In this document: positions 1 to 64,000 of the stretch, in pieces
Position numbering within the stretch: the stretch's first letter is position 1
How the letters are laid out: each line of letters begins with the position of its first letter
Assembly (NCBI GenBank): GCA_937934115.1
Contig: CALHAH010000030.1
Location: forward strand, 1 to 64,000
Reading direction: 5' to 3'
DNA length: 64,000 bases
Origin: an uncultured Thermoanaerobaculum sp.
Lineage (GTDB): Bacteria > Acidobacteriota > Thermoanaerobaculia > Thermoanaerobaculales > Thermoanaerobaculaceae
The notes under the pieces: generated by a model
Databases searched by the model: none
Told to the model about the DNA's origin: nothing
What the model saw: only the letters and a program-made list of their open reading frames with translations
Translations under genes and position numbers: made by a program

Positions 1-1563
1 ACGGTGATCATCACGGGCGGCGTGGGCAACCCAGCCTCGCGCCAAGCCTTCCACGCTTCGCGCCAGTCGTAACCCAAAAGGTAGTAAGCGTTCAGCACCA
101 GATCGGGCAGGGGTTCCTCGGGATTGGCGCGGCGGTTGAGGTCGTCCTTGACCTCCGGATCGTTGTAGATGTGATAAAGGCGACACTTGTAGGTCTTGGC
201 GTCAGGAACGGCGTCATCGCGCACCACCACGCGCGGCGTTTTGACCAAACCCGACTCGATGGCGTCGTTCAGGCCGCAGTCGCTGACGATCCAGCCCAAG
301 AGCGCCTCCTCGCCGCGTTTCTTGCCCGCGGGGGTGAAGGGCATGGCGGAGAAATTATAGCAGGTGAGGATGCCCCGCGAGCGGTGGCGCCGGTCTAGGC
401 CGCCGATCCACACCGTTGCTTCCTCGGCGCTGTCCTTGAGGTGGCGCTGACGAAGGTCCTTGCCCTCCGCCTCCCAGTTGACCAGCCAGGCGTGGTAGGT
501 ATTGGCAATTTTGCGGATGTCTTCATCGGGCAATTCGCGGTGGCTGCGCCCTACCATCCGTCCCATCGTGTGGGCGTCGATGAAAAGCACCCTCCCGCGG
601 CGGTCGCGTCGGGGCGACGCACGCATCTCCCATGCCCGCTTCCATGGCGTATCTTCCCGCAGCCGTTCGCCGCCCCAATCGGCGACGTTGAAGGGGGGAT
701 TGGCCAGGATGGAGTCGGCCTTAAGATCTGGGAAACGATGGTTGTGGAAGGTGTCACCGTGGGCCATTTGTGCGTCGATGCCGCGGATGGCAAGGTTCAG
801 GTTGGCGCAACGCCACGGGGTGTGGTTCAGTTCTTGACCGTAAATGCTGATCCGGGACGTGGCGGAGGTTTTGTGGCCGTTGCCGGTGGCGAGGGCTTTA
901 CGGAACGCAACAGGCTGCACAAGCATTGCGGATGATCCGCAACAAGGATGGTAGACGCGGTCTTCAAAGGGCTCGTGCATCGCCACCAAGAGCTTGACCA
1001 CCCAGCGCGGCGTGGCACATGTGCCGCCTTTTTTGCCCTCTTTGCTTGCGAACTGCTTGCGAAAGTGTTCGTACATCCGACCCAGGGCGTCTTTAGCCCG
1101 GGCTTGAGCGTCACCCACCCTGATGTTGCTGATGAAGCCTATGAGCTGGCCGAGACGGTGCGTGTCCAGCGCTGGGCGGGCGTAGGCTTTGGGGAGCACG
1201 CCTTTGAGCGAAAACGTATCCCGTTCGCTGGCAGCCATCGCGTCATCCACGAGCTGACCGATGGTGGGTTTTCTGGCATGCGCCTTGAGATGTGCGAAGG
1301 GTGCCTTTCTCGGAACCCAGAAGGTGTTCTGCGCGCGGTATGCGTCGAGGTCCTCCGGGTCCGCATACGGCTCCTTTTCCAACCGCAGGCGGTGCTCCTG
1401 GAAAGCACTGGCGATGTACTTGCGGAAGATGAGACCCAGCACCGCGTGTTTGGGCGTCGAGAGAGCCGCAAAGGGCGCGGGCCTTGCGCCACAGCTTGGT
1501 TTTACAACCAACGGTGGTGCGGTTGGTGGTCAATTTCCAGGTCTGTGGGTGCCGCGTGGCCAT
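1..1563 (-). pseudogene. hsdM remnant fused to a restriction-helicase remnant (runs off left edge)
   Basis: The minus strand starts at an ATG (MATRHPQ) and reads as the N-terminus of a type I N6-adenine methyltransferase HsdM. A frameshift lies near 1441-1460, between GSLDA and KHAVLGLIF. From there one open frame runs to base 1. It shows HsdM landmarks in order: [24 protein letters not shown], a degenerate motif I (HPCCGSSAM where the family has DPCCGSGGM), [11 protein letters not shown] and motif IV NPPFN. After [12 protein letters not shown] roughly 80 residues of the family are missing. The frame resumes at [10 protein letters not shown], and after KIANTYHAW it switches to a different protein, a DEAD-helicase restriction subunit ([40 protein letters not shown]). 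The ORF track misses it because no stop occurs before the window edge. The frameshift and lost motif I argue that it is inactive. Confidence 0.8.
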
Positions 1564-1728
1564 AGGAGCACCTCCCAAAAGCTTTTCTTACACACGTGCG
1601 GCGCGGCAGCCGAGCATGGTCAGCACCATGTTACCGGAAAAAGCAGTGGCAAGACCACAAGCAAAGAAGCACGGGCTTTTTCGGTGGTGTTTCCTGCAGT
1701 AAGCGCCGGACCTTCGGCCAAAGAAAAA

Positions 1729-2082
1729 TGGTGGAGGCGGGGGGAATCGAACCCCCGTCCGAAGGACCTGTGCCGGCGGTGTCTCCGTGTGCAGCTTGCT
1801 TTTTTCTCTCGCCCCACCGGCTGGGAGCAAGCACCCTACCGGCGGAGCCAGCTTGCGTAGGTGTCGGTTTCCGGTGGCAAGCACCCCGGAAACCCAAGCC
1901 CGTTACGCGACGCCTTCACCGGGTCTCGGGCCGCGACCCCTTGGTGTCGGCGTGGCTGTCAATTAAGCAGCCAGAGCGAGTTCAGCGTTGGCAGCTGTGT
2001 GTTTCCGCCTGTTTTACGTGGCGACGGACCACGACACGCTGCCGCCAGCCCAGCTGTCCCCCGTCGAACCCGGTACGCCCCC
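1729..2082 (-). ncRNA. ssrA: tmRNA (ssrA)
   Basis: The minus-strand 5' end GGGGGCG pairs over 7 bp (one G-U) with CGCCTCC just before a 3' ACCA at base 1729. The 3' arm carries the T-loop GGTTCGATTCC, and the 5' end carries the expected sequence after the acceptor stem. A short reading frame in the middle ends ...ANAELALAA followed by TAA (about 1963-1990), which matches the hydrophobic ALAA ending of proteolysis tags. The exact resume codon was not fixed; the tag is probably AANAELALAA or slightly longer. Length is 354 nt, normal for one-piece tmRNA. It rescues stalled ribosomes with SmpB and marks the nascent chain for proteolysis. Confidence 0.95.
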
Positions 2083-2101
2083 GTGTTCGCGGTCTGAGAC
2101 C

Positions 2102-2152
2102 AATATAGGTCCTCCTCGGCTCCTTGACGAGTCCCCACCAAAGTTCTAAGGT
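2102..2152. promoter_or_regulatory. Back-to-back promoters for ssrA (-) and cutA (+) with overlapping -35 boxes
   Basis: Plus strand: TTGACG (2124-2129), 17-bp spacer, TAAGGT (2147-2152), then 6 bases to the cutA ATG. Minus strand: TCGTCA (2130-2125), 17-bp spacer, TATATT (2107-2102), about 20 bases before the tmRNA 5' end, which fits a precursor trimmed at its 5' end. The two -35 hexamers share five base pairs, so the two polymerases probably cannot bind at once. Assignment rests on hexamer matches and spacing only. Confidence 0.7.
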
Positions 2153-2158
2153 TGACCT

Positions 2159-2533
2159 ATGGCGAGACTGGAGCCGATCAGCCTCATCGTAACCTCGGTG
2201 GGGACCGAAACGCAAGCGGTGGATATCTCAGAAGAACTGGTCCACAGGGGGTTGGCCACCTGTGTGAACATCGTGCCGTGTTTGCGGTCCATTTACAGGT
2301 GGAAGGGCAAGGTGTGCTCGGATAGCGAGTATTTGCTCCTCATCAAGACGCGCTCGGCGCTTTTTCAGCAAGTGGCTGATGCCATACGTGAGCTGCACTC
2401 CTACGAGCTGCCGGAAATTTTGGAGTTTTCCGTTACCAACGCCGAGGAAAACTTTCACCGCTGGGTGGTGGAAATGGCCACGGGTGCGTTCCAAACCCCC
2501 GACGCCATGGAAGAGCTCCCACAGTACGACTAG
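2159..2533 (+). CDS. cutA: CutA family protein (divalent-cation tolerance)
   Basis: 124 aa, close to the usual 105-115 aa. The family pattern is visible: an N-terminal beta-strand with VTSVGTETQAVDISEELV, then LATCVNIVPCLRSIYRWKGK, LLLIKTRSALF, and HSYELPEILEFSV near residue 80. CutA forms a ferredoxin-like trimer linked to metal tolerance, but its molecular role is poorly defined. The ATG lies 6 bases after a -10-like TAAGGT, with no Shine-Dalgarno sequence, so the mRNA is probably leaderless. It is divergent from ssrA. Confidence 0.92.
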   Translation: MARLEPISLIVTSVGTETQAVDISEELVHRGLATCVNIVPCLRSIYRWKGKVCSDSEYLLLIKTRSALFQQVADAIRELHSYELPEILEFSVTNAEENFHRWVVEMATGAFQTPDAMEELPQYD

Positions 2534-2555
2534 AAGCTGCCGCCGGCCGCGCCCC

Positions 2556-2610
2556 TTGACAAAGCAAACGCTATCTTCGAGACTGAATGAAGGTTCAGTC
2601 AGGGGGGGCC
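2556..2610 (+). promoter_or_regulatory. Promoter and palindromic operator of the TetR-fadD-like unit
   Basis: TTGACA is seen at 2556-2561. GACTGAA-TGAAGG-TTCAGTC at 2581-2600 is a perfect 7-bp inverted repeat with a 6-bp spacer, resembling the TGAATGA..TTCA operators of TetR regulators that control fatty-acid degradation. A 17-bp spacer from TTGACA points to a poor -10 (gagact), so the transcription start would fall inside the palindrome and binding would block initiation. Alternatively TATCTT at 2572-2577 is the -10. Confidence 0.6.
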
Positions 2611-3273
2611 GTGGCCAGGGGTGAGCAGGGAAAGGGAGCAAAACGAAAGGCAATCCTGGAAGCGGCGGTGCGCGTGTTTGCAGAAAAGGGCTACTTCGGT
2701 GCGCGCATGCGCGATGTGGCCGCTGTTGCCCAAGTGGCGGATGGCACCCTGTACCTCTACTTCGACAGCAAGGAAGACCTCCTTACAGCGGTGCTGGAGG
2801 AGCACGCCCAAGCCTTTGTGGAACGAGCTCGCCGCGACTGCGCCCAGCTTTCCGACCCGCGTCACATGTTGCAAACAGTGTTGGAACGCCACCTGGCAAG
2901 TTTGGAGGCTAACCGGGCTTTGGCCACGGTGTTCCAAATTGAGCTGCGCCACTCCCGCAAATTCTTGCGCCGCATCGCCAAAGGTCAGGTCTCCCAGTAC
3001 TTGCAGCTCCTTCAGGAAATCGTGGGCAGCGGCGTTTCCCAGGGTGTCTTTCGCCGCGAGCTGGATCCGAAAGTGGCAGCGCGGGTGATTTTCGGGGCCG
3101 TGGACGAGCTGGTTACGGCTTGGATTTTGGCGCAAAAGCCTTCAGGCCTGAAAGAGCAAGTAGCACCGTTGTTGGACGTGCTTTTTTACGGGCTTTGCCG
3201 CACCACCAACCAGGAGGTGCAGGAAAAAGGGGGAAACCATGAGCGCACCAACCACCTTACCGGAAGTCTTTAG
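2587..3273 (+). CDS. TetR/AcrR family repressor, probably of fatty-acid metabolism
   Basis: 228 aa from the ATG at 2587. The N-terminal helix-turn-helix is clear: KRKAILEAAVRVFAEKGY, then VAAVAQVADGTLYLYFDSKE. The C-terminal two-thirds is a helical ligand pocket of the YsiA/FadR-like type. The ATG lies inside the palindromic operator. A GTG at 2611, preceded by AGGGGGGG, is a realistic alternative start that keeps the whole domain. The end overlaps the acyl-CoA synthetase start by 35 bases, so the two are co-transcribed. Acyl-CoA as ligand is inferred from that neighbour. Confidence 0.9.
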   Translation: MKVQSGGAVARGEQGKGAKRKAILEAAVRVFAEKGYFGARMRDVAAVAQVADGTLYLYFDSKEDLLTAVLEEHAQAFVERARRDCAQLSDPRHMLQTVLERHLASLEANRALATVFQIELRHSRKFLRRIAKGQVSQYLQLLQEIVGSGVSQGVFRRELDPKVAARVIFGAVDELVTAWILAQKPSGLKEQVAPLLDVLFYGLCRTTNQEVQEKGGNHERTNHLTGSL

Positions 3274-5014
3274 AGTTTGGCGACAAACCACTCCGGAACC
3301 AGCACTCATTGACGCCCGGGGGGGGGCCGACCGACGGATCCCCGCCCGCGAGGTGAGTCGGCTGGTGGCAAGCTTGGCCCTGGGCTTGGAAAAGCTGGGG
3401 GTGCAAAAGGGGGATCGTGTCGCCCTTATTTCCGGCAACCGGCCCGAATGGCACGTGGTGGATTTTGCCCTCCACCATCTGGGGGCGGTGAACGTTCCCA
3501 TTTACACGACGCTTCTGCCACCACAAATGGCCCACATCATGAAGGACTCCGGGGCGAAGGTTTGTGTGGTGGAAAACCAGGAGCTTTTGACCAAGGTCCT
3601 GGAGGCTAAGGGGAGTTGCCCCGAGCTTGCCCACGTGGTGCTCATGGAAGGGCAGCCACCGCAGGGGGTGCATCCCTGGTCCGCGGTTTTTGACGTGGTA
3701 CGCGAGGACAAGGCGCCAGAAGTTTTGGAATCCATGCTACCGCGTGTGAGGCCCGAGGACCTGGCCACAATCATTTACACCTCGGGGACCACGGGCGAAC
3801 CCAAAGGGGCCATGCTCACCCATGACAATTTCGTCTTTAACGCGCTTTCCGCAGCCTCCGTGCAGGATTGGCCACCGTACAAAGAGGTAGCGCTTTCGTT
3901 TTTGCCTCTCTCCCACGTGCTGGAACGGCTTGTGGATTACATTCTTTTCGCCTACGGGATCAGCATCGCGTACTGCGGCATTTTGGAGGCGGGAGACGCG
4001 TTGCGCCGCATTCGCCCGCACCTCTTTGCCGCTGTCCCGCGCTTTTACGAGAAGGTGTACGACCGCATCATGGCCGAGGGCGCCCATGGTTCACCCCTGA
4101 AGCAAAAGATCTTCCACGCTGCCATCGGGGAAGCTCTAAAAGCCTTGCGCAGCGGCAAGAAAGGGTTAAAGTACCGGCTTTTTGATGCCTTGGTCTACAA
4201 GAAAATCCGCAACGCTTTCGGCGGAAGATTGCGTTTTTCCATTTCCGGAGGCGCCCCTCTTCCCGTGTACGTGGGAGAGTTTTTGCAGGCCTTAGGGATT
4301 TACGTGCTGGAGGGGTACGGGCTTACCGAGACCTCGCCGGTGATTACCGTGAACACCACCAAAAAAGCCAAGCTGGGGACAGTAGGACCACCGATTCCAG
4401 GTGTGGAGGTGAAAATCGCGCCTGACGGCGAAATCCTAACCCGCGGCCGGCACGTGATGAAGGGGTATTGGAACAAACCTGAAGCCACACGGGAGGCCAT
4501 TGACGCCGAGGGCTGGTTCCACACTGGGGATGTGGGAGAGCTGGACGAGGAAGGGTATTTGCGGATTACCGACCGCAAGAAGGACATCCTGGTGACCGCC
4601 GGCGGCAAAAACATTGCGCCGCAACCCATAGAAAACCAGCTTAAGGCCTCCAAGTTCATTGAAAACGCCGTGCTCTTTGGCGACCGCAAGCCCTACGTGG
4701 TGGCGCTGCTGGTGCCAAACTTCGAGGAACTCACCCACTGGGCCCAGGCGCAGGGCATACCCACCGAAAACCGGGAGGCGCTCGTTACGCACCCTGCCGT
4801 AGTGGAGCTGTACCAAGGCATCGTGGACGAGGTGAACCGCAACTTGGCGCGCTTTGAAACAATCAAGAAGTTCCACCTGCTGCCGGAGCCGTTCACCATG
4901 GACGGGGGGGAGCTCACCCCCACCCTCAAGGTCAAGCGCCGGGTGATTCAACAGCGCTTTGGGCATCTCATTGACGCCATGTACAGCGAGGGCGAAGGCG
5001 TCAGCGAGCGCTAG
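3239..5014 (+). CDS. Long-chain acyl-CoA synthetase (AMP-forming)
   Basis: 591 aa. It is an ANL-superfamily adenylate-forming enzyme that activates fatty acids to acyl-CoA via acyl-AMP. The P-loop IIYTSGTTGEPKGAMLTH lies near residue 175, GYGLTETSP near 360, the adenylate-binding GWFHTGDVGELDEEG near 425 and DRKKDILVTAGGKNIAP near 445. Length and the C-terminal half resemble FadD15-type synthetases. The ATG at 3239 has an AGGAAAAAGGGGG ribosome site upstream and overlaps the TetR gene, which suggests direct feedback control. Substrate chain length is not visible from sequence. Confidence 0.93.
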   Translation: MSAPTTLPEVFRVWRQTTPEPALIDARGGADRRIPAREVSRLVASLALGLEKLGVQKGDRVALISGNRPEWHVVDFALHHLGAVNVPIYTTLLPPQMAHIMKDSGAKVCVVENQELLTKVLEAKGSCPELAHVVLMEGQPPQGVHPWSAVFDVVREDKAPEVLESMLPRVRPEDLATIIYTSGTTGEPKGAMLTHDNFVFNALSAASVQDWPPYKEVALSFLPLSHVLERLVDYILFAYGISIAYCGILEAGDALRRIRPHLFAAVPRFYEKVYDRIMAEGAHGSPLKQKIFHAAIGEALKALRSGKKGLKYRLFDALVYKKIRNAFGGRLRFSISGGAPLPVYVGEFLQALGIYVLEGYGLTETSPVITVNTTKKAKLGTVGPPIPGVEVKIAPDGEILTRGRHVMKGYWNKPEATREAIDAEGWFHTGDVGELDEEGYLRITDRKKDILVTAGGKNIAPQPIENQLKASKFIENAVLFGDRKPYVVALLVPNFEELTHWAQAQGIPTENREALVTHPAVVELYQGIVDEVNRNLARFETIKKFHLLPEPFTMDGGELTPTLKVKRRVIQQRFGHLIDAMYSEGEGVSER

Positions 5015-5020
5015 GGGTCT

Positions 5021-6010
5021 TTGCGGTTGCAACCCACGGACGTGCCGGCTTTTGCGGGCCAACTTCCCCGCCCGGTGTATCCGATGCTTTTGCCCACACC
5101 GTACCCCGTGGGGCCGGTGTGGGTGTACCTCTTGCCGGGTGATCCCCTCACCCTGGTGGACACCGGCCCCGCCACCGGCGTGGCTTGGCAAGCCCTCAGG
5201 GCAGGGCTGGCGGGCTTCGGGGTTCAACCCCAAGACATCAAACGGGTGCTGGTGACCCACGGCCACCACGATCACATGGGTTTGGCACGCAGGCTGCAAC
5301 GTTTCGGCGCCGAGGTTTTCGCCCACCCTGCTGACCGCAACAATTTGGCACTGCGGCGGCACTTCGCTAACCTGAACGGCGTTTTACGCCGCTTGGGCGT
5401 GAGCTTGCCCCACCGCCTGCTGATGATGGTGGGCCTTTGGGCGCTGGATCGCACCAGTAGGCCCCTGACGCGGGTGTCACCCTTAGCCGATGGGCAAGAA
5501 CTCCCGTCAAGCCACGGCCCCATCACGGTGCACCACGTGCCGGGGCATTCACCCGGGCACGTGGCCTTTGAGTTGCCAGAGGCGAGCGTGTGGCTTTCCG
5601 GAGATGTGCTTCTGTCCGGCATCGTTCCCAATGCGGTGTTGGAGCCGGACCCAGATCGCCCCACGCGCCCCTTCCCCGCCCTTTGCGTGTACCAGAAGAC
5701 CCTCCAGCAGCTTGCCAGTTCCCCACCCCGGGCCCTGTTACCAGCGCACGGGCCACCCATCCTGGACGTGGCGGAACTGGCGCGGGAAACCCTGGGCAAG
5801 CAGGAACAGAGGTCGCAAGCTATTCTCCGCCATCTTTCGCGCGAGCCGCAAACCGTGGCCGCCATCCTCGCCGCTGTCTACCCCAAGGCGCGCGGACTGG
5901 CGTTGTTCCTTGCGTACTCTGACGTTTACGGTCACCTTTTGAGGTTGGAACGTCAGGGGCGGGTGGAACGGGTCAACTGGGGAGGAAAAGAAGCCTTTCG
6001 CAAGGGGTAG
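5021..6010 (+). CDS. Metallo-beta-lactamase-fold hydrolase
   Basis: 329 aa from a TTG start 6 bases after the synthetase stop; AGGGG upstream supports the start. Metal-binding motifs are complete: THGHHDHMG near residue 85, HHVPGHSPGHVAF near 170, WLSGDVL near 190 and LLPAHGPPI near 235. The C-terminal ~70 residues look like the winged-helix extension of LACTB2/RNase Z-related MBL proteins. Third gene of the TetR operon, so a thioesterase-type or lipid-linked hydrolase role is possible but inferred only from context. Confidence 0.88.
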   Translation: MRLQPTDVPAFAGQLPRPVYPMLLPTPYPVGPVWVYLLPGDPLTLVDTGPATGVAWQALRAGLAGFGVQPQDIKRVLVTHGHHDHMGLARRLQRFGAEVFAHPADRNNLALRRHFANLNGVLRRLGVSLPHRLLMMVGLWALDRTSRPLTRVSPLADGQELPSSHGPITVHHVPGHSPGHVAFELPEASVWLSGDVLLSGIVPNAVLEPDPDRPTRPFPALCVYQKTLQQLASSPPRALLPAHGPPILDVAELARETLGKQEQRSQAILRHLSREPQTVAAILAAVYPKARGLALFLAYSDVYGHLLRLERQGRVERVNWGGKEAFRKG

Positions 6011-6205
6011 GTCGAGACTTCATAGCGCAAACCTTGCAAGCCGCCACCCAACCCAAAAGCGAAAGCCAGCGCACCAACCCCTTTACGCAGGGCCTGTTGC
6101 TTCCAGCCGAAGGCCAAGTGCAAACCGCAAAGGCCTTTCATCGCGCCCCCCGGTCCGACCTGGCAAACCGAGGTTGGCGTCCCTGGCCGCCGGCAACCCC
6201 ATCGC

Positions 6206-6234
6206 TTGACAAAAAAAGGCGTGTTCGCCTTGCC
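6206..6234 (+). promoter_or_regulatory. Possible promoter with small palindrome
   Basis: TTGACA (6206-6211) is followed by AAGGCG-TGTT-CGCCTT (about 6216-6231), a perfect 6-bp inverted repeat in the spacer region. No good -10 is seen at 17 bases (cttgcc). The palindrome could be an operator for the small secreted protein gene. The rest of 6011-6289 (279 bases) shows nothing else recognisable. Confidence 0.35.
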
Positions 6235-6289
6235 CTGGAAAAACCTTGCGCTTGGGAGCGGGGAGCGACGAAAGGAGAGAGTGAGGTCC

Positions 6290-6496
6290 ATGAGAAAGAA
6301 GATGCTGGCAGTTTGTGCGACTCTTTTGTTGGCCTTGGGGGCTGCCGTTGGGCCTGCGGTGAGCAAAGCACGTCCACACCAGTGCGGGACTTTTGAGTTT
6401 TACACCAAAAGCAACGGTTGCGACCACGAAAGGTACCGGTACACTGATGGCAAGACGGGGGAGTGGATTGGCACCGTGGAAATCATTTACTGTTAG
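6290..6496 (+). CDS. Small secreted protein with three mature cysteines, unknown function
   Basis: 68 aa. Start chosen at the ATG preceded by AAAGGAGAGAG; the track's longer form begins upstream without a ribosome site. MRKKMLAVCATLLLALGAAV followed by GPAVSKA is a textbook signal peptide, leaving about 41 residues. The mature part is polar and aromatic, with cysteines in HQCGTF and NGCDHE and at the very C-terminus (IIYC). I recognise no family. It stands alone between a possible promoter and a hairpin terminator, so it is probably its own transcription unit. Confidence 0.7.
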   Translation: MRKKMLAVCATLLLALGAAVGPAVSKARPHQCGTFEFYTKSNGCDHERYRYTDGKTGEWIGTVEIIYC

Positions 6497-6509
6497 AGGT
6501 AAAGAGTAA

Positions 6510-6576
6510 GGCGGCGATTTCGCAGGAGGGGGTTTGGTTCCAGGAGCCCCCGGGCTATTTCCGCCGCGCCCTTTTT
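6510..6576 (+). terminator. Possible intrinsic terminator of the small secreted gene
   Basis: GGCGGCG (6510-6516) can pair with CCGCCGC (6561-6567), with an inner GGGGG/CCCCC stem, followed by GCCCTTTTTG. The long outer loop makes the fold less certain than the hairpin at 6623. Confidence 0.45.
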
Positions 6577-6622
6577 GAACCGGCGGACCATCCTTAGCCC
6601 ATCCGCAAACCCAAAAGAGCCT

Positions 6623-6657
6623 CCCGGTGCCCATGCGGGCACCGGGTTCTGTTCTTT
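6623..6657 (+). terminator. Strong hairpin terminator
   Basis: CCCGGTGCCC-ATGC-GGGCACCGGG is a perfect 10-bp stem with a 4-base loop, followed by TTCTGTTCTTT. It lies between the small secreted gene and pgsA and insulates the two units. Apart from the two hairpins and the pgsA -10, the 355-base gap 6497-6851 shows nothing else. Confidence 0.75.
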
Positions 6658-6836
6658 AGCTGTCCACTGGCGGTAAGTTTTCGTGGGGGAAGAACACGAA
6701 GTGGCAGGCAAAAGAGCCCGACACGCTGTAGCCAGCGGGCAGGCAGGCGAGTGCAATCATCCCAAAAGAAGGGTCCGCTGAGCCGCCATACCGCGATGGC
6801 CGTGGGACCAAGAGCAACCAAGGCGGTTTTTTTCGG

Positions 6837-6842
6837 TACAAT
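6837..6842 (+). promoter_or_regulatory. -10 element of pgsA, near-leaderless
   Basis: TACAAT ends 9 bases before the pgsA ATG and there is no Shine-Dalgarno sequence. No convincing -35 box is seen. Confidence 0.5.
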
Positions 6843-6851
6843 CCCCACGGT

Positions 6852-7394
6852 ATGTGGAACCTCCCCAATACCCTGACCTTTTTTCGCATTGCGTTGGTGC
6901 CGCTTTTGGTGGTGGTACTGCTTACCCGATTCGAAGGCTCCGAATTTTGGGGACTGGGCATTTTCCTTTTGGCAGCCCTCACCGATCTCTTTGACGGTTT
7001 TTTGGCGCGACGGATGGGAAGCGTAACCAAAGCCGGCATTTTTCTGGATCCCGTGGCCGACAAGCTTTTGATGTCAGCGGCGTTCATTTCCCTGGTGGAG
7101 CTCGGGGTCGCCCCCGCATGGATGGTGGTGGTGATCGTGGGTAGGGAGTTTGCGGTTTCCGGTTTGCGCCACGTGGCTCAAGACCAGGGGGTGGTGATCA
7201 CCGCCAACTGGTGGGGCAAGCTCAAGACCCTTTCGCAAATTGTGGCGGTTTCTTTATCCATCGTCAGCCACCAGCTGGGCCGCTGGTCCCACCTTTCACG
7301 GGTGGCTTTATGGGTAGCGCTTTTCATGACCGTGGCTTCGCTGGTGAGCTACTTCGGCTCCTTTTGGCCTAAAGTGGTGGGGAACCAGCGGTGA
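6852..7394 (+). CDS. pgsA: CDP-diacylglycerol-glycerol-3-phosphate 3-phosphatidyltransferase
   Basis: 180 aa, typical for PgsA. The CDP-alcohol phosphotransferase signature is intact: DLFDGFLARRMGS...GIFLDPVADKLL near residues 45-75. Hydrophobic segments at about 10-30, 80-105 and 145-170 fit the membrane fold. It makes phosphatidylglycerol phosphate, the first committed step to PG and cardiolipin. Its end overlaps the next gene's GTG by 4 bases, so it leads an operon with the MMPL transporter, TrkH and Lon-like genes. Confidence 0.93.
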   Translation: MWNLPNTLTFFRIALVPLLVVVLLTRFEGSEFWGLGIFLLAALTDLFDGFLARRMGSVTKAGIFLDPVADKLLMSAAFISLVELGVAPAWMVVVIVGREFAVSGLRHVAQDQGVVITANWWGKLKTLSQIVAVSLSIVSHQLGRWSHLSRVALWVALFMTVASLVSYFGSFWPKVVGNQR

Positions 7395-9889
7395 AGGCAT
7401 CCGCGGGTCTGGCGGTTTTCTGTGCACGGGTGGGTGTACGCGCCCCGAAAACCGTTTTGGCCGCAGCCCTGGCCACGGTAGCCCTGGGGGTGGCCCTAGG
7501 CACCCGCATCCACTTCGACAGCGATGTTCTCAATATGCTGCCAAAAAAAGACCCACTGGTGGCGGAGTTTCAAAGGGTTCTTACGGAGTTTGGGGCCGCC
7601 GATACGTTGCTGGTGGTGGTGCGCATCCCGAAACCCGAGAATTTGGAGCTGGCTTTTGCTTTAGCTGACGTTTTAGAGGAGCAGCTCAAAGAAAGCCCTT
7701 ACCTCGCAAGCGTAGACGCGCGCTTGCAAGACCCGTTACGCCTTGCCGATGCGGTTTTGGCTCACGCTCTTTTCTTTTTGGACGAGGAGGGGAAAAGGGA
7801 GCTTGCCGCCCGCCTTACACCCCAGGGATTAGCTGCCCGCGCCAAGGAAATCCGCCAAGCTTTGGACACCCCGCAGGCCGTGGTGACCAAGGAGCTTCTC
7901 ACCCGGGACCTCCTGGGGGTTCTTCCGCTCCTCCTGCGTCATTTGGGGAGCTCGCCGGAGTCCTTAAGCGTAGACACCTCGTCCGGGTACTACCTGGCAA
8001 GCGACCACTCGCTTTTGGTGATCCTCGCTCACCCCACCGCCCCCTCTCAGGACATCGCCTTCAACGAAAAGCTTTTTGCGGACCTCAAAACAAGGGTGAC
8101 CGCTGCCCGTGCGCGGGTGGCGCAAGAATGGGAACTGGATGAAGCGCAGGTGCCGGTTGTGGAGTTTGGCGGCGGACATCGCATTGCGCTGGAGGACGCC
8201 TGGCTCATCCGCAACGATGCCATTTTCAACTCGCTCACGTCGTTTCTCGGTGTAAGCCTGGTTTTGTTCTTGGCTTTCCGCCGCTGGCAAGGGGTAACCG
8301 TGGTTTCGGCACCGCTTGTGGCCGGGCTGGCACTCACTTTTGCCTTTGCGGGGCTTACCAAGCCTGTCCTCTCCTCCGCCGCCGCTGGGTTTTCTGCGCT
8401 TTTGATTGGCTTGGGCATTGACTTTTCCATCGTGCTTTACGCCCGCTACTGCGAGGCCCGGGCCCAGGGCTTGGACCTCCCCGCAGCGTGGGAGGCCAGT
8501 GCGCGTGAAGCCGGACCAGCGATTTTTCTCGGCGCCATTACCACGTGGGCCACCTTTTACGCGTTTTTGGTCACGCGCTTTGCAGGCCTTAAAGAATTGG
8601 GGCTTCTCACGGGCACCGGCATTTTTTTTCTGGCTTTTTCGGCGCTTTTTCTGGTGCCCGCCCTCACCCGTTGGCGCCATCGCCCGCAGCCCGTCCCTCC
8701 CCCCGTTTCCTGGCTGCCCATGGAAAGGTTCTTGACCTGGGCAAAAAGCCACAGGCCATGGGTTTTAGGGGGCACGCTGGTGGTTCTTGTGATGTCTTCC
8801 TTTTCCGCCCTGCACCTGCAGTTTGACGATGATGTACGGCATTTGCGTTCCCCTTCCAACCGCGGGGTGGCGGTGCAAGAGGAGGTTGCGGCCGCCTTCG
8901 GACAAGGTTTTAACGCCATGGTGGTGCGCTTGCAGGCGAAAGACGAGTTCCTGCTCCTGCAAAAGACCCAAGAGCTGGTGGCAAAGCTCAAGCAGCTGCA
9001 AAAGCAAGGGGTGGTAGCGCGGGTGGAGTCGGTGGCCACCTGGGTTCCCCCTTTGGCTTCCCAAGAGGAAACCCTAACTTGGTTGGCACAAAAGGGGTGG
9101 AACCCAGAAGCCGTGCTGACTATCCTCCGCGAGGCCCTGGACCGGGAAGGGCTGGTGGCGGAAGCTTTTGCTCCGGGTTTGCAGCTCACACGCCAGATGC
9201 TGTCCCCGCAAGCACCGGTGAGCTACGAGCTTTGGCGGGGGACGCCCCTGGAAAGCCTCATCCAGCGCTCCCTCTACCACGGCGACGGCTTCGTGAGCAC
9301 GGCCGTCACGGTATACGCTCCGGCCGGACAATGGCGAAGAGAAGCCCCCCCTGAGCTCGTCCGCGTGGTACGAGACACCCCCGAGGCTTCCTTGGTGGGC
9401 GTCAACGTGCTGGCGCAACACCTGCGGAAGGTGGTGCGGCAAGATGCCCTTTGGGCGGCGGGCTTGGGCCTTGTGGCCGTGGTAGCCCTGCTTTTTAGCC
9501 AGCTTAGAAGGTGGAACGACGCTTTCCTTTGCCTACTACCGGTGGCCGTCGGACTTTTGGCTGCCTTTGGCCTTGCCTCCTTCCTGGGGCTTGCCCTCAA
9601 CCCCCTGAACGTGTTCGTGACCACCATGGTCCTGGGCATCGGCTCCGATTACGGGATCCATCTGGTGCACCGGTTGCGAACCGATCCCCTGGGCACAGGG
9701 GGCACCGCGCGCGCGGTGGTGCTGGCGGCGCTTACCACCATTGTGGGCTTCGGCTCGCTCATCACCAGCCACTACCCGGGGTTGCGGAGCGTGGGTTGGA
9801 TGACGGTTTTCGGCGTTTCCCTCACCTGCTTGGCGGCTATTTTGCTCCTTCCGCTGTTCCGGAGTACCCATGAAACTGAAAAGAGCTAA
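7391..9889 (+). CDS. MMPL/RND-family transporter (HpnN-like)
   Basis: 832 aa from GTG. Two homologous halves are visible. Each starts with one membrane helix and a large extracytoplasmic domain, then a bundle of helices containing a sterol-sensing-like motif: GLGIDFSIVLYARY near residue 340 and GIGSDYGIHLVHR near 750. EFQRVLTEFGAADTLLVVV and AFGQGFNAMVVRL are the matching domain starts of each half. Relatives (HpnN, MmpL) export hopanoids or lipids using the proton gradient. Placement directly after pgsA supports a membrane-lipid role; the substrate is not determined. Confidence 0.88.
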   Translation: MKASAGLAVFCARVGVRAPKTVLAAALATVALGVALGTRIHFDSDVLNMLPKKDPLVAEFQRVLTEFGAADTLLVVVRIPKPENLELAFALADVLEEQLKESPYLASVDARLQDPLRLADAVLAHALFFLDEEGKRELAARLTPQGLAARAKEIRQALDTPQAVVTKELLTRDLLGVLPLLLRHLGSSPESLSVDTSSGYYLASDHSLLVILAHPTAPSQDIAFNEKLFADLKTRVTAARARVAQEWELDEAQVPVVEFGGGHRIALEDAWLIRNDAIFNSLTSFLGVSLVLFLAFRRWQGVTVVSAPLVAGLALTFAFAGLTKPVLSSAAAGFSALLIGLGIDFSIVLYARYCEARAQGLDLPAAWEASAREAGPAIFLGAITTWATFYAFLVTRFAGLKELGLLTGTGIFFLAFSALFLVPALTRWRHRPQPVPPPVSWLPMERFLTWAKSHRPWVLGGTLVVLVMSSFSALHLQFDDDVRHLRSPSNRGVAVQEEVAAAFGQGFNAMVVRLQAKDEFLLLQKTQELVAKLKQLQKQGVVARVESVATWVPPLASQEETLTWLAQKGWNPEAVLTILREALDREGLVAEAFAPGLQLTRQMLSPQAPVSYELWRGTPLESLIQRSLYHGDGFVSTAVTVYAPAGQWRREAPPELVRVVRDTPEASLVGVNVLAQHLRKVVRQDALWAAGLGLVAVVALLFSQLRRWNDAFLCLLPVAVGLLAAFGLASFLGLALNPLNVFVTTMVLGIGSDYGIHLVHRLRTDPLGTGGTARAVVLAALTTIVGFGSLITSHYPGLRSVGWMTVFGVSLTCLAAILLLPLFRSTHETEKS

Positions 9890-11216
9890 CCCCGCACAAG
9901 TGATGGCTGCATCTTTTGCCATCACCATCCTGGTGGGAAGCTTCTTGCTTTCGCAACGTTGGGCAGCTGTGCCCGGCAAAAAGCTTGGTTTTGTGGAAGC
10001 TCTGTTTACGGCCACATCGGCAACCTGCGTGACCGGCCTTTCGGTTCGACCCCCGGGGGACTTTACGGTGGCTGGCCAGGTGGTCATCCTGCTGCTCATA
10101 CAAATAGGCGGCCTTGGGATCATGACCTTCGGGCTCTTCTTTGCCCTGCTTTTGGGGGGGAGGCTCTCGCTTTTTGGCCGGCAAATGGTGATGTCCTCCT
10201 TTTCTTCCGCGCCTTGGGAGGACTTTTGGCCGCTACTGCGTACGGTGGTGGGAGCCACCACGGTAGTGGAATCCGTGGGAGGAGTTTTGCTTGCCGCTGC
10301 TTTTTGGCCGGAAAAGGGGCTTGCCGCCCTTCCGTGGGGTTTTTTTCACGCGGTGAGTGCTTTTTGTAACGCGGGCTTCGGGTTGCACCCCGATTCCCTC
10401 ATCCCCTGGCGCGGCAACGCCCTGGTGAACCTCACGGTGGGGCTGCTCATCATCTTTGGCGGCGTGGGCTTTTTCCCGGTGGCCGAGGTTTTTGAACGGT
10501 GGCGATCGGAAAAGCGGCGTCCAATTTCGCTGCACAGCCGTTTGGTTTTGACCATGACAGGAGCTTTGCTGCTTGTAGGCTGGGTGGGTTTTGCGCTGTT
10601 GGAGTGGGAAAACGCCTTGGCGCCGCTGCCCTGGAAGGAAAAGCTATGGGCCTGCTGGCTTTCTGGGATTACCCCCCGCACCGCGGGCTTTTCTAACCTC
10701 GACTACGGCAGCCTCACCCCCGCCACCTTGGTTTTTACCATGGGCCTCATGTTCATTGGTGCAAGCCCCGGGTCTACCGGCGGCGGCATCAAAACCACCA
10801 CCGCAGCGGTACTTGTGGCCTTGGTTGCGGCGCGAGTTCGCTCCCACCGTAAGGTTACAGCCATGGGGCGCCGTTTTTCAGCGGATACCCTGGGGGCAGC
10901 CATGACCCTCACGCTGGTGGCAGCCTCGGCGGTGGTGGCGGCGTTCATAGCCGTGAGCCTCACGGAGCACGGAAACTCGGGCGGTTTGGCTTCGCAGTCA
11001 CTATTCTTACGGGAGGCCTTCGAAGTGGTTTCCGCCTTTGGCACCGTCGGCCTTTCCACCGGCGTTACCCCCAGCATGCAACCCGGCAGCTGGCTGGTTT
11101 TGGTTGCCATGATGTACGTGGGCCGTGTGGGACCGCTCACGCTTTCGGTGGCCCTCCTGGGTCGCACGCCCCAGCCGGAGCCCGAGCTGGCCGAAGAGTC
11201 GGTGATGGTAGGATAG
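9870..11216 (+). CDS. TrkH/KtrB-family potassium uptake protein
   Basis: 448 aa. Four pore repeats are recognisable: ATSATCVTGLSV near residue 52, SAFCNAGFGLHPDSL near 165, TPRTAGFSNLD near 270 and SAFGTVGLSTG near 392. These are the selectivity-filter segments of the Trk/Ktr/HKT superfamily. It overlaps the MMPL gene end by 20 bases. The usual cytoplasmic gating partner (TrkA/KtrA, RCK domain) is not adjacent and not found in this window, so it must be elsewhere or the channel works without it. Confidence 0.92.
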   Translation: MKLKRANPAQVMAASFAITILVGSFLLSQRWAAVPGKKLGFVEALFTATSATCVTGLSVRPPGDFTVAGQVVILLLIQIGGLGIMTFGLFFALLLGGRLSLFGRQMVMSSFSSAPWEDFWPLLRTVVGATTVVESVGGVLLAAAFWPEKGLAALPWGFFHAVSAFCNAGFGLHPDSLIPWRGNALVNLTVGLLIIFGGVGFFPVAEVFERWRSEKRRPISLHSRLVLTMTGALLLVGWVGFALLEWENALAPLPWKEKLWACWLSGITPRTAGFSNLDYGSLTPATLVFTMGLMFIGASPGSTGGGIKTTTAAVLVALVAARVRSHRKVTAMGRRFSADTLGAAMTLTLVAASAVVAAFIAVSLTEHGNSGGLASQSLFLREAFEVVSAFGTVGLSTGVTPSMQPGSWLVLVAMMYVGRVGPLTLSVALLGRTPQPEPELAEESVMVG

Positions 11217-13601
11217 GTGACACCCATGGCACCGGAACTGGCACCTGAACAGTTGCGCTTTTTCTGCCCTGATGCGTGGATACCTGGGGAATCATCCCAG
11301 GACGTCCCCAAGGCGGCTGGGATTGTGGGGCAAGAACGGGGAGTACGGGCGCTGGAGTTTGGCCTGGGCATTGACTCTCCAGGTTTCAACGTGTTCGTCA
11401 CGGGCCTGGTGGGCACGGGGAAGATGACCGCCGTGGAGCTGCACCTGCGGCGGATTTCCCAACAGGGTCCGGTGCCCGACGATTTAGCGTACGTTTTTAA
11501 CTTCCAAGCCCCTGAACGCCCGCAGCTTTTGCGCTTGCGGGCAGGGGCTGGCAGCGTGCTGCGCGAACGCATGGCGGCCTTTGTCCGCGACCTGGGAAGC
11601 TGGCTTCCCGCCCTTCTCACCAGCCCCGAAGTGCAAACGCTCGTGGAGGAACGCATCGAGGACCTGCAGCAAAAACAAGCCCAGCTTTTGCGAGATTTTG
11701 AAGCGGAAGTGCTAAGGGCGGGGTTCACGCTGGTACAAGTCCAGGTGGGCACCGTCACCCACCCGGAAATTTTGGCCGTGGTGGAAGGCAGACCCGTTTC
11801 CATGGAAAAATTGCTGCGCCTCACCAGCGAGGGCAAGTTCCCAGAAAGCGAGCTGCAACGCCTCAGCGAGGCGCACGGACGTCTTACCGCCCAGCTGCAA
11901 CAGGTGGTGACGCAAATTTTGGCCGTCAACGCCGAAATCCAGGAAAAGGCCGCGGAGCTGCGAAGGGCCATCGTGCAGCCGCGCCTCCAGCAGGGCCTGG
12001 CCGCCATCGCCAAGGCCGTGGGCGACGAGCGGGTGGAGGCTTTTCTGCAACAGGCCGGCGAGGATCTCCTCGCCAACCTCCAGGCCTTCGTGGAGGGGGA
12101 ACCCTCGGAAGAAACGCTGGTGCGCTACGCGGTGAACCTGGTGGTGGACAACAGCCAAACTCAAGGCCGCCCAGTGGTGGTGGAAACCGATCCCTCGGTG
12201 GCCAACCTCTTGGGCACCGTGGAAGCCCGCCTCATGGACGGCGCGCACGCCACCTCCGATCACACCCGCATCCGCGCCGGATCCCTGGCCCGCGCTAACG
12301 GGGGGTTTTTGGTCTTGAACGCCTTGGATGTGCTTTCCGAGGTGGGGGCTTGGCCGGTTTTGAAGCGGGCCTTGCGGCACCAACAGGTGGTCATTCGCCC
12401 CCGGGAAACCCTTTTCGCGCTTTCTGGCCAAACCCTGCAACCGGCGCCCATTGATTTGCGGGTAAAGGTGGTGATGCTGGGGGATCGCGCACTTTTCGAT
12501 GCCCTCTACGAGGTGGATGAGGAGTTTGGCAAGATTTTCAAGGTTTTAGCGGACTTCGACCGGGACGTCCCCTTGGGCCAAAGGGAGGTACACGACTTTC
12601 TCAGTGTCATGGCCAAGATCGTGGAGGAGGAAAAGCTCCCAGCGTTGGATCGGGAAGGCATGAAAGCCCTGGTGGAGGAAGGGGTGCGCCTGGGCGGACC
12701 CCGACGGCGGCTCACCGCCCGGTTTTCCGATGTGGCTGATATCCTGCGGGAAGCGGGCTTTACGGCCAAAAAAGAGGGCGCTCACGTGGTGAGCGCCCAG
12801 CACATTGCCGCTGCGCGCGCCGCTCAGCGAGCCCGCTTTTCGCTTCCTGAAGAGAAGCTCTTGCAGTTCATGGTGGATCACCTCCTGGTGGTGCAAACCG
12901 AGGGTCAAGTGGTGGGGCAGGTAAACGCTTTGGCCATTTACGATTTGGGGTACTTCGCCTTTGGTTTGCCGGGGCGGGTGACCGCCAGGGTTTCCTTGGG
13001 AACTGAAGGTGTGGTGAACATCGAGCGGAAAGCCCGGCTTTCCGGTCGCACCCACGACAAGGGCGTGCTCATCCTCACCGGTTTTTTGCGTGGGACCTTT
13101 GCGCTGGATGTACCCCTTTCCATGCACGCCTCCCTTGCCTTCGAGCAAACTTACGGCGGCGTGGAAGGGGACAGCGCTTCCTCTGCGGAGGTTTACGCCA
13201 TCCTCTCGGCGCTCTCGGGTCTGCCCCTGCGACAGGACCTAGCTGTCACTGGCTCCGTGGACCAGCACGGCAACGTGCAAGCCATCGGTGGCGTCAACCA
13301 AAAAATTGAAGGCTTCTTTGCCCTGTGCCAGGCGCGGGGGCTTTCCGGAACCCAGGGGGTCATCGTCCCGCAAGCCAATGTCCCGGACCTGCACCTCTCC
13401 CCGGAAGTGGTGGAAGCGGTGCGCGCCCGCCGCTTTCACGTGTACGCGGTATCCCACGTGAGCGAGGGTTTGGAGCTGCTCACCGGCGTACCCGCAGGAC
13501 GGCAAGACGAAACCGGACGCTACCCCGAAGGTACGGTCTTCGGCCTTTGCCAAAAGCGTTTGGAAGAAATGGCTGCAACTTTGCGCCGCTTTCGCCCTTA
13601 G
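11217..13601 (+). CDS. Lon-like ATP-dependent protease (non-classical AAA-Lon)
   Basis: 794 aa from GTG directly after the trkH stop; an ATG 9 bases later would also fit. The ATPase P-loop is FVTGLVGTGKMTA near residue 60, followed by a long inserted helical region (about 130-290) rich in Gln/Glu/Ala. The C-terminal Lon protease domain has the Ser-Lys dyad in EGDSASSAEVYAIL (near 655) and GGVNQKIEGFF (near 700). It lacks the classical Lon N-domain and matches the group of Lon-like proteases found near membrane or stress genes. Substrates unknown. Confidence 0.9.
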   Translation: MTPMAPELAPEQLRFFCPDAWIPGESSQDVPKAAGIVGQERGVRALEFGLGIDSPGFNVFVTGLVGTGKMTAVELHLRRISQQGPVPDDLAYVFNFQAPERPQLLRLRAGAGSVLRERMAAFVRDLGSWLPALLTSPEVQTLVEERIEDLQQKQAQLLRDFEAEVLRAGFTLVQVQVGTVTHPEILAVVEGRPVSMEKLLRLTSEGKFPESELQRLSEAHGRLTAQLQQVVTQILAVNAEIQEKAAELRRAIVQPRLQQGLAAIAKAVGDERVEAFLQQAGEDLLANLQAFVEGEPSEETLVRYAVNLVVDNSQTQGRPVVVETDPSVANLLGTVEARLMDGAHATSDHTRIRAGSLARANGGFLVLNALDVLSEVGAWPVLKRALRHQQVVIRPRETLFALSGQTLQPAPIDLRVKVVMLGDRALFDALYEVDEEFGKIFKVLADFDRDVPLGQREVHDFLSVMAKIVEEEKLPALDREGMKALVEEGVRLGGPRRRLTARFSDVADILREAGFTAKKEGAHVVSAQHIAAARAAQRARFSLPEEKLLQFMVDHLLVVQTEGQVVGQVNALAIYDLGYFAFGLPGRVTARVSLGTEGVVNIERKARLSGRTHDKGVLILTGFLRGTFALDVPLSMHASLAFEQTYGGVEGDSASSAEVYAILSALSGLPLRQDLAVTGSVDQHGNVQAIGGVNQKIEGFFALCQARGLSGTQGVIVPQANVPDLHLSPEVVEAVRARRFHVYAVSHVSEGLELLTGVPAGRQDETGRYPEGTVFGLCQKRLEEMAATLRRFRP

Positions 13602-13697
13602 CCATACCCGCACCGTGAGCAGTGGCGAAAGGCTTGATCACAGGCCCAGGCCGGAAAGGGGAGAGGATGTGACCACTTTCTTTTTTCCTTTGCAACC

Positions 13698-13726
13698 TTG
13701 CTCCCAAGCCCTTTCCGGCCTACACT
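13698..13726 (+). promoter_or_regulatory. Promoter of the TPR protein gene
   Basis: TTGCTC (13698-13703), 17-bp spacer, TACACT (13721-13726). Transcription would begin near 13733, exactly at a GGGGGG-AGT-CCCCCC stem-loop (13732-13746) that abuts the ribosome site GGGGAGG. Confidence 0.55.
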
Positions 13727-13758
13727 GTGACGGGGGGAGTCCCCCCGGGGAGGTAACA

Positions 13759-14670
13759 ATGGCAAAGCGCCTTTTGCTTGTGGGGTTGGTTTTGCTTTGG
13801 CCTGTGCTCTTGTTCGCGCAAGCGCAAGGGCACGTGAAGGGCGTGGTTACCGACGTAAAGGGAAACCCCATTGCCGGCGCCAAGATCGTCATTACGTGCC
13901 CGGCAGTGGGTACGTTCCGCAAGGAACTCACCACCGACAACAAAGGAAGGTACTCTCTGGTCATCGTGGACGCTACCAAAGAGTACTTGTTCCACGTGGA
14001 AGCGCCAGGCTACCAAGCCATTGAGCAGCTGAACAAGCCCCTAATTGGCGGACAAACCCTCGAACTCAACTTCACGCTGAAAAGCCTGCAAGAGGTGGCA
14101 GTAGAAGCGGAGGAGCCAGGCCTTCGCGAGTTGCGGGAAGGTCGAGATCTATGGGAAGCGGGAAAGAAGGCGGAAGCACGGGCCAAGTTTGCCGAGGCGG
14201 TGGCCAAAAAACCTGATTTGTACTTAGCCTGGCTAGCCTTGGGTGATGCGGATCTGGAGGCGGGTAAAGCAGCGGAGGCGCTGGCGGCCGCGGAAAAGTG
14301 TCTAACGGCTAAAGCCAACTTTGCCCCGTGCTTGGCGCTGGCAGCCAACGCCGCCCTGGCCAAGGGGAATAAGCCGCTTTACGAGCAGTACATGGCCGCG
14401 TACAAGAAAGCCAACCCCACCGATCCAGCGGTGCTGTTTTCGGAAGCGGCGGAGTTCATTAACAAAGGCGAAGATGACAAGGCCAAGCCGCTTTTGGAGC
14501 AAGCTTTGGTTGTCAACCCTGACTACCCCCCGGCCTTGTTTGAGCTGGGCATGCTTTACGTGCGAGCCGGCGATAACGCCAAAGCCAAAGAGCTTTTAAC
14601 GCACCTTTTGCAGGTAGCCCCGGATTACAAGGACGCCGGCGTCGCCAAGGAAATGCTTAAGTACCTCTAA
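13759..14670 (+). CDS. Exported TPR protein with carboxypeptidase-regulatory-like domain
   Basis: 303 aa. Start set at the ATG after GGGGAGGTAACA rather than the track's upstream start, because MAKRLLLVGLVLLWPVLLFA is a clean signal peptide. Residues about 28-110 form a beta-sandwich domain (GHVKGVVTDVKGNPIAGAKI, DNKGRYSLVIVD) of the CarboxypepD_reg type. Residues about 125-300 hold TPR repeats (ARAKFAEAVAKKPDLYLAWLAL; AKPLLEQALVVNPDYPPALFELG). Likely a periplasmic or surface scaffold. Its TAA overlaps the convergent panD stop codon. Confidence 0.82.
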   Translation: MAKRLLLVGLVLLWPVLLFAQAQGHVKGVVTDVKGNPIAGAKIVITCPAVGTFRKELTTDNKGRYSLVIVDATKEYLFHVEAPGYQAIEQLNKPLIGGQTLELNFTLKSLQEVAVEAEEPGLRELREGRDLWEAGKKAEARAKFAEAVAKKPDLYLAWLALGDADLEAGKAAEALAAAEKCLTAKANFAPCLALAANAALAKGNKPLYEQYMAAYKKANPTDPAVLFSEAAEFINKGEDDKAKPLLEQALVVNPDYPPALFELGMLYVRAGDNAKAKELLTHLLQVAPDYKDAGVAKEMLKYL

Positions 14671-15053
14671 GCCGGCTCGTCAAAGGGGGTCTTGAGCAAC
14701 ACATCACCCACGCGGTTGCCCTCCGCCACCAGCACCACCCGGGCGCGGTGATGGGGGAGCTCTTCGCGGTCCAAAAAACAGTAAACGCAGATGATCACCA
14801 AATCGCCCACGTGGGCGAGGTGGGCAGCGGCGCCGTTGATGCCAATCTCACCGCTTCCCGGCTTGCCGGGGAGGCAGTAGGTGGCAAAGCGCGTGCCGCG
14901 GGTGATGTTGTACACCTCCACCTGTTCCAGGGGCAGCATGTCCGCGGCAGCCAAAAGTTCCGCATCCACGGTAATGGACCCCACGTAGTGGAGCTCCGAA
15001 CGGGTCACCCGCGCCCGGTGAATTTTGGCGCGCAAGAAAGGCCGCAACATCAT
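14667..15053 (-). CDS. panD: Aspartate 1-decarboxylase
   Basis: 128 aa, a normal length. The self-cleavage site YVGSITVD (Gly-Ser near residues 24-25) will generate the pyruvoyl cofactor. YNITRGTRFATYCLPG and NGAAAHLAHVGDLVIICVY are family signatures. It makes beta-alanine for pantothenate. The ATG overlaps the panC stop, so it is translationally coupled; panB-panC-panD are consecutive. Confidence 0.96.
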   Translation of the reverse strand: MMLRPFLRAKIHRARVTRSELHYVGSITVDAELLAAADMLPLEQVEVYNITRGTRFATYCLPGKPGSGEIGINGAAAHLAHVGDLVIICVYCFLDREELPHHRARVVLVAEGNRVGDVLLKTPFDEPA

Positions 15054-15901
15054 TGAGGCACCTCCACCAAAAGGTTGTCAATGAGGCGGGTGTTGCCCAC
15101 ATAGGCTGCTATGGCCAAAAGCACGCCACCGGCCACCCGCTCCACTGGGGCAAGGGTTTCCGGGTCCACCGCCGCCACGTACTGCGGACGAACCCCGGGG
15201 TACCGCCGAAGCGTGGCAAGCATGAGCTTTTCCAGCTCTGACCCGCGACGCTCACCACTGGCAACGGCAGCTTTCGCCGCCGCCAGGGCTTGCCACAAGG
15301 CCACGGCTTGCTGCCTTTCGCTTTCCGCAAGGTAAGAGTTACGGGAAGACATGGCCAAGCCATCGGCTTCCCGCACCGTGGGCACCACCTCAATGCGCAC
15401 GGGAACGTTTAGGTCTTCCACCAGGCGGCGGATGATCACCGCCTGCTGAAAGTCCTTGGCACCAAAAAGCGCCACCTCCGGCTGCACAATGTTGAAGAGC
15501 TTGGCCACCACCAAGGCCACACCGGAAAAATGCCCAGGACGATGGGCCCCGCACAGGTGCGGGGCAAGGCGCGGCAAGGTCACCTGCACCTCCGGAGGAC
15601 GCGGGTACATTTCCTTCACCGAGGGGGCAAAAACCAAAGCGGCACCCTCTTTGGTCAAAAGCGCCACGTCTTGATCCAAGTGGCGGGGGTAGCGCTCGAA
15701 ATCCTCCCCCGGGCCAAACTGGGTGGGGTTCACAAAAACCGAAGCCCATACCTCGTCCGCCAATTCCCGTCCTCTCCGCACAAGGGAGAGATGACCCTCG
15801 TGGAGCGCCCCCATGGTGGGGACAAAAGCAACGGTTTTCCCCTGGCGCCAGAGTTCCTGACGGCGAGCCCTTACCCCGGCAATGGTGGTCACCACTAGCA
15901 T
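15050..15901 (-). CDS. panC: Pantothenate synthetase
   Basis: 283 aa from the ATG at 15901, supported by AAGGGGAGGTG upstream; the track start at 15997 lies inside panB. FVPTMGALHEGHLSLVRRG holds the first ATP-binding HxGH signature, FVNPTQFGPGEDFERYPR and GAKDFQQAVIIRRLV follow, and MSSRNSYL is the KMSKS-like segment. It ligates pantoate and beta-alanine with ATP. Two bases separate it from panB. Confidence 0.96.
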   Translation of the reverse strand: MLVVTTIAGVRARRQELWRQGKTVAFVPTMGALHEGHLSLVRRGRELADEVWASVFVNPTQFGPGEDFERYPRHLDQDVALLTKEGAALVFAPSVKEMYPRPPEVQVTLPRLAPHLCGAHRPGHFSGVALVVAKLFNIVQPEVALFGAKDFQQAVIIRRLVEDLNVPVRIEVVPTVREADGLAMSSRNSYLAESERQQAVALWQALAAAKAAVASGERRGSELEKLMLATLRRYPGVRPQYVAAVDPETLAPVERVAGGVLLAIAAYVGNTRLIDNLLVEVPQ

Positions 15902-15902
15902 C

Positions 15903-16736
15903 TCACACCTCCCCTTGTGCCCATGCGGAAAGCTCCGGCGGGTCCGGATAGCACTCCTCAGGAGCTGGGAAGCTTCCGCTGCGAACATCCCCGGCAAAGG
16001 CCGCCACCGCCTGGCGGATCACCGTATCCAATGACGCGTAGCGGCGTACAAAGCGTGGCACTGGGCCTGGGGAAAGCCCCAGAAGGTCAGCCAGCACCAG
16101 CACCTGTCCGTCGCAGTGAGGCCCCGCACCAATGCCAATGGTAGGAACACCCACCTTGGCGGTAATGACCTTGGCTAGGCTCGGGGGAATGCCCTCTAAA
16201 ACAAGGGCAAAGACCCCGGCTGCCTCGAGCTTTTGCGCCTGTTCCAAAAGTCCACGGGCGGACTCTACGGTCTTTCCCTGCACCCGGTAACCACCCAACA
16301 GGTGCAGGCTTTGGGGGGTCAAGCCCAAATGGCCCATCACCGGAATGCCGCAAGCCACAATGGCTTTGATTGCCGCAATTCGTGGGCCTTCCAGCTTGAC
16401 CGCTTCGGCTCCCCCTTCCCCCACCAGGCGGCAGGCGTTGCGCACCGCTTCTGCCACCGAGACTTGGAAGGAGCCAAAGGGCATGTCACCCACCACCAAG
16501 GCTCGCCGCACACCGGAGACCACAGCGCGGATATGGTGGAGCATTTCCTCCATGGTCACCGCAAGCGTGTTGGGCCGACCCAGAACCGCCATGGCTAGAG
16601 AGTCCCCCACCAACACCACGTCCACGCCCGCCTGGTCCACGAGGCGGCCGCTGGGTTCGTCGGTGGCCGTAACCATCACGATTTTTTCTTTGCCTTTACG
16701 GTTGGCAATGGCCGAGGCCGTGACTTTTTCTTCCAT
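15903..16736 (-). CDS. panB: 3-methyl-2-oxobutanoate hydroxymethyltransferase
   Basis: 277 aa. KPHMT landmarks: VDVVLVGDSLAMAVLG, LVVGDMPFGSFQVS, VMGHLGLTPQSLHLLGGY, catalytic Glu in LVLEGIP and GVPTIGIGAGPHCDGQVLVL. The usual TAYDYPSARL is here TATDEPSGRL; the Asp is kept but the Tyr is replaced. First step to pantoate. GGGAGGGACCG precedes the ATG. About 100 bases separate it from the upstream kinase. Confidence 0.94.
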   Translation of the reverse strand: MEEKVTASAIANRKGKEKIVMVTATDEPSGRLVDQAGVDVVLVGDSLAMAVLGRPNTLAVTMEEMLHHIRAVVSGVRRALVVGDMPFGSFQVSVAEAVRNACRLVGEGGAEAVKLEGPRIAAIKAIVACGIPVMGHLGLTPQSLHLLGGYRVQGKTVESARGLLEQAQKLEAAGVFALVLEGIPPSLAKVITAKVGVPTIGIGAGPHCDGQVLVLADLLGLSPGPVPRFVRRYASLDTVIRQAVAAFAGDVRSGSFPAPEECYPDPPELSAWAQGEV

Positions 16737-16837
16737 CGGTCCCTCCCGGACCGACGGATCCGGTGAGGCAGGTCGCGGTCCGTTGCCGGATCCACGCCGC
16801 CCAAAAAATCAAAGGCAGCGGGTGCTCCCCGTCTCGG

Positions 16838-17491
16838 TCACGTACCGGATCCGAGCGGTATGAAAACCTGCGTGCCCCGCTGGACACGCGCCATCTTTGC
16901 CACCAGAGCCTCAAAGTCCTGCTCGCGGTGCACAAAGTCCAAATCATCGGTGTTTACCACCAAAAGCGGCGTCTCGGAGTAGTGGAAAAAGAACTCGGCG
17001 TACGCTTCCTTGAGGCGCCGCAAGTACGCCGCCTCTATTGTACGCTCAAAGGGCCTTCCCCGCTTGCGGATGCGCTCCAGGCAAATCTCCACCGAAGCTT
17101 CTAAGTAAACCACCAAGTCAGGCTTGGGCAAACCGGGTATCAAAAGGTTGTAAAGCCGGTCGTAAAGCGCAAACTCGGCGTCCGAGAGGTTCAACCGGGC
17201 AAAGATGCGGTCTTTGGCCATGGTGTAATCCGCCACCACCAGCTGGGTAAAAAGCTCCGGTTGCCGTATCTCCACCTGCTGCTGGTAGCGGGAAAGCAAA
17301 AAGAAAACCTGGGCTTGGAAGGCAGCCCCCGGCACACCCCGGTAAAAGGGTTCCAAAAACGGGTTTGTTACGTCCTCCAGCACCTTCACCCCGGAAAAGC
17401 GCGCTGCCAAGCGCTCCACCAACGAGGTCTTGCCAACCCCAATGGGGCCTTCCACCGCCACGTGGCGAAAGGGGAATGGGGTCTCGCTCAT
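16838..17491 (-). CDS. Deoxynucleoside kinase (dGK/dAK type)
   Basis: 217 aa. The P-loop is VEGPIGVGKTSLVERLA near residue 12, the DRx segment is VADYTMAKDRIFARLNL and the lid is RIRKRGRPFE near 145. It phosphorylates deoxynucleosides for salvage; base preference cannot be read from sequence. The ATG overlaps the ubiA-like stop (ATGA), so it belongs to the same operon. The link to quinone and CoA genes looks organisational rather than functional. Confidence 0.88.
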   Translation of the reverse strand: MSETPFPFRHVAVEGPIGVGKTSLVERLAARFSGVKVLEDVTNPFLEPFYRGVPGAAFQAQVFFLLSRYQQQVEIRQPELFTQLVVADYTMAKDRIFARLNLSDAEFALYDRLYNLLIPGLPKPDLVVYLEASVEICLERIRKRGRPFERTIEAAYLRRLKEAYAEFFFHYSETPLLVVNTDDLDFVHREQDFEALVAKMARVQRGTQVFIPLGSGT

Positions 17492-18351
17492 GACCGCGTG
17501 ATGATATCAAGGGTAAACAAAGCCCACATGGAAAGGGAAAGCACACCGTTGGCGGTAAAAAAGGCGGCGTTAATCCTATCAAGCCTTCCGTTGCCCACCA
17601 AAAGGTGCTGCCCTAAAAGCAACGCCCAGGCCAACGCCACCGCCAGGATTCCCCAAAAACGGGCATGCACCAACCACGCGAAAGCCGCAAAACCCAAAGC
17701 CGCCAAACCATGCGCCACCCGCGAAGCCGCAAGGGCCTTGCTCACCCCCCAACGGGCGGGGAGGGAGTAAAGGCCGAGGCGCCGGTCGAAGTCCACGTCT
17801 TGCAAGCTGTAAAGGATATCGAAACCGGCCACCCAAAAAGCCACGGCCCCGGCCAAAACCACGGCAGGCAAGGCAAAGCTTCCCGTCACAGCCAGCCATC
17901 CACCCACCGGCGCCATGGCCAATCCCAAACCTAGCCAAAGGTGGGAAGCGGCCGTGAAGCGCTTGGTGTAGGAGTAACCCAAAACCCAAGCGAGAGCCAG
18001 AGGTGAAAGCGCAAAGCACAAGGGGTTGAGCTGCCACGCCGCCACCACCAGTGCTCCCCCGCCGGCAAAAACCAAAGCCCAGGCGTGCAGCGGTCGCAAG
18101 CGGCCTGAAGGCAACGGTCGTCCCGCCGTGCGCGGGTTAGCGGCATCGAAGGGGAGGTCAGCCAAGCGGTTAAAGGCCATGGCTGCGGTCCGGGCCCCCA
18201 CCATAGCCACCAACACCCAGAGCACCACCCGCGTGCTGGGCCACCCGGAAGCTGCCGCGAAAACGCCAATCAACGCAAAGGGCAATGCGAAAACCGTATG
18301 GGGAAAAACCACCAGCTGGGAAAGGTTCGCCAACCAAGCGCGGATACTCAC
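17488..18351 (-). CDS. UbiA-family prenyltransferase (menaquinone/ubiquinone type)
   Basis: 287 aa from a GTG that overlaps the UbiX stop (GTGA); the track start at 18804 is a false extension through ubiX. The first Asp-rich motif is NRLADLPFDAANPRTAGRPLPSG and the second is LQDVDFDRRLGLYSLPARWG. Seven to nine membrane helices. It attaches a polyprenyl chain to an aromatic acid. The second motif resembles the MqnP branch of the futalosine menaquinone pathway; that assignment is an inference. Confidence 0.88.
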   Translation of the reverse strand: MSIRAWLANLSQLVVFPHTVFALPFALIGVFAAASGWPSTRVVLWVLVAMVGARTAAMAFNRLADLPFDAANPRTAGRPLPSGRLRPLHAWALVFAGGGALVVAAWQLNPLCFALSPLALAWVLGYSYTKRFTAASHLWLGLGLAMAPVGGWLAVTGSFALPAVVLAGAVAFWVAGFDILYSLQDVDFDRRLGLYSLPARWGVSKALAASRVAHGLAALGFAAFAWLVHARFWGILAVALAWALLLGQHLLVGNGRLDRINAAFFTANGVLSLSMWALFTLDIITRS

Positions 18352-18962
18352 CGTGGCCACCCCTGCCAACGGAGCTGCGGGGCCTCCCAGGGGAGTCCCA
18401 AAAGGTCGAAAACCCGCATGCAGTAATGGTCCACAAAATTCCCCAGGCTCTCGCCGCTCACGTAAAAGGCGGGTATAGGCGGCATGACCACCGCTCCCGC
18501 CTCGGTAAGGGTCAAGAGAGCTTGCAGATGAATACGGGAAAGGGGAGTTTCCCGAAATCCGAGGATCAACGGCCAGCGCTGCTTGAGGGCCACATCCCCC
18601 ACCCGTTGGCCCAGCCCGCGGGAAACCCCAGAGGCCAGGGAGCAGGCGGTGGCCGCGGAACAGGGGAGAACCACCACCCCCCGCAAGACGTGGGAGCCGG
18701 AAGCAATGGGGGCCGTCATTTCCGCTTCGCGCCACACGGAGGCTTTGGCTTTTGCCCCTTCGCTCACGGAAAGCAAACCCACAAACCGGTGGGGATCCGC
18801 CCATTCCTTGCCCAGCTCACTGGCCAAGACCATCCGCGAACCATCCGAAAACACAACGTGAAGGTGATCCACGTGCGAATGCTCTAAAGCCAGTTCGGCA
18901 AAACGCACGGGCAGACGCATGCCACAAGCCCCCGTGATCACCAAAGCCAGTTCGGTTCTCAA
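18348..18962 (-). CDS. ubiX: Flavin prenyltransferase UbiX
   Basis: 204 aa. ITGACGMRLPVRFAELAL near the N-terminus is the flavin-binding loop (GACG instead of the common GASG). VVLPCSAATACSLASGVS and MPPIPAFYVSG follow, with the prenyl-phosphate site at the C-terminus. It makes prenylated FMN for a UbiD-type decarboxylase, none of which is in this window. Its start overlaps the GNAT gene end by 4 bases and its end overlaps the UbiA-like start. Confidence 0.92.
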   Translation of the reverse strand: MRTELALVITGACGMRLPVRFAELALEHSHVDHLHVVFSDGSRMVLASELGKEWADPHRFVGLLSVSEGAKAKASVWREAEMTAPIASGSHVLRGVVVLPCSAATACSLASGVSRGLGQRVGDVALKQRWPLILGFRETPLSRIHLQALLTLTEAGAVVMPPIPAFYVSGESLGNFVDHYCMRVFDLLGLPWEAPQLRWQGWPR

Positions 18963-19453
18963 CGCTTGCCCCCCAGTCGCCGCACCATCTCCAAACGCGG
19001 GATCCCATCCTCAGTAAAGCGGCGCACCACCCCAAAGCCGAAACGCCGGTACAGGCGCACGGCAGGGCTATCCCGGTCCACCTCTAAAGCCAGCCACCGG
19101 CAACCGGCCCGCCGGGCACGGACAATGGCCTCCGCCAACATGTGGCTGCCTAACCCCCGGCTGCGGTACGCGGGGTGCACAGCTATCGACGAGAGCTGCG
19201 CCACCGGTGGCCACAGCAAAAGCACCATGGCGGCAATGAGGCCTTTCCCCTGGCGCTGGATCAAGCACGTCCAGCCTGGCCACGAGGCCACCTCCCACCA
19301 CGCCTCCCAGCTCCAAGCCCTTTCCCCAAAGCAAAGGCGATCCAGGGAGTAAAGGGCAGGGACGTCGGCGGGCGTGGCGGAAACCAGGGTGCCAAAAGGC
19401 TCGTCACCTGTAAAAAAAACTTGACGCCTGCGCGCCTGCAGCGCCTGGGACAC
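18959..19453 (-). CDS. GNAT-family N-acetyltransferase (RimI-like)
   Basis: 164 aa from a GTG preceded by GGGAGGAG at 8 bases; the track's 201-aa version lacks a ribosome site. The acetyl-CoA pocket is LSSIAVHPAYRSRGLGSHML and LEVDRDSPAVRLYRRFGFGVV lies near the C-terminus, both classical GNAT motifs A and B. Substrate probably a protein N-terminus or small amine; unresolved. First gene of the GNAT-ubiX-ubiA-dNK-pan run. Confidence 0.85.
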   Translation of the reverse strand: MSQALQARRRQVFFTGDEPFGTLVSATPADVPALYSLDRLCFGERAWSWEAWWEVASWPGWTCLIQRQGKGLIAAMVLLLWPPVAQLSSIAVHPAYRSRGLGSHMLAEAIVRARRAGCRWLALEVDRDSPAVRLYRRFGFGVVRRFTEDGIPRLEMVRRLGGKR

Positions 19454-19684
19454 CCCAGCTCCTCCCGCAAAAAAGCTTAACACCAAAGGTAGGAGTGTGC
19501 TTGCGTCTGGCTCCAGCAAGTCTCTAGTTGTTCGATATTTAACCGATCTTGCCGCATTTGGCACGAGGTTTTCAAAAGACCCTCAGCGGGAGGTGGACGA
19601 TGGGCAGCCGGGGACCTTGAAGAAACCAAAGCCTAAGGTAAGCAGAAAACAGCAAACCACGAGAAAAACAGAAAGGAGGGAAAC

Positions 19685-20029
19685 ATGAGGAGAACGTTGG
19701 TGAGCTTGGCGTTGTTGGCTGGCTTAGCGCTGCCGGCGCTGGCCAATACAGAAAAGGGTGGGGTGGTAAACATCAACACCGCTACCGTCCAGGAACTCCA
19801 GCTCCTGCCGCGGGTGGGACCCAGTCTTGCCCAGCGCATCGTGGAGTTCCGGGAAAAGAACGGGCCGTTTAAGAGGGTAGAGGAGCTCATGCGGGTCAAG
19901 GGCATTGGCGAGAAAAGCTTTGACCTGTTGAAGCCCTACCTCACAACCAATGGGCCGACAACTTTAAAACAAAAGGTAGCGTCGGCGCGCAAGCCCGCCC
20001 AAGGCCAAAAGGCCACAGGGGGCAACTAA
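19685..20029 (+). CDS. ComEA-like helix-hairpin-helix protein
   Basis: 114 aa. Signal peptide MRRTLVSLALLAGLALPALA, then a ComEA-type double HhH: VNINTATVQELQLLPRVGPS and RIVEFREKNGPFKRVEELMR, ending in a basic Lys/Arg/Gln tail. Such proteins bind DNA non-specifically at the cell surface during transformation. AAAGGAGGG lies 5 bases before the ATG. A pseudopilin gene follows, which fits a DNA-uptake or type II/IV secretion context. Confidence 0.87.
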   Translation: MRRTLVSLALLAGLALPALANTEKGGVVNINTATVQELQLLPRVGPSLAQRIVEFREKNGPFKRVEELMRVKGIGEKSFDLLKPYLTTNGPTTLKQKVASARKPAQGQKATGGN

Positions 20030-20062
20030 CAACAAAAGAAAAAGACGTGGCGTGGACGGGAC

Positions 20063-20090
20063 GGGGGCGGTTCCACCGCCCCCTTCATTC
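20063..20090 (+). terminator. Hairpin between comEA-like and pseudopilin genes
   Basis: GGGGGCGG-TTCCA-CCGCCCCC is a perfect 8-bp stem followed by TTCATTC. The T-tract is weak, so it may be a partial terminator or an mRNA-end stabiliser. Confidence 0.5.
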
Positions 20091-20102
20091 CGCGGAGGCA
20101 CC

Positions 20103-20690
20103 ATGGGCGAGAGAAAAGGCTTTTCTCTGGTGGAGCTGGTGGTGGTTTTAGGGATCTTATTCATGCTCTTGACGGTGGCGACGCCGCAGTGGCAGCGGGT
20201 TTACCAGCGGGTGGCGTTGCGGCAAGCAGGTTTTCGTCTCCTCACCGATGCCCAGCGTTGCCAAGCCTTGGCCGCGCAACACCTGGCCAAGGTGGGGCTG
20301 GTGTTTGACGTAGACGGTGGGGGAAGTTTTTACGTGTTGGTGATGGACGGGAACGGCAATGGGGTTTCCCGCAAGGATTACCTCACCGGCCGCGATAAAG
20401 TCGTGGGCGGTCCCGTGTACTTTCGGGATTTTGGTCCCCAGGTGCGCTTGGGTTTACCCCCAAAGTGGCATATCCCCGCACCCAGCGGTAACAAAGCAGT
20501 ACCGGGGGAAGGCACGGCCCTAGGGAAAGCGGGAATCCTAAGCTTTAGCCCTTCCTTTGGGGCCACCCCGGGCTCGGTGTACCTTTCCGCCGGCACCGAG
20601 GTTTTGGCCCTGCGGGTAACCCCTATGGGTGTTGCTCGGCTTTTCACCTGGGATACGCAACGCCGACTTTGGCAAGCGGTGAAGTATTGA
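20103..20690 (+). CDS. Type II secretion / type IV pilin-like pseudopilin (GspH-like)
   Basis: 195 aa. Start set at the ATG after CGCGGAGGCACC. MGERKGFSLVELVVVLGILF is the prepilin-peptidase site (cleavage after Gly, Glu at +5) with the N-terminal hydrophobic helix. The rest is a globular domain with ALAAQHLAKVGLVFDVDGGG, typical of GspH/FimT minor pseudopilins. No peptidase or secretin gene is nearby. Its last 47 bases overlap the convergent nucleotidyltransferase gene. Confidence 0.85.
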   Translation: MGERKGFSLVELVVVLGILFMLLTVATPQWQRVYQRVALRQAGFRLLTDAQRCQALAAQHLAKVGLVFDVDGGGSFYVLVMDGNGNGVSRKDYLTGRDKVVGGPVYFRDFGPQVRLGLPPKWHIPAPSGNKAVPGEGTALGKAGILSFSPSFGATPGSVYLSAGTEVLALRVTPMGVARLFTWDTQRRLWQAVKY

Positions 20691-21612
20691 GCGACAACGG
20701 GTACAAGCCATCGGGCATTACCAAGGAATCCTCAATGGAGGCGCCCGCCGGCACGGGGGCCGCTACCACACAGCCGGCAAGGCAGGCGTGGGCGCCCACC
20801 TCTACCCCTGGCAGCACCACGCACCGGGAAAGCCGTGCACCAAAAGCCACGCGAGCGCCGGCGGCCACCATGGTGTGCTCCAGTTGGCCACCTCCTTCAA
20901 CGTGGGCCAAGGCGTGGACGAAGCTTGTACCAGCCAAGACCTCCATCACCAACCGCCAGTAGGCTTCTGGATCTCCGGCTTCACGAAACGCACCCCGCAC
21001 CACGTGCCCCCAAAGCCGGCCCTGGGCCATCAAGGGATGCCAAAAGGCATCCATGGGTGCAGGCGGCGGGGGGAGAAAGGCCAGGGTTTCGCTGCCCAAC
21101 AGCTGAAAGCCAGTAAAAAGGAAGCCTGAACGGTCCAGGTTTTCGGAGGGTTTGGAAAAACCCACCACCCGCCCCTGGGGGTCCAGGTGCACCGCCCCCC
21201 AGCGCCGCCGATCGGGGTGGGGGAGCAGTAACAACACGGCACGGTCTTTTTTTCCAGCGGCCACAAGGGGTTGTAGGTCCAAGCGGCTCCAACAGTCAGC
21301 GTTGGCCACCAGCACGGGTCCCTTTCGCAACGCGGACCGTGCGGCGGAAAGCCCGCCTGCGGGCCCCAAAAGCTTCGGTTCAAGGGAAAAAACCACCAGC
21401 TCCGCTGGGGCCACCTGGTGCACCGCTGCCACCACCTGTTCTGGGTGGCGGTGGAGGTTCACCACCAAAGACGCACATCCTGCCGAAAGAAGGGCCTGGA
21501 GGCTTGAGGCCAAAAGCGGCTCGCCCACCACTGGCAAAGCTGGCTTGGGGATGAGGAAGGAAAGGGGCTCCATGCGCTCACCTAACCCTGCTGCCAAAAG
21601 CATGCCGATCAC
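20644..21612 (-). CDS. Sugar-phosphate nucleotidyltransferase
   Basis: 322 aa from a GTG that overlaps the CYTH stop (GTGA); an ATG at 21603 is possible. MLLAAGLGERMEPLS is the NTP-binding loop, followed by IPKPALPVVGEP and VLVANADCW (metal Asp). The C-terminal ~80 residues show left-handed-helix-like repeats (TMVAAGARVAFGARLSRCVV). The layout matches mannose-1-phosphate guanylyltransferase or glucose-1-phosphate nucleotidyltransferases; the substrate is not determinable. Translationally coupled to CYTH. Confidence 0.87.
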   Translation of the reverse strand: MIGMLLAAGLGERMEPLSFLIPKPALPVVGEPLLASSLQALLSAGCASLVVNLHRHPEQVVAAVHQVAPAELVVFSLEPKLLGPAGGLSAARSALRKGPVLVANADCWSRLDLQPLVAAGKKDRAVLLLLPHPDRRRWGAVHLDPQGRVVGFSKPSENLDRSGFLFTGFQLLGSETLAFLPPPPAPMDAFWHPLMAQGRLWGHVVRGAFREAGDPEAYWRLVMEVLAGTSFVHALAHVEGGGQLEHTMVAAGARVAFGARLSRCVVLPGVEVGAHACLAGCVVAAPVPAGASIEDSLVMPDGLYPLSLNTSPLAKVGVAYPR

Positions 21613-22157
21613 GAGAACACCATGTGCAGGGGAGCCTCCGGGTGCTCTTTTCTGTAGCTTTGCCAAAGCTCCAGGTACGTGCCGCGCAAAGCAGCCTCCG
21701 GAACAAAGCCCAACGCAACCGCCAGCTCCCGCAACCCTGGCCTTTCCCCTTCCAGCTCCACGAAATCCCCCATGGGGGTGTGGTCCAAGGCCACTGCGGC
21801 GTGACGCAAGCTCCAGGTTTCCCGCTCTTTTTCGTAGTAAAAGACTGGGGCATAACCCAACGCTAGAAGGATTGCCAATGCCTTTTCGCCGGCCTCCACA
21901 CCTACCTCCAGCTCTTCCCGCACTTTAAGACCCGCGGCCAAGCGAGCCGGGCCCTTGAAGGTGAGCAGGTGGTGCTCACCCCACTGCCGCACGCGCAAAA
22001 GGCACCCCTTTTGCCGCAAACTGCCTTGGGCATCGTCCAAAACCCAGTTGCGCTCCAGGGTGGCGGGGACCCTTAGGGACGCCCCCAGCCTTTGCAGGGT
22101 GGCACGCACAGGCACCAAGCTTGCGACCCCAAACTTAAACTCCTGCTCTCTCGCCAC
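21609..22157 (-). CDS. CYTH-domain phosphohydrolase/cyclase-like protein
   Basis: 182 aa from GTG. The family's ExExK signature is EQEFK at residues 4-8, which supports this start over the track's upstream ATG. RVRQWGEHHLLTFKGPA and LKVREELEV carry the expected charged tunnel residues, and FVELEGERPGL follows. CYTH enzymes act on triphosphates (thiamine-TP, inorganic triphosphate) or are class IV adenylyl cyclases. A -10-like TATACT ends 6 bases before GTG and no Shine-Dalgarno is present, so it is probably leaderless. Confidence 0.85.
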   Translation of the reverse strand: MAREQEFKFGVASLVPVRATLQRLGASLRVPATLERNWVLDDAQGSLRQKGCLLRVRQWGEHHLLTFKGPARLAAGLKVREELEVGVEAGEKALAILLALGYAPVFYYEKERETWSLRHAAVALDHTPMGDFVELEGERPGLRELAVALGFVPEAALRGTYLELWQSYRKEHPEAPLHMVFS

Positions 22158-22163
22158 GACGGC

Positions 22164-22169
22164 AGTATA
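22164..22169 (-). promoter_or_regulatory. -10 element of the CYTH gene (leaderless)
   Basis: Minus-strand TATACT ends 6 bases before the GTG start. No clear -35. It lies back-to-back with the selB promoter. Confidence 0.5.
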
Positions 22170-22213
22170 CGGGTTGTAGCAGCCCACTGATACCGTGGCC
22201 GAAAAAAGGCACC

Positions 22214-22242
22214 TTGCGAGGCGACGGCCCGGCCGTTAGCAT
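22214..22242 (+). promoter_or_regulatory. selB promoter (leaderless)
   Basis: TTGCGA (22214-22219), 17-bp spacer, TAGCAT (22237-22242), then 7 bases to GTG at 22250. The track's TTG and ATG starts lie inside these promoter boxes, which argues for the GTG start. Confidence 0.6.
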
Positions 22243-22249
22243 GCGCTCC

Positions 22250-24145
22250 GTGAAGGCCGTGGTTTTTGCCACCGCTGGGCACATTGACCATGGCAAGACG
22301 TCCCTGGTGCACGCCCTCACCGGGGTGTGGTGCGACCGCCTCAAGGAGGAGCAAGAACGGGGCATCACCCTGGTTTTGGGGTTTGCTCCACTTTTGGATC
22401 CCGAAGGGGACGTGGAGGTGTCCTTTGTGGATGTGCCGGGCCACGAACGCTTGGTGCACACCATGGTGGCAGGTGCCGGCGGGGTGGACCGGGCGCTTTT
22501 GGTGGTGGCCGCCAACGAGGGGATCATGCCCCAAACCCGGGAGCATGTGGCCATTCTGAAGCTTTTGGGGATTGAGGGTGGTGTGGTCGCCCTCACCAAG
22601 GCCGATCTCGTGGCCCGCTCGCAGCTGGAGGAACGGCAAAGGGAGCTTGCCACTTTTCTTGCGAACGGTCCCCTGGCTTCCGCCCCCATCATCCCTTGCT
22701 CCAGCATCACCGGTGAAGGGATCCAGGAACTTAAAGCCGCGATCCTCCACCAAGCGCGCCGGGTGTACCGGCAAGGGGAACCCCATCGCCCGTTCCGCTT
22801 GGCTGTGGATCGAGTGTTTAGCTTGCCGGGGGCAGGTACCGTGGTCACCGGTACCGCCCGTTGGGGTGAGGTGCAGGTAGGAGAAGATGTTTGGGTTTTC
22901 CCCCCAGGCCGTGGCGTGCGGGTTCGCAGCCTGCAGGTTCACAGTCAGGAACGGCAACATGCCACCGCTGGGGAGCGGGTAGCCCTGGCCCTGGCTGGCA
23001 TTAAGGTGGACGAAATCCCCCGTGGTGCTCAGGTGGTAACCCTTGGCCCCTGGGAACCCACGGTGCGCTTGGCGCTGGAGGTCACCCTGCTGGCGGAGGC
23101 ACCCGCCCTCGTCGAGGGCCAAAGGCTCTGGCTCCACCTTTTGGCCAGCCGCACGGTGGCTACTGTGGAGCGCGTGAGCCCCCCGCGCGCAGGAGAAAAA
23201 CCCACCCGCGCCCTGGTACGCTTGGCCAAGCCCATCCTCGCCTTCCCCGAAGACCGGGTCATTCTCCGCCGCATGACACCGGCCGCCACGGTAGGGGGCG
23301 GTGTGGTGCTGGATACGAGCCTGCCGCGGCTTTCGCGCCGCCAGCTGGGGATTCTGGAAAAGCTGCCGGTACCCTCCCACCGCCGGGAGCTGCTCCTCGC
23401 CATGGTGGAGCGCACGGGCAGGTGCGGCATGAGCCGCTCGCAGTTGGCCGCGCGGTTGGGTTTTTTTCCCGAAGGCGTCCACCAAACTCTGGGAGAACTG
23501 GAGGCTTTTGGGCACATCACGTTGCTGCCGGGCAGAGATCCCTGGGCCTTGCCTTGCCAGGCCCTCGGGGAGGTTGTGGCGGAAGCGGCTAAGCTCCTAA
23601 AAGAAAAAGGAGAGCTGGGGCTTAGCGCCGGCGAGCTCATGCAAGCGTTACACCTGGGGAAGCCCAAGTCCCTCCGTGGGTTTTATTTGCAGAAGCTTTT
23701 GGCGCAAGGAGTGGCGCGTGAGGAAAACGGGCGCTTTTTCGCCGCGAACCTCAAACCGCTCACCAGTCCCCTGGCGGAAAAAGTGGAAGCAATGTACCGG
23801 CAAGCACGGCTTTCGGCACCGTCGCCGGAGGAAGCCGCCGCGCAACTTTCGGCACCCCCAAAGGCCGTGGAGGGCCTTATCAAGCTGCTGGTACGTGAGG
23901 GGCGGTTGGTGCGGGTTGGTGGCAAATGGATCCTCCACCGGCACGTCTTGGATGAGATCGTAACTTCCCTGCGCCGTTGGGGCGTGGAGCGTTTCGACGT
24001 GGCTCAGTTTAAAGACCGCTTCGGTCTTACCCGCAAGCTGGCCATCCCCATCCTGGAGTGGCTGGATTCACAACGAGTCACCCGCAGAGAAGGGAACTTT
24101 CGGCGCCTCTTGCCTACCTCACGGGGTACGAGCTGGTCCGGCTAA
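22250..24145 (+). CDS. selB: Selenocysteine-specific translation factor SelB
   Basis: 631 aa. GTPase domain: TAGHIDHGKTSLVHALTG (G1), RLKEEQERGITLVLGFAPL (switch I), VDVPGHERLVHTM (G3), TKADLV (G4). Two beta-barrel domains follow, then a C-terminal half of winged helices (RRELLLAMVERTGRCGMSRSQ; VERFDVAQFKDRFGLTRKLA) that in SelB binds the SECIS hairpin. It delivers Sec-tRNA to in-frame UGA. selA, selC and selD are not in this window. The 3' end overlaps the convergent gene by 32 bases. Confidence 0.92.
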   Translation: MKAVVFATAGHIDHGKTSLVHALTGVWCDRLKEEQERGITLVLGFAPLLDPEGDVEVSFVDVPGHERLVHTMVAGAGGVDRALLVVAANEGIMPQTREHVAILKLLGIEGGVVALTKADLVARSQLEERQRELATFLANGPLASAPIIPCSSITGEGIQELKAAILHQARRVYRQGEPHRPFRLAVDRVFSLPGAGTVVTGTARWGEVQVGEDVWVFPPGRGVRVRSLQVHSQERQHATAGERVALALAGIKVDEIPRGAQVVTLGPWEPTVRLALEVTLLAEAPALVEGQRLWLHLLASRTVATVERVSPPRAGEKPTRALVRLAKPILAFPEDRVILRRMTPAATVGGGVVLDTSLPRLSRRQLGILEKLPVPSHRRELLLAMVERTGRCGMSRSQLAARLGFFPEGVHQTLGELEAFGHITLLPGRDPWALPCQALGEVVAEAAKLLKEKGELGLSAGELMQALHLGKPKSLRGFYLQKLLAQGVAREENGRFFAANLKPLTSPLAEKVEAMYRQARLSAPSPEEAAAQLSAPPKAVEGLIKLLVREGRLVRVGGKWILHRHVLDEIVTSLRRWGVERFDVAQFKDRFGLTRKLAIPILEWLDSQRVTRREGNFRRLLPTSRGTSWSG

Positions 24146-24953
24146 CACGCAAGCCTTCGGCGCGCAGCGCTCCCACCCTTGTCTCCAGTACACCGGCAAG
24201 CACCACCCACGCCGTAGTGGGACTGCCCTTGGTGTGCGCGGGGGTGAAAAGCCAGCTGCCAGCGGAAGCCAGCACCCACGAGCGCAACCCCTCGGGGCAC
24301 GCCAGAAAAACCAACCGTTTAACCTTGCCGTCAGTACCCACCTCGGCCAAGAGCTTGAAAGGTTGGCGAAACTCCTGTGCCGGGACCTTCGCAGAAAAAC
24401 GCCGGGGAGCCGGCAAGGCTGAAAGCTGCTCCAGGGCCGTGCTGGGCAGTTGGCCGTCTTTTGCGTCTCCTGGCGGCAGGGGAGGTGTTTCCACATGAGG
24501 AGTTTCCCCGGGGTCGGGCAAGGTTACCAGCAGCTGCGCCACACGTCCTTCCTTTACCTCTCCGCGGAGATCAGCGCTCACATCAACCCACGTCGCCACC
24601 GGTTGCCCAAAAGCCTTGGCCGGCGTGAACTCGGTTTCCAAAAGCGCTTGCCGCACCGGCTCCAACACCCCAGGGAAGGGATTGGTGATGGGTTGCGCTC
24701 GCCGGCATGTGCCGTTTTTCTCGATGTACACCGCAAAAGTAGCGGCAACGGTCACGTTAAAGTCCTTGCGCATAGGCGTTTGGCGCGGGGAGGGTTGTTG
24801 GTCTACCGGGGAAAAGAAGGGGTTAATGGGAGGCACAGCCGGCAACTCCATGGGCACCGGCACCGGCAACTGTACCTTGCGCTCCCAAGGCTTTTCCACC
24901 TTGGGGTTACCTTCCTGCACCGCCAAAAGCACCAACAGGATCGCCGCGTGCAT
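24114..24953 (-). CDS. Secreted protein with TonB-C-like repeats, unknown function
   Basis: 279 aa. MHAAILLVLLAVQEG is a short hydrophobic export signal, followed by a Pro-rich segment (LPVPVPMELPAVPP) like TonB linkers. Two similar halves are suggestive of TonB-C folds: VEKPW..FAVYIEKNGTCRRAQPI..ALLETEFTPAKAFGQPV, and FKLLAEVGTDGKVKRLVFL..SWLFTPAHTKGSPTTAW. The family pattern is variation on 'later value added to earlier gene product', so energy-transducer-like. No ExbBD nearby. Function unknown. It ends inside selB and lies downstream of polA. Confidence 0.65.
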   Translation of the reverse strand: MHAAILLVLLAVQEGNPKVEKPWERKVQLPVPVPMELPAVPPINPFFSPVDQQPSPRQTPMRKDFNVTVAATFAVYIEKNGTCRRAQPITNPFPGVLEPVRQALLETEFTPAKAFGQPVATWVDVSADLRGEVKEGRVAQLLVTLPDPGETPHVETPPLPPGDAKDGQLPSTALEQLSALPAPRRFSAKVPAQEFRQPFKLLAEVGTDGKVKRLVFLACPEGLRSWVLASAGSWLFTPAHTKGSPTTAWVVLAGVLETRVGALRAEGLRVSRTSSYPVR

Positions 24954-24962
24954 GAGCCTATC

Positions 24963-27479
24963 TTACCCCTTTGCCTCGGCCCAGGATGGGCCCACCCCCA
25001 CGTCCGCCTTCAACGGAACCGCCAACTCCGCTACCCCTTCCATGGTGGCCTTCACCAAGTGCACCACATCCTGGGCAGCTTCCCCATGCGCCTCCAGCAC
25101 CAGCTCGTCGTGCACCTGCAGTAGCAGGCGTGCCGGAAAACCCTGGGCCTTGAGCTTTGCGAAAGTGCGGATCATGGCCAACTTCATGAGGTCCGCCGCC
25201 GTCCCCTGCACCGGAGCGTTAATGGCCATGCGTTCAGCGTTGCCACGCACGTTGGCGTTTTCGGAATCAAGCCCCGCAATGCGCCGCACCCGCCCAAAGA
25301 GCGTGCGCACCTTGCCGCTGCGGCGCGCCTCTTCCTTTACGCTTTCCAGGTACTCCCGCACCTTGGGCAAACGCGCAAAGTACGCATCAATAAACGATTG
25401 CGCTTCCTTTTGGCTAACCCCCAGCTCGCGGCTTAAGGCGTACGCCCCCATGCCGTAAATCAAGCCAAAATTGATGGTCTTGGCCGCCCTGCGCATGTCC
25501 GGGTTTACCTGCTCCGGTGCCACGCCAAAAACCAAAGCTGCGGTGGCAGCGTGAATATCCTCCCCCCGGGCAAAAGCGGCAACCAACGCCGGGTCCTGGG
25601 ACAGGTGGGCGAGGACCCGCAACTCAATTTGCGAGTAATCCGCCACTACCAGAAGCTTGCCGCTCGCCGCCACGAAGGCCCGCCGCACTTCCCTCCCCAG
25701 CTCCGAGCGGATGGGGATGTTTTGCAAATTGGGATCCGAGGAGGAAAGCCTGCCGGTGGCAGTCACCGCTTGGTTGAAACGCGTGTGGATGCGACCGTCA
25801 GGCCCCAGCTGCTTGGGCAGGGCATCCAGGTAAGTGGACTTGAGCTTAGAAAGCTCCCGGTACTCCAAGATCAAGGCCGGCAAGCGAAACCCCTGCAGGG
25901 CCAGCTCCTGAAGCACATCCGCATCCGTGGAAGGGGCGCGGGTCTTGCTGGTGCGACGCAGCACCGGCATCCCCTTCCAGGAAAAAAGCACCTCCGCCAG
26001 CTGCTTAGGGGAGTTGATGTTAAAGCTCCCCCCCGCTTCCGCAAAGATCTCCCGTTCCCGGGCTTCCATGAGGGAAGCCACCCGCCGCGAAAGCTCGGCG
26101 AGAAAATCCACGTCCAGCTTTACGCCCACCCGCTCCATGTCTTCCAGCACCGGCACCAAAGGGAGCTCCAGCTTTTCGTAAACCTCCACCAACCCTTCAG
26201 TTTCCAGATCCTGCTGCAGCTTGGGCGCCAGCGCCAAAAGCGCCGCCAGTTCCCCCTCCGGGGTGGCCAGGGCGGGGGCGGGGACCCGGTAGCGAGTACA
26301 AAGCGCTGCAAGATCCACATCTTCGCCGGGGGCCAAGACGTAGCCGGCAAGCATGGCGTCGTGGCAAGGCGTTGCCACCTCCACCCCAGCATCCCGCAAA
26401 GCGGAAAGCAACGCCTTGGCGTCGTAGCACCAAACGCTTCCAAAGCGGGGACCCAGGGCGGCCAGCGCGTCTCCCGCAGGGGCCATAGCAAAGCCCTGGG
26501 CGCACCCCACCACCAGCTGCCGGTCCACCCGCCCACAAGCCAAAAGCGGCGCCTTGTGCAAAAGAACAACCAGCTCCCCCCAGGGCAGGGAAGGCAACTC
26601 CGAGCCCGCAGGGGCAGAGGCAGCAGGGGCAGCACCCAGTTCCGCAAGCAAGCTGGCAAAACCCAAAAAGCGGTAAAACTGAGCCAGTTCCCCCTGCGGA
26701 GGCCGACGGGCCAACTGCTCCAGGGAAAAAGGCAAAGGCACGTCCCTTTTGAGCTCCACCAAACTGCGGGATAGCTCCACCAGCTTTCGGTTTTCCGCCA
26801 GGGCCCTTTGCACCCGTGCCGGTGTAACCTCGGGTAACCGCTGGTAGAGGGCGGCCACGGAACCAAAGCGGGAAATGAGCTCGCGGGCGGTCTTTTCCCC
26901 CACACCGGGGCAGCCGGGAATGTTGTCCGAAGCGTCCCCTTCCAGCGCCAACACCTCCACCACTTGCGTGGGTGGCACGCCAAAAACCTCAGCTACGCCT
27001 TGCTCATCGAGGAGTCTCTCCAGCCGCGTGTGCCAAAGCTTAATGTGGGGATCCCGCACCAGCTGCATCAGGTCCTTATCCACGGTGGCAATGACCACTT
27101 CATGACCTTCGCTGGCAGCTTTCTCCGCCAGACTGGCAATCATGTCGTCCGCTTCCACATCCGGTGTCAAAAGCAGCGTCACACCCAAAAGCTCCAAGGC
27201 CCTTTGCACTAAGGGCACCTGCACCCGCAGTTCCTCAGGCATGGGCTGACGTTTGCCCTTGTAGGACTCCAGCATGCGGGTGCGGAACGTTTCCCGGGAA
27301 ACATCAAAGGCCACGGCCACATGGGTGGGCGCCAGCTCGCGCAGCATCTTGTGGAACATGCGCAGAAAACCGTACACCGCACCGGTGGGGGTCCCGTCGG
27401 GAGCGGAAAGGCGAGTTTTCAAAGCAAAAAAAGCGCGGTAAAGGTTGGAATGCCCATCCACCAACAGCAGCTTGGCCAC
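24963..27479 (-). CDS. polA: DNA polymerase I
   Basis: 838 aa from GTG. The 5'-nuclease domain is complete (LLVDGHSNLYRAFFAL; DVEADDMIASLAEKA; ALEGDASDNIPGCPGVGEKT). The middle domain (about 295-420) lacks the DxE metal site of the 3'-5' exonuclease, as in Taq polymerase, so no proofreading is expected. Polymerase motifs A (VADYSQIELRVLAHLSQD), B (RRAAKTINFGLIYGMGAYAL) and C (LLQVHDELVLEA) are intact. A TATTGT -10 preceded by TGG lies 6 bases upstream of the start. Confidence 0.97.
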   Translation of the reverse strand: MAKLLLVDGHSNLYRAFFALKTRLSAPDGTPTGAVYGFLRMFHKMLRELAPTHVAVAFDVSRETFRTRMLESYKGKRQPMPEELRVQVPLVQRALELLGVTLLLTPDVEADDMIASLAEKAASEGHEVVIATVDKDLMQLVRDPHIKLWHTRLERLLDEQGVAEVFGVPPTQVVEVLALEGDASDNIPGCPGVGEKTARELISRFGSVAALYQRLPEVTPARVQRALAENRKLVELSRSLVELKRDVPLPFSLEQLARRPPQGELAQFYRFLGFASLLAELGAAPAASAPAGSELPSLPWGELVVLLHKAPLLACGRVDRQLVVGCAQGFAMAPAGDALAALGPRFGSVWCYDAKALLSALRDAGVEVATPCHDAMLAGYVLAPGEDVDLAALCTRYRVPAPALATPEGELAALLALAPKLQQDLETEGLVEVYEKLELPLVPVLEDMERVGVKLDVDFLAELSRRVASLMEAREREIFAEAGGSFNINSPKQLAEVLFSWKGMPVLRRTSKTRAPSTDADVLQELALQGFRLPALILEYRELSKLKSTYLDALPKQLGPDGRIHTRFNQAVTATGRLSSSDPNLQNIPIRSELGREVRRAFVAASGKLLVVADYSQIELRVLAHLSQDPALVAAFARGEDIHAATAALVFGVAPEQVNPDMRRAAKTINFGLIYGMGAYALSRELGVSQKEAQSFIDAYFARLPKVREYLESVKEEARRSGKVRTLFGRVRRIAGLDSENANVRGNAERMAINAPVQGTAADLMKLAMIRTFAKLKAQGFPARLLLQVHDELVLEAHGEAAQDVVHLVKATMEGVAELAVPLKADVGVGPSWAEAKG

Positions 27480-27485
27480 GCCCTC

Positions 27486-27491
27486 ACAATA
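27486..27491 (-). promoter_or_regulatory. Extended -10 of polA (leaderless)
   Basis: Minus-strand TGG-TATTGT ends 6 bases before the polA GTG. The TGn extension compensates for the missing -35. Confidence 0.5.
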
Positions 27492-27517
27492 CCACGGCTC
27501 CCCCGCCTGCGGTAGGG

Positions 27518-27546
27518 TTGCCGGACAAAAAGTTTGCCCTTACATT
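27518..27546 (+). promoter_or_regulatory. Promoter of the secreted hypothetical at 27566
   Basis: TTGCCG (27518-27523), 17-bp spacer, TACATT (27541-27546), about 20 bases before the ATG. Confidence 0.5.
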
Positions 27547-27565
27547 GATTGCGGAGAACACAACC

Positions 27566-28570
27566 ATGTTTGCCGGTGTTGTCCTTTGCGCCTTACTGGC
27601 TGGACAGGAAGCGGCGTTGCGCCCCACGCTCCGCCCCGCGAATTACTTTCCGTTGCAGCCGGGGACCACCTGGGTGTACCAGGTGAGCGGCGTGGGGGGC
27701 GGGGTCCGGCACGTGACAGCCGCCGCCGGAGTGTCGGTGGCTTCCACGTCAGCCGCCGTGCTCTTGGATGGTTATTTCCCCGGTGCTCCCCGGCTGGTGC
27801 GCAGCTTCGCTGGCAAGGTGGAGGAACTTGGTCCCGGCGGGGAAGCGTACCTCTGGTACTTGCTGGCCGCCCCCGAAGGCACCAGTTGGACTTTACGTCT
27901 TGCGCCCATGGCCCAGGAACGCATGCTCCCCTGCACCGATGGGGCTCGCGTAACGCTGGCCAGCCGCCGGGAAACGGTTACCGTCCCCGCGGGCACCTTT
28001 GCCGACGTGATCCTGGTCCGCTGGGAAAGCCCCTGCCGGGATGCGGGCATCGTCGCCGAGTGGTTTGCCCCGGAAGTGGGGCTGGTACAGCGGGAAGAGG
28101 CCGGCTTTGCCGGGAAAATTGTTTGGCAACTGCAGGAGGTCCGCCGCGATGCAACGCCTTCCTTACCTCGCTACGGGGGCGCCTTGGCACTCTCCCAAAG
28201 GCACTACGTGTTGAACCTCATGCCGCCGGTGGACCCGCAGCATTTACCCGTGCTCGCGGGAACCCTGGCCCTTTGGCACTGGGACCCTGAGCCCAACGGC
28301 GAAGGCGGAGTCCCTCTGTGCCTCCTGGCTAAAGGGGAAATTTTGGACGAAAGGGGGCAACTGGTGGTTGCCTTTGTGCTTCCAGACCCTGCCTGCTTCA
28401 CCCTGGCGCCCCATGGTTTTGCAGCTTTCCGTCTCCTGCCCTTTTCCCACCCTTTTTGGCTGGGTAAAAAGCCCCTCGCCCAAGGGTCCTACACCCTTCG
28501 CGTCAGCGTGGAAACTCCCGGTTGGAAGTCCAGCTTTTCCTTGCCTTTTTCCGTGAGCCACGTTTACTAG
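27566..28570 (+). CDS. Secreted protein of unknown function
   Basis: 334 aa. Start set at the ATG after the promoter; the track's start lies inside polA. MFAGVVLCALLAGQEA is a short signal peptide. RPANYFPLQPGTTWVYQVSG is a motif common at the start of exported beta-rich lipoprotein-like domains, and VTVPAGTFADVILVRWES plus EWFAPEVGLVQREE match the same domain. The C-terminal ~120 residues form a second beta-rich domain. No enzymatic motif seen. Divergent from polA. Confidence 0.7.
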   Translation: MFAGVVLCALLAGQEAALRPTLRPANYFPLQPGTTWVYQVSGVGGGVRHVTAAAGVSVASTSAAVLLDGYFPGAPRLVRSFAGKVEELGPGGEAYLWYLLAAPEGTSWTLRLAPMAQERMLPCTDGARVTLASRRETVTVPAGTFADVILVRWESPCRDAGIVAEWFAPEVGLVQREEAGFAGKIVWQLQEVRRDATPSLPRYGGALALSQRHYVLNLMPPVDPQHLPVLAGTLALWHWDPEPNGEGGVPLCLLAKGEILDERGQLVVAFVLPDPACFTLAPHGFAAFRLLPFSHPFWLGKKPLAQGSYTLRVSVETPGWKSSFSLPFSVSHVY

Positions 28571-28684
28571 CAACCTGCCTTTTACTCCCCACGGCCGGAG
28601 CGTTTCTCCTGAGGCAACGGCGCGGGGCTTGGGCAACAAGCTCCCACATTACACCTCCAACCCGGAGGCGGCGGTTGCAAAAAG

Positions 28685-28720
28685 GGGTACCTCGTGCAGC
28701 TCTGCCCGCAGAAGGTACCC
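28685..28720 (+). promoter_or_regulatory. Inverted repeat in the leader of the kbl-like gene
   Basis: GGGTACC (28685-28691) and GGTACCC (28714-28720) form a 7-bp stem with a 22-base loop, about 50 bases upstream of the start codon. The 202-base gap 28571-28772 has no other recognised element. It could be a leader regulator or chance. Confidence 0.3.
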
Positions 28721-28772
28721 GCACTGCCACCTCCTCCTCCTGGTGGTACGCTACGCATGCAAGGAGGTCTTT

Positions 28773-29999
28773 ATGTCACTGGTGCGTCTTTCCGCATCGC
28801 TCATGGAAGAGGTGAGAGCTTTGGAGCAGGAAGGTCGAGCTAAAGCCCCGGAACGGGTGGTGGTGGGGTACGTGCCGCCCCAGGACGGCCTTGGACCCCG
28901 GTACCGTTTGGCCGGCTCCGACACGCTCTTTTTGCGCATGAACTCCAACTCCTACCTTTCCCTTTCCCACGATCCGCGCCTTTTAGAAGCCGCCGATCGC
29001 GCCACCCGCGAGCTGGGAGCAGGGCCTGGCGCGGTTCGCTTCATTGACGGCACCTTCTCCTACCACGTGGCCTTGGAGGAGCGCATTGCCCGCTTTGTGG
29101 GCAAACCCGCCGCCAAAATCTTCAACGCCGCGTACACCGCCAACCTGGGACAGGGGTTGGCTTTAGCTTCTGCGCAAACCTTTTGGATTGGGGACGAGCT
29201 CAACCACAACTCCATCATCCGTGCCATGCGCATTGCTGGAGTTCCCCGAGAAAACCGCGCCATTTACAAGCACAACGACCTTGCGGAGCTCAAAAAGTGC
29301 TTAGACGCGGTGCCCTCCGGCATGGAAAGGGTGGTGGTGATCTTTGACGGCATCTTCTCCATGCGCGGGGACTTCACGCCCTTGGCCGAGGTTAACCAGG
29401 TGCTGGAGCCTTACCGCGACCGCTTCCCCAAGGGGCTGGTCACGGTCATGGACGACTCCCACGGCATTGGCGCCTACGGCCCCACCGGAAGGGGCACCGA
29501 AGAGCATACCCGCGCCGCCTGCGACATCCTGATTGGCACCTTTGGTAAGGCCTTTGGCGTGAACGGTGGTTTTGTGGCCTCCTCTCCGGAAGTCATCGAG
29601 GCCATTCGCCAAAAGGCCGACACTTACATTTACTCCAACCCCTTGGGCGTCGGTGACTGCGCTGCGGCCTTGGAGGCGGTCAACATAGCCGACTCCGCTG
29701 AGGGCGTTGCACGCTTGCGGGCGGTGGCAGAGCGGGCAAAGCAGTTCCGGGAGGGCGTGCAAAAGCTTGGCTGGGAAACCATCCCGGGGCCACACCCCAT
29801 CGTGCCCCTTTTGGTCCGCGACACCGCCCGCGCCAAGCGCTTGGTACAGCACTTCTTCCAACACGGCGTCCTGGTGGTGGGCCTCACCTACCCGGTAGTC
29901 CCCCGGGGCGAAGAAACCATCCGCTTCCAAATCAACGCCGCCCACACGGAAAACGATATTCAGTACGTTTTGGAGGTGCTGGCGAGGTTTAGCGGTTAA
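28773..29999 (+). CDS. Alpha-oxoamine synthase (KBL/SPT/BioF family)
   Basis: 408 aa from the ATG after AAGGAGG. PLP-dependent fold type I: NSNSYLSLSHDPRLLEAA, GPGAVRFIDGTFSYHVALEE, the cofactor Asp in DDSHGIGAYGPTGRG and the aldimine Lys in GTFGKAFGVNGG. Closest in feel to 2-amino-3-ketobutyrate CoA ligase, but serine palmitoyltransferase-like activity is not excluded. No threonine dehydrogenase neighbour. Its last ~175 bases are repeated at 30828-31002 beyond the toxin-antitoxin pair. Confidence 0.9.
   Translation: MSLVRLSASLMEEVRALEQEGRAKAPERVVVGYVPPQDGLGPRYRLAGSDTLFLRMNSNSYLSLSHDPRLLEAADRATRELGAGPGAVRFIDGTFSYHVALEERIARFVGKPAAKIFNAAYTANLGQGLALASAQTFWIGDELNHNSIIRAMRIAGVPRENRAIYKHNDLAELKKCLDAVPSGMERVVVIFDGIFSMRGDFTPLAEVNQVLEPYRDRFPKGLVTVMDDSHGIGAYGPTGRGTEEHTRAACDILIGTFGKAFGVNGGFVASSPEVIEAIRQKADTYIYSNPLGVGDCAAALEAVNIADSAEGVARLRAVAERAKQFREGVQKLGWETIPGPHPIVPLLVRDTARAKRLVQHFFQHGVLVVGLTYPVVPRGEETIRFQINAAHTENDIQYVLEVLARFSG
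29825..29999 (+). repeat. Direct repeat copy 1 (3' end of the kbl-like gene)
   Basis: Pairs with 30828-31002. The first ~130 bases differ at only about four positions; the last ~45 diverge more (ARFSG versus RAFQG at the protein end). Confidence 0.9.
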
Positions 30000-30017
30000 A
30001 GCTTTTGGCGATATACT
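29989..30017 (+). promoter_or_regulatory. Possible promoter of the MntA-HepT unit
   Basis: TTAGCG (29989-29994), 17-bp spacer, TATACT (30012-30017), directly after the kbl-like stop codon. AAGGAGG at 30021-30027 lies just downstream and could serve a 57-codon TTG-start reading frame (30037-30210) that runs into mntA. I cannot say whether that frame is translated. Confidence 0.4.
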
Positions 30018-30193
30018 TACAAGGAGGTTTAGGGCGTTGATTGCAGCCTCTGGCCTGGAAAAGGCTGGCAAACAAAATGCCGCGGCTTTTGACGTCGTGG
30101 AGGGGCAAAAAGCGCACAGTCTCACCCCGTCCATGGGAAGGTCTTGTGAACCAACTGTGCGAGACCGCTTGCGGCCAGGGGAGGCGAACCACT

Positions 30194-30490
30194 ATGGGCC
30201 TTCACGTTGACAAAGTGGCGATCGTTGAATTTTGCCGAAAAAACGGCATCCGCAAGCTAGCGATTTTTGGCTCGGCCCTGCGGGCTGATTTTGGTCCCGA
30301 AAGCGACTTGGACGTGTTGGTGGAATTCCAACCAGGCGTCCATGCGGGGCTCTTACGGCTTGCACATTTGGAGGAGGAGTTAAGTCAGTTGTTGGGACAC
30401 AAGGTCGATTTGAACACCCCCGGTAGCTTGAGCCCCTATTTCCGCGAAGAGGTTCTTCGGGAAGCCAGGGTGGTTCATGAGCAAGCGTGA
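30194..30490 (+). CDS. mntA: MntA-type antitoxin (minimal nucleotidyltransferase)
   Basis: 98 aa from the ATG after GGGGAGGCG; the longer track start lacks support. The active site GSALRADFGPESDLDVLVEF has the family's GSx10DxD pattern intact. In the MntA-HepT system this enzyme adds AMP to a tyrosine of HepT and silences it. It overlaps hepT by 14 bases. The pair sits between two copies of the kbl-like 3' end, marking it as inserted DNA. Confidence 0.88.
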   Translation: MGLHVDKVAIVEFCRKNGIRKLAIFGSALRADFGPESDLDVLVEFQPGVHAGLLRLAHLEEELSQLLGHKVDLNTPGSLSPYFREEVLREARVVHEQA

Positions 30491-30821
30491 TGACTTGATA
30501 CGCTTGCGGCAGATGTTGGATTACGCCCTTAAGGCCCAGGGCATGGTGGCGGGACGAAATCGCCAGGACCTTGGCAACGACGAGATGTTGCAGTTGGCGT
30601 TGACTCGGGCCTTGGAAGTCATTGGCGAAGCGGCAAACAGGGTGTCCCCGGAAACGAAAAAAAGGTACGAGGACATCCCATGGAGAGCCATCGTAGGGAT
30701 GCGCAACCGTCTCATTCATGGCTACGATAACGTCGACTTGGACGTGCTTTGGGAAACCGTAGTCACTGAGCTGCCCCCGCTAATTGAAAAACTAGCAGCG
30801 ATCCTTGGCAATCAGCACTAA
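30477..30821 (+). CDS. hepT: HepT-type toxin (HEPN RNase)
   Basis: 114 aa, usual length. The HEPN RNase motif and the target tyrosine are together in RNRLIHGYDNVD (Rx4H followed by Gly-Tyr), near residue 80. The preceding helices (LTRALEVIGEAANRVS) match the family. Both catalytic residues and the AMPylation tyrosine are present, so the toxin looks functional and needs its partner. Confidence 0.9.
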   Translation: MSKRDDLIRLRQMLDYALKAQGMVAGRNRQDLGNDEMLQLALTRALEVIGEAANRVSPETKKRYEDIPWRAIVGMRNRLIHGYDNVDLDVLWETVVTELPPLIEKLAAILGNQH

Positions 30822-30827
30822 AAAACC

Positions 30828-31002
30828 CGCCCGCGCCAAGCGCTTGGTACAGCACTTCTTTTAGCACGGCGTCCTGGGGGTGGGCCTCACCTACCCGGTA
30901 GTCCCCCGGGGCGAAGAAACCATCCGCTTCCAAATCAACGCCGCCCACACGGAAAACGACATCGCGTACGTGCTGGAGGTGCTCCGCGCTTTCCAAGGGT
31001 GA
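30828..31002 (+). pseudogene. Duplicated 3' end of the kbl-like gene (repeat copy 2)
   Basis: Reads ARAKRLVQHFF, then TAG where copy 1 has CAA, then HGVLGVGLTYPVV and on to the normal end of the protein with its own stop (RAFQG*). No start or upstream part exists. It is the leftover of a gene end displaced by, or carried with, the toxin-antitoxin insert. Confidence 0.88.
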
Positions 31003-31149
31003 ACGCAAACCAAAACGCTTGCGACGTCCTGTTTTTGCTGGCGCTTTTTCCGGAAAAGTGTGGAAATCACAGTTTCGTGGAATCTTGTGGTAGGTGCTTG
31101 CTGCCGAGGTGGGGGCTGAGGCGACAAAACAGCCGTCGCACCGCAAAAA

Positions 31150-32929
31150 GTAGCCTCCCCGACGGCGCTTCTGAGTTCTTCGCGGACGCGACGCGGGTCC
31201 CTGCACAGGCAAAAGACCCACCGTCCGAACTCCCCGTGTTGGTTCACGGCACGGGCCCATCGCTCGGCGGCTACGGCCTTTTGGCGGTCACGCTCCGATT
31301 CGTACTTCTTTCCTTCGAGAACAACGTTGACACGCTTGCCCTCTTTGCCAGCGCACAATGTAATCTGGGCGGTACTCGTGCCGGGTTCCGTCCCCCTCAT
31401 AGGGAATTACGAAATCCAGGTGATCGTTGCGGACGGAGGCGACTACCTCCGGGGCGTTTTCCAGGGAGAAGGCCACGCTGTGTTCCCCGGAAGGGGCATC
31501 AAGCACCACATGGCTGACGTGGCTCTTGCTGGTCCCCACTGTGGGACGTACCGTACGGAAGAGCACCTCTGACGTGGAGCCCAGCGGTCGAAACCGCTCA
31601 ATGACCGGCAAGCAGCGGCTCACCACCCTCCGTATCCGGTTCAACGGCCTCGATCAGAGGTTCGATGATGCGCTGCTTGTATTTGAGCAACGCAATTTCT
31701 TCCAGCGGCGTCTTCTCGTCCTCCACCACAACCCGTTCCTCCAAATACTGCCAGACGATGGCCAGCACTTGCGGAAACAGGATGTGTCGTGCATTCCACT
31801 CGTCGCGTTTATCTTTTAGGCGGCGGGTAACTTGCGCCGCAATCTCGTAAACCGTGGCTTGTAGGCGTTTTTCGCTGTGGAAGGGGTTACGGTCGTGAAC
31901 CGCCTCTGGACCTGGACCCAGCCGGTCAGGGCGCCGGATGGGGTATCCGACAGCCGGTTTGGCTGTTATTTCGGTGGGTTCCTGAGTCGGGTCAATCCCA
32001 AGGTACGGCAAATTCTGTAGGTTCACGCGAAGCCGCTAACGCACGTCAAAGACGTAGCCTTCCACCCTCGGAAAGGTAATTTCTAGATGCTTGCGTTCGG
32101 GCAAAGCGCGCACAAGTGTCGAGACCTTCCCCACCTCCGCGCCTCCGAGGGCTTTCTTCTTGACGGTGCCACTTCGAATGGCACGCCGTAAACGTCCACA
32201 TATTCGGGTTCATTAGAGTCGTCGTAGTTGATGCGCCGCAGACCCCTCCCCACCACCTGCTCACACAGGAGCTGTGAAGCAAACGCCCGCAAACCCAGAA
32301 TCTGCGTCACGTTTTGGGCATCCCAGCCCTCCTTCAGCATCCCAACGGACACCACGCAGCGGATGTCCTTGCCCGGCGGGTCGCCTCCCCCTTCCCATTC
32401 GGTCTTGCCAATGGTGTCCAACACCTTACGCAGTCGCTCAGCGGCTTCCTTTTTTCTTTCCCCTTCGATGGCGCTTTCGGCTTCCGCTAGGAGTTTCGTG
32501 TCAATCCGGAAGGTAACCTCGTGACCTTGCCGGTTTTCCAGTTCGGCCAACACGTTCCCTCGCGCCATGTGCTCGTGCCCGAGCTTGGCCAGGTCCGTGT
32601 TATCGCACACCACGATCAAGACGGGAGGGACAGGCGAGTTAGCCCTCTGAAACTCCTCTAATGTTCTTTTCCACTGGGAGGCCAAGGTTGCCAAAGCACC
32701 TTCGGCTTCGCGCAGCACGGACTCAGGCCTAGCCCGCCGGCGGGCCTTCTGCCGCTCAACTGGTGCTCTTAATTTTCCCTTGCTGTAAACGCTCCATCAC
32801 CCCACGGGGCAGGAGGTAATAGCCCGCCGGCCGCCGCCCCTCCACCCGCATCGGCTGGCCCTCCCGGTAGTCCCAGTAGTAGGAGGGTTCCTCAAAGGGC
32901 GAGTTGATGATAGGGTTGTCAACGAGCAT
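31150..32929 (-). pseudogene. Type III-like restriction endonuclease (DEAD helicase) remnant
   Basis: The minus strand begins MLVDNPIINSPFEEP at 32929 with AAAGGAG upstream, reads about 57 codons to a TGA, and then lacks the central helicase. It resumes near 32720 with [33 protein letters not shown] and [14 protein letters not shown] (helicase motifs V and VI). Further lesions: a frameshift near 32170 (before [13 protein letters not shown]), an in-frame TAG at 32036-32038 (after GYVFDVR), a one-base insertion near 31608 and a frameshift near 31350 (before RVNVVLEGKKYE). The C-terminal nuclease-like part (GRWVFCLCRDPRRV) fades near 31150. At least five disabling changes; clearly dead. Confidence 0.85.
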
Positions 32930-33200
32930 CGCATGTCATCTCCTTTGTGAACGACTTCAGCCATTGGTCAAATTCGTCCTCGCCAAGCCGCTGAGGGTTT
33001 TCCCGATCCAAATGCCAGCGCAGGGGGTTTTCGGTGATGTACTGGCAAATACGGTTCAAGGAGTCCTCGTTGCGGATAATGTGTTCGTAGTAATTCTGTT
33101 GCCATAATCGGCCGCGAAACGGTGGCCAGCCCGATTGTTTGACGCCGCGAAGATATTCATTGGTGGTCATGGTTTTCAACCATTGTACAATTTCCGGTGG

Positions 33201-33222
33201 GGGCGCACCTATATGTGCGCCC
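33201..33222. repeat. REP-like palindrome inside the RAYT gene (1)
   Basis: GGGCGCAC-CTATAT-GTGCGCCC, perfect 8-bp arms, 6-base spacer, translated as part of GAHIGAP. Confidence 0.85.
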
Positions 33223-33254
33223 AATTCATTTGCGTGTGCGCCCATTCCGTTATC

Positions 33255-33278
33255 GGGGCAGACACGTAGGTCTGCCCC
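33255..33278. repeat. REP-like palindrome inside the RAYT gene (2)
   Basis: GGGGCAGAC-ACGTAG-GTCTGCCCC, perfect 9-bp arms, 6-base spacer, translated as part of VGADLRVCP. Same arm-spacer architecture as the palindrome 33 bases away. Confidence 0.85.
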
Positions 33279-33542
33279 TACGATTATGATAATTCCATGG
33301 AAATGGTTGGGCATGACGACATATTTATCGGTTCGAACACCTGGGAATTTGCGATTCAATTTTACCCACCATTTCTCCACCATCCGCCCATCATCGTTCA
33401 ATTGCATTTCCCCATCCACCACCTCGCCAAACAGACACAAACGGTCTTGGGTGCAGATGGTGACAAAATACGCGCCCGGTCGGGAATAATCGCGTCCCTT
33501 CAGGCGAATGCTGCGGCGATGATGTCTTTCTGGGTCGTATCT

Positions 33543-34000
33543 CATGGATAGTGTCCACCCTCTAAGTCGACTACCCGCACGACCTCATTCCCTCGAAAAT
33601 CAATCACTTTGACGGCGATCCGCTTGTGCTCGCCAGGCTGGAAAGGGAACGAGATGGTGCCGCGCATCTACTCAAAAACCTCGGGATCAATCTGGGCTTT
33701 GAGGGCGCGGTGCAGTTTGTCCCAGGCGTCGGGGTCGCCGGGGAAGAAGGACTAACAAATGTGAAAGGTCTTACCGTCGTAGTCGGTATCTAAGAACCAG
33801 GCAGCCACGTGGCTACCGCGCGTATGCTCCGTTTCGCCCGTCAACGGGTCGTAGATGTCCACCCCGCGCAGTTTCACAACAAACGTGCCGTCCTTGTAGG
33901 TTGGCGCCATACCCGCCGGTGGGTTGTTTTTCCGTTTGGCTTCCTCGTAGCGAAAATCCTGTACCGGAGGGGAGGTATGGCGAATTTTCTTCTTTGGCAT
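33543..34000 (-). pseudogene. DNA methyltransferase (mod) remnant lacking its catalytic domain
   Basis: From the ATG at 34000: MPKKKIRHTSPPVQDFRYEE and KRKNNPPAGMAPTY are the N-terminus of a site-specific DNA methyltransferase. It jumps at once to the extreme C-terminal part (VKLRGVDIYDPLTGE, VAAWFLDTDYDGKTFHIC). Two in-frame TAG codons follow (after FHIC and after DPEVFE) before RGTISFPFQPGEHKR and the terminal TGA, which overlaps the RAYT start. The whole AdoMet and target domain is missing. Confidence 0.78.
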
Positions 34001-34435
34001 TTGTTGCCCTCTAAAAGGCGTCGCCCCCACCTCGTCCACTGCCCCCCTGCGCGCCACCGCAAAGAGCTTCCGATCCGGAGCGCAGCTCAACGGGAACTCA
34101 CGGGGAGCATTGTATCCACAAACCTCCTGTGCTTGGCTATCGCGTAATAGCTGCCAGGAAAAAGGCAGTGAGCATCGGTGTGCACATGGGCTAAGGGCTT
34201 TAAAGCCGCCCTGCTCGATGGCAGTCCCATGCGCGCGCCTGATAAGCCCACCAGTGGCCGAGCCCAGCTTCAAAGCCCTTTCTCCTGGCCTCTGGAACGT
34301 GGCGGCGCCTGTTTTGCCCCATGAGCTCCGCCCCCAGCGGGGAAAGCTCCAGCGTACGCAAGAAGCTTTGCCGGAAAGACCCGCTTTTACGGCTTACAGG
34401 TTTCTGTAAGCGGCCAGGAGTGCCAGAAAGGGGCG
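34001..34435. other. 435-base gap with one hairpin
   Basis: No gene recognised. GCTTACAG-GTTT-CTGTAAGC (34392-34411) is a perfect 8-bp inverted repeat just beyond the patatin gene stop and may end that minus-strand transcript, though no T-run follows. A TACAAT on the minus strand near 34106 could be a relic promoter of the methylase remnant. Confidence 0.4.
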
Positions 34436-35455
34436 TCACGGCACCAACCAAAGGTTGGGATCGGCGGCCACTTCCCGGCCATGAGCTACCGCTTGCCTGA
34501 TGCGTTGCGGGTGAAAGTTGGTGGAGGCGTTGTCAGTGCCGTACCAAACACGGGGGGCGAGGACGTGCACCGGCACCGTGCGCTTGCCAATGGTGGCAAG
34601 AGCCTCTTCCAGCGCTTTCCTGCGGCTTCCTCGCAAACCACCCAGGGCTTTTTCCGCAGCTGCCACGATGCGGTTCCACTCCAAGGCACCACGGATGTCG
34701 CCCAAGTAAATTTCGTCGGTGAGGATTTCCACCACGCGCTTGAGGACGTCTAAGGCCCCCACCTTGGTGCCCAGCCAGTTATCCGACCACTGGCGGTAGC
34801 TGTGCTCGGGCACCGTGGAACGGGGAAGGCGACCGTCCGGTTCCGGTATGACGCGAGAGGTGAGCAGCACGTAAATTTCGTCGGCACCGGCAGCAAAGGC
34901 CGAGCCCAGAGGGGTGATATCGCGCACCCCCCCGTCCACCAGCACGTCTTTGCCTGTGTCCACGTAGGGAAAGACCACGGGAATGGCCGTGGAAGCCATA
35001 AGCTTTTGCAAAAAGTCCGCCTCCGCCGGCGTCCACTCTTGGTAGCGCCCGGAAACTAAGGACACGGTGCCCACCGCAAAGTCCCGCCCGGAGGAGCGCA
35101 AGGCTTGCACATCCAGGTGCGTGCGCACGAGTTCTTTCAAGGGCTCGACGGTGTAAAGGGAATCGGCGCCGGCAACAAGAGCAGCAAAACCCCCAGCTCG
35201 CTGGCCGTACACCGAGTGGTTGCCTTCAATGGCGGAAAGCCAAAGCTTTTTAAGCTCGCCCACTTTGACCTGGAGGTGGGCCAAGGAATCGCCTTGGGTG
35301 GGGGCTTGCGCGAGGAACGCGGCGTTAAGGGCACCCACGGAAACACCGCGCAGGATGTGGAAGTCCAATGCCTTGCGCCCAACCAGCTCCTCCAACATCC
35401 CCACTTGAAAGGCCCCCCGCGCCCCACCCCCGCCGAGGACCAGCGCTCGTTTCAC
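34436..35455 (-). CDS. Patatin-like phospholipase
   Basis: 339 aa from a GTG after AAAGGGGGTTTGCT; the track's longer start is not supported. Oxyanion loop GGGGARGAFQVG at residues 8-19, nucleophile GVSVGALNAAF near 40 and the Asp of the dyad in LVDGGVRDITPLG near 190. A complete Ser-Asp acylhydrolase. No signal peptide, so probably cytoplasmic. The C-terminal ~120 residues are helical with no known motif. Substrate unknown. Confidence 0.9.
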   Translation of the reverse strand: MKRALVLGGGGARGAFQVGMLEELVGRKALDFHILRGVSVGALNAAFLAQAPTQGDSLAHLQVKVGELKKLWLSAIEGNHSVYGQRAGGFAALVAGADSLYTVEPLKELVRTHLDVQALRSSGRDFAVGTVSLVSGRYQEWTPAEADFLQKLMASTAIPVVFPYVDTGKDVLVDGGVRDITPLGSAFAAGADEIYVLLTSRVIPEPDGRLPRSTVPEHSYRQWSDNWLGTKVGALDVLKRVVEILTDEIYLGDIRGALEWNRIVAAAEKALGGLRGSRRKALEEALATIGKRTVPVHVLAPRVWYGTDNASTNFHPQRIRQAVAHGREVAADPNLWLVP

Positions 35456-35911
35456 AGCAAACCCCCTTAAAGCATTACCATGCCAAAAATGAGACGCCAG
35501 GGCAAGGCGCAAAAAAAGGCTCGTAAGAGAAGTTTCCGTGAGGACTAGCGAAGGCACATCTTGGTGGTGGCTTTTCCCGGCACGCCGGAAACCTTCCGCC
35601 CCTCCCCGGCCTTTGCGGTATTTGGGCCTTGGGATACGCACACGCTTTGCGGTTCAGGCTGCTCGCAGGCTTCCCCGCCTAGAGGGTCACGCGAGGGTAG
35701 AGCACGCACTGGGCCATGCGTTTTGCCGCCGGCAGGGCGGGACAAAAGCCCCACACGCCGAGGCTAAAAAAATAGCGGCTTACCATGCGCTGGCAGGAAT
35801 AAACACCAGAAAGGTTTTTGTCATCCATTGACGCGGGACCGCAGGGTGCCGCCAAAGACTTACAATTGCTGACGCGGGGAACAGGGGCGCGAGGAGGGGA
35901 GCAAAGCCGGG
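35456..35911. other. 456-base intergenic region, nothing recognised
   Basis: Contains short G/C-rich inverted segments and poly-A/T runs (AAAAAAA at 35511 and 35766) but no gene, tRNA or riboswitch core I can identify. TACAAT at about 35861 may be the -10 of the ABC operon, with no matching -35. Confidence 0.4.
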
Positions 35912-37177
35912 ATGTGGTTAGTGATTTTCAAAATGGCCCGCCGCCAGCTTTTTGCTTCCCCCACGACCGTGGCTTTGACGTTAGCAGGTGTGGCCGTGGG
36001 GGTTGCGGTGTTCATCTTTACCGTGGCCATGATGGATGGGCTGGTGGCTTATTTTTCGCAAAGGATTTTGCGTATTTCCCCAACCCTCACAGTGGTTCCC
36101 GCAAGCGAGCAGACCCTCCAGCGGGCGGTTAGGCCCACCAAGAGTCGCCACACCGTGGTGGTGCTCACAAACCCCGCGCCCCCCGACCAGCGACCCACCA
36201 TCCGCGGTGGTGTGGCGATGATACCCACCTTGGAAAAACTCCCCGGGGTGGAGGGCGTGGCACCAGCGGTGAGCACCGCCGCGGTGATGGCCTTTGGCAC
36301 CATCAGCGAAAGCGCTACCCTCCTGGGCCTGGACCCCCGGCGCGAGAGGGATGTTACCGATCTTTACCGTCTCGTGGTGGAGGGGAGCTGGCAATCCCTT
36401 GAGGGGAAAAACAACGCGGTGCTTTTAGGCTACAAGCTGGCCGAGCGCCTGGGGGTGCAGGTGGGGGACAGGGTCCTGGCCACGGGGGAGTCGGGGGCCT
36501 CCAAAGACTTGGAGGTGGTGGGGATCCTGGCCGTGGGCCTGGGCAGCTGGGACGAGGCCACCGCTGTGGTGCCGTATGCAGTGGCGCAGGGTTTGGCCGG
36601 TTGGAACGGAGACGAGGTGAGCGAGCTGCGGCTGCGAACCTCCCTGCAAAACCTCGAAGCCCTTCGGCAAACGGTGCAAAGTGTAACGGAACGCAAGGTG
36701 GAACGCTGGGAGGAAACTAACCGGCCGGCGCTGCAACTGTTCCGCACCATCGGCTTGACCACGTACCTACTTACGGCTTTTGTCCTCGTAGTCGCCGGCC
36801 TAGGCATTAGCAACAAGCTCGCTACGGTGATCCTCAACAAAGAACGGGACATTGCCATCCTTCGCGCTTACGGTTTTAGCCGCGGAGCTGTGCGCGCTCT
36901 TTTCCTCATCCAGGGTTGGCTTTTGGGGGTTTTTGGCGCTCTTCTCGGCTGTTTTTTGGCGTTTTTGGTCATCACCTACTTTCGTGCGCATCCCATCCGC
37001 TTTGCCCCCAGGGAAAGGGCGGTTTTAGCCTATACCGAGCTTTACCTTGCCAACGAACCTTCCTACTACGTGTTTGTGGCGGTGGTGGCGATGGCCATTG
37101 CTGTGGTGGCTTCGCTTTTGGCGGTGCGGCGGGCCGCTAGGGTTTTGCCCGTGGAGGTGCTCCGTGGGGAAGCTTGA
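35912..37177 (+). CDS. ABC transporter permease, MacB/FtsX type (first)
   Basis: 421 aa. One N-terminal membrane helix (residues ~20-45), a large extracytoplasmic domain, then three C-terminal helices, with NKLATVILNKERDIAILRAYGFSRGAV as the MacB/FtsX landmark. GGAGGGG lies before the ATG. It overlaps the ATPase gene by 14 bases. First gene of permease-ATPase-adaptor-permease. Role: mechanotransmission-type export of lipid, lipoprotein or antibiotic; substrate unknown. Confidence 0.9.
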   Translation: MWLVIFKMARRQLFASPTTVALTLAGVAVGVAVFIFTVAMMDGLVAYFSQRILRISPTLTVVPASEQTLQRAVRPTKSRHTVVVLTNPAPPDQRPTIRGGVAMIPTLEKLPGVEGVAPAVSTAAVMAFGTISESATLLGLDPRRERDVTDLYRLVVEGSWQSLEGKNNAVLLGYKLAERLGVQVGDRVLATGESGASKDLEVVGILAVGLGSWDEATAVVPYAVAQGLAGWNGDEVSELRLRTSLQNLEALRQTVQSVTERKVERWEETNRPALQLFRTIGLTTYLLTAFVLVVAGLGISNKLATVILNKERDIAILRAYGFSRGAVRALFLIQGWLLGVFGALLGCFLAFLVITYFRAHPIRFAPRERAVLAYTELYLANEPSYYVFVAVVAMAIAVVASLLAVRRAARVLPVEVLRGEA

Positions 37178-37931
37178 TGAGGGTACGTTGCCGCCAGGGT
37201 CGGTCGCCGGCGCGGGTATTGCCCTCACAGCGCAAAACCTTTGGAAAACGCTGGGCACCGGCGCAGCAGCACGGGAGGTTTTACGCGACGTAAGTCTCAC
37301 GTTACGAACGGGAGAGTTTGCTGCGCTCACGGGTCCTTCAGGCTCCGGAAAGTCCACGCTTTTGTATATCTTGGGCGGTCTTGACCGACCGGACAGGGGC
37401 AGCGTGGAGGTGGCGGGAGTACCGCTGCACACGGCCTCGGACCGCGAGCTGGGGGAGCTGCGCAACCGATACATTGGCTTTGTCTACCAGTTCCACTTTC
37501 TCCTGCCGGAGTTTTCCGCTTTGGAAAACGTCCTCATGCCCCTTTGGGCGCGGGGGGCAGGTTTTAAAGCCGAAGACCAAGCTTGGGCGGAGGAACTTTT
37601 GGCCCGGGTGGGTCTTTACGAAAAACGGAAAAAGCTGCCGCGCGAGCTTTCAGGGGGTGAACAGCAGCGGGTGGCTGTGGCCCGCGCCCTGGCGGGAAAA
37701 CCAAAAATTGTTCTTGCCGATGAACCCACGGGCAATTTAGATTCGGCCAACGCCCGCAACGTGTACAACCTTTTCCGCGAAATTAACGAGTCCTTGGGGC
37801 AAACCATCCTGGTGGTCACCCACGACCCCCACTGGGCCGCTGCCTCAGACCGGGTTTTCCACCTGCTGGACGGGCAAATCGTTTCTGAGGAAGCGCGCAG
37901 CTCCACGGAAACAAAATACGGAGGAACGTAG
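37164..37931 (+). CDS. ABC transporter ATP-binding protein (LolD/MacB type)
   Basis: 255 aa from a GTG preceded by GTGGAGGTG and inside the permease end; the earlier track start is out of context. Walker A GPSGSGKSTLLY, Q-loop VYQFHFLLPEFSALENV, signature LSGGEQQRVAVARAL, Walker B IVLADEPTGNLDSAN and H-loop VVTHDPHW are all intact. LolD-like pattern around the Q-loop. Confidence 0.94.
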   Translation: MGKLDEGTLPPGSVAGAGIALTAQNLWKTLGTGAAAREVLRDVSLTLRTGEFAALTGPSGSGKSTLLYILGGLDRPDRGSVEVAGVPLHTASDRELGELRNRYIGFVYQFHFLLPEFSALENVLMPLWARGAGFKAEDQAWAEELLARVGLYEKRKKLPRELSGGEQQRVAVARALAGKPKIVLADEPTGNLDSANARNVYNLFREINESLGQTILVVTHDPHWAAASDRVFHLLDGQIVSEEARSSTETKYGGT

Positions 37932-37934
37932 CCT

Positions 37935-38990
37935 ATGCGCCGCGGTTTTGTACTGGTTATCCTTCTGCTAGCCTTTGGTTTTGTCACCGCTCGTCTGTTG
38001 ACGTTGCGCATGGCGCGCCCCGCCGTAACGCTTGTACCGGTCACGCGGGGAACCGTGGTGGAGGCCGTATACGCCACAGGGCGCGTGGACTGTGACCAGC
38101 GGGCCACGGTCCGGGCTCGCCTGGCAGCACCTCTGCTGCAGGTTCTGGTGGGTCCCGGTGAAGAGGTCCGAAGTGGCCAGGTGCTCGCCATTCTCGACAG
38201 CCGGGAAGTTACTCTGGAGGTGGCGAGGACGGAAAAGGAGCTGGCTGCCGCACGGGCAGCCGCTGCCGAAGCGGAGGATGCAGCCCTCCGCCTGGAAAAG
38301 CTTTACGCGGCGGCGCTTATTGCTGAAAACCAACTCATCCGTGAACGGGAAAGGGCTCGGGAGCTGAAGGAGAAAGCTGACGCCTTGGAGAAGGTCCTCA
38401 ATCTCGCTCAGGAAAGAACCAGTTGGTCCGTCCTCCGCTCCCCCATGGATGGTACCGTGGCTACCCTGGTGCGGCGCGCCGGGGACCTCCTGCAAGTGGG
38501 GGATGAGGTGCTCACAGTGGTGGATTTACGAAAACCTTACCTGCGGGTGGCGGTGGACGAAAGGGACTTGGGTAAGGTGGCACCGGGACAGGAGGCGCGC
38601 ATCGTTTTTGATGCGTACCGCGACCAAGTTTTTGTAGGTGAGGTTTGGCGCATAGTCCCCACCTTGGACCGTTTGACCCGTTCCGCAGATGTTTTGGTGC
38701 GTTTGCCTGCGGGGGTTCCCCCGCTGAGCCTCGACCTTACCGCCACCGTAAACATCGTCATCAAAAGGGTGGAAAACGCGGTTCTTGTTCCCAGCCTCGC
38801 CCTGCGTGGGACGGGCTCCGAGAGAACCGTACTGCGCCCCAACGCGGAGTGGGTGCTGGAGGCCATCCCCGTGGGCGTGGGGGTTTGCGACACCGAGCAC
38901 TGCCAGGTCACCGCCGGGCTTCAGCCTGGGGAGCTGATTGTGGCCGAGGCTTCCAACTTCCAGCCCGGCACGAGGGTACGACGGCAGTGA
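37935..38990 (+). CDS. Periplasmic adaptor (membrane fusion protein)
   Basis: 351 aa. One N-terminal membrane helix (FVLVILLLAFGFVTA), lipoyl half-motifs VRARLAAPLLQVLVGPGEEV and LRSPMDGTVATLVRRAGDLL flanking an alpha-helical hairpin (EVARTEKELAAARAAAAEAE), then beta-barrel and membrane-proximal parts. MacA/HlyD family. It would link the inner-membrane complex to an outer-membrane channel; no TolC gene is present here. Ends in GTGA shared with the second permease. Confidence 0.9.
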   Translation: MRRGFVLVILLLAFGFVTARLLTLRMARPAVTLVPVTRGTVVEAVYATGRVDCDQRATVRARLAAPLLQVLVGPGEEVRSGQVLAILDSREVTLEVARTEKELAAARAAAAEAEDAALRLEKLYAAALIAENQLIRERERARELKEKADALEKVLNLAQERTSWSVLRSPMDGTVATLVRRAGDLLQVGDEVLTVVDLRKPYLRVAVDERDLGKVAPGQEARIVFDAYRDQVFVGEVWRIVPTLDRLTRSADVLVRLPAGVPPLSLDLTATVNIVIKRVENAVLVPSLALRGTGSERTVLRPNAEWVLEAIPVGVGVCDTEHCQVTAGLQPGELIVAEASNFQPGTRVRRQ

Positions 38991-40237
38991 GGATCCACTT
39001 CCGCATTGCCGAAGCCCAACTGCGCCAGCGTCCGCGCCGGTCTTTGGTGGCGCTTTCTTCGGTAACGGTGGGCACAGGCATGCTCATCGTCACGCTTTCA
39101 CTTACCGCTGGGCTTTCCGAGGATTTCCTGGAAAAGACCATTCAAACCTCGGCCCACATGGAGGTGCTCCCGCGCCTGGCCGAAAACCGAGCCGAAACCA
39201 TAAAGGGGCGTGACGAGCTGGTTGCCCTGGCGCGCCACCGCGTCCCCGAGGAAAAACAAACGGTTCGTCCCCTGCCCAAGATCTTGGCCCTGGCGCGGCG
39301 CTTGCCCGGAGTGGTGGTGGCCACGCCGGCAGTGGAAGCGCAAGCGGTGCTGTTTTACGGCACCACCCGACAGCCGGCGCTGCTTTCCGGCGTGGTCCCC
39401 TGGGAGGAGGCACGCGTAACCATTTTGCCTCGACGGGTGGTGGCGGGGCAGTGGCAGGACCTGGAAAGAAACCGAGATGGGGTGGTTCTGGGGTCAGGGT
39501 TGGCAAAAAACTTGGGGGTGCAGGTGGGTTCTCCGGTGCGGGCGCAGGGATCTCAGGGTACGGTCGTGGCCCTTCGCGTCGTGGCTGTGGTGCAAACGGG
39601 TCTTGCCTCGGTGGATAAGTTTCTAGCCCTCGTGAACTTGGATCGTGCCCAGGCGCTCATGGGTTTAACCAGCGACCAAGCAACCAAGGTTCGCATACGC
39701 TTGAAAGACCCCTGGGCGGCGGCGAGCCTGGCACGGCAAGCCGAAACGCTTTTAGGTTACCAGTGCGTTTCCTGGCAAGAGCGCGCTGCAGCGCAAATTG
39801 ACTCCTTTGACCGACAAAACCTCATTACCAGGGTTTTGGTTTTTTTCACCATGTTGGTGGCCGCCTTTGGCGTGGCTAACGTTCTCGTGCAAATTGTCTC
39901 AGAAAAACGGCGCGATATTGCCATCTTGCGCGCTGTGGGCTTTGACAGTGCGGACATTGCCCTGATTTACCTCATCCAAGGCTCACTCCTGGGGCTTTTG
40001 GGGGCTGCCCTCGGGTGGGGGCTGGGGGCCCTCCTGATACGCGTCGTGGCAGCCATTCCCGTTAATTTTGGGGAGGCGGCCCTTTTGCAAAACGAAAACC
40101 TGCGCATGGCCGAGCACCCCTGGTTTTACCTTGTGGCTTTGCTCCTGGCCTTGGTGGTGTGCACCATTGGTGCCGCCCAGCCGGCAAGGGCGGCCGCGCG
40201 CCTGCTCCCCACGGCCATCCTGCGCGGAGAGCGGTAA
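38987..40237 (+). CDS. ABC transporter permease, MacB/FtsX type (second)
   Basis: 416 aa from GTG overlapping the adaptor stop; the track's 530-aa version reads through the adaptor gene in another frame. Same plan as the first permease: helix at ~18-40, extracytoplasmic domain, then ANVLVQIVSEKRRDIAILRAVGFDSAD and three C-terminal helices. Two different permeases with one ATPase suggest a heterodimeric channel, as in LolCDE. Confidence 0.88.
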   Translation: MRIHFRIAEAQLRQRPRRSLVALSSVTVGTGMLIVTLSLTAGLSEDFLEKTIQTSAHMEVLPRLAENRAETIKGRDELVALARHRVPEEKQTVRPLPKILALARRLPGVVVATPAVEAQAVLFYGTTRQPALLSGVVPWEEARVTILPRRVVAGQWQDLERNRDGVVLGSGLAKNLGVQVGSPVRAQGSQGTVVALRVVAVVQTGLASVDKFLALVNLDRAQALMGLTSDQATKVRIRLKDPWAAASLARQAETLLGYQCVSWQERAAAQIDSFDRQNLITRVLVFFTMLVAAFGVANVLVQIVSEKRRDIAILRAVGFDSADIALIYLIQGSLLGLLGAALGWGLGALLIRVVAAIPVNFGEAALLQNENLRMAEHPWFYLVALLLALVVCTIGAAQPARAAARLLPTAILRGER

Positions 40238-40540
40238 AACAAGCGCCCAAAACGCCCGCCACCAAAAACTGGTTACAGGCTAGCCGTGCGAGCCCCAGGG
40301 TACGGCCTTCGGGCTGGTCTCGGGAGGCCATGCTTTTGAGAAAAGCACCCACGTTTTTCACCGCGTTCCCTTGCCGCCACGGCCGGACCCTGCTAGCCTG
40401 CGCATGGCAACGGCAATGGCGCCCCGAGGTACGTCCCAGGCTTCCAAACTGAGGCCAAAGCAGCCCGCGGTGCGGGTCACCCCTGGTGCAATTACCTTCG
40501 GGGGAAAGCCTCGTTTTCTGGGTTTTTCCCCACTGCAACC
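40238..40540. other. 303-base gap between the ABC operon and photolyase
   Basis: No gene recognised. A short GCTTTT-GAG-AAAAGC repeat (about 40330-40344) is the only structure seen, and there is no clear promoter for photolyase. Confidence 0.35.
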
Positions 40541-41797
40541 ATGAACCTTGTGTGGCATCGCTCCGATTTGCGTCTGGCCGATCATCCGGCGGTTGCCGAG
40601 GCAAGCAAAGGGGGAGCTTGGGTTGGGCTTGTGGTTTTGGACCCCAACAACCTCAAAACCACCCCGCGGCGTCGGGCGTGGTTTTTGGAAAACGTTCGCC
40701 GGCTGCGCGAGGCGTACCGGGCGCGGGGCGGGGGTCTTTGGGTCTGCCAAGGATACCCCTGGGAACAGGTGCCCGCCGTGGTGCGCACGCTGAAGGCCCA
40801 TGCAGTTTACGCGCTTGCAAGTTACACCCCTTACGGTCGCCATCGGGACATGAGGGTGCGGGAGGCGCTTGCCGTCCCCCTTTACCTCCTCCCTGCACCC
40901 CACCTCATCCCCCCTGACCTGCCCCGCGCCTACCGCGTCTTCACACCCTTCAGTCGGCAGTTCGCTGGCCTCCATGCGCCTCTCCCCGCCCCGGAGTCCC
41001 TGCCCCCCGCGGCAGAAGAGGGTGAACTTCCCGAGGAAAGCTCGGATGTCCTGCTACCACCCGCTGGCGAAGAGGCGGCCCAGGCTGCCCTCAAGCAATT
41101 TGTGGCGCAAAAGCTGCACCGCTATCACGTGGATAGGGATCGCTTGGACGGGGAGGGGGGCTCCAGGCTTTCCCCGTACTTTACGGTAGGCGCCCTGAGC
41201 CCGCGCCAGGCCGCTTGGGAAGTCACGCGCTTTCAGGGTGAAGGCGCGAAAAAGTGGATTGCCGAGCTTTTATGGCGGGACTTTTCCTTTCATCTTCTCT
41301 TCCATTTCCCCGAGATGAGGGAAATGCCGCTCGACCCGCGCTTCGCGCGGTTACCCTGGGTGGAGGACGAGGATCTTTTCACCGCCTGGTATCAAGGGAA
41401 AACAGGGGTTCCCGTGGTGGATGCCGCCATGCGCGAGCTTTGGGCCACGGGGTTTGTTTCCAACCGCGCACGCATGTTGGTGGCACAGTTTGCGGTGAAG
41501 TACTTGCTTCTCCCTTGGAAGAAAGCGGAGGCCGCTTTCAAGGACCTGCTTTTGGATGGGGATACGCCGCAAAACCTCCAGGGGTGGCAGTGGGCCGGGG
41601 GCTTAGGGGTGGATGCGGCACCGTACTTCCGTGTTTTCAACCTTGAGGAGCAGGGAAAACGCCACGATCCCGAGGGGAGCTGGCGGCGGCGTTTTGCCCC
41701 CGAGTACGCTTCCTACGCGGCGCAAGACCCCGTCGTGGATCTGCCCCAGGCCCGGCGGCGCTACCTGTCGTTGGCAGAAAAGCTGGTTCGCGGGTGA
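40541..41797 (+). CDS. phrB: Deoxyribodipyrimidine photolyase
   Basis: 418 aa. Starts MNLVWHRSDLRLADHPAV, the antenna-domain signature of class I photolyases. The FAD domain shows GGSRLSPYFTVGALSPRQ, ELLWRDFSFHLL, GVPVVDAAMRELWATGFVSNRARM and WQWAGGLGVDAAPYFRVFN, all photolyase/cryptochrome hallmarks. It repairs cyclobutane dimers with light. Slightly short of E. coli PhrB (472 aa), mainly in the linker. It faces a DUF523-DUF1722 gene. Confidence 0.93.
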   Translation: MNLVWHRSDLRLADHPAVAEASKGGAWVGLVVLDPNNLKTTPRRRAWFLENVRRLREAYRARGGGLWVCQGYPWEQVPAVVRTLKAHAVYALASYTPYGRHRDMRVREALAVPLYLLPAPHLIPPDLPRAYRVFTPFSRQFAGLHAPLPAPESLPPAAEEGELPEESSDVLLPPAGEEAAQAALKQFVAQKLHRYHVDRDRLDGEGGSRLSPYFTVGALSPRQAAWEVTRFQGEGAKKWIAELLWRDFSFHLLFHFPEMREMPLDPRFARLPWVEDEDLFTAWYQGKTGVPVVDAAMRELWATGFVSNRARMLVAQFAVKYLLLPWKKAEAAFKDLLLDGDTPQNLQGWQWAGGLGVDAAPYFRVFNLEEQGKRHDPEGSWRRRFAPEYASYAAQDPVVDLPQARRRYLSLAEKLVRG

Positions 41798-41840
41798 GGG
41801 AAAAGCCGCGGCGGTGGCAAGCAGGGCAGGGCTTGGGGCA

Positions 41841-42779
41841 TTACGAGGTTTTTAAGTCCATCAAGGCCTTGGGATACGGCTCGAAAAGTGCTTGCCTTTC
41901 CAAGTAATCGTCGGTGTACCGCAAAGTCCAAGAGCGAAGCAGGGCCAAGGGAGCCTCCAGGGGCACTTTTTCCGCTTGCAAGTCGGAGAGTAGGTCCAAA
42001 AAGTGCGCTTTTTCCCGGGAGGAGAGGTGTTTTTTAAAGTAACCCAGAGCGTGCAGCAGGGCATTGGTCATGGCCGGAAAGCGGAAGGGGAGGCGCGTGG
42101 CGCGCAAAAAGCCTTCCTCGTAGACGGGACGTACCTGGGGAAAATCCCGGTTGCTAGCCTCTGCCAGAAGCCTTCCCAAAAAACGCGTTTCCTTTTGGCT
42201 GTACGCCATGAGCAGCAGCTTGTATTGGGCGTGGAAGTCCATAAGAGATTTCAGATCACCCAGCTGCCGCAGGCGGGCCAAAGCGAAGATACGGGTGAAA
42301 AAATGCGAGCGAAGGCGGGCGTTGGTGAGCCTGCCCTCATCCTCCTTGGGAAGGTTTGGAAAAGTAGCTTCCACGGCCGCAGCAAAAAGACCTGATGTTT
42401 TGCCTACCATGCCACTCCCTTCGGCACGGGCGTAAAGCTTTGCATCCTTTAGAGCACAGGAGGGAGAACGGTTCTTAAGGAGAAACCCCTCCACCTGACC
42501 CACCTGGGAAAGAAAGGTACGGGCAAAAGCCTCCATGCGAGCGGTGAGGTCCTCCCCGCTTTTAGGCTGCACCATTCGCACCCCGTCACCCTCCCGCACC
42601 AAACGAACGGTGGGTCGGGGTACCCCTAAGCCAATTTCCACCTCCGGGCACACGGGTATAAAACTCACGTGATCCCTAAGTGCCGCCACCACCCGGTCGG
42701 GAATGCTTTCCCCCGAGTAGCGAACGGGTGCAAAACCCAAACACGCGCTCACCACCACCCGAGGCTTAGGCCAAAGCAT
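41841..42779 (-). CDS. DUF523-DUF1722 fusion protein
   Basis: 312 aa from an ATG giving MLWPKPRVVVSACLGF; the track starts 11 codons earlier without support. Residues ~8-150 are DUF523: SACLGFAPVRYSG, CPEVEIGLGVPRPTVRL and LLKNRSPSCAL keep the conserved cysteines that hold an iron-sulfur cluster in related thiouracil desulfidases. Residues ~170-310 are DUF1722 (YbgA): HAQYKLLLMAYSQKE, LLHALGYFKKHLSSREK. In E. coli ybgA is next to phr; the association is repeated here in convergent orientation. Confidence 0.88.
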   Translation of the reverse strand: MLWPKPRVVVSACLGFAPVRYSGESIPDRVVAALRDHVSFIPVCPEVEIGLGVPRPTVRLVREGDGVRMVQPKSGEDLTARMEAFARTFLSQVGQVEGFLLKNRSPSCALKDAKLYARAEGSGMVGKTSGLFAAAVEATFPNLPKEDEGRLTNARLRSHFFTRIFALARLRQLGDLKSLMDFHAQYKLLLMAYSQKETRFLGRLLAEASNRDFPQVRPVYEEGFLRATRLPFRFPAMTNALLHALGYFKKHLSSREKAHFLDLLSDLQAEKVPLEAPLALLRSWTLRYTDDYLERQALFEPYPKALMDLKTS

Positions 42780-42943
42780 GGGGACATTTTCGCAGAAAAG
42801 CGCACGGGGCAAACCCCCCAGCGATAACCAGCATCACCAGCGCATTTTCCCTTCGGAAACGCTTTTGCTGTTGCCATGACGGGCAAAACAGGAGCACAAG
42901 CTCCTCTCCCGCGGTTTAAAGCCCCAGCGGGGCCAAAGGGGTG

Positions 42944-43696
42944 TTACCCAGCCAACAGGGGCAGCTGCAACCGCTGCAGACGCGGGTTGAGCACCGCGCG
43001 CTGGGCGGCGAAAGCCTTTTGCAGACCTTTCTCCGCCAAATCCAAAAGATCGTCCAACTGCTTCCGGCGAAGGGGTTCCCGCTCGGCCGTACCTTGAATC
43101 TCCACGATGCCACCGCGCGCGGTGCCCACCAGGTTCAAGTCCACATCCGCTTGGGAGTCCTCCTCGTAGGTGAGGTCTAGCAGGGGTTGGCCACGTATCA
43201 GGCCACAGGAAACCGCCGCCACTTGGTCTTTTACCGGCCACCCCGGCAGAGCCTTTTGCTCCCAAAGCCGGCACAGGGCCAGAACCACCGCCACAAAGGC
43301 ACCGGTAATGCTGGTGGTGCGGGTGGAACCGTCAGCTTGCAGCACGTCGCAGTCCACCACCAACGTGCGCTCCCCCAGAAGTCCCAAATCGAGCCCGGCG
43401 CGCAAGGCACGGCCAATGAGCCGCTGGATTTCCGCCGAGCGTCCGGAAAGGGAACCCTTCACCACGTCCCTGGGGGTGCGCTCCTCGGTGGCCCGAGGCA
43501 GCATGGCGTACTCGGAGGTGAGCCACCCTTCGCCGGTGTCCCGCAAGAACGGCGGGACCCGGCCTTCCACGGTGACGTTGCAGAGCACCACCGTGTCCCC
43601 TGCCCGCACCAAAACCGAGCCTTCTGGGTACTTGACGAAGTCCAGGGTCAAGGATAAGGAACGAGGTTGGTCGAAGGTTCGACCATCACCCCGCAC
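42944..43696 (-). CDS. rph: Ribonuclease PH
   Basis: 250 aa from a GTG giving VRGDGRTFDQPR, which matches the family N-terminus; an ATG at 43714 adds six residues. Phosphorolytic RNase hallmarks: GSVLVRAGDTVVLCNVTVE, SLSGRSAEIQRLIGRALR, VDCDVLQADGSTRTTSITGA and LDLTYEEDSQADVDLNLV. It trims tRNA 3' ends using phosphate. The start lies inside the murI end (11-base overlap). Confidence 0.94.
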   Translation of the reverse strand: MRGDGRTFDQPRSLSLTLDFVKYPEGSVLVRAGDTVVLCNVTVEGRVPPFLRDTGEGWLTSEYAMLPRATEERTPRDVVKGSLSGRSAEIQRLIGRALRAGLDLGLLGERTLVVDCDVLQADGSTRTTSITGAFVAVVLALCRLWEQKALPGWPVKDQVAAVSCGLIRGQPLLDLTYEEDSQADVDLNLVGTARGGIVEIQGTAEREPLRRKQLDDLLDLAEKGLQKAFAAQRAVLNPRLQRLQLPLLAG

Positions 43697-44534
43697 AGCT
43701 TGGGCTCCCCACATGCGGCCTCCCCGCGTCGCTGGTTTCGGTCACGTCCACCAGCTGGAGCTTTTCCGCCACCGAAGGAATGATAGCGGCAGCCAGCCGC
43801 CGCACCCGAGGGGCAGCGTCGGTGACCAAAAGCGTGACCTGCCCTGCTCTCTCCTGGGCCAGCAAGCCGTGACGCAGGAGCAGCTGTTCGGTTTGTCGTG
43901 CTACCTCGCGTCCGGCGTTGATGAGGGTTACCTCGGGACCCAAGGCCTGGGCAATGGGGCGCGTCAGCAGCGGGTAGTGGGTGCACCCCAGCACCACGGT
44001 GTCCACCCCCGCCTCCCGCAGGGGGGCAAGGTACACCTCGGCCACCTGATGGGTAATGGGGTGATCAAACCACCCCTCTTCAGCCAAGGGAACGAAGAGA
44101 GGACAGGGTTGGGTCACCAGCTGCAAGTCCGGACGCAGCGCTCCCAAAAACCTTTGGTAAACCCCGGAGGCAACCGTGGATTCAGTGCCGATTACCCCCA
44201 CTACGCGCTGGGCCCGCTGGGCAGCCGCCTCAGCGGCCGGTTCCACCACGCCCAAAACCGGCACCGAGAGCGCCTGCCGCAGTGCCGGTAGCGCCGCAGC
44301 TGAAGCGGTGTTGCAGGCTACCACCAAAAGCTTGATGCCACGGGCCATGAGAAAGCGGGCCGCACCCAACGCGTAGCGGACGACGGTCTCCGGGGATTTC
44401 GTGCCGTAGGGTAGCCGCGCGGTGTCACCTAAGTAGATGAAGCTTTCCTCCGGCAGATGAGCCATGAGCTCGGCAAGCACCGTGAGCCCGCCGATTCCGG
44501 AATCAAACACACCTATGGGCAGGCTGTGCTTCAT
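43686..44534 (-). CDS. murI: Glutamate racemase
   Basis: 282 aa from the ATG that overlaps the GerMN stop (ATGA). IGVFDSGIGGLTVL with the first catalytic Asp-Ser, VVACNTASAAALPAL with Cys, and VVLGCTHYPLLTRPI with the second Cys are all present. It supplies D-glutamate for peptidoglycan, fitting the adjacent cell-wall amidase. The C-terminus overlaps rph. Confidence 0.95.
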   Translation of the reverse strand: MKHSLPIGVFDSGIGGLTVLAELMAHLPEESFIYLGDTARLPYGTKSPETVVRYALGAARFLMARGIKLLVVACNTASAAALPALRQALSVPVLGVVEPAAEAAAQRAQRVVGVIGTESTVASGVYQRFLGALRPDLQLVTQPCPLFVPLAEEGWFDHPITHQVAEVYLAPLREAGVDTVVLGCTHYPLLTRPIAQALGPEVTLINAGREVARQTEQLLLRHGLLAQERAGQVTLLVTDAAPRVRRLAAAIIPSVAEKLQLVDVTETSDAGRPHVGSPSCAG

Positions 44535-45052
44535 GGGGCCACCAGATCCCACCGCGGGGCGAGGGGGCGAGAAAAGTCCAAATGGCCCAGGGTCTTTACC
44601 TCTTTCCCCGCAAACAGCAGCTGCACCCGCTGCACGCTTTTGATGTTCAAAGCCAACGTGGTGGCAATGGAGGCTTGTAAAGCAAGCTCCGCTTCACTGC
44701 CCGTGACCACCGGCGGTGGGGGGGTGAGGTTCACAAAAACCGTGCCCTTACCGTCGTGAAACACCTCCTGTACCTCCGCCGGCCACCAAGCCGCCGGCGC
44801 CAAGGGGGTGCGTGGGCCGGCGAGGAGCTCCTGGAGAATGACCCGCGCCTGGGCCTCCAGGCCCGGAGGAAGCTCAGGAAGCTCCCTGGTTTCTCGATGG
44901 AGGAGCAAATCCTCACCAGGGAAAACCAAGACCACGAAGGTGGTTTGCCCGGGGGTAGGGGTAGGGCCGGGAACCGGAGGCGCCGTGGCCTGCCGGCGGC
45001 ACGCGGCTACCCACACCACGACCACTAACGCCAAAGCTGCAGCGCGTTTCAT
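44531..45052 (-). CDS. GerMN-domain lipoprotein
   Basis: 173 aa from the ATG overlapping the amidase stop. MKRAAALALVVVVWVAAC is a lipoprotein signal with lipobox VAAC, followed by a Pro/Thr linker (PPVPGPTPTPGQ). The GerMN domain is TTFVVLVFPGEDLLLHRET..ARVILQELLAGP..GTVFVNLTPP..ASIATTLALNIKSVQRVQLLFAGKEVKTLGH. GerM-type domains occur in envelope proteins well beyond spore formers. Wedged between amidase and murI, so probably a cell-wall accessory. Confidence 0.85.
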   Translation of the reverse strand: MKRAAALALVVVVWVAACRRQATAPPVPGPTPTPGQTTFVVLVFPGEDLLLHRETRELPELPPGLEAQARVILQELLAGPRTPLAPAAWWPAEVQEVFHDGKGTVFVNLTPPPPVVTGSEAELALQASIATTLALNIKSVQRVQLLFAGKEVKTLGHLDFSRPLAPRWDLVAP

Positions 45053-46422
45053 GGAGTTGGGGTGACCGTGGGACGGCTGCGCAAGAAAGCCAAGATACCC
45101 TGGGCCAAGGTGGCAGCCAGCCTTTCCTGTTCCGCCGGTGAGGAGAGCCTCACCTCCTCCTCCGGGTTTGACAAAAAGCCCACCTCCACCAAAACCGCCG
45201 GCATGGTGGTGCCGGTAAGCACGGCAAAGGGGGCTTGCTTGACCCCCCGGTCGCGGATTCCCGACAGCTGGTTCAGGCGGGTTTGCAACTCCAAAGCGAG
45301 GCGCGAGGAGGCCTCCAAGTTGGCCACATGGGCCAGCTCCCAAAGGATGAGCTGCACGTCTCCAGCGGCCGCATTTTCCCGTGCTGCCGCTTGCGCGGCT
45401 TCGGCATCGGTGGCTTCCGCGCTCATAAAGTAGGTTTCCGCTCCACGCGCAGCGCGCGCGGGGGACGCGTTGGCGTGAATGGAGACGAAGCAATCGGCTT
45501 GCAAGCGGTTGGCCAAGGCCACCCGGTCCACCAAAGCCACGCCCTCGTCCCCCTCGCGGGTAAGGCGCACGGCTACCCCCGCCTTCTGCAGCTGGGCAGC
45601 CACCAGGCGGCTTAAAGTGAGGGTGAGGTTTTTCTCCACGAGCCCGCCCTGGCCCTTCGCCCCCTCGTCCTCACCACCGTGCCCCGGGTCCAACACCACC
45701 AAGGGCTGAGTGCGGGCCTGGGCCTTCGGCGGCGCTGCCCCCTGGCGCACCATGCGCAGGGAAAGCCGCAGGGGGTTTTCCTGAAACTCGCTCCCCGCCA
45801 GCTGCCAGGGAGCCACCAAGAAAAAGCGCAGCTCCCGTTCCTGCACCTGCACCCCGGAAAAAACCCCCCCTCCTGCCGGGGAGGAAGCGAGCTGCACAGA
45901 CTGGGAGAAGAGCACCCGAAAGCCGTCGGTCTCAGGGACTACCCGCGGCTTTTCCTGTAATCCGAACAAAACCAGGGTAGCGGTCTCCCCGGCCACCTGT
46001 ACCGAAGCTTCCACCACCGGCACTTGCCCGGCCGCCACCAGGGAAAGGGCGCGGGCGTTGCCCAAAAGCCGGAAACCCAAGGGGCGAAGGATAGCCGCCG
46101 CGGTTTCCACGGTAGCCACCACGTGGTTTTCCAGCTGGCGCACGGGCCCGGGCAAGCTCACCAGCTCCCCGTCCACCACCGCTAGGGAACCCCCGGGTGT
46201 GAAGTGCACCTCGTGGTTTTCACTGGACGCCACGTAGCTTCCGGAAGCGGCGGAAAACCCCACCTTGACCCCGGCCACCTGCAGGAGCGCCAAAAGGTCC
46301 ACCAGGTCCCCGCGGCTAAAGATCTCCACCTTGGAGCCGGAAAGGGTCGTGACCTCTACGGCAGAAGCCGCAAACCCACTCCCCACAAGCAAAAGTAAGC
46401 CCAAACTCAGGTAGCGCTTCAT
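45049..46422 (-). CDS. N-acetylmuramoyl-L-alanine amidase with AMIN-like region
   Basis: 457 aa. Signal peptide MKRYLSLGLLLLVGSGFAASA. Residues ~25-215 are beta-rich, AMIN-like. Residues ~240-455 are the Amidase_3 zinc domain: VVLDPGHGGEDEGAKG, the Glu in GLVEKNLTLTL, CFVSIHANASP and AVLVEVGFLSNPEEE carry the metal and catalytic residues. It cleaves the bond between muramic acid and the stem peptide in the periplasm. Fourteen bases downstream of lplA. Confidence 0.93.
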   Translation of the reverse strand: MKRYLSLGLLLLVGSGFAASAVEVTTLSGSKVEIFSRGDLVDLLALLQVAGVKVGFSAASGSYVASSENHEVHFTPGGSLAVVDGELVSLPGPVRQLENHVVATVETAAAILRPLGFRLLGNARALSLVAAGQVPVVEASVQVAGETATLVLFGLQEKPRVVPETDGFRVLFSQSVQLASSPAGGGVFSGVQVQERELRFFLVAPWQLAGSEFQENPLRLSLRMVRQGAAPPKAQARTQPLVVLDPGHGGEDEGAKGQGGLVEKNLTLTLSRLVAAQLQKAGVAVRLTREGDEGVALVDRVALANRLQADCFVSIHANASPARAARGAETYFMSAEATDAEAAQAAARENAAAGDVQLILWELAHVANLEASSRLALELQTRLNQLSGIRDRGVKQAPFAVLTGTTMPAVLVEVGFLSNPEEEVRLSSPAEQERLAATLAQGILAFLRSRPTVTPTP

Positions 46423-46436
46423 CGGCCGCGTTGAGC

Positions 46437-47093
46437 TTACCCGCTTCCCTCGCCGCTGGCAAGCGCGGCGCGGAACACCTCATGCAGGGCACGCGCCACG
46501 TCTTCTGCTCTGCGGGGATAGCCTACGAGCGCCAAAGTGGTGACGAAGTCCCGGTGCGGGCGGCCTTGGCGGTAGGCAGGAGCACGGGAAGGAAAGGGAA
46601 GGTAGCGTTCCAAAAGCGAAAGGTCGGCGTCCACCAGCACCGAGGCTTGGAACAACACGGTGTGCAGCAGCAAGCGCAGGGAGCAACCCACTACCTTGCG
46701 GTCGCCCAAACAAAGGTCCGAAACCCCGCGCAGCTCCAGCCTGGGTACGCCCAACTGCTGCAAGGCCTGCGCCACCAAACCGCCAAAGCGGGTGAAGAGC
46801 TGCGAGGTGTGCTGTGCGCCGGTACGTGGCGCCAGGGCCGATACCGTAACCACCCCCGGCGCCAAAACCACCGCCCCCCCGCCGGAAGGGCGCCGCACCA
46901 CGGGTACGTGATCCCGCTCACAGCGCTCCAGGTAGACTTCGCGGCGCGGCTCGCGGGAGCGGGGAAGCACCACTGCCACTTCCGTTACCGGCAAAGCCCT
47001 TACCTGCGGCGCTGGCAGCGTCAAAAGATCCCACGCCACGTGCCTTTCTATTGCCAACGAGGGTTTTCCCAAGACCACCCAATCCTCACCCAT
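46437..47093 (-). CDS. Lipoate-protein ligase A family (BPL/LPL domain)
   Basis: 218 aa. VVRRPSGGGAVVLAPGVVTVS near residue 65 is the lipoyl-AMP loop, RGVSDLCLGDRKVVGCSLRL near 120 holds the catalytic Lys, and FQASVLVDADLSLLERYL follows. It could be a ligase or an octanoyltransferase of the LipM type. A TACACT -10 lies 7 bases before the ATG with no Shine-Dalgarno, so it is probably leaderless. First gene of the amidase-murI-rph operon. Confidence 0.87.
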   Translation of the reverse strand: MGEDWVVLGKPSLAIERHVAWDLLTLPAPQVRALPVTEVAVVLPRSREPRREVYLERCERDHVPVVRRPSGGGAVVLAPGVVTVSALAPRTGAQHTSQLFTRFGGLVAQALQQLGVPRLELRGVSDLCLGDRKVVGCSLRLLLHTVLFQASVLVDADLSLLERYLPFPSRAPAYRQGRPHRDFVTTLALVGYPRRAEDVARALHEVFRAALASGEGSG

Positions 47094-47100
47094 AGCCCAA

Positions 47101-47125
47101 AGTGTAGAAGCTTGAAGCGTATAAT
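47101..47125. promoter_or_regulatory. Divergent -10 elements of lplA (-) and pde (+), both leaderless
   Basis: Minus TACACT (47106-47101) ends 7 bases before the lplA ATG; plus TATAAT (47120-47125) ends 6 bases before the phosphodiesterase ATG. The whole intergenic space is 38 bases. No matching -35 boxes. Confidence 0.6.
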
Positions 47126-47131
47126 GCCTGC

Positions 47132-47899
47132 ATGGAATGGCGGATCCTGGGCAGCTTTGGTGGTTCCAGCCCGTCCTGCCGCATGACCTCGTTTCTGGTG
47201 GACGGAGAGTTAGCCTTGGACGCCGGCTCCCTCACCCAGGCCCTGAGCTTGGAGGAACAGCAGCAGGTTACGCGCATTGCCCTTTCCCACTCCCATTTGG
47301 ACCACGTCGCCTCCATCCCCTTTTTGGTGGAAAATGCCTTTGCCGATGGCAGCAAAACCCTGGAGATCCTCCTCACCCCCGAGGTTTACCAAACGGTAAA
47401 GCGCCACCTTTTTAACAACGACCTGTGGCCGGATTTCACCCGCATCCCCTCGCAGCTTTCGCCGGCAGTGAAGCTTGTGCAAATCAACCCGCGGGTGCCC
47501 TTTTCCATCAACCGCTTGACGCTCACACCCATACCTGTGAACCACACCGTGCCCACCTGCGGCTTTCTCGTGGAGGAAGCGGGCGGTGGCGCGGTTTTGT
47601 TTACCTCCGACACTGGGCCCACGCAAGAAATTTGGGATTGGGCCAACCGCTGCCCCAACTTGCGCGCGGTCATCGTGGAGGTGTCCTTCCCCAACCGACT
47701 CCAGAGGGTTGCCGACGTATCCCTGCACCTCACCCCCTCCACGTTAATGTCGGAACTTGGCAAGTTGCGAAAGGACGTGCCGGTGTACCTCTTCCACTTA
47801 AAACCCAGGCACCTGGAGGAGCTGCGGGCAGAGTTGGCTGCCGCTGCGCTCCCCCATCCCGTGGAGGAACTGCAACAGGGTAAGACGTACCGATTTTAG
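47132..47899 (+). CDS. Class II cyclic-nucleotide phosphodiesterase-like MBL protein
   Basis: 255 aa. IALSHSHLDHVASIPFLVENA holds the HxHxDH metal site near residue 53. IPVNHTVPTCGFLVEE near 130, LFTSDTGPTQEIWD near 155 and VYLFHLKPRHLEEL near 220 match PF02112-type enzymes that hydrolyse 3',5'-cAMP. A perfect TATAAT ends 6 bases before the ATG. Its stop overlaps the convergent enoyl-CoA hydratase gene by 4 bases. Confidence 0.87.
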   Translation: MEWRILGSFGGSSPSCRMTSFLVDGELALDAGSLTQALSLEEQQQVTRIALSHSHLDHVASIPFLVENAFADGSKTLEILLTPEVYQTVKRHLFNNDLWPDFTRIPSQLSPAVKLVQINPRVPFSINRLTLTPIPVNHTVPTCGFLVEEAGGGAVLFTSDTGPTQEIWDWANRCPNLRAVIVEVSFPNRLQRVADVSLHLTPSTLMSELGKLRKDVPVYLFHLKPRHLEELRAELAAAALPHPVEELQQGKTYRF

Positions 47900-48654
47900 C
47901 GGGACATTTCCGCGACCAACACCGCCAGCCGATCCTGCGTGTCCGGGTCAAACCAGCAGTCCAGGAAGGCGTCCAGCTCCTGGGCGTCGCGCTCCGCCAT
48001 GGCTTCCGCTAGAGAGGCGCGCATGTAACTTTTGGCCAAGCGGAAAGCCTTGGGAGGGCGGGAAGCCAAATGGCGAGCCAAGCGCACCGCCTCCGGCAAA
48101 ACGTCGGGGGCTTCCGCCAGGCGCTCCACCAGCGCCAGCTCCAAGGCACGTTCGCCGCCGTAACCGTCACCTTCCAGCACCAGTTGTTCCACCGAGCGGG
48201 TGGGGTAGAGGGCCAGGAGCATGGCCACCGCCCCTGCCGGCACCGGGATCCCCAGGTTTACCTCGGAAAGCCCCAAACGGGCCCCGGATCGGGCCATAAC
48301 CCGGCGGTCGCACGCCATAGCCAACAGGCACCCTCCAGCAATGGCGTGGCCGGCAACCGCGGCAATGGCTGGACCGGGGTAACTTACCAGTTCCCGCAGG
48401 AGGGCAAGGAAGGCTTCCATCACCGCCCGGAGTGCGTCGCGATCGGCTCCCTCCAGCTTTTTCAAATCAAGGCCCGGGCAAAAGACCCGGGGGTGCTGGG
48501 AGGCCAGCACCAAAGCCGGAGCCCCAGCCGCTTTCAGGGCGGCCAGTTCCCGACGGAAGGCGGCAATGAGGTTGGCATCTAATGCGTTGGCGCCAGCCGC
48601 TAAGGTTACCACGCTGACACCACTTTGCTCCTCCACGCGGATGAGTTGGCTCAC
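47896..48654 (-). CDS. Enoyl-CoA hydratase/isomerase family protein
   Basis: 252 aa. Crotonase fold: ALVLASQHPRVFCPGLDLKKL supplies the first oxyanion half and AIAAVAGHAIAGGCLLAMACD the second; LGLSEVNLGIPVPAGAV follows. The catalytic glutamates of typical hydratases are not both obvious, so isomerase or another crotonase activity is possible. Start overlaps the pdxT stop (4 bases). Confidence 0.88.
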   Translation of the reverse strand: MSQLIRVEEQSGVSVVTLAAGANALDANLIAAFRRELAALKAAGAPALVLASQHPRVFCPGLDLKKLEGADRDALRAVMEAFLALLRELVSYPGPAIAAVAGHAIAGGCLLAMACDRRVMARSGARLGLSEVNLGIPVPAGAVAMLLALYPTRSVEQLVLEGDGYGGERALELALVERLAEAPDVLPEAVRLARHLASRPPKAFRLAKSYMRASLAEAMAERDAQELDAFLDCWFDPDTQDRLAVLVAEMSR

Positions 48655-49232
48655 TGGCCCCTCCGTACAAGCTGCAAAAAGAGGTCAAGCACCGGGTGTT
48701 TTGGCGACAGCTCGGGGTGGAAGGTGGCGGCGAGGATGTTTTGCTGCCGTACCAGCACCGGGTCTTGGCCGCGTTTGGCCAGCACCTTCACGCCGCTCCC
48801 CAGCTGCACCAGCTTGGGGGCCCGAATGAACACCCCTTCCAATGTGGGGAAGGGGAGCTCATCAGGGGCCGCCACCTCCAGCGTGGCCACGGTAGAAGCC
48901 AGCTGCCGGCCGTAGGCGTTGCGCACCACCGCCGCATCCAACAAACCCAGGGAGGGCTGCGGGGGGTTTTGCACTTCCCGGGCCAGGAGAATCACCCCAG
49001 CGCAGGTGGCCAGGACGGGCATCCCTTGCGCGACGCTTTCTTTGACCGGCGCATCTAACCCAAACTCGGCCAAAAGCTTAAGCATGGTGGTCGACTCCCC
49101 ACCGGGAAGGACCAAGCCGGCAAGCCCCGCCAGGTCTTTGGGCTTGCGCACCTCGCGCGTGGCAACCCCGCGCTCCGAGAGCGCGTGCCGGTGCGCGGCA
49201 AAATCCCCCTGCAAGGCGAGGATTCCAACCAC
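48651..49232 (-). CDS. pdxT: Pyridoxal 5'-phosphate synthase glutaminase subunit
   Basis: 193 aa. VGILALQGDFAAHRHAL at the start, LVLPGGESTTMLKLL near residue 45, nucleophile Cys in VLATCAGVILLA near 78 and the His-Glu pair in AATFHPELSPKHPV near 170. It feeds ammonia to PdxS. Directly follows pdxS with no gap. Confidence 0.96.
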   Translation of the reverse strand: MVGILALQGDFAAHRHALSERGVATREVRKPKDLAGLAGLVLPGGESTTMLKLLAEFGLDAPVKESVAQGMPVLATCAGVILLAREVQNPPQPSLGLLDAAVVRNAYGRQLASTVATLEVAAPDELPFPTLEGVFIRAPKLVQLGSGVKVLAKRGQDPVLVRQQNILAATFHPELSPKHPVLDLFLQLVRRGQ

Positions 49233-50120
49233 TCACCACCCCCGACGGGAGAGCATCTCCTCGGGGGTGAGGCGGGAGACGTCCAGGCCTCGCATGCCCA
49301 TCCCCAAATGGCGGGAAGCTTCCAAAAGCGCCTGCGGATCTTGCCACTGGGCCACGGCTTTGACGATGGCGGCGGCGCGCCGTGCCGGGTCCTCGGACTT
49401 AAAGATCCCCGAGCCCACAAACACCGACTCCGCCCCCAGCATCATGCACAGCGCCGCATCAGCGGGGGTAGCTACGCCGCCGGCGGCAAAGTTGGGCACC
49501 GGCAGCTTGCCGTTTTGCGCCACCCACTGCACCAGGTCCAAGGGGGCCTCAAGTTCTTTGGCGGCTGCCACCAGCTCCTCGGGGGCGAGGGTGGTCAAGC
49601 GTCGGATTTCCCGCTGCACCGCCCGCAGGTGGCGCACCGCTTCCACGATGTTGCCGGAGCCAGCCTCGCCCTTGGTGCGGATCATGGCCGCCCCCTCAGC
49701 AATGCGGCGGAGAGCCTCCCCGAGGTTGCGGCAGCCGCACACAAAGGGAACCTTGAAGTCGTGCTTCCAAATGTGGTTTTCTTCGTCGGCCGGGGTCAGA
49801 ACTTCTGATTCGTCAATGAAGTCCACCTGCAGGGCTTGCAAAATACGCGCTTCGGCAGCGTGTCCAATGCGACACTTGGCCATCACCGGAATGGAAACCG
49901 CCTGCATGATTTCTTCGATTTTTTCGATGGAAGCCATGCGGGCCACGCCACCTTCCGCGCGGATATCGGCGGGTACCCGTTCCAGGGCCATCACCGCCAC
50001 GGCCCCCGCCTCTTCCGCAATACGGGCCTGGGAGGCGTCGGTGACATCCATGATCACGCCCCCTTTCAGCATTTCGGAAAGGCCCACCTTCACCCGAAAC
50101 TCCGGTGAGGCGAAGTTCAT
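49233..50120 (-). CDS. pdxS: Pyridoxal 5'-phosphate synthase lyase subunit
   Basis: 295 aa. [55 protein letters not shown] and [15 protein letters not shown] are invariant PdxS segments containing the catalytic lysines. It makes PLP from ribose 5-phosphate, glyceraldehyde 3-phosphate and ammonia. AGGAGGTGGG precedes the ATG. Confidence 0.97.
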
Positions 50121-50193
50121 AACCCACCTCCTGCGGCGTTTTCGCCGCCCTGCAGAGCAACTTTACGTGCGGCCGTAAGCAGTGTCAAAGCAG

Positions 50194-50844
50194 TCATTGC
50201 ACCCTTTGCACCCCGTGATAATCCGCCAAGAAACGTGCCAACCCGGCATCGGTAAGCGGGTGGTGGTAGAGCTGCTGCAGCACCTTGAAGGGCACGGTGG
50301 CCACATCCGCACCCAAAAGCGCCGCTTCCACCACGTGCCGCACGTGGCGTACCGAGGCCACCAGCACCTGTGTAGGAAACTCGTAAGTTTGATATATCTC
50401 GACGATGTCCCGCACCACCTGCATCCCGTCGTGGCCCACGTCGTCCAGCCGCCCCACGAAGGGGCTGACGTACGTGGCCCCCGCTTTGGCTGCCAACAAC
50501 GCTTGCGCAGGCGAAAAGCACAAGGTGACGTTCGTGGCGATCCCCTCTTCCGCAAAGCGGGCACAAACCCTCAAGCCGTCGCGGGTAAGGGGCAGCTTCA
50601 CCACGATGTTTTCCGCAATCCCCGCCAGCTCCCGCCCCTCCCGCTCCATGCCGGCGGCGTCGGTGGCAATGACCTCGGCGGAAATGGGGCCCGTGGTAAG
50701 GCGGCAAATTTCTTCCAGGATTTCCCGAAAGGAGCGCCCCTCCTTTGCCACAAGGCTGGGGTTGGTGGTGACGCCGTCCACAATGCCCCAAGAAAGCGCC
50801 TCCGCAATTTCCTGAACGTTGGCCGTGTCAATGAAGAGCTTCAT
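50194..50844 (-). CDS. Transaldolase, small (TalC/MipB) type
   Basis: 216 aa from the ATG giving [13 protein letters not shown], inside the gyrA end (17-base overlap). [17 protein letters not shown] and the Schiff-base Lys in [14 protein letters not shown], then [31 protein letters not shown]. The enzyme transfers dihydroxyacetone units between sugar phosphates; its pentose phosphate products are the PdxS substrates, which may explain the neighbourhood. Fructose-6-phosphate aldolase activity is the alternative. Confidence 0.92.
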
Positions 50845-53305
50845 CGTCCCCTCCGTTTTCTTCCCGCTCCGCAAGTTTGGCCACGGCTACCACTTTGTCC
50901 TCGCCGTTGACGTTGATGAGCCGCACCCCTTGCGCTGCCCGCCCCGTGCGACGAATTTCCGCGGAGCGGGTGCGGATGAGCATGCCCTGCGCCGTGACGA
51001 GAAGCACGTCGTCGTCCTCGTGCACGTGGCGAATGCCGGCCACGGCGCCGGTGCGGTTGGTGAGGTGCATGAGGATGATGCCGGTGCCGCCCCGTCCCTG
51101 GAGGCGGAACTCCTCCACCGGCGTGCGCTTGCCGTAGCCGTTTGCGGAAACGACAAGGATGTCGCCGCCTTCCTTTTCCGGGAAGGTGGCCATTTCCTCC
51201 ACAAAGTCGCCCTCCCGCAGGGCAATGCCACGAACACCGGCGGCCACTCGCCCCATGGGTCGCACCTCCCGCTCGTGGAAGCGAATAGCCATGCCCCGGT
51301 GGGTCCCCAAGAACACGTGGCTTTGCCCATCGGTGAGACGCACGGCCAAAAGGTCGTCACCTTCCTCCAAGGCAATGGCAGCAATGCCACCGGAGCGAAT
51401 GTTGGCAAAGGCGGAAAGCTCGGTTTTCTTCACCTTGCCGGCGCGGGTGGCGAAAAGGAGGTAGCGGTCCTCGGTGAAGGATTTCACGGCCACCAACGCC
51501 GCCACGCGCTCGTCCTGAGGGATGGGGAGGAGGTTGACGATGGCCTTACCTCGGGAGGCGGGAGATGCGTCGGGGATTTCATGGACCTTCAGGGCGTGCA
51601 CTTTGCCACGGGAGGTGAACACCAAAAGCACGTCGTGGGTGGAGGCCACGAACAAGTGCTCCACCGGGTCCTCATCCTTGGCCAAAGCTCCCCTACGCCC
51701 ACGACCACCACGCCGCTGGGCACGGTAGGCGGAAACCGGGGAGCGCTTAATGTAGCCCGATCTGGTTACGGTCACCACCACGTCTTCTTCAACGATGAGG
51801 TCTTCCAAGCGCAGTTCGCTGGTGTCGGGCAGGATTTCGGTGCGCCGGGGCTCGGCAAAGCGCTTTTTAATATCCAGAAGCTCCTCGATGACGATTTCGA
51901 GGACAAGCTGCTCTGAGCCCAAGATGGCGGTAAGACGCTCGATGAGGGCCAGCACTTCTTGGTACTCGGCCAGGATCTTATCCCGCTCCAGGGCGGTAAG
52001 GCGCTGCAAACGCAAGTCCAAGATGGCTTGGGCTTGCAGCTCGGAAAGGCCAAAGCGTTGGCAGAGTTGGGTCTTGGCGGTAGGGGGGTCGGGGGCCTTG
52101 CGGATGGTGGCAATGACCTCGTCCAGGTGATCCAGGGCAATGACCAGCCCTTCCAAAATATGCGCCCGCTCCTTGGCTTTGGCCAAGTCAAAGCGGGTGC
52201 GGCGTAGCACCACTTCCTTGCGGAAGGCCAAAAAGTGCTCCAGCGCTTGCTTCAAGGTGAGCACCTTGGGCTGCCCGTCAACGATGGCCAAGAGGTTGAT
52301 GCCAAAGGAGCTCTGCATAGGGGTGAGCTTGTAAAGCTGGTTCAAAACCACCTGCGGTACCGCGTCACGCTTGAGCTCCACCACCACGCGGATCCCGTCA
52401 CGGTCCGATTCGTCCCGCAAGTCGCTGATGCCCTCAATGTCCTTGCTCTGGACCAGCTCGGCAATGCGTTCCACGAGCTTGGCCTTGTTCACCTGGAAGG
52501 GCAGCTCGGTGATGACAATGGCGGTGCGGCCACCTTTGGGATGGTGCTCAATGACTGCGCGCGCTTGCACTTGCACTGACCCCTGTCCCGTGGCGTACGC
52601 TTTGCGGATCCCCTCGGTGCCGCGAATGATGGCAGCAGTGGGGAAATCAGGGCCGGGCAGGTAACGCAGAAGGTCATCCACCGTGGCTTCGGGGTTTTTG
52701 GCCAAAGCCACACAGGCATCAATAACCTCACCCAGGTTGTGCGGGGGAATGTTGGTGGCCATGCCCACGGCGATCCCTGAGGAACCGTTCACCAAGAGGT
52801 TTGGGAAGCGAGCGGGCAAGACCGTGGGTTCTTTCAGCGAGCCGTCGTAGTTGGGCTGCCAGTCCACGGTTTCCTTTTCCAGGTCCTCCCCCAGCATTTC
52901 TTCGGCCAGGCGCGAAAGCCGCACCTCGGTGTAACGCATGGCCGCGGGGTTGTCGCCGTCTACGGAACCGAAGTTGCCCTGACCATCCACCAAAACATGG
53001 CGCATGGAAAAGAGCTGCGCCATGCGCACCAGGGCGTCATAAATGGCGGCATCGCCGTGGGGGTGGTACTTACCCATGACGTCGCCGACGATGCGGGCGG
53101 ACTTCTTGTAGGGCTTGCCGGCGGTATTCCCCTGTTCCCACATGCCAAAGAGGATGCGGCGGTGCACGGGCTTCAAGCCATCCCGCACGTCGGGAAGGGC
53201 CCGCCCTACGATCACGCTCATGGCGTAATCCAGGTAGGAGCGCTTGAGCTCCTGCTCGATGGACACCGGGATCTTCTCTTCCCGGAAAAAGAGAGAGTCG
53301 CTCAT
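50828..53305 (-). CDS. gyrA: DNA gyrase subunit A
   Basis: 825 aa. [20 protein letters not shown], the active-site Tyr in [18 protein letters not shown] (near residue 122) and the winged-helix region are intact. The C-terminal six-bladed domain begins with the GyrA box [13 protein letters not shown], which distinguishes gyrase from topoisomerase IV. Introduces negative supercoils with GyrB. Follows gyrB after 18 bases. Confidence 0.97.
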
Positions 53306-53323
53306 AGAGGCTTACGTCCTCGC

Positions 53324-56825
<3,502 letters not shown>

Positions 56826-56829
<4 letters not shown>

Positions 56830-57944
56830 GCGCCAGCAAATTTGATGGGCATGAGGACGTACAGGCAGTCGGCGGGGCTACCCTCTTCGGCCACGGGGCT
56901 TAAGACGATAGGGGCGTCGGCGCGGGCCAGCTGTACGTCCACCTGCTTCTCCGCGCAGGAAGAGAGAAAGTCCAGGAGGTAGGAAGCGTTTACGAAAACC
57001 TTCAGGGGTTCACCTTGGTACTCGCAGGGGAGCTCCTCCGCCGCTTGGCCAAGCTCGAAGCCGGCGGAGGCCACGGTGAGGGCATCCCCTTGGAAGTCAA
57101 GATAAACCCCGTGGTTACGGTCGGAACTTAAAAGGGCCACGCGACGCAGGGAAGCTAGGAAATCGACGCGCGAAAGGCGAGCACGCCAAGGGTGGGTGCG
57201 GATGAGCACCTTTTCGTACTGGGGGAAACGGGACTCCAAAAGCCTAGAAAGGAGCACGCGATCGCCCAAACGGAAGGCCAAATGGCGTTCGCCCAGGGAG
57301 AGGTAGACCGGGCTTTCGCCGCCATCTTCCAAGCGGCGTAGCTGTTGCAGGAGCTTGCGGGGCAGAAGCTGGCGGTTGCAGGGAGGAGTGCCGCCAGCGT
57401 GGGCATAACGCACGAAGGCCAGGCGGTGGCCGTCGGTACCTACCATTTCCACGGCGTCTGCGGCCAGGTTAAGGAGAGCAGCGTTGTACTGGAAATGACC
57501 TTCTTCAGCGGATACCGCAAAAGCAGCACGGTCAATGAGGTTGTGAAGAAGGGAAAGAGGTACGGCGTAACCTTGGCCCTGCGGTAGCTCCGGCAAGGTG
57601 GGGTACTGGGAGGGGTCAAGAATGGCCAGCTCCGAGTGGAAACTGCCGCTTTCAAGCAGAAGCCGGGTTTCCTGCAGCGTAAGCTGGAGGGTGTCCGAGG
57701 GTAGCTGGCGCAAGAGGTCAAAAAACACGCGGCCGTGGACGGTAACGCGGCCTTCTTGACGAACCCGAGCAGGAGTGGCGGCGAAAACCGTAAGGTCGAG
57801 GTCGGTGGCCACCACTTCCAAACGGTCGCCGGTGGCAGTGAGCAACACATGGGTAAGGATGGGTATCGTTGTACGCCGTTCCAAAACTCCCTGCAGGAGC
57901 TGGAGCTCCTGAGTAAGCTGGGCGCGGTTGACGGTTACATCCAT
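56826..57944 (-). CDS. dnaN: DNA polymerase III beta subunit (sliding clamp)
   Basis: 372 aa. VTVHGRVFFDLLRQLP in domain I, FAVSAEEGHFQYNAALLNL and MVGTDGHRLAFVRY in domain II and VKVFVNASYLLDFLSS in domain III; the family C-terminus (YVLMPIKFAGA) matches MPMR-type endings. AGGAGGGCCACCC precedes the ATG. It tethers polymerase to DNA. Confidence 0.96.
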
Positions 57945-58132
57945 GGGTGGCCCTCCTACGGCTACGGTCCAAGGGCAAGCTTACACGTTTTCGTAGAAGC
58001 CGTCGAGGGTGCGGAAAAAAGGAAGGGGAAGGGTAAGGCCAGTGTGGGGCTTACGTTCGGGGGGCAGGGGGTTGTGGAAAAAGGTGTGGAGTTGGGAAGG
58101 GAGGGCTGGGAAAAAGGACGGTAAGGGGAGAG
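57945..58132. other. dnaA-dnaN intergenic region, candidate oriC part
   Basis: 188 bases. On the minus strand TTTTCCACA (58081-58073) is one base from the DnaA-box consensus TTATCCACA; weaker relatives lie near 58084 (AACTCCACA) and 58031. There is no strong AT-rich unwinding element and no dense box cluster, so this is only a candidate. Confidence 0.35.
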
Positions 58133-59416
58133 CTAGCTACGAAACTGCTCCACAAAGGAAGCGAGGGTGGCGTCGAGGTTTGGGTTTTTTCGGCGCTGGG
58201 CAGCAATTTGCTCCACGGAGTAGAGGACGGTACTGTGGTGCTTGCCGAAGAGACGGCCGATTTCCGGGTAGGAAAGGTTGAGGACCTCGCGGAGCAAATA
58301 CATGGCCACTTGGCGGGGGAAGGCAACGCTGCGGCGGTTGTCCCGGCCTTTGAGGTCGGCCACCTTGATGCCGTAGTGGTGGGCCACAAAGCGGATGATT
58401 TCGTGGGGGGTGGAGGTGCGTTCGCTGGGGAGGACGGGGTAGAGGGCTTCGCGGACGGTCTCGAGCGTGGCAGGGCGGTTGGTGAGGGTCATAAAGACAA
58501 AGAGGCGGTGGAGGTAGCCTTCCAGCTCGCGGACGTTGTCGCGGCTGCGGGCAGCAATGAAGGAAACAACGTCGTTGGGGAGGTCGTAGCCCTCGAGGTG
58601 GGCTTTACCGCGGATGATGGCAATGCGGGTTTCCAGGTCTGGGGGCTGGATGTCGGCGACAAGACCCCAAGCAAAGCGTGTGCGCAAGCGTTCCTCTAGA
58701 CCGGAGATGTTGTGGGGTGGGGTGTCGGAAGTGAGCACGATTTGCTTTTGTGCTTCGTGCAGCGTGTTGAAGGTGTGAAAGAACTCTTCCTGGCATCGTT
58801 CCTTGCCGGCGAGGATGTGACAGTCATCGAGGAGCAAGACATCCACCTGGCGGTAGGTTTGGCGAAACTCGTTCATTTTTTGCAGGCGGATGGAGTGGAT
58901 GAGATCGTTCACAAACTTCTCGGTGGGGACGTAGGAGACGCGGAGGTTTGCGCGGGTGTGGCGGAGATGGTTGCCAATGGCGTGGAGGAGGTGCGTTTTG
59001 CCGAGACCGGAACCAGCGTAAACGAAGAGTGGGTTATAGCCGGTGCCGGGGTTGCTGGCCACCGCCAGGGCAGCGGCGCGGGCAAAAGCGTTGGAAGGGC
59101 CCTCGACGAAAGTGTCGAAGGTGTAGCGCGGGTTAAAGGCGAAAGGGGGAAGGGAGTGGGCCTCTTTGACCGGTGAAGCGGTAATGACGACGCGGAGGGG
59201 ATGTCCGCAGGCCAGGGCCACCGCGTCCTCCAGGAGCGGGAGGTACTGTTCGTTGAGGTAACGGGTGTAGACCGGGGAAGGCGCTTGCAAGCGGAGTTCG
59301 TGGCCGTTGCTCTCAAGAGGAGTGAGGGGCAGGAACCAGGACTCCAGCTCTTCAGGGGGAAGCTTCTCCTTGAGGTGAGAAAGGGCAGCTTGCCAGAGGT
59401 GGTTACTGTCGGCCAT
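58133..59416 (-). CDS. dnaA: Chromosomal replication initiator DnaA
   Basis: 427 aa from the ATG giving MADSNHLWQAALSHL; the track's 534-aa version starts 107 codons upstream inside rpmH. Domain I at the N-terminus, AAA+ Walker A YAGSGLGKTHLLHAIG near residue 145, Walker B VLLLDDCHILAGK near 205, and domain IV DNA-binding signatures GRDNRRSVAFPRQVAMYLL and IGRLFGKHHSTVLYSV. A TAGACT -10 lies 31 bases upstream of the ATG. Confidence 0.97.
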   Translation of the reverse strand: MADSNHLWQAALSHLKEKLPPEELESWFLPLTPLESNGHELRLQAPSPVYTRYLNEQYLPLLEDAVALACGHPLRVVITASPVKEAHSLPPFAFNPRYTFDTFVEGPSNAFARAAALAVASNPGTGYNPLFVYAGSGLGKTHLLHAIGNHLRHTRANLRVSYVPTEKFVNDLIHSIRLQKMNEFRQTYRQVDVLLLDDCHILAGKERCQEEFFHTFNTLHEAQKQIVLTSDTPPHNISGLEERLRTRFAWGLVADIQPPDLETRIAIIRGKAHLEGYDLPNDVVSFIAARSRDNVRELEGYLHRLFVFMTLTNRPATLETVREALYPVLPSERTSTPHEIIRFVAHHYGIKVADLKGRDNRRSVAFPRQVAMYLLREVLNLSYPEIGRLFGKHHSTVLYSVEQIAAQRRKNPNLDATLASFVEQFRS

Positions 59417-59447
59417 GGTGTGTTCCGTCCCAAAATCCGGGCCGACT

Positions 59448-59491
59448 AGTCTAACACAGCGGTTGACCCTGGCGGAAGGGGCGTGTAGACT
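59448..59491. promoter_or_regulatory. Divergent promoters of dnaA (-) and rpmH (+)
   Basis: Plus: TTGACC (59463-59468), 17-bp spacer, TAGACT (59486-59491), transcription start near 59498. Minus: TAGACT (59453-59448) with only a poor -35 (tccgcc). The plus-strand -35 lies between the two -10 boxes, so the promoters overlap. Confidence 0.6.
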
Positions 59492-59530
59492 TTGAAGGCT
59501 TAGGGCCCAAAGCCCAGCGTGAGGTGTGCC

Positions 59531-59665
59531 ATGAAGAGGACGTTTCAGCCGAACAACCGGCGGCGGAAAAAGACCCATGGTTTTCGTGCCCGTATGCGGA
59601 CCAAGGCGGGGCGGCGGGTGTTGGCCGCCCGCAGGCGCAAGGGACGGGCGCGTTTGACGCCGTAG
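59531..59665 (+). CDS. rpmH: Ribosomal protein bL34
   Basis: 44 aa, too short for the ORF track. [20 protein letters not shown], then [19 protein letters not shown], is the invariant L34 sequence. Strong promoter upstream. Followed 3 bases later by rnpA, the standard bacterial order. Confidence 0.97.
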
Positions 59666-59668
59666 GCT

Positions 59669-60019
59669 TTGGCGTTCCGTGGGATAAAGCGGCGGCGGGA
59701 TTTTACGCAAGCCTATCGCCAGGGCGTGAAGGTTCACGGGCGGTTCATGGTTGTCTTTGTGCGGTTGCGCGATGGGGAGGGGGGCCCGCGCCTGGGAATT
59801 ACCGCCACCCGGCGGGTGGGTGGGGCGGTGGTACGGAACCGCTGCCGGCGGCGGGTGCGGGCGGTGGCCAAGTGGGGCGAGGGGTTGGTGGGGGACTTAC
59901 CGCTGGATGTGGTGGTGAACGTCAAAAGCGAGCTGGCGGAGGCGCCGTGGCCGGAAGTGGTGGCGGAGTTTGTGCGGTGCTTGGAAAAGGGGTTACGCCG
60001 GGTTGGGCAGCACGGGTAG
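59669..60019 (+). CDS. rnpA: Ribonuclease P protein component
   Basis: 116 aa from [25 protein letters not shown] at the N-terminus and the RNR motif in [16 protein letters not shown] define RnpA. It assists the RNase P RNA in tRNA 5' maturation; that RNA gene was not found here. Confidence 0.94.
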
Positions 60020-60237
60020 CTATTGGGCTTTTGCGGTGCTACAAGCGGTGGGTGTCCCCGCTTTTGCCGCCAGCCTGCCGGTTTACGCCCACCTGTTCGG
60101 AATACATGGCGGAGGCTATGGCAGTGTGGGGTTTTTGGCGTGGGTTGGGACTGGGCTTGCGGCGGCTTGGACGTTGTCACCCGTGGCACCCGGGAGGGTT
60201 CGATCCGGTCCCTCGTCGCCGAGAAGAGAGGGGGTAG
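59977..60237 (+). CDS. yidD: Membrane protein insertion factor YidD
   Basis: About 86 aa if the GTG at 59977 is used. The recognisable protein starts [19 protein letters not shown], then [19 protein letters not shown] and [14 protein letters not shown], all diagnostic of YidD. The family start would be near a GTA/ATT pair at 60019-60022, so the true initiation codon is uncertain. It overlaps rnpA by about 43 bases and yidC follows after 3 bases. Confidence 0.88.
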
Positions 60238-60240
60238 GGG

Positions 60241-61758
60241 ATGGAACGTAGGGCGCTTTTGGCCGTGCTCCTGTCGGTGGTAGTGGTGGTGCTGTGGTAC
60301 TCGCTTTTTCCGCCGAAGCCGCCGGAGCCGCAGGAAGTAGGGCCGGCCGGGGCGGAAACCTCGGCGCCAGTAGAGGCGGGGCTACCCGCGGAAGCGCCAC
60401 AGGGGGTGACAGGGGAGGCTATTGGTGGGGAGCAGGAGGAGCAGGTGGTTTTGGAGGGGGAGGGGTTTCGGGCGGTGGTGAGCAACCGCGGCGGTGTCAT
60501 AGCCTCCTGGCAGTTGGAGCGGTTTCGGGATGGGGGTGGGAAGCCGCAGGAGTTGGTAGGAGAAGGTGTTTTGCCGCTGACGATCGTGCCCGATGGACCT
60601 TGGAACCGGGAACTGTACCAGGTGGAGCGGGACGGGCAGGGTGTGGTGCTGCGCTGGGGGGATGGACAGGGGCGCCTGGTGGAAAAGCGGGTGTGGGTGG
60701 AGGGAGCGTACCGCCTGCGGGTGGAGGGGAGGCTTTTGGGCTTGGGGAAGGAAGCTGGTGTGGTGGTGGGTAGCTTGGCGACGTGGTCGGGTGTGGGCAA
60801 GGACGACAGCCTGGGCCGGGCAGAGTTCGTGGTGGCGGTGGGGGGGAAGCTGAAGCGGGTAGCGTTGGGGAAGGCGGAGACGGTGGAGGTTTCTTTGAAT
60901 GCGCAGTTCGTGGGCGCGGAAGACCGTTACTTCCTTTTGGCTTTCGTTCCAGACCGCTCTGTGGGGGCCCGGGCGGAGGGCGCGGCAGGCCGGGCAGAGG
61001 TGCTGGTGGCGGGGGAGTTTGCGGGGACGTTGGTGGGAGCTCCCAAGGAACACAAGCTCTTGAAGGGCTTTGGCAGGGGCCTGGAGGAAACTCTTTCCTT
61101 TGGGCTTTTCGGTTTTTTGTCGCTGATTTTTCTGGAGGTTTTGCGGTGGATCCATGGGTGGTCGGGGAACTGGGGGGTGGGCATTATCCTTCTCACCGCG
61201 GTGATTCGGCTGCTGTTGTTTCCCCTCACCCACAAGAGCACGGTGGCCATGCGGGGCATGGCCAAGCTGCAGCCAAAGATTAAGGCCATTCAAGAGCGCT
61301 ACCAGGAACGGGCAAAAAAGGACCCCGCGGCACGGCAACGCATGAACCAGGAGATCATGGAGCTGTACCGGCGGGAAAGGGTAAACCCCATGGGTGGGTG
61401 CCTGCCGCTTGTGGTGCAAATCCCCATCTTGTGGGCTTTGTACACGCTTTTCGCCTTTGCCATTGAACTGCGGCACCAACCCTTTGTGTTATGGATACGG
61501 GACCTTTCAGCGAAGGATCCCACCTACATCACGCCCATCCTCATGACTGCCTCTATGGTGCTGCAACAGAAGCTGGCCCCGCAAACGGGCGACCCCGCGC
61601 AGCGGCGGATGTTCATGCTTTTGCCTTTTGTGTTTGGGTTGATGTTCATGAACTTCCCCTCAGGTCTGGTGCTCTATTGGCTGGTGAACAACGTGCTCAC
61701 CATTGGGCAGCAGCTGCTTACAGAGAGGCTCTTGCGCCGGGCCAACGGCGGGGCGTAA
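60241..61758 (+). CDS. yidC: Membrane protein insertase YidC
   Basis: 505 aa. N-terminal helix ALLAVLLSVVVVVLWYSLF, Pro/Glu-rich linker, periplasmic P1 domain (about 60-290) and a C-terminal core of five helices with NWGVGIILLTAVIRLLLFPL and MGGCLPLVVQIPILWALYT. The large P1 domain is typical of Gram-negative YidC. It inserts and folds inner-membrane proteins. Confidence 0.96.
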   Translation: MERRALLAVLLSVVVVVLWYSLFPPKPPEPQEVGPAGAETSAPVEAGLPAEAPQGVTGEAIGGEQEEQVVLEGEGFRAVVSNRGGVIASWQLERFRDGGGKPQELVGEGVLPLTIVPDGPWNRELYQVERDGQGVVLRWGDGQGRLVEKRVWVEGAYRLRVEGRLLGLGKEAGVVVGSLATWSGVGKDDSLGRAEFVVAVGGKLKRVALGKAETVEVSLNAQFVGAEDRYFLLAFVPDRSVGARAEGAAGRAEVLVAGEFAGTLVGAPKEHKLLKGFGRGLEETLSFGLFGFLSLIFLEVLRWIHGWSGNWGVGIILLTAVIRLLLFPLTHKSTVAMRGMAKLQPKIKAIQERYQERAKKDPAARQRMNQEIMELYRRERVNPMGGCLPLVVQIPILWALYTLFAFAIELRHQPFVLWIRDLSAKDPTYITPILMTASMVLQQKLAPQTGDPAQRRMFMLLPFVFGLMFMNFPSGLVLYWLVNNVLTIGQQLLTERLLRRANGGA

Positions 61759-61760
61759 GC

Positions 61761-62354
61761 GTGGATGGGGGCACCTGGCGGGATCGCCTGGTCGCCGCCG
61801 GGGTTTTTAGGGAGCTGGCGGGGCCACTGGCGGTATTCTTGGAGTTACTTGCGCAGTGGGGTAAGGCGTGCGATTTAACCGCCGGTCTTTCGCCCGAGGT
61901 GCTCATAAGGGATCACGTTTTGGAGTCTCTTACCGGGGCACCCTGGTTGCTCCCGGGTGTGCTTTTGGACCTGGGGAGCGGTGGTGGTTTTCCTGCCATT
62001 CCTCTGCTTTTGGCGCGGCGTGATGTGCGGGGGTTTTTGGTGGAGCCCCGCGCCCGCCGCTGGGCTTTCCTAAAGGAAGCGGTGCGCGAGCTGGGGTTGG
62101 AGGCCGAGGTGTGGCGGGGGCGCGTGGCGGATGTAAAGCCTACATGGGTTGCAAACGTGAGCGTGCGGGCCTTGGCGCGGGAGGTTTGGGAAGGGGAGGC
62201 CCAACGGCTCTTGGCTCCCGGGGGTAGGTGGTTGTGGTGGGCTGGACCAAGGGCGTACCTCGGGGCACCCGCGGGGCTCGAGGATGTGGTAACCTGCCCG
62301 TTGCCTAACCCCAAAAGGGGGCGGCTGGTGGTTTGGGGGCGATGTTTCACGTGA
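61761..62354 (+). CDS. rsmG: 16S rRNA (guanine-N7) methyltransferase
   Basis: 197 aa from GTG two bases after yidC. AdoMet site LLDLGSGGGFPAIPLLLA near residue 68 and VEPRARRWAFLKEAVRELGL near 95 are GidB/RsmG features. It methylates G527 (E. coli numbering). Its last codons and stop lie in the parS site and overlap parA. Confidence 0.93.
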   Translation: MDGGTWRDRLVAAGVFRELAGPLAVFLELLAQWGKACDLTAGLSPEVLIRDHVLESLTGAPWLLPGVLLDLGSGGGFPAIPLLLARRDVRGFLVEPRARRWAFLKEAVRELGLEAEVWRGRVADVKPTWVANVSVRALAREVWEGEAQRLLAPGGRWLWWAGPRAYLGAPAGLEDVVTCPLPNPKRGRLVVWGRCFT

Positions 62355-63163
62355 AACACCAAGACGAAGATCAAGGCTTCCAAAGGGTTGTGGCGGTTGC
62401 CAACCAAAAGGGCGGTGTGGGCAAAACCACGACGGTCATGAACCTGGGGGCAGCCCTGGCCACCTTCGAACAGCGGGTTTTGGTCATTGACCTGGATCCG
62501 CAATCCAACTGTTCCTCTGGGCTGGGTTGGAACCGGCAGGATGCGCCCACGTCCTATCACGTTCTCGAAGGGCTGGTGCCCCTCATGGACGCGGTGGTGC
62601 CCTCTTCCTTTCCGGGTTTGGACCTTTTGCCCGCCAGCCCCGATTTGGTCGGGGCGGAAGTGGAGCTTCTCTCCCAAGAGGACAGGGCGCTGTGCCTGGC
62701 CCAAGCCCTCAAAGCTTCGCCACCTCCCCATCACTGGGTGCTCATTGATTGTCCGCCTTCCCTGGGAATCCTCACGGTGAACGCCTTGGCTGCTGCCCAC
62801 TCGGTTTTGATTCCCATCCAATGCGAGTACTTTGCGTTGGAAGGCGTCAGCGAGCTCATACGCACCCTCGATCGCGTGCGCGCTGCGTGGAACCCCGCCC
62901 TTGCCATTGAGGGTGTGGTGCTGACCCTTTACGACGAGCGCTTAAGCTTGGCCAATCAAGTAGTGGAGGAAGTACGCCGCTTCTTTGTGGATGACGTTTT
63001 TGCCACGGTGGTACCTAGAAACGTACGCTTGGCCGAGGCCCCCTCCTTTGGCCGCACGATCCTGGAGTACGACATCAAAAGCCGCGGTGCCCAGGCTTAC
63101 CTGAGCCTGGCGCGTGAGCTTTTGGAGCGGAGACTTGCCTATGAAACGCGCCGCGCTGGGTAA
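62342..63163 (+). CDS. parA: Chromosome-partitioning ATPase ParA
   Basis: 273 aa from the ATG giving MFHVKHQDED. The deviant Walker A is VANQKGGVGKTTTVMNLGAA, followed by VLVIDLDPQSNCSSGLG and LIDCPPSLGILTVNALAA. It moves ParB-parS complexes. The ATG is one base before parS. It overlaps parB by 23 bases. Confidence 0.96.
   Translation: MFHVKHQDEDQGFQRVVAVANQKGGVGKTTTVMNLGAALATFEQRVLVIDLDPQSNCSSGLGWNRQDAPTSYHVLEGLVPLMDAVVPSSFPGLDLLPASPDLVGAEVELLSQEDRALCLAQALKASPPPHHWVLIDCPPSLGILTVNALAAAHSVLIPIQCEYFALEGVSELIRTLDRVRAAWNPALAIEGVVLTLYDERLSLANQVVEEVRRFFVDDVFATVVPRNVRLAEAPSFGRTILEYDIKSRGAQAYLSLARELLERRLAYETRRAG
62343..62358. promoter_or_regulatory. parS centromere site
   Basis: TGTTTCACGTGAAACA, the perfect 16-bp palindromic ParB-binding consensus. 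It covers the rsmG stop codon and the second to seventh codons region of parA (MFHVKH is simply its translation). ParB bound here could also affect parA expression. Confidence 0.95.
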
Positions 63164-63974
63164 GGGGCTTTCGGCGCTGCTCCCGGAAGGTGGTTCCACC
63201 GCCCGTGGGGTTTTGGAAATACCCGTGACTGCCATCCGTCCCAACCCCCTCCAGCCCCGTCGGCAGTTTTCCCAGGAAAGCCTCAAGGAGCTGGCCTCAT
63301 CCTTGAAAACCCACGGTTTTCTCCAGCCAGTGGTGGTAGCTCCGGCGGAGGGTGGGTATGTGCTTATCGCCGGAGAGCGACGCTGGCGAGCGGCGCAATT
63401 GGCAGGGCTATCCAAGGTGCCGGCAGTGGTGCACCAGGCGGACACCGACGGGGAAAGGCTGGCCCTGGCGCTCATCGAAAACCTGCAGCGGGAGGACCTC
63501 ACGCCCATCGAAGAGGCCCGCGCCTACCTCCAGTTGCGCACTGAGCTCGGTCTTTCCCAAGAGGAAATAGCCCAGCGGGTGGGCAAGGACCGCTCCACGG
63601 TGGCCAACGCCCTGCGGCTTTTAAGTCTGCCCCTTTCGGTGCAAGCCCTCGTGGACGAGGGCCGTCTTTCTGCTGGCCACGCCCGCACGCTGGCCGGCCT
63701 TTCCGAACCCAAGCAGCAGGAAGAGTTGGCGCAACGGTGTGTGGCTGAGGGTTGGTCGGTACGGGAGCTGGAACGGCGGCTTCGCCACCCTCCCCGCAAG
63801 CCGAAAGCTTCCAAGGACCCCGAGACCTTGGCCGCGGAAGACCGCTTGGCCTTGTGTTTGGGGACCAGGGTGGCCATTCATCGCCGGCGGCGGGGCGGCG
63901 AAATTCGCATTGCTTTTACCAACGAAGCGGAGCTCATCCGCCTGTACCGCCATCTGGCTGGGGAGGAGGCATGA
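63141..63974 (+). CDS. parB: Chromosome-partitioning protein ParB
   Basis: 277 aa from the ATG giving MKRAALGKGLSALLPEG. CTP-binding boxes IRPNPLQPRRQFSQESLKEL, VLIAGERRWRAAQLAGL and ENLQREDLTPIEEARAYLQL, then helix-turn-helix LSQEEIAQRVGKDRSTVANAL. The last ~50 residues form the dimerisation domain. Ends in ATGA shared with the next gene. Confidence 0.96.
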   Translation: MKRAALGKGLSALLPEGGSTARGVLEIPVTAIRPNPLQPRRQFSQESLKELASSLKTHGFLQPVVVAPAEGGYVLIAGERRWRAAQLAGLSKVPAVVHQADTDGERLALALIENLQREDLTPIEEARAYLQLRTELGLSQEEIAQRVGKDRSTVANALRLLSLPLSVQALVDEGRLSAGHARTLAGLSEPKQQEELAQRCVAEGWSVRELERRLRHPPRKPKASKDPETLAAEDRLALCLGTRVAIHRRRRGGEIRIAFTNEAELIRLYRHLAGEEA

Positions 63975-64000
63975 AGCGACCGGCTACCCTAAACGGATTC
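63971..64000 (+). CDS. Start of a downstream gene, cut by the window edge
   Basis: An ATG overlapping the parB stop (ATGA) opens MKRPATLNGF before the window ends. GGGAGGAGG lies upstream. Ten codons are not enough to identify the family. Confidence 0.5.
   Translation, partial: MKRPATLNGF

Follow-up and report, generated by a model that had tools for sequence, protein, structure and literature searches.

A MntA-HepT toxin-antitoxin pair between two copies of a gene end in Thermoanaerobaculum, probably inserted by a homologous crossover at an apparent defence hotspot

The 64-kb stretch of a Thermoanaerobaculum contig analysed here (the window) carries an intact MntA-HepT-type toxin-antitoxin pair (30194-30821) between two copies of the 3' end of an alpha-oxoamine-synthase-family gene, and we consider it probable (roughly 0.6) that a one-off homologous crossover of the RecA type (Campbell, or ends-in, integration) at a defence hotspot put the pair behind this gene. 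As we picture the event, a piece of DNA of ~1.0 kb from a related bacterium, consisting of the last ~160 bp of the gene as present in that bacterium, with mntA and hepT behind them, would have entered the cell, presumably by transformation, and would have been circularized or end-joined (~1003 bp, a presumed intermediate), and one crossover inside the gene end would have joined it to the chromosome. The resident gene would have gained foreign last few codons, with mntA-hepT placed behind it, and the native gene end and its flank would have been shifted 1003 bp downstream, to decay there. The proposal of single-crossover insertion of a circular or end-joined fragment follows from two features, a reciprocal crossover that appears to have occurred at one point and the recurrence of a gene-end fragment after hepT.

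The gene in question (28773-29999; BioF/Kbl-like, 408 aa; PF00155, 9e-41) is encoded on the plus strand, as are all the features described below unless noted. It is indeed completed by copy 1 of the repeat, as the original prediction had it, and from its open frame it is predicted to be functional. The top NCBIfam matches of the product are to glycine C-acetyltransferase/BioF, all under the curated cut-offs, its same-genus ortholog shares 91% amino acid identity, and the nearest named relatives of the gene are found in Thermoanaerobaculia and other Acidobacteriota, followed by other phyla. The two copies occupy positions 29824-29980 (copy 1, the 3' end of the gene) and 30827-30983 (copy 2), with 94% identity over 157 nt and a spacing of 1003 nt, and they constitute the sole direct repeat of at least 40 nt inside the window. 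A third copy was not found in the organism's own genome (a draft of 2.42 Mb in 52 contigs), the repeat thus being confined to one locus. Read from left to right, the mismatches between the copies number 4 in the first 53 nt, none in the following 80 (29877-29956, corresponding to 30880-30959 in copy 2), 6 in 14, none in 10, and 13 in the final 19, and with this last segment left out the repeat measures ~157 bp, so that of the earlier description, of two flanking direct repeats of about 175 bases, the repeats stand and the length does not. Three of the four leftmost mismatches fall in one codon pair and create the in-frame TAG of copy 2 (30862-30864); copy 2 also has a Val-to-Gly change and ends in ...LRAFQG*, versus ...LARFSG* in copy 1, and both the stop codon and the different tail had been correctly noted.

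Between the copies, mntA (30194-30490; 98 aa, PF01909), for an MNT-domain nucleotidyltransferase antitoxin, and hepT (30477-30821; 114 aa, PF01934, 2.9e-26), for a HEPN ribonuclease toxin, overlap by 14 nt, both frames being open; mntA further matches PADLOC PDC-S09 (1e-27) and 1wot_A (4e-12). Class I MntA-HepT systems are defined by the GSX10DXD motif in MntA and the RX4HXY motif in HepT (PMC7641770), and here the PF01909 and PF01934 genes are adjacent and their translations contain both signatures, as GSALRADFGPESDLD and RNRLIHGY, respectively. The pair thus resembles the class I HEPN/MNT (MntA-HepT, type VII) systems in gene order, overlap, sizes, domain families and both motifs, but it differs in that MntA (43.1 bits) and HepT (35.9 bits) both fall below the cut-off of 60 of the NCBIfam type VII equivalogs NF047752/NF047751, and in that HepT has no sequence match among solved structures. 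MntA would be expected to neutralise HepT by AMPylation. The leader between the gene end and mntA (30000-30193), which we take for incoming DNA, is without a DNA match in 149 genomes of the class. A promoter scan gave no hit, and the terminator count was close to that in shuffled sequences. At the other side, the second gene fragment starts at most ~10 nt after the hepT stop (junction at 30822-30832). The GC content of the insert is 0.54-0.56, versus 0.62 for the gene.

The searched set contained two genomes of the same genus, G001 and G002, of which the former is colinear with the window left of the gene (10293-29980) and again from 42977 on, with variable cargo between these parts in both genomes. 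The search for an empty site in relatives, proposed with the original prediction, was successful: G001 has the intact gene directly joined to a flank of the copy-2 type, followed by a DUF4143 ATPase gene and an intact Res gene, and positions 30827-31083 (copy 2 plus ~100 bp of flank) are colinear with the intact gene end and flank of G001 (L033 6272-6530, 77%). Because the G001 gene end continues into the copy-2 flank, copy 2 with its tail (30827-31002) is best read as the displaced native end, the tail of copy 1 having come with the insert, and the claim that the insertion rebuilt the 3' end of the gene is borne out, copy 1 completing the open reading frame and copy 2 being the end that was displaced. 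A tandem duplication of the gene end, with the toxin-antitoxin pair inserted later between the copies and the tails diverging afterward, would yield the same order of parts, but we find it scarcely credible, as the 13/19 and 6/14 differences adjoin 80 identical bp and drift alone is too gradual for such abruptness; simple tandem duplication, named earlier as an explanation that would refute the claim, is disfavoured by the different tails together with the phase switch described below. An assembly artefact, through the merging of two strains or of a circle at the identical 80-bp stretch, is also very unlikely: the genome is a draft in 52 contigs, and the exact repeat is shorter than typical reads, yet the junction between hepT and copy 2 is located outside the identical stretch, and on either side the contig runs colinear with G001.

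Evidence for a crossover comes from a switch in phase between the copies when these are compared to the two relatives. At positions 29957-29970, there are 2 differences in 14 positions between copy 1 and G001, and likewise 2 in 14 between copy 2 and G002, the swapped pairings giving 7/14 and 6/14, while at 29981-29999 it is copy 1 that is nearer to G002 (6/19 differences, versus 12/19 from G001) and copy 2 that is nearer to G001 (5/19, versus 12/19 from G002). The switch point is TGGAGGTGCT, the same 10 bp in both copies (29971-29980 and 30974-30983). When the left part of copy 1 is joined to the right part of copy 2, the sequence encodes DIQYVLEVLRAFQG, the G001 counterpart being DIDYVLEVLRAFQA, and its last 45 nt differ from G001 at 8 positions, versus 15 and 12 in the copies as they stand. 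The opposite join (left of copy 2, right of copy 1) encodes DIAYVLEVLARFSG, the G002 counterpart being DIAYVLQVLASFSG, and differs from G002 at 11 of 45 positions, versus 16 and 17 for the actual copies. The two-sided Fisher p values are 0.035, 0.005, and 0.048, for three overlapping counts. The pattern is based on 6 plus 13 variable sites that are linked neighbours, on two references, and on a breakpoint picked after inspection. Taken at this value, the switch lends moderate support to a reciprocal crossover within TGGAGGTGCT, which would make both copies reciprocal hybrids and 29981-29999, encoding ...ARFSG* and nearer to G002 than to G001, the incoming, foreign tail.

The same switch bears on homology-facilitated illegitimate recombination, the main rival, which we regard as unlikely. 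A linear donor carrying the gene, mntA and hepT would have undergone a homologous crossover in the gene end, and the other end of the donor would have been joined without homology 157 bp before the end of the resident gene, leaving copy 2 wholly native, with DIAYVLEVLRAFQG as the expected tail of the empty site. Such an event accounts for the tail being foreign, for the native flank behind copy 2, and for the position of the junction ~10 nt past hepT, a junction that appears non-homologous. However, it predicts a copy 2 that is G001-like through the whole tail, yet at 29957-29970 it is copy 1 that resembles G001, copy 2 resembling G002. This mechanism has been proposed for the swapping of T6SS cargo in Vibrio cholerae and is likewise cited for rhs loci, but it occurs far less often than ordinary homologous recombination (PMC5361080), which also counts against it here. 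The likeness to the displacement of C-terminal parts in Rhs and T6SS loci is twofold: a resident gene gains a new 3' end and cargo by recombination at a conserved part, and the old parts are left downstream as an orphan remnant, as they are here (PMC5361080). The difference is that in our case the gene is for a metabolic enzyme, just the last few codons are altered, and a toxin-antitoxin pair makes up the cargo.

As to the source of the DNA, no donor carrying the gene, mntA and hepT was found. HepT is absent from both G001 and G002, its best match in 297 genomes of the phylum is at 53%, and matches elsewhere are below 60% in plasmids and phages and at 34-35% in viral contigs; for the insert DNA, matches within the class are of just 67-80%, over short stretches of coding parts. 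Of the 80 positions that are identical in both copies, 11 differ between copy 1 and G002, and such identity of the copies would be unexpected with a donor as distant as G002, suggesting instead a close (conspecific) donor or an added gene conversion. The genome has matches to ComEC and DprA, and uptake of DNA by this route is possible.

Island integration by tyrosine recombinases usually restores a gene end and displaces the native one. The locus resembles such islands in that the 3' end of a gene is directly repeated, the gene is restored, and the native end is displaced, a resemblance that, along with three matches to tyrosine recombinases at other places in the genome, speaks for a minimal integrase-less element for which the gene 3' end serves as attachment site and which is moved in trans. 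We nevertheless hold this to be quite improbable. The insert differs from these islands in its size of ~1 kb and in having neither an integrase nor recurrence, some of the three matches may be housekeeping XerC/D, and the 80-bp identity beside the switch fits homologous recombination. Between the repeats mntA and hepT are the only genes recognised, in agreement with the earlier remark that no integrase is present. A second partial 3'-end copy beside an ortholog was not seen in the other ~85 loci, with flanks of varying length, some cut by contig ends, so the search for the same gene-end cassette with other cargo gave no matching duplication; the gene-end core is absent from viral contigs, and, at the sensitivity used, the insert region matched nothing in phage or plasmid records. 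What looked like gene-end fragments in G028 and G034 are located at contig ends and were rejected as second copies, and the sole remaining partial match, at 38% and upstream, in L057, was not accepted as a gene-end duplication. Of the two routes suggested originally, we therefore favour homologous recombination, the trans-mobilised element having shown neither recurrence nor a carrier in the loci and records searched.

Excision was predicted to leave a full-length gene, which is correct for an exchange to the right of the copy-2 TAG: a crossover within 29877-29980 would restore a full-length gene ending in ...RAFQG. It is incorrect for the leftmost ~34 identical bp, where a truncated gene would result. 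A bolder reading, of a ~1-kb circle acting as a self-contained, integrase-free gene-end cassette, with a toxin-antitoxin pair as cargo and the gene 3' end as its sole mobility sequence, is in our view very doubtful; if true, it would enter and leave the site by general recombination, carrying a cargo-linked gene tail through the population.

The single-crossover reading places the event at a site that varies across the genus. Differing defence genes or their remnants follow the gene in all three genus genomes: the MNT/HEPN pair and a Res remnant in the window, a DUF4143 ATPase, Res and Cap15/cyclase in G001, and BrxD-like and OLD/GajA-like genes in G002. Judged from these three genomes, the gene end looks like a hotspot for swapping defence genes, and it looks genus-specific because PADLOC gave no match for 10 proteins encoded downstream in nine relatives that are more distant. 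In the window, positions 31003-32932 (minus strand) hold the native flank and then the decayed type III restriction gene (by tblastn of the G001 Res), in which residues ~45-388 of the intact 929-aa G001 protein are missing and several frame changes are present. Overall, neither the parts nor the proposed mechanism is new in kind, and this is an unusually readable, essentially ordinary case of defence-gene swapping. Its value is that of an example, at base resolution, of how defence cargo may enter a hotspot without an integrase and with the frame of the neighbour gene kept open, and it suggests that earlier cargo swaps may be recorded in the final codons of a flanking core gene.

Further differences between the window and G001 were observed around this site. 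The DUF4143 ATPase gene upstream of Res in G001 is missing from the window. An ORF resembling IS200/REP-type transposases (32919-33545) matches Y1_Tnp at 22.7 bits, slightly under the cut-off, and at the corresponding position, with conserved sequence on either side, G001 encodes Cap15 and a cyclase (CBASS-like; L033 10577-12058), a clean difference in cargo. Positions 35454-42977, ~7.5 kb between a patatin gene and an RNase PH gene, are absent from G001 and encode MacB/FtsX and HlyD-type transport genes, a photolyase, and a DUF1722 protein. The window opens with a second Res-like match (3-425, minus strand), which has 42% identity to residues 296-437 of the G001 Res.

Follow-up and report, generated by a model that had tools for sequence, protein, structure and literature searches.

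REP hairpins in the reading frame of a subclass 2.4-type REP-associated tyrosine transposase are conserved as paired DNA

REPs located in frame inside the transposase gene, generally between HuH and Y, are described by Quentin 2018 (PMC6006769) as unique to TnpAREP subclass 2.4. The same description gives the subclass the motifs NH[IFV]H, WQ and YIxNNP, proposes that its insert is a harmless peripheral extension, and reports REPs flanking the gene (the REPtron) for a large majority of the subclass, although not as an absolute rule. The TnpAREP proteins of E. coli and S. maltophilia cut single-stranded REPs in a manner dependent on both GTAG and the stem. REPs within other genes have been described by Di Nocera 2013 (PMC3733652), where a GTAG REP is defined by a stem of 5-13 bp that carries a 5' GTAG at its foot and has a loop of 2-20. 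The canonical REP tag is GT[AG]G, and two inverted hairpins with this tag make up the extragenic REPIN or BIME (Bertels and Rainey 2011, PMC3116915). The origin of REP families and how their matching to a transposase persists is an open question.

The window analysed here, a stretch of 64,000 nucleotides from an uncultured Thermoanaerobaculum sp., contains a REP-associated tyrosine transposase (RAYT or TnpAREP) gene at 32919-33545 on the minus strand, with an open frame of 208 amino acids. It is the only RAYT gene in the genome. In the translation the HUH motif is NHFH (residues 80-83), WQ is found at 148-149 and the catalytic tyrosine is Y169 within YITENP; H81, H83 and Y169 are invariant in 29 aligned homologues. 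The protein matches NF047646, the model for REP-associated tyrosine transposases, with E=4e-16. Its scores are under the curated NCBIfam and Pfam cut-offs (59.2 bits for a cut-off of 80, and 22.7 bits for one of 23), since the insert divides the match to the model in two. E. coli TnpArep (PDB 4er8) is the only solved relative found by sequence profile and is also the top fold match (E=5e-7) of an AlphaFold2 model based on the 29-sequence alignment. The Y1 core of this model is confident, with 82 residues at pLDDT >=90, and the protein combines an HUH motif, a single catalytic tyrosine and the Y1 fold, as expected of a Y1 HUH enzyme. The identification as a RAYT made in a first-pass annotation of this DNA thus holds, given the NF047646 match and the agreement of sequence profile and fold on 4er8.

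Between the strand that carries the HUH motif (residues 81-88) and the helix at 116-138, the RAYT has a loop of residues 89-115, encoded at 33195-33285 on the minus strand. Residues 91-99 and 101-111 are predicted to be disordered (pLDDT <50 in the AlphaFold2 model, a check that the annotation had proposed). The published description of subclass 2.4 (group 4 in the table of Quentin 2018) includes a variable-length insertion between beta3 and alphaC, in-frame REPs between HuH and Y, short repeats inside the insert and an occurrence in scattered phyla, all of which are likenesses to the window RAYT, and NHFH and WQ agree with its NH[IFV]H and WQ. The differences from that description are that YITENP is one residue off YIxNNP, that one of the tags is GTGG, and that the gene has no flanking REPs, none being found elsewhere in the genome either. 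Judged by its insert and in-frame REPs, the window RAYT is of the subclass 2.4 type. The annotation had presented the gene as an exceptional case, but the literature has had in-frame REPs as a hallmark of this subclass since 2018 and the window is one more example. The E. coli TnpAREP, which belongs to subclass 2.2, is the best sequence-profile and fold match but lacks a REP-encoded insert, and the E. coli REP has a bulge.

The two hairpins are both in the RAYT frame, between NHFH and Y169. REP 1, the first along the coding direction, is found at 33255-33278 on the minus strand (GGGGCAGAC-CTACGT-GTCTGCCCC, or GGGGCAGAC-ACGTAG-GTCTGCCCC on the plus strand) and is an exact palindrome with 9-bp arms and a 6-base spacer. 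Its tag is GTAG at 33278-33281 on the minus (coding) strand, the final G being the ninth stem base, and the tagged unit, GTAG-GGGCAGAC-CTACGT-GTCTGCCC on the coding strand, encodes V89-P97 (VGADLRVCP). REP 2 is inverted relative to REP 1 and is found at 33201-33222 on the plus strand as GGGCGCAC-CTATAT-GTGCGCCC, an exact palindrome with 8-bp arms and a 6-base spacer, which the gene reads as GAHIGAPP (residues 109-116). The tag of REP 2 is a variant of GTAG, namely GTGG at 33197-33200 on the plus (template) strand, giving GTGG-GGGCGCAC-CTATAT-GTGCGCCC. With this variant tag and with the loop CTATAT in place of CTRYGT, REP 2 may be decaying. Together the two REPs form a head-to-head dimer with the tags pointing outward. 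The arms, the spacers, the REP-like character and the coding position between the HUH and tyrosine regions had all been recognised correctly in the annotation; only the gap, given as 33 bases, is 32 when counted.

The coding strand folds more strongly than shuffled sequence (z = -4.0 for DNA, -4.2 for RNA), and no shuffle out of 200 did as well. Between the two REPs, half of REP 2 is present in an imperfect tandem duplication at 33214-33251 (no strand assigned) with a period of 21 nt, in which the 17 nt at 33214 and at 33235 are 82% alike; it adds one more GTGCGCCC arm at 33236-33243 and gives the protein the repeat GAHANEL/GAHIGAP. The RAYT loops at L019, L022 and L027 have half-REP tandem expansions adjoining the second REP, for example GAHADALS or GAHNAYS three to six times, and the window RAYT carries a two-copy version of such an expansion.

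The dimer resembles a REPIN or BIME in its two inverted GT[AG]G-tagged hairpins, and a REPIN-like unit is also found outside genes in related genomes (e.g. G010, G015 and G016), but the window dimer is coding and present as a single copy in its genome. The structure of a GTAG REP as defined by Di Nocera is found in REP 1 with GTAG and in REP 2 with the variant GTGG; repetition in the genome was not found, there being only two sites, both in the RAYT gene. Palindromes in frame in proteins are also known from intragenic GTAG REPs and Rickettsia palindromic elements (PMC3733652), but these are in unrelated host genes at varied sites, whereas here they occupy a fixed loop of the transposase itself.

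Each palindrome pattern has a single perfect copy in the window, where the longer one is expected by chance 0.12 times at up to 3 mismatches. The pattern GGGGCRSAC-N6-GTSYGCCCC, searched for in the genome with up to 3 mismatches allowed, occurs at the two sites in the gene, with 0 and 1 mismatch, and at one further site with 2. The last of these (C5:781) has unrelated surroundings and no tag and was taken as a chance match; a further candidate (C7:2381) has a shifted hairpin followed by a T-rich run and was taken as an intrinsic terminator. No REP copy was found outside the RAYT gene in the window or the whole genome, nor was a second copy of the hairpin region found in this genome, so the spread of the units as coding inserts that the annotation had suggested is not seen here. 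The gene is absent from two genomes of the same genus, and a distant match is found in only a few of 15 genomes of the same family. This patchy occurrence fits horizontal acquisition, and the window RAYT was likely acquired horizontally and not amplified in this genome.

Remnants of a type III restriction-modification system flank the RAYT gene on both sides, at 32083-32718 and 33752-34273 (PADLOC matches), and the restriction fragment shares 79% identity with a gene on a Thermus brockianus plasmid. Further away in the window, an aminotransferase-like gene (28629-29999, PF00155) is partially duplicated: 157 nt at its 3' end (29824-29980) recur 1003 bases downstream, at 30827-30983, with 94% identity.

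A comparison with homologues, which the annotation had also proposed, was made with 80 related genes from GTDB species genomes, giving 81 genes with the query, of which 74 (query included) have no internal stop. In-frame hairpins in the loop are common to homologues in at least 17 phyla, the number spanned by the named rows, in a set picked by similarity to the whole window protein, loop included. The 81 genes contain 142 perfect hairpins with arms of at least 8; 130 of them are in the loop, spread over 72 genes, and 52 genes have two or more perfect hairpins. Their density is 11.1 per kb in the loop against 0.2 and 0.4 elsewhere in the genes. With a caller allowing one mismatch, which was also used for the order and tag counts, only three loops have no REP. 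The order is plus then minus in 58 genes and the reverse in none; of the 70 in-gene REPs in plus orientation 62 are tagged GTAG, the tag CTAC is found in 66 of 74, and 67 of the 70 first REPs share one reading frame. The stem types also have a fixed polarity, the first being AGAC or GGAC and the last GAAC or GCAC. The fixed plus/minus order is not by itself taken as proof of a single insertion, because a REP dimer is symmetric; the stem-type polarity was used instead. Loops hold from 0 to 5 REPs, and this number changes at least 19 times on a tree of the core protein (the protein without the loop), many branches of which are weakly supported.

A second REP class with C for A at stem position 7 (GGGCNNCC) is found in seven homologues (L049, L050, L051, L053, L054, L072 and L084). 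These genes have two REPs of the second class and use a different frame (GQPHRVAPT type) for the second of them, which suggests co-specificity between enzyme and REP. Palindromes of other sequence are present in frame in more distant RAYTs of the same class: L102 has four copies of GGGCGCAGCATGCTGCGCCC, of which three are close to the N-terminus, and L104 has GGGCGACCCGCCGGGTCGCCC and GGGGCGAGGCAGTGCCTCGCCCC.

The recurrence of the motifs VGADLRVCP and GEHxGSPL across phyla might suggest that the segment VGADLRVCP...GAHIGAPP is conserved as ordinary protein for a function at the protein level, with palindromes as a by-product. This explanation is largely refuted and now very improbable. When synonymous codons are shuffled within each gene, the 130 loop hairpins drop to a mean of 4.0, with a maximum of 9 in 20 shuffles. 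To avoid circularity, the segments for base comparison were picked by their amino-acid sequence (53 with VGxxxxVxP and 60 with GxHxGxP). The variable stem pair is paired in 53/53 first REPs, compared with 31.5 expected from the columns, and in 59/60 second REPs, compared with 25.8. The encoded residues covary as base pairing demands (Glu-Ser 34, Ala-Ala 13, Gly-Pro 8 and Thr-Val 2; 0 of 5000 permutations), and the variable pairs have changed at least 10 times in the first REP and at least 11 times in the second on the core-protein tree. Codons of the motifs are near-invariant at sites free to vary (GGG 53/53, GAC 50/50, GAA 34/34, GGT 59/59 and CCC 59/60), compared with a median share of 0.55 for the most frequent codon at conserved positions in the rest of the gene. 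The predicted disorder of the loop and the other frame used for the second REP in homologues of the second class also speak against a protein-level function. A role in the mRNA, where the hairpins slow translation, alter mRNA stability or regulate transposase expression, agrees with the strong RNA fold (-42.8 kcal/mol), and mRNA structure is reported to regulate an IS transposase of Pseudomonas putida (PMC8450116). It is nevertheless improbable, given that 53/53 and 59/60 of the variable pairs above are Watson-Crick with no bias for G-U wobble and that the GTAG and CTAC tags outside the stem and the CTRYGT loop are conserved as in extragenic REPs, which would be superfluous for an RNA hairpin alone.

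REPs elsewhere in the genomes of 79 loci were counted with a strict pattern for which control matches were zero or near-zero. In 19 of the 67 loci with the pattern in their RAYT gene, all consensus REPs found in the genome sit in that RAYT gene, a number that depends on the strict pattern and on genomes that are mostly incomplete MAGs. In 26 of the 67 the genome has at least 10 other REPs, up to 97. The density of strict REPs is 2.5 per kb within RAYT genes, compared with 0.10 per kb in the flanking DNA. Several genomes have extragenic copies that likewise form head-to-head pairs, with the same stem types. Where no other REPs were found, 31 of 32 in-gene REPs (query included) have intact stems, compared with 73 of 81 in the rest (p = 0.44). 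Because bases covary, codons are near-invariant and stems are intact also in genomes where no other REPs were found, the loop hairpins are, on this comparative evidence, kept as DNA and not as ordinary protein sequence. The annotation had said that its reading would fail if the genome had no other copies and the segment was conserved as ordinary protein; the other copies are indeed missing, but the conservation is that of paired DNA.

The explanation we prefer, with slightly more confidence than doubt, is that an old REP dimer is resident in the subclass 2.4-type RAYT, is kept as DNA and is probably a resident copy of the substrate on which the encoded enzyme itself acts. The head-to-head GTAG-tagged pair encoding the loop after the HUH strand would be an old resident of the gene, maintained as a DNA structure while the disordered loop tolerates the resulting amino acids. 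By analogy with cutting by the TnpAREP of E. coli and S. maltophilia, the RAYT would recognise the in-gene hairpins when the strand is exposed, and each gene would carry a standing copy of the single-stranded substrate of its own enzyme. Once the gene has reached a new genome, REPs outside it might be seeded from the in-gene copy or kept compatible with that copy. In the window genome we infer that the RAYT arrived by transfer and did not produce an extragenic population. A substrate in frame would keep enzyme and substrate linked through horizontal transfer, and the genomes in which REPs were found inside the gene alone make the idea of a seed copy directly testable. A further-reaching version is rather doubtful: the in-gene dimer would be a permanent, inherited master copy whose perfection is kept by selection, enzyme and substrate would cross phyla together, and extragenic populations would arise afresh and die out.

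Alternatively, genomic REPs may repeatedly enter a flexible loop as tolerated selfish insertions with no role, their perfection being due to recent insertion, conversion or horizontal transfer. This is possible, if tentative, and is near to the reading in the published accounts of Quentin 2018 and Di Nocera 2013. It agrees with the varying number of REPs per loop, the different palindromes of more distant RAYTs (L102 and L104, for example), and extra in-frame REPs outside the loop in eight homologues (L021, L022, L028, L043, L060, L074, L086 and L088); in the 26 genomes with many other copies the gene may possibly have been reinfected from outside. The fixed stem-type polarity is harder to reconcile with it, since a dimer could insert either way, as is the shared frame of nearly all first REPs. 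The 19 genomes with intact stems and no other consensus REP found speak against selfish refreshment as the whole story, although recent transfer, which could explain intact hairpins without selection, incomplete assemblies and the strict pattern leave room for it.

The published descriptions cited here do not state the polarity of the dimer, the covariation driven by pairing, the invariance of the codons or the existence of genomes in which consensus REPs were detected in the gene alone, though the supplementary figures of Quentin 2018 may cover a part of this. Among the homologue genomes, Anaerobacterium chartisolvens has several RAYT-like matches clustered at L062 (10001-14673) and a genome in which head-to-head REP pairs recur in regular arrays at intervals of about 350 bases.
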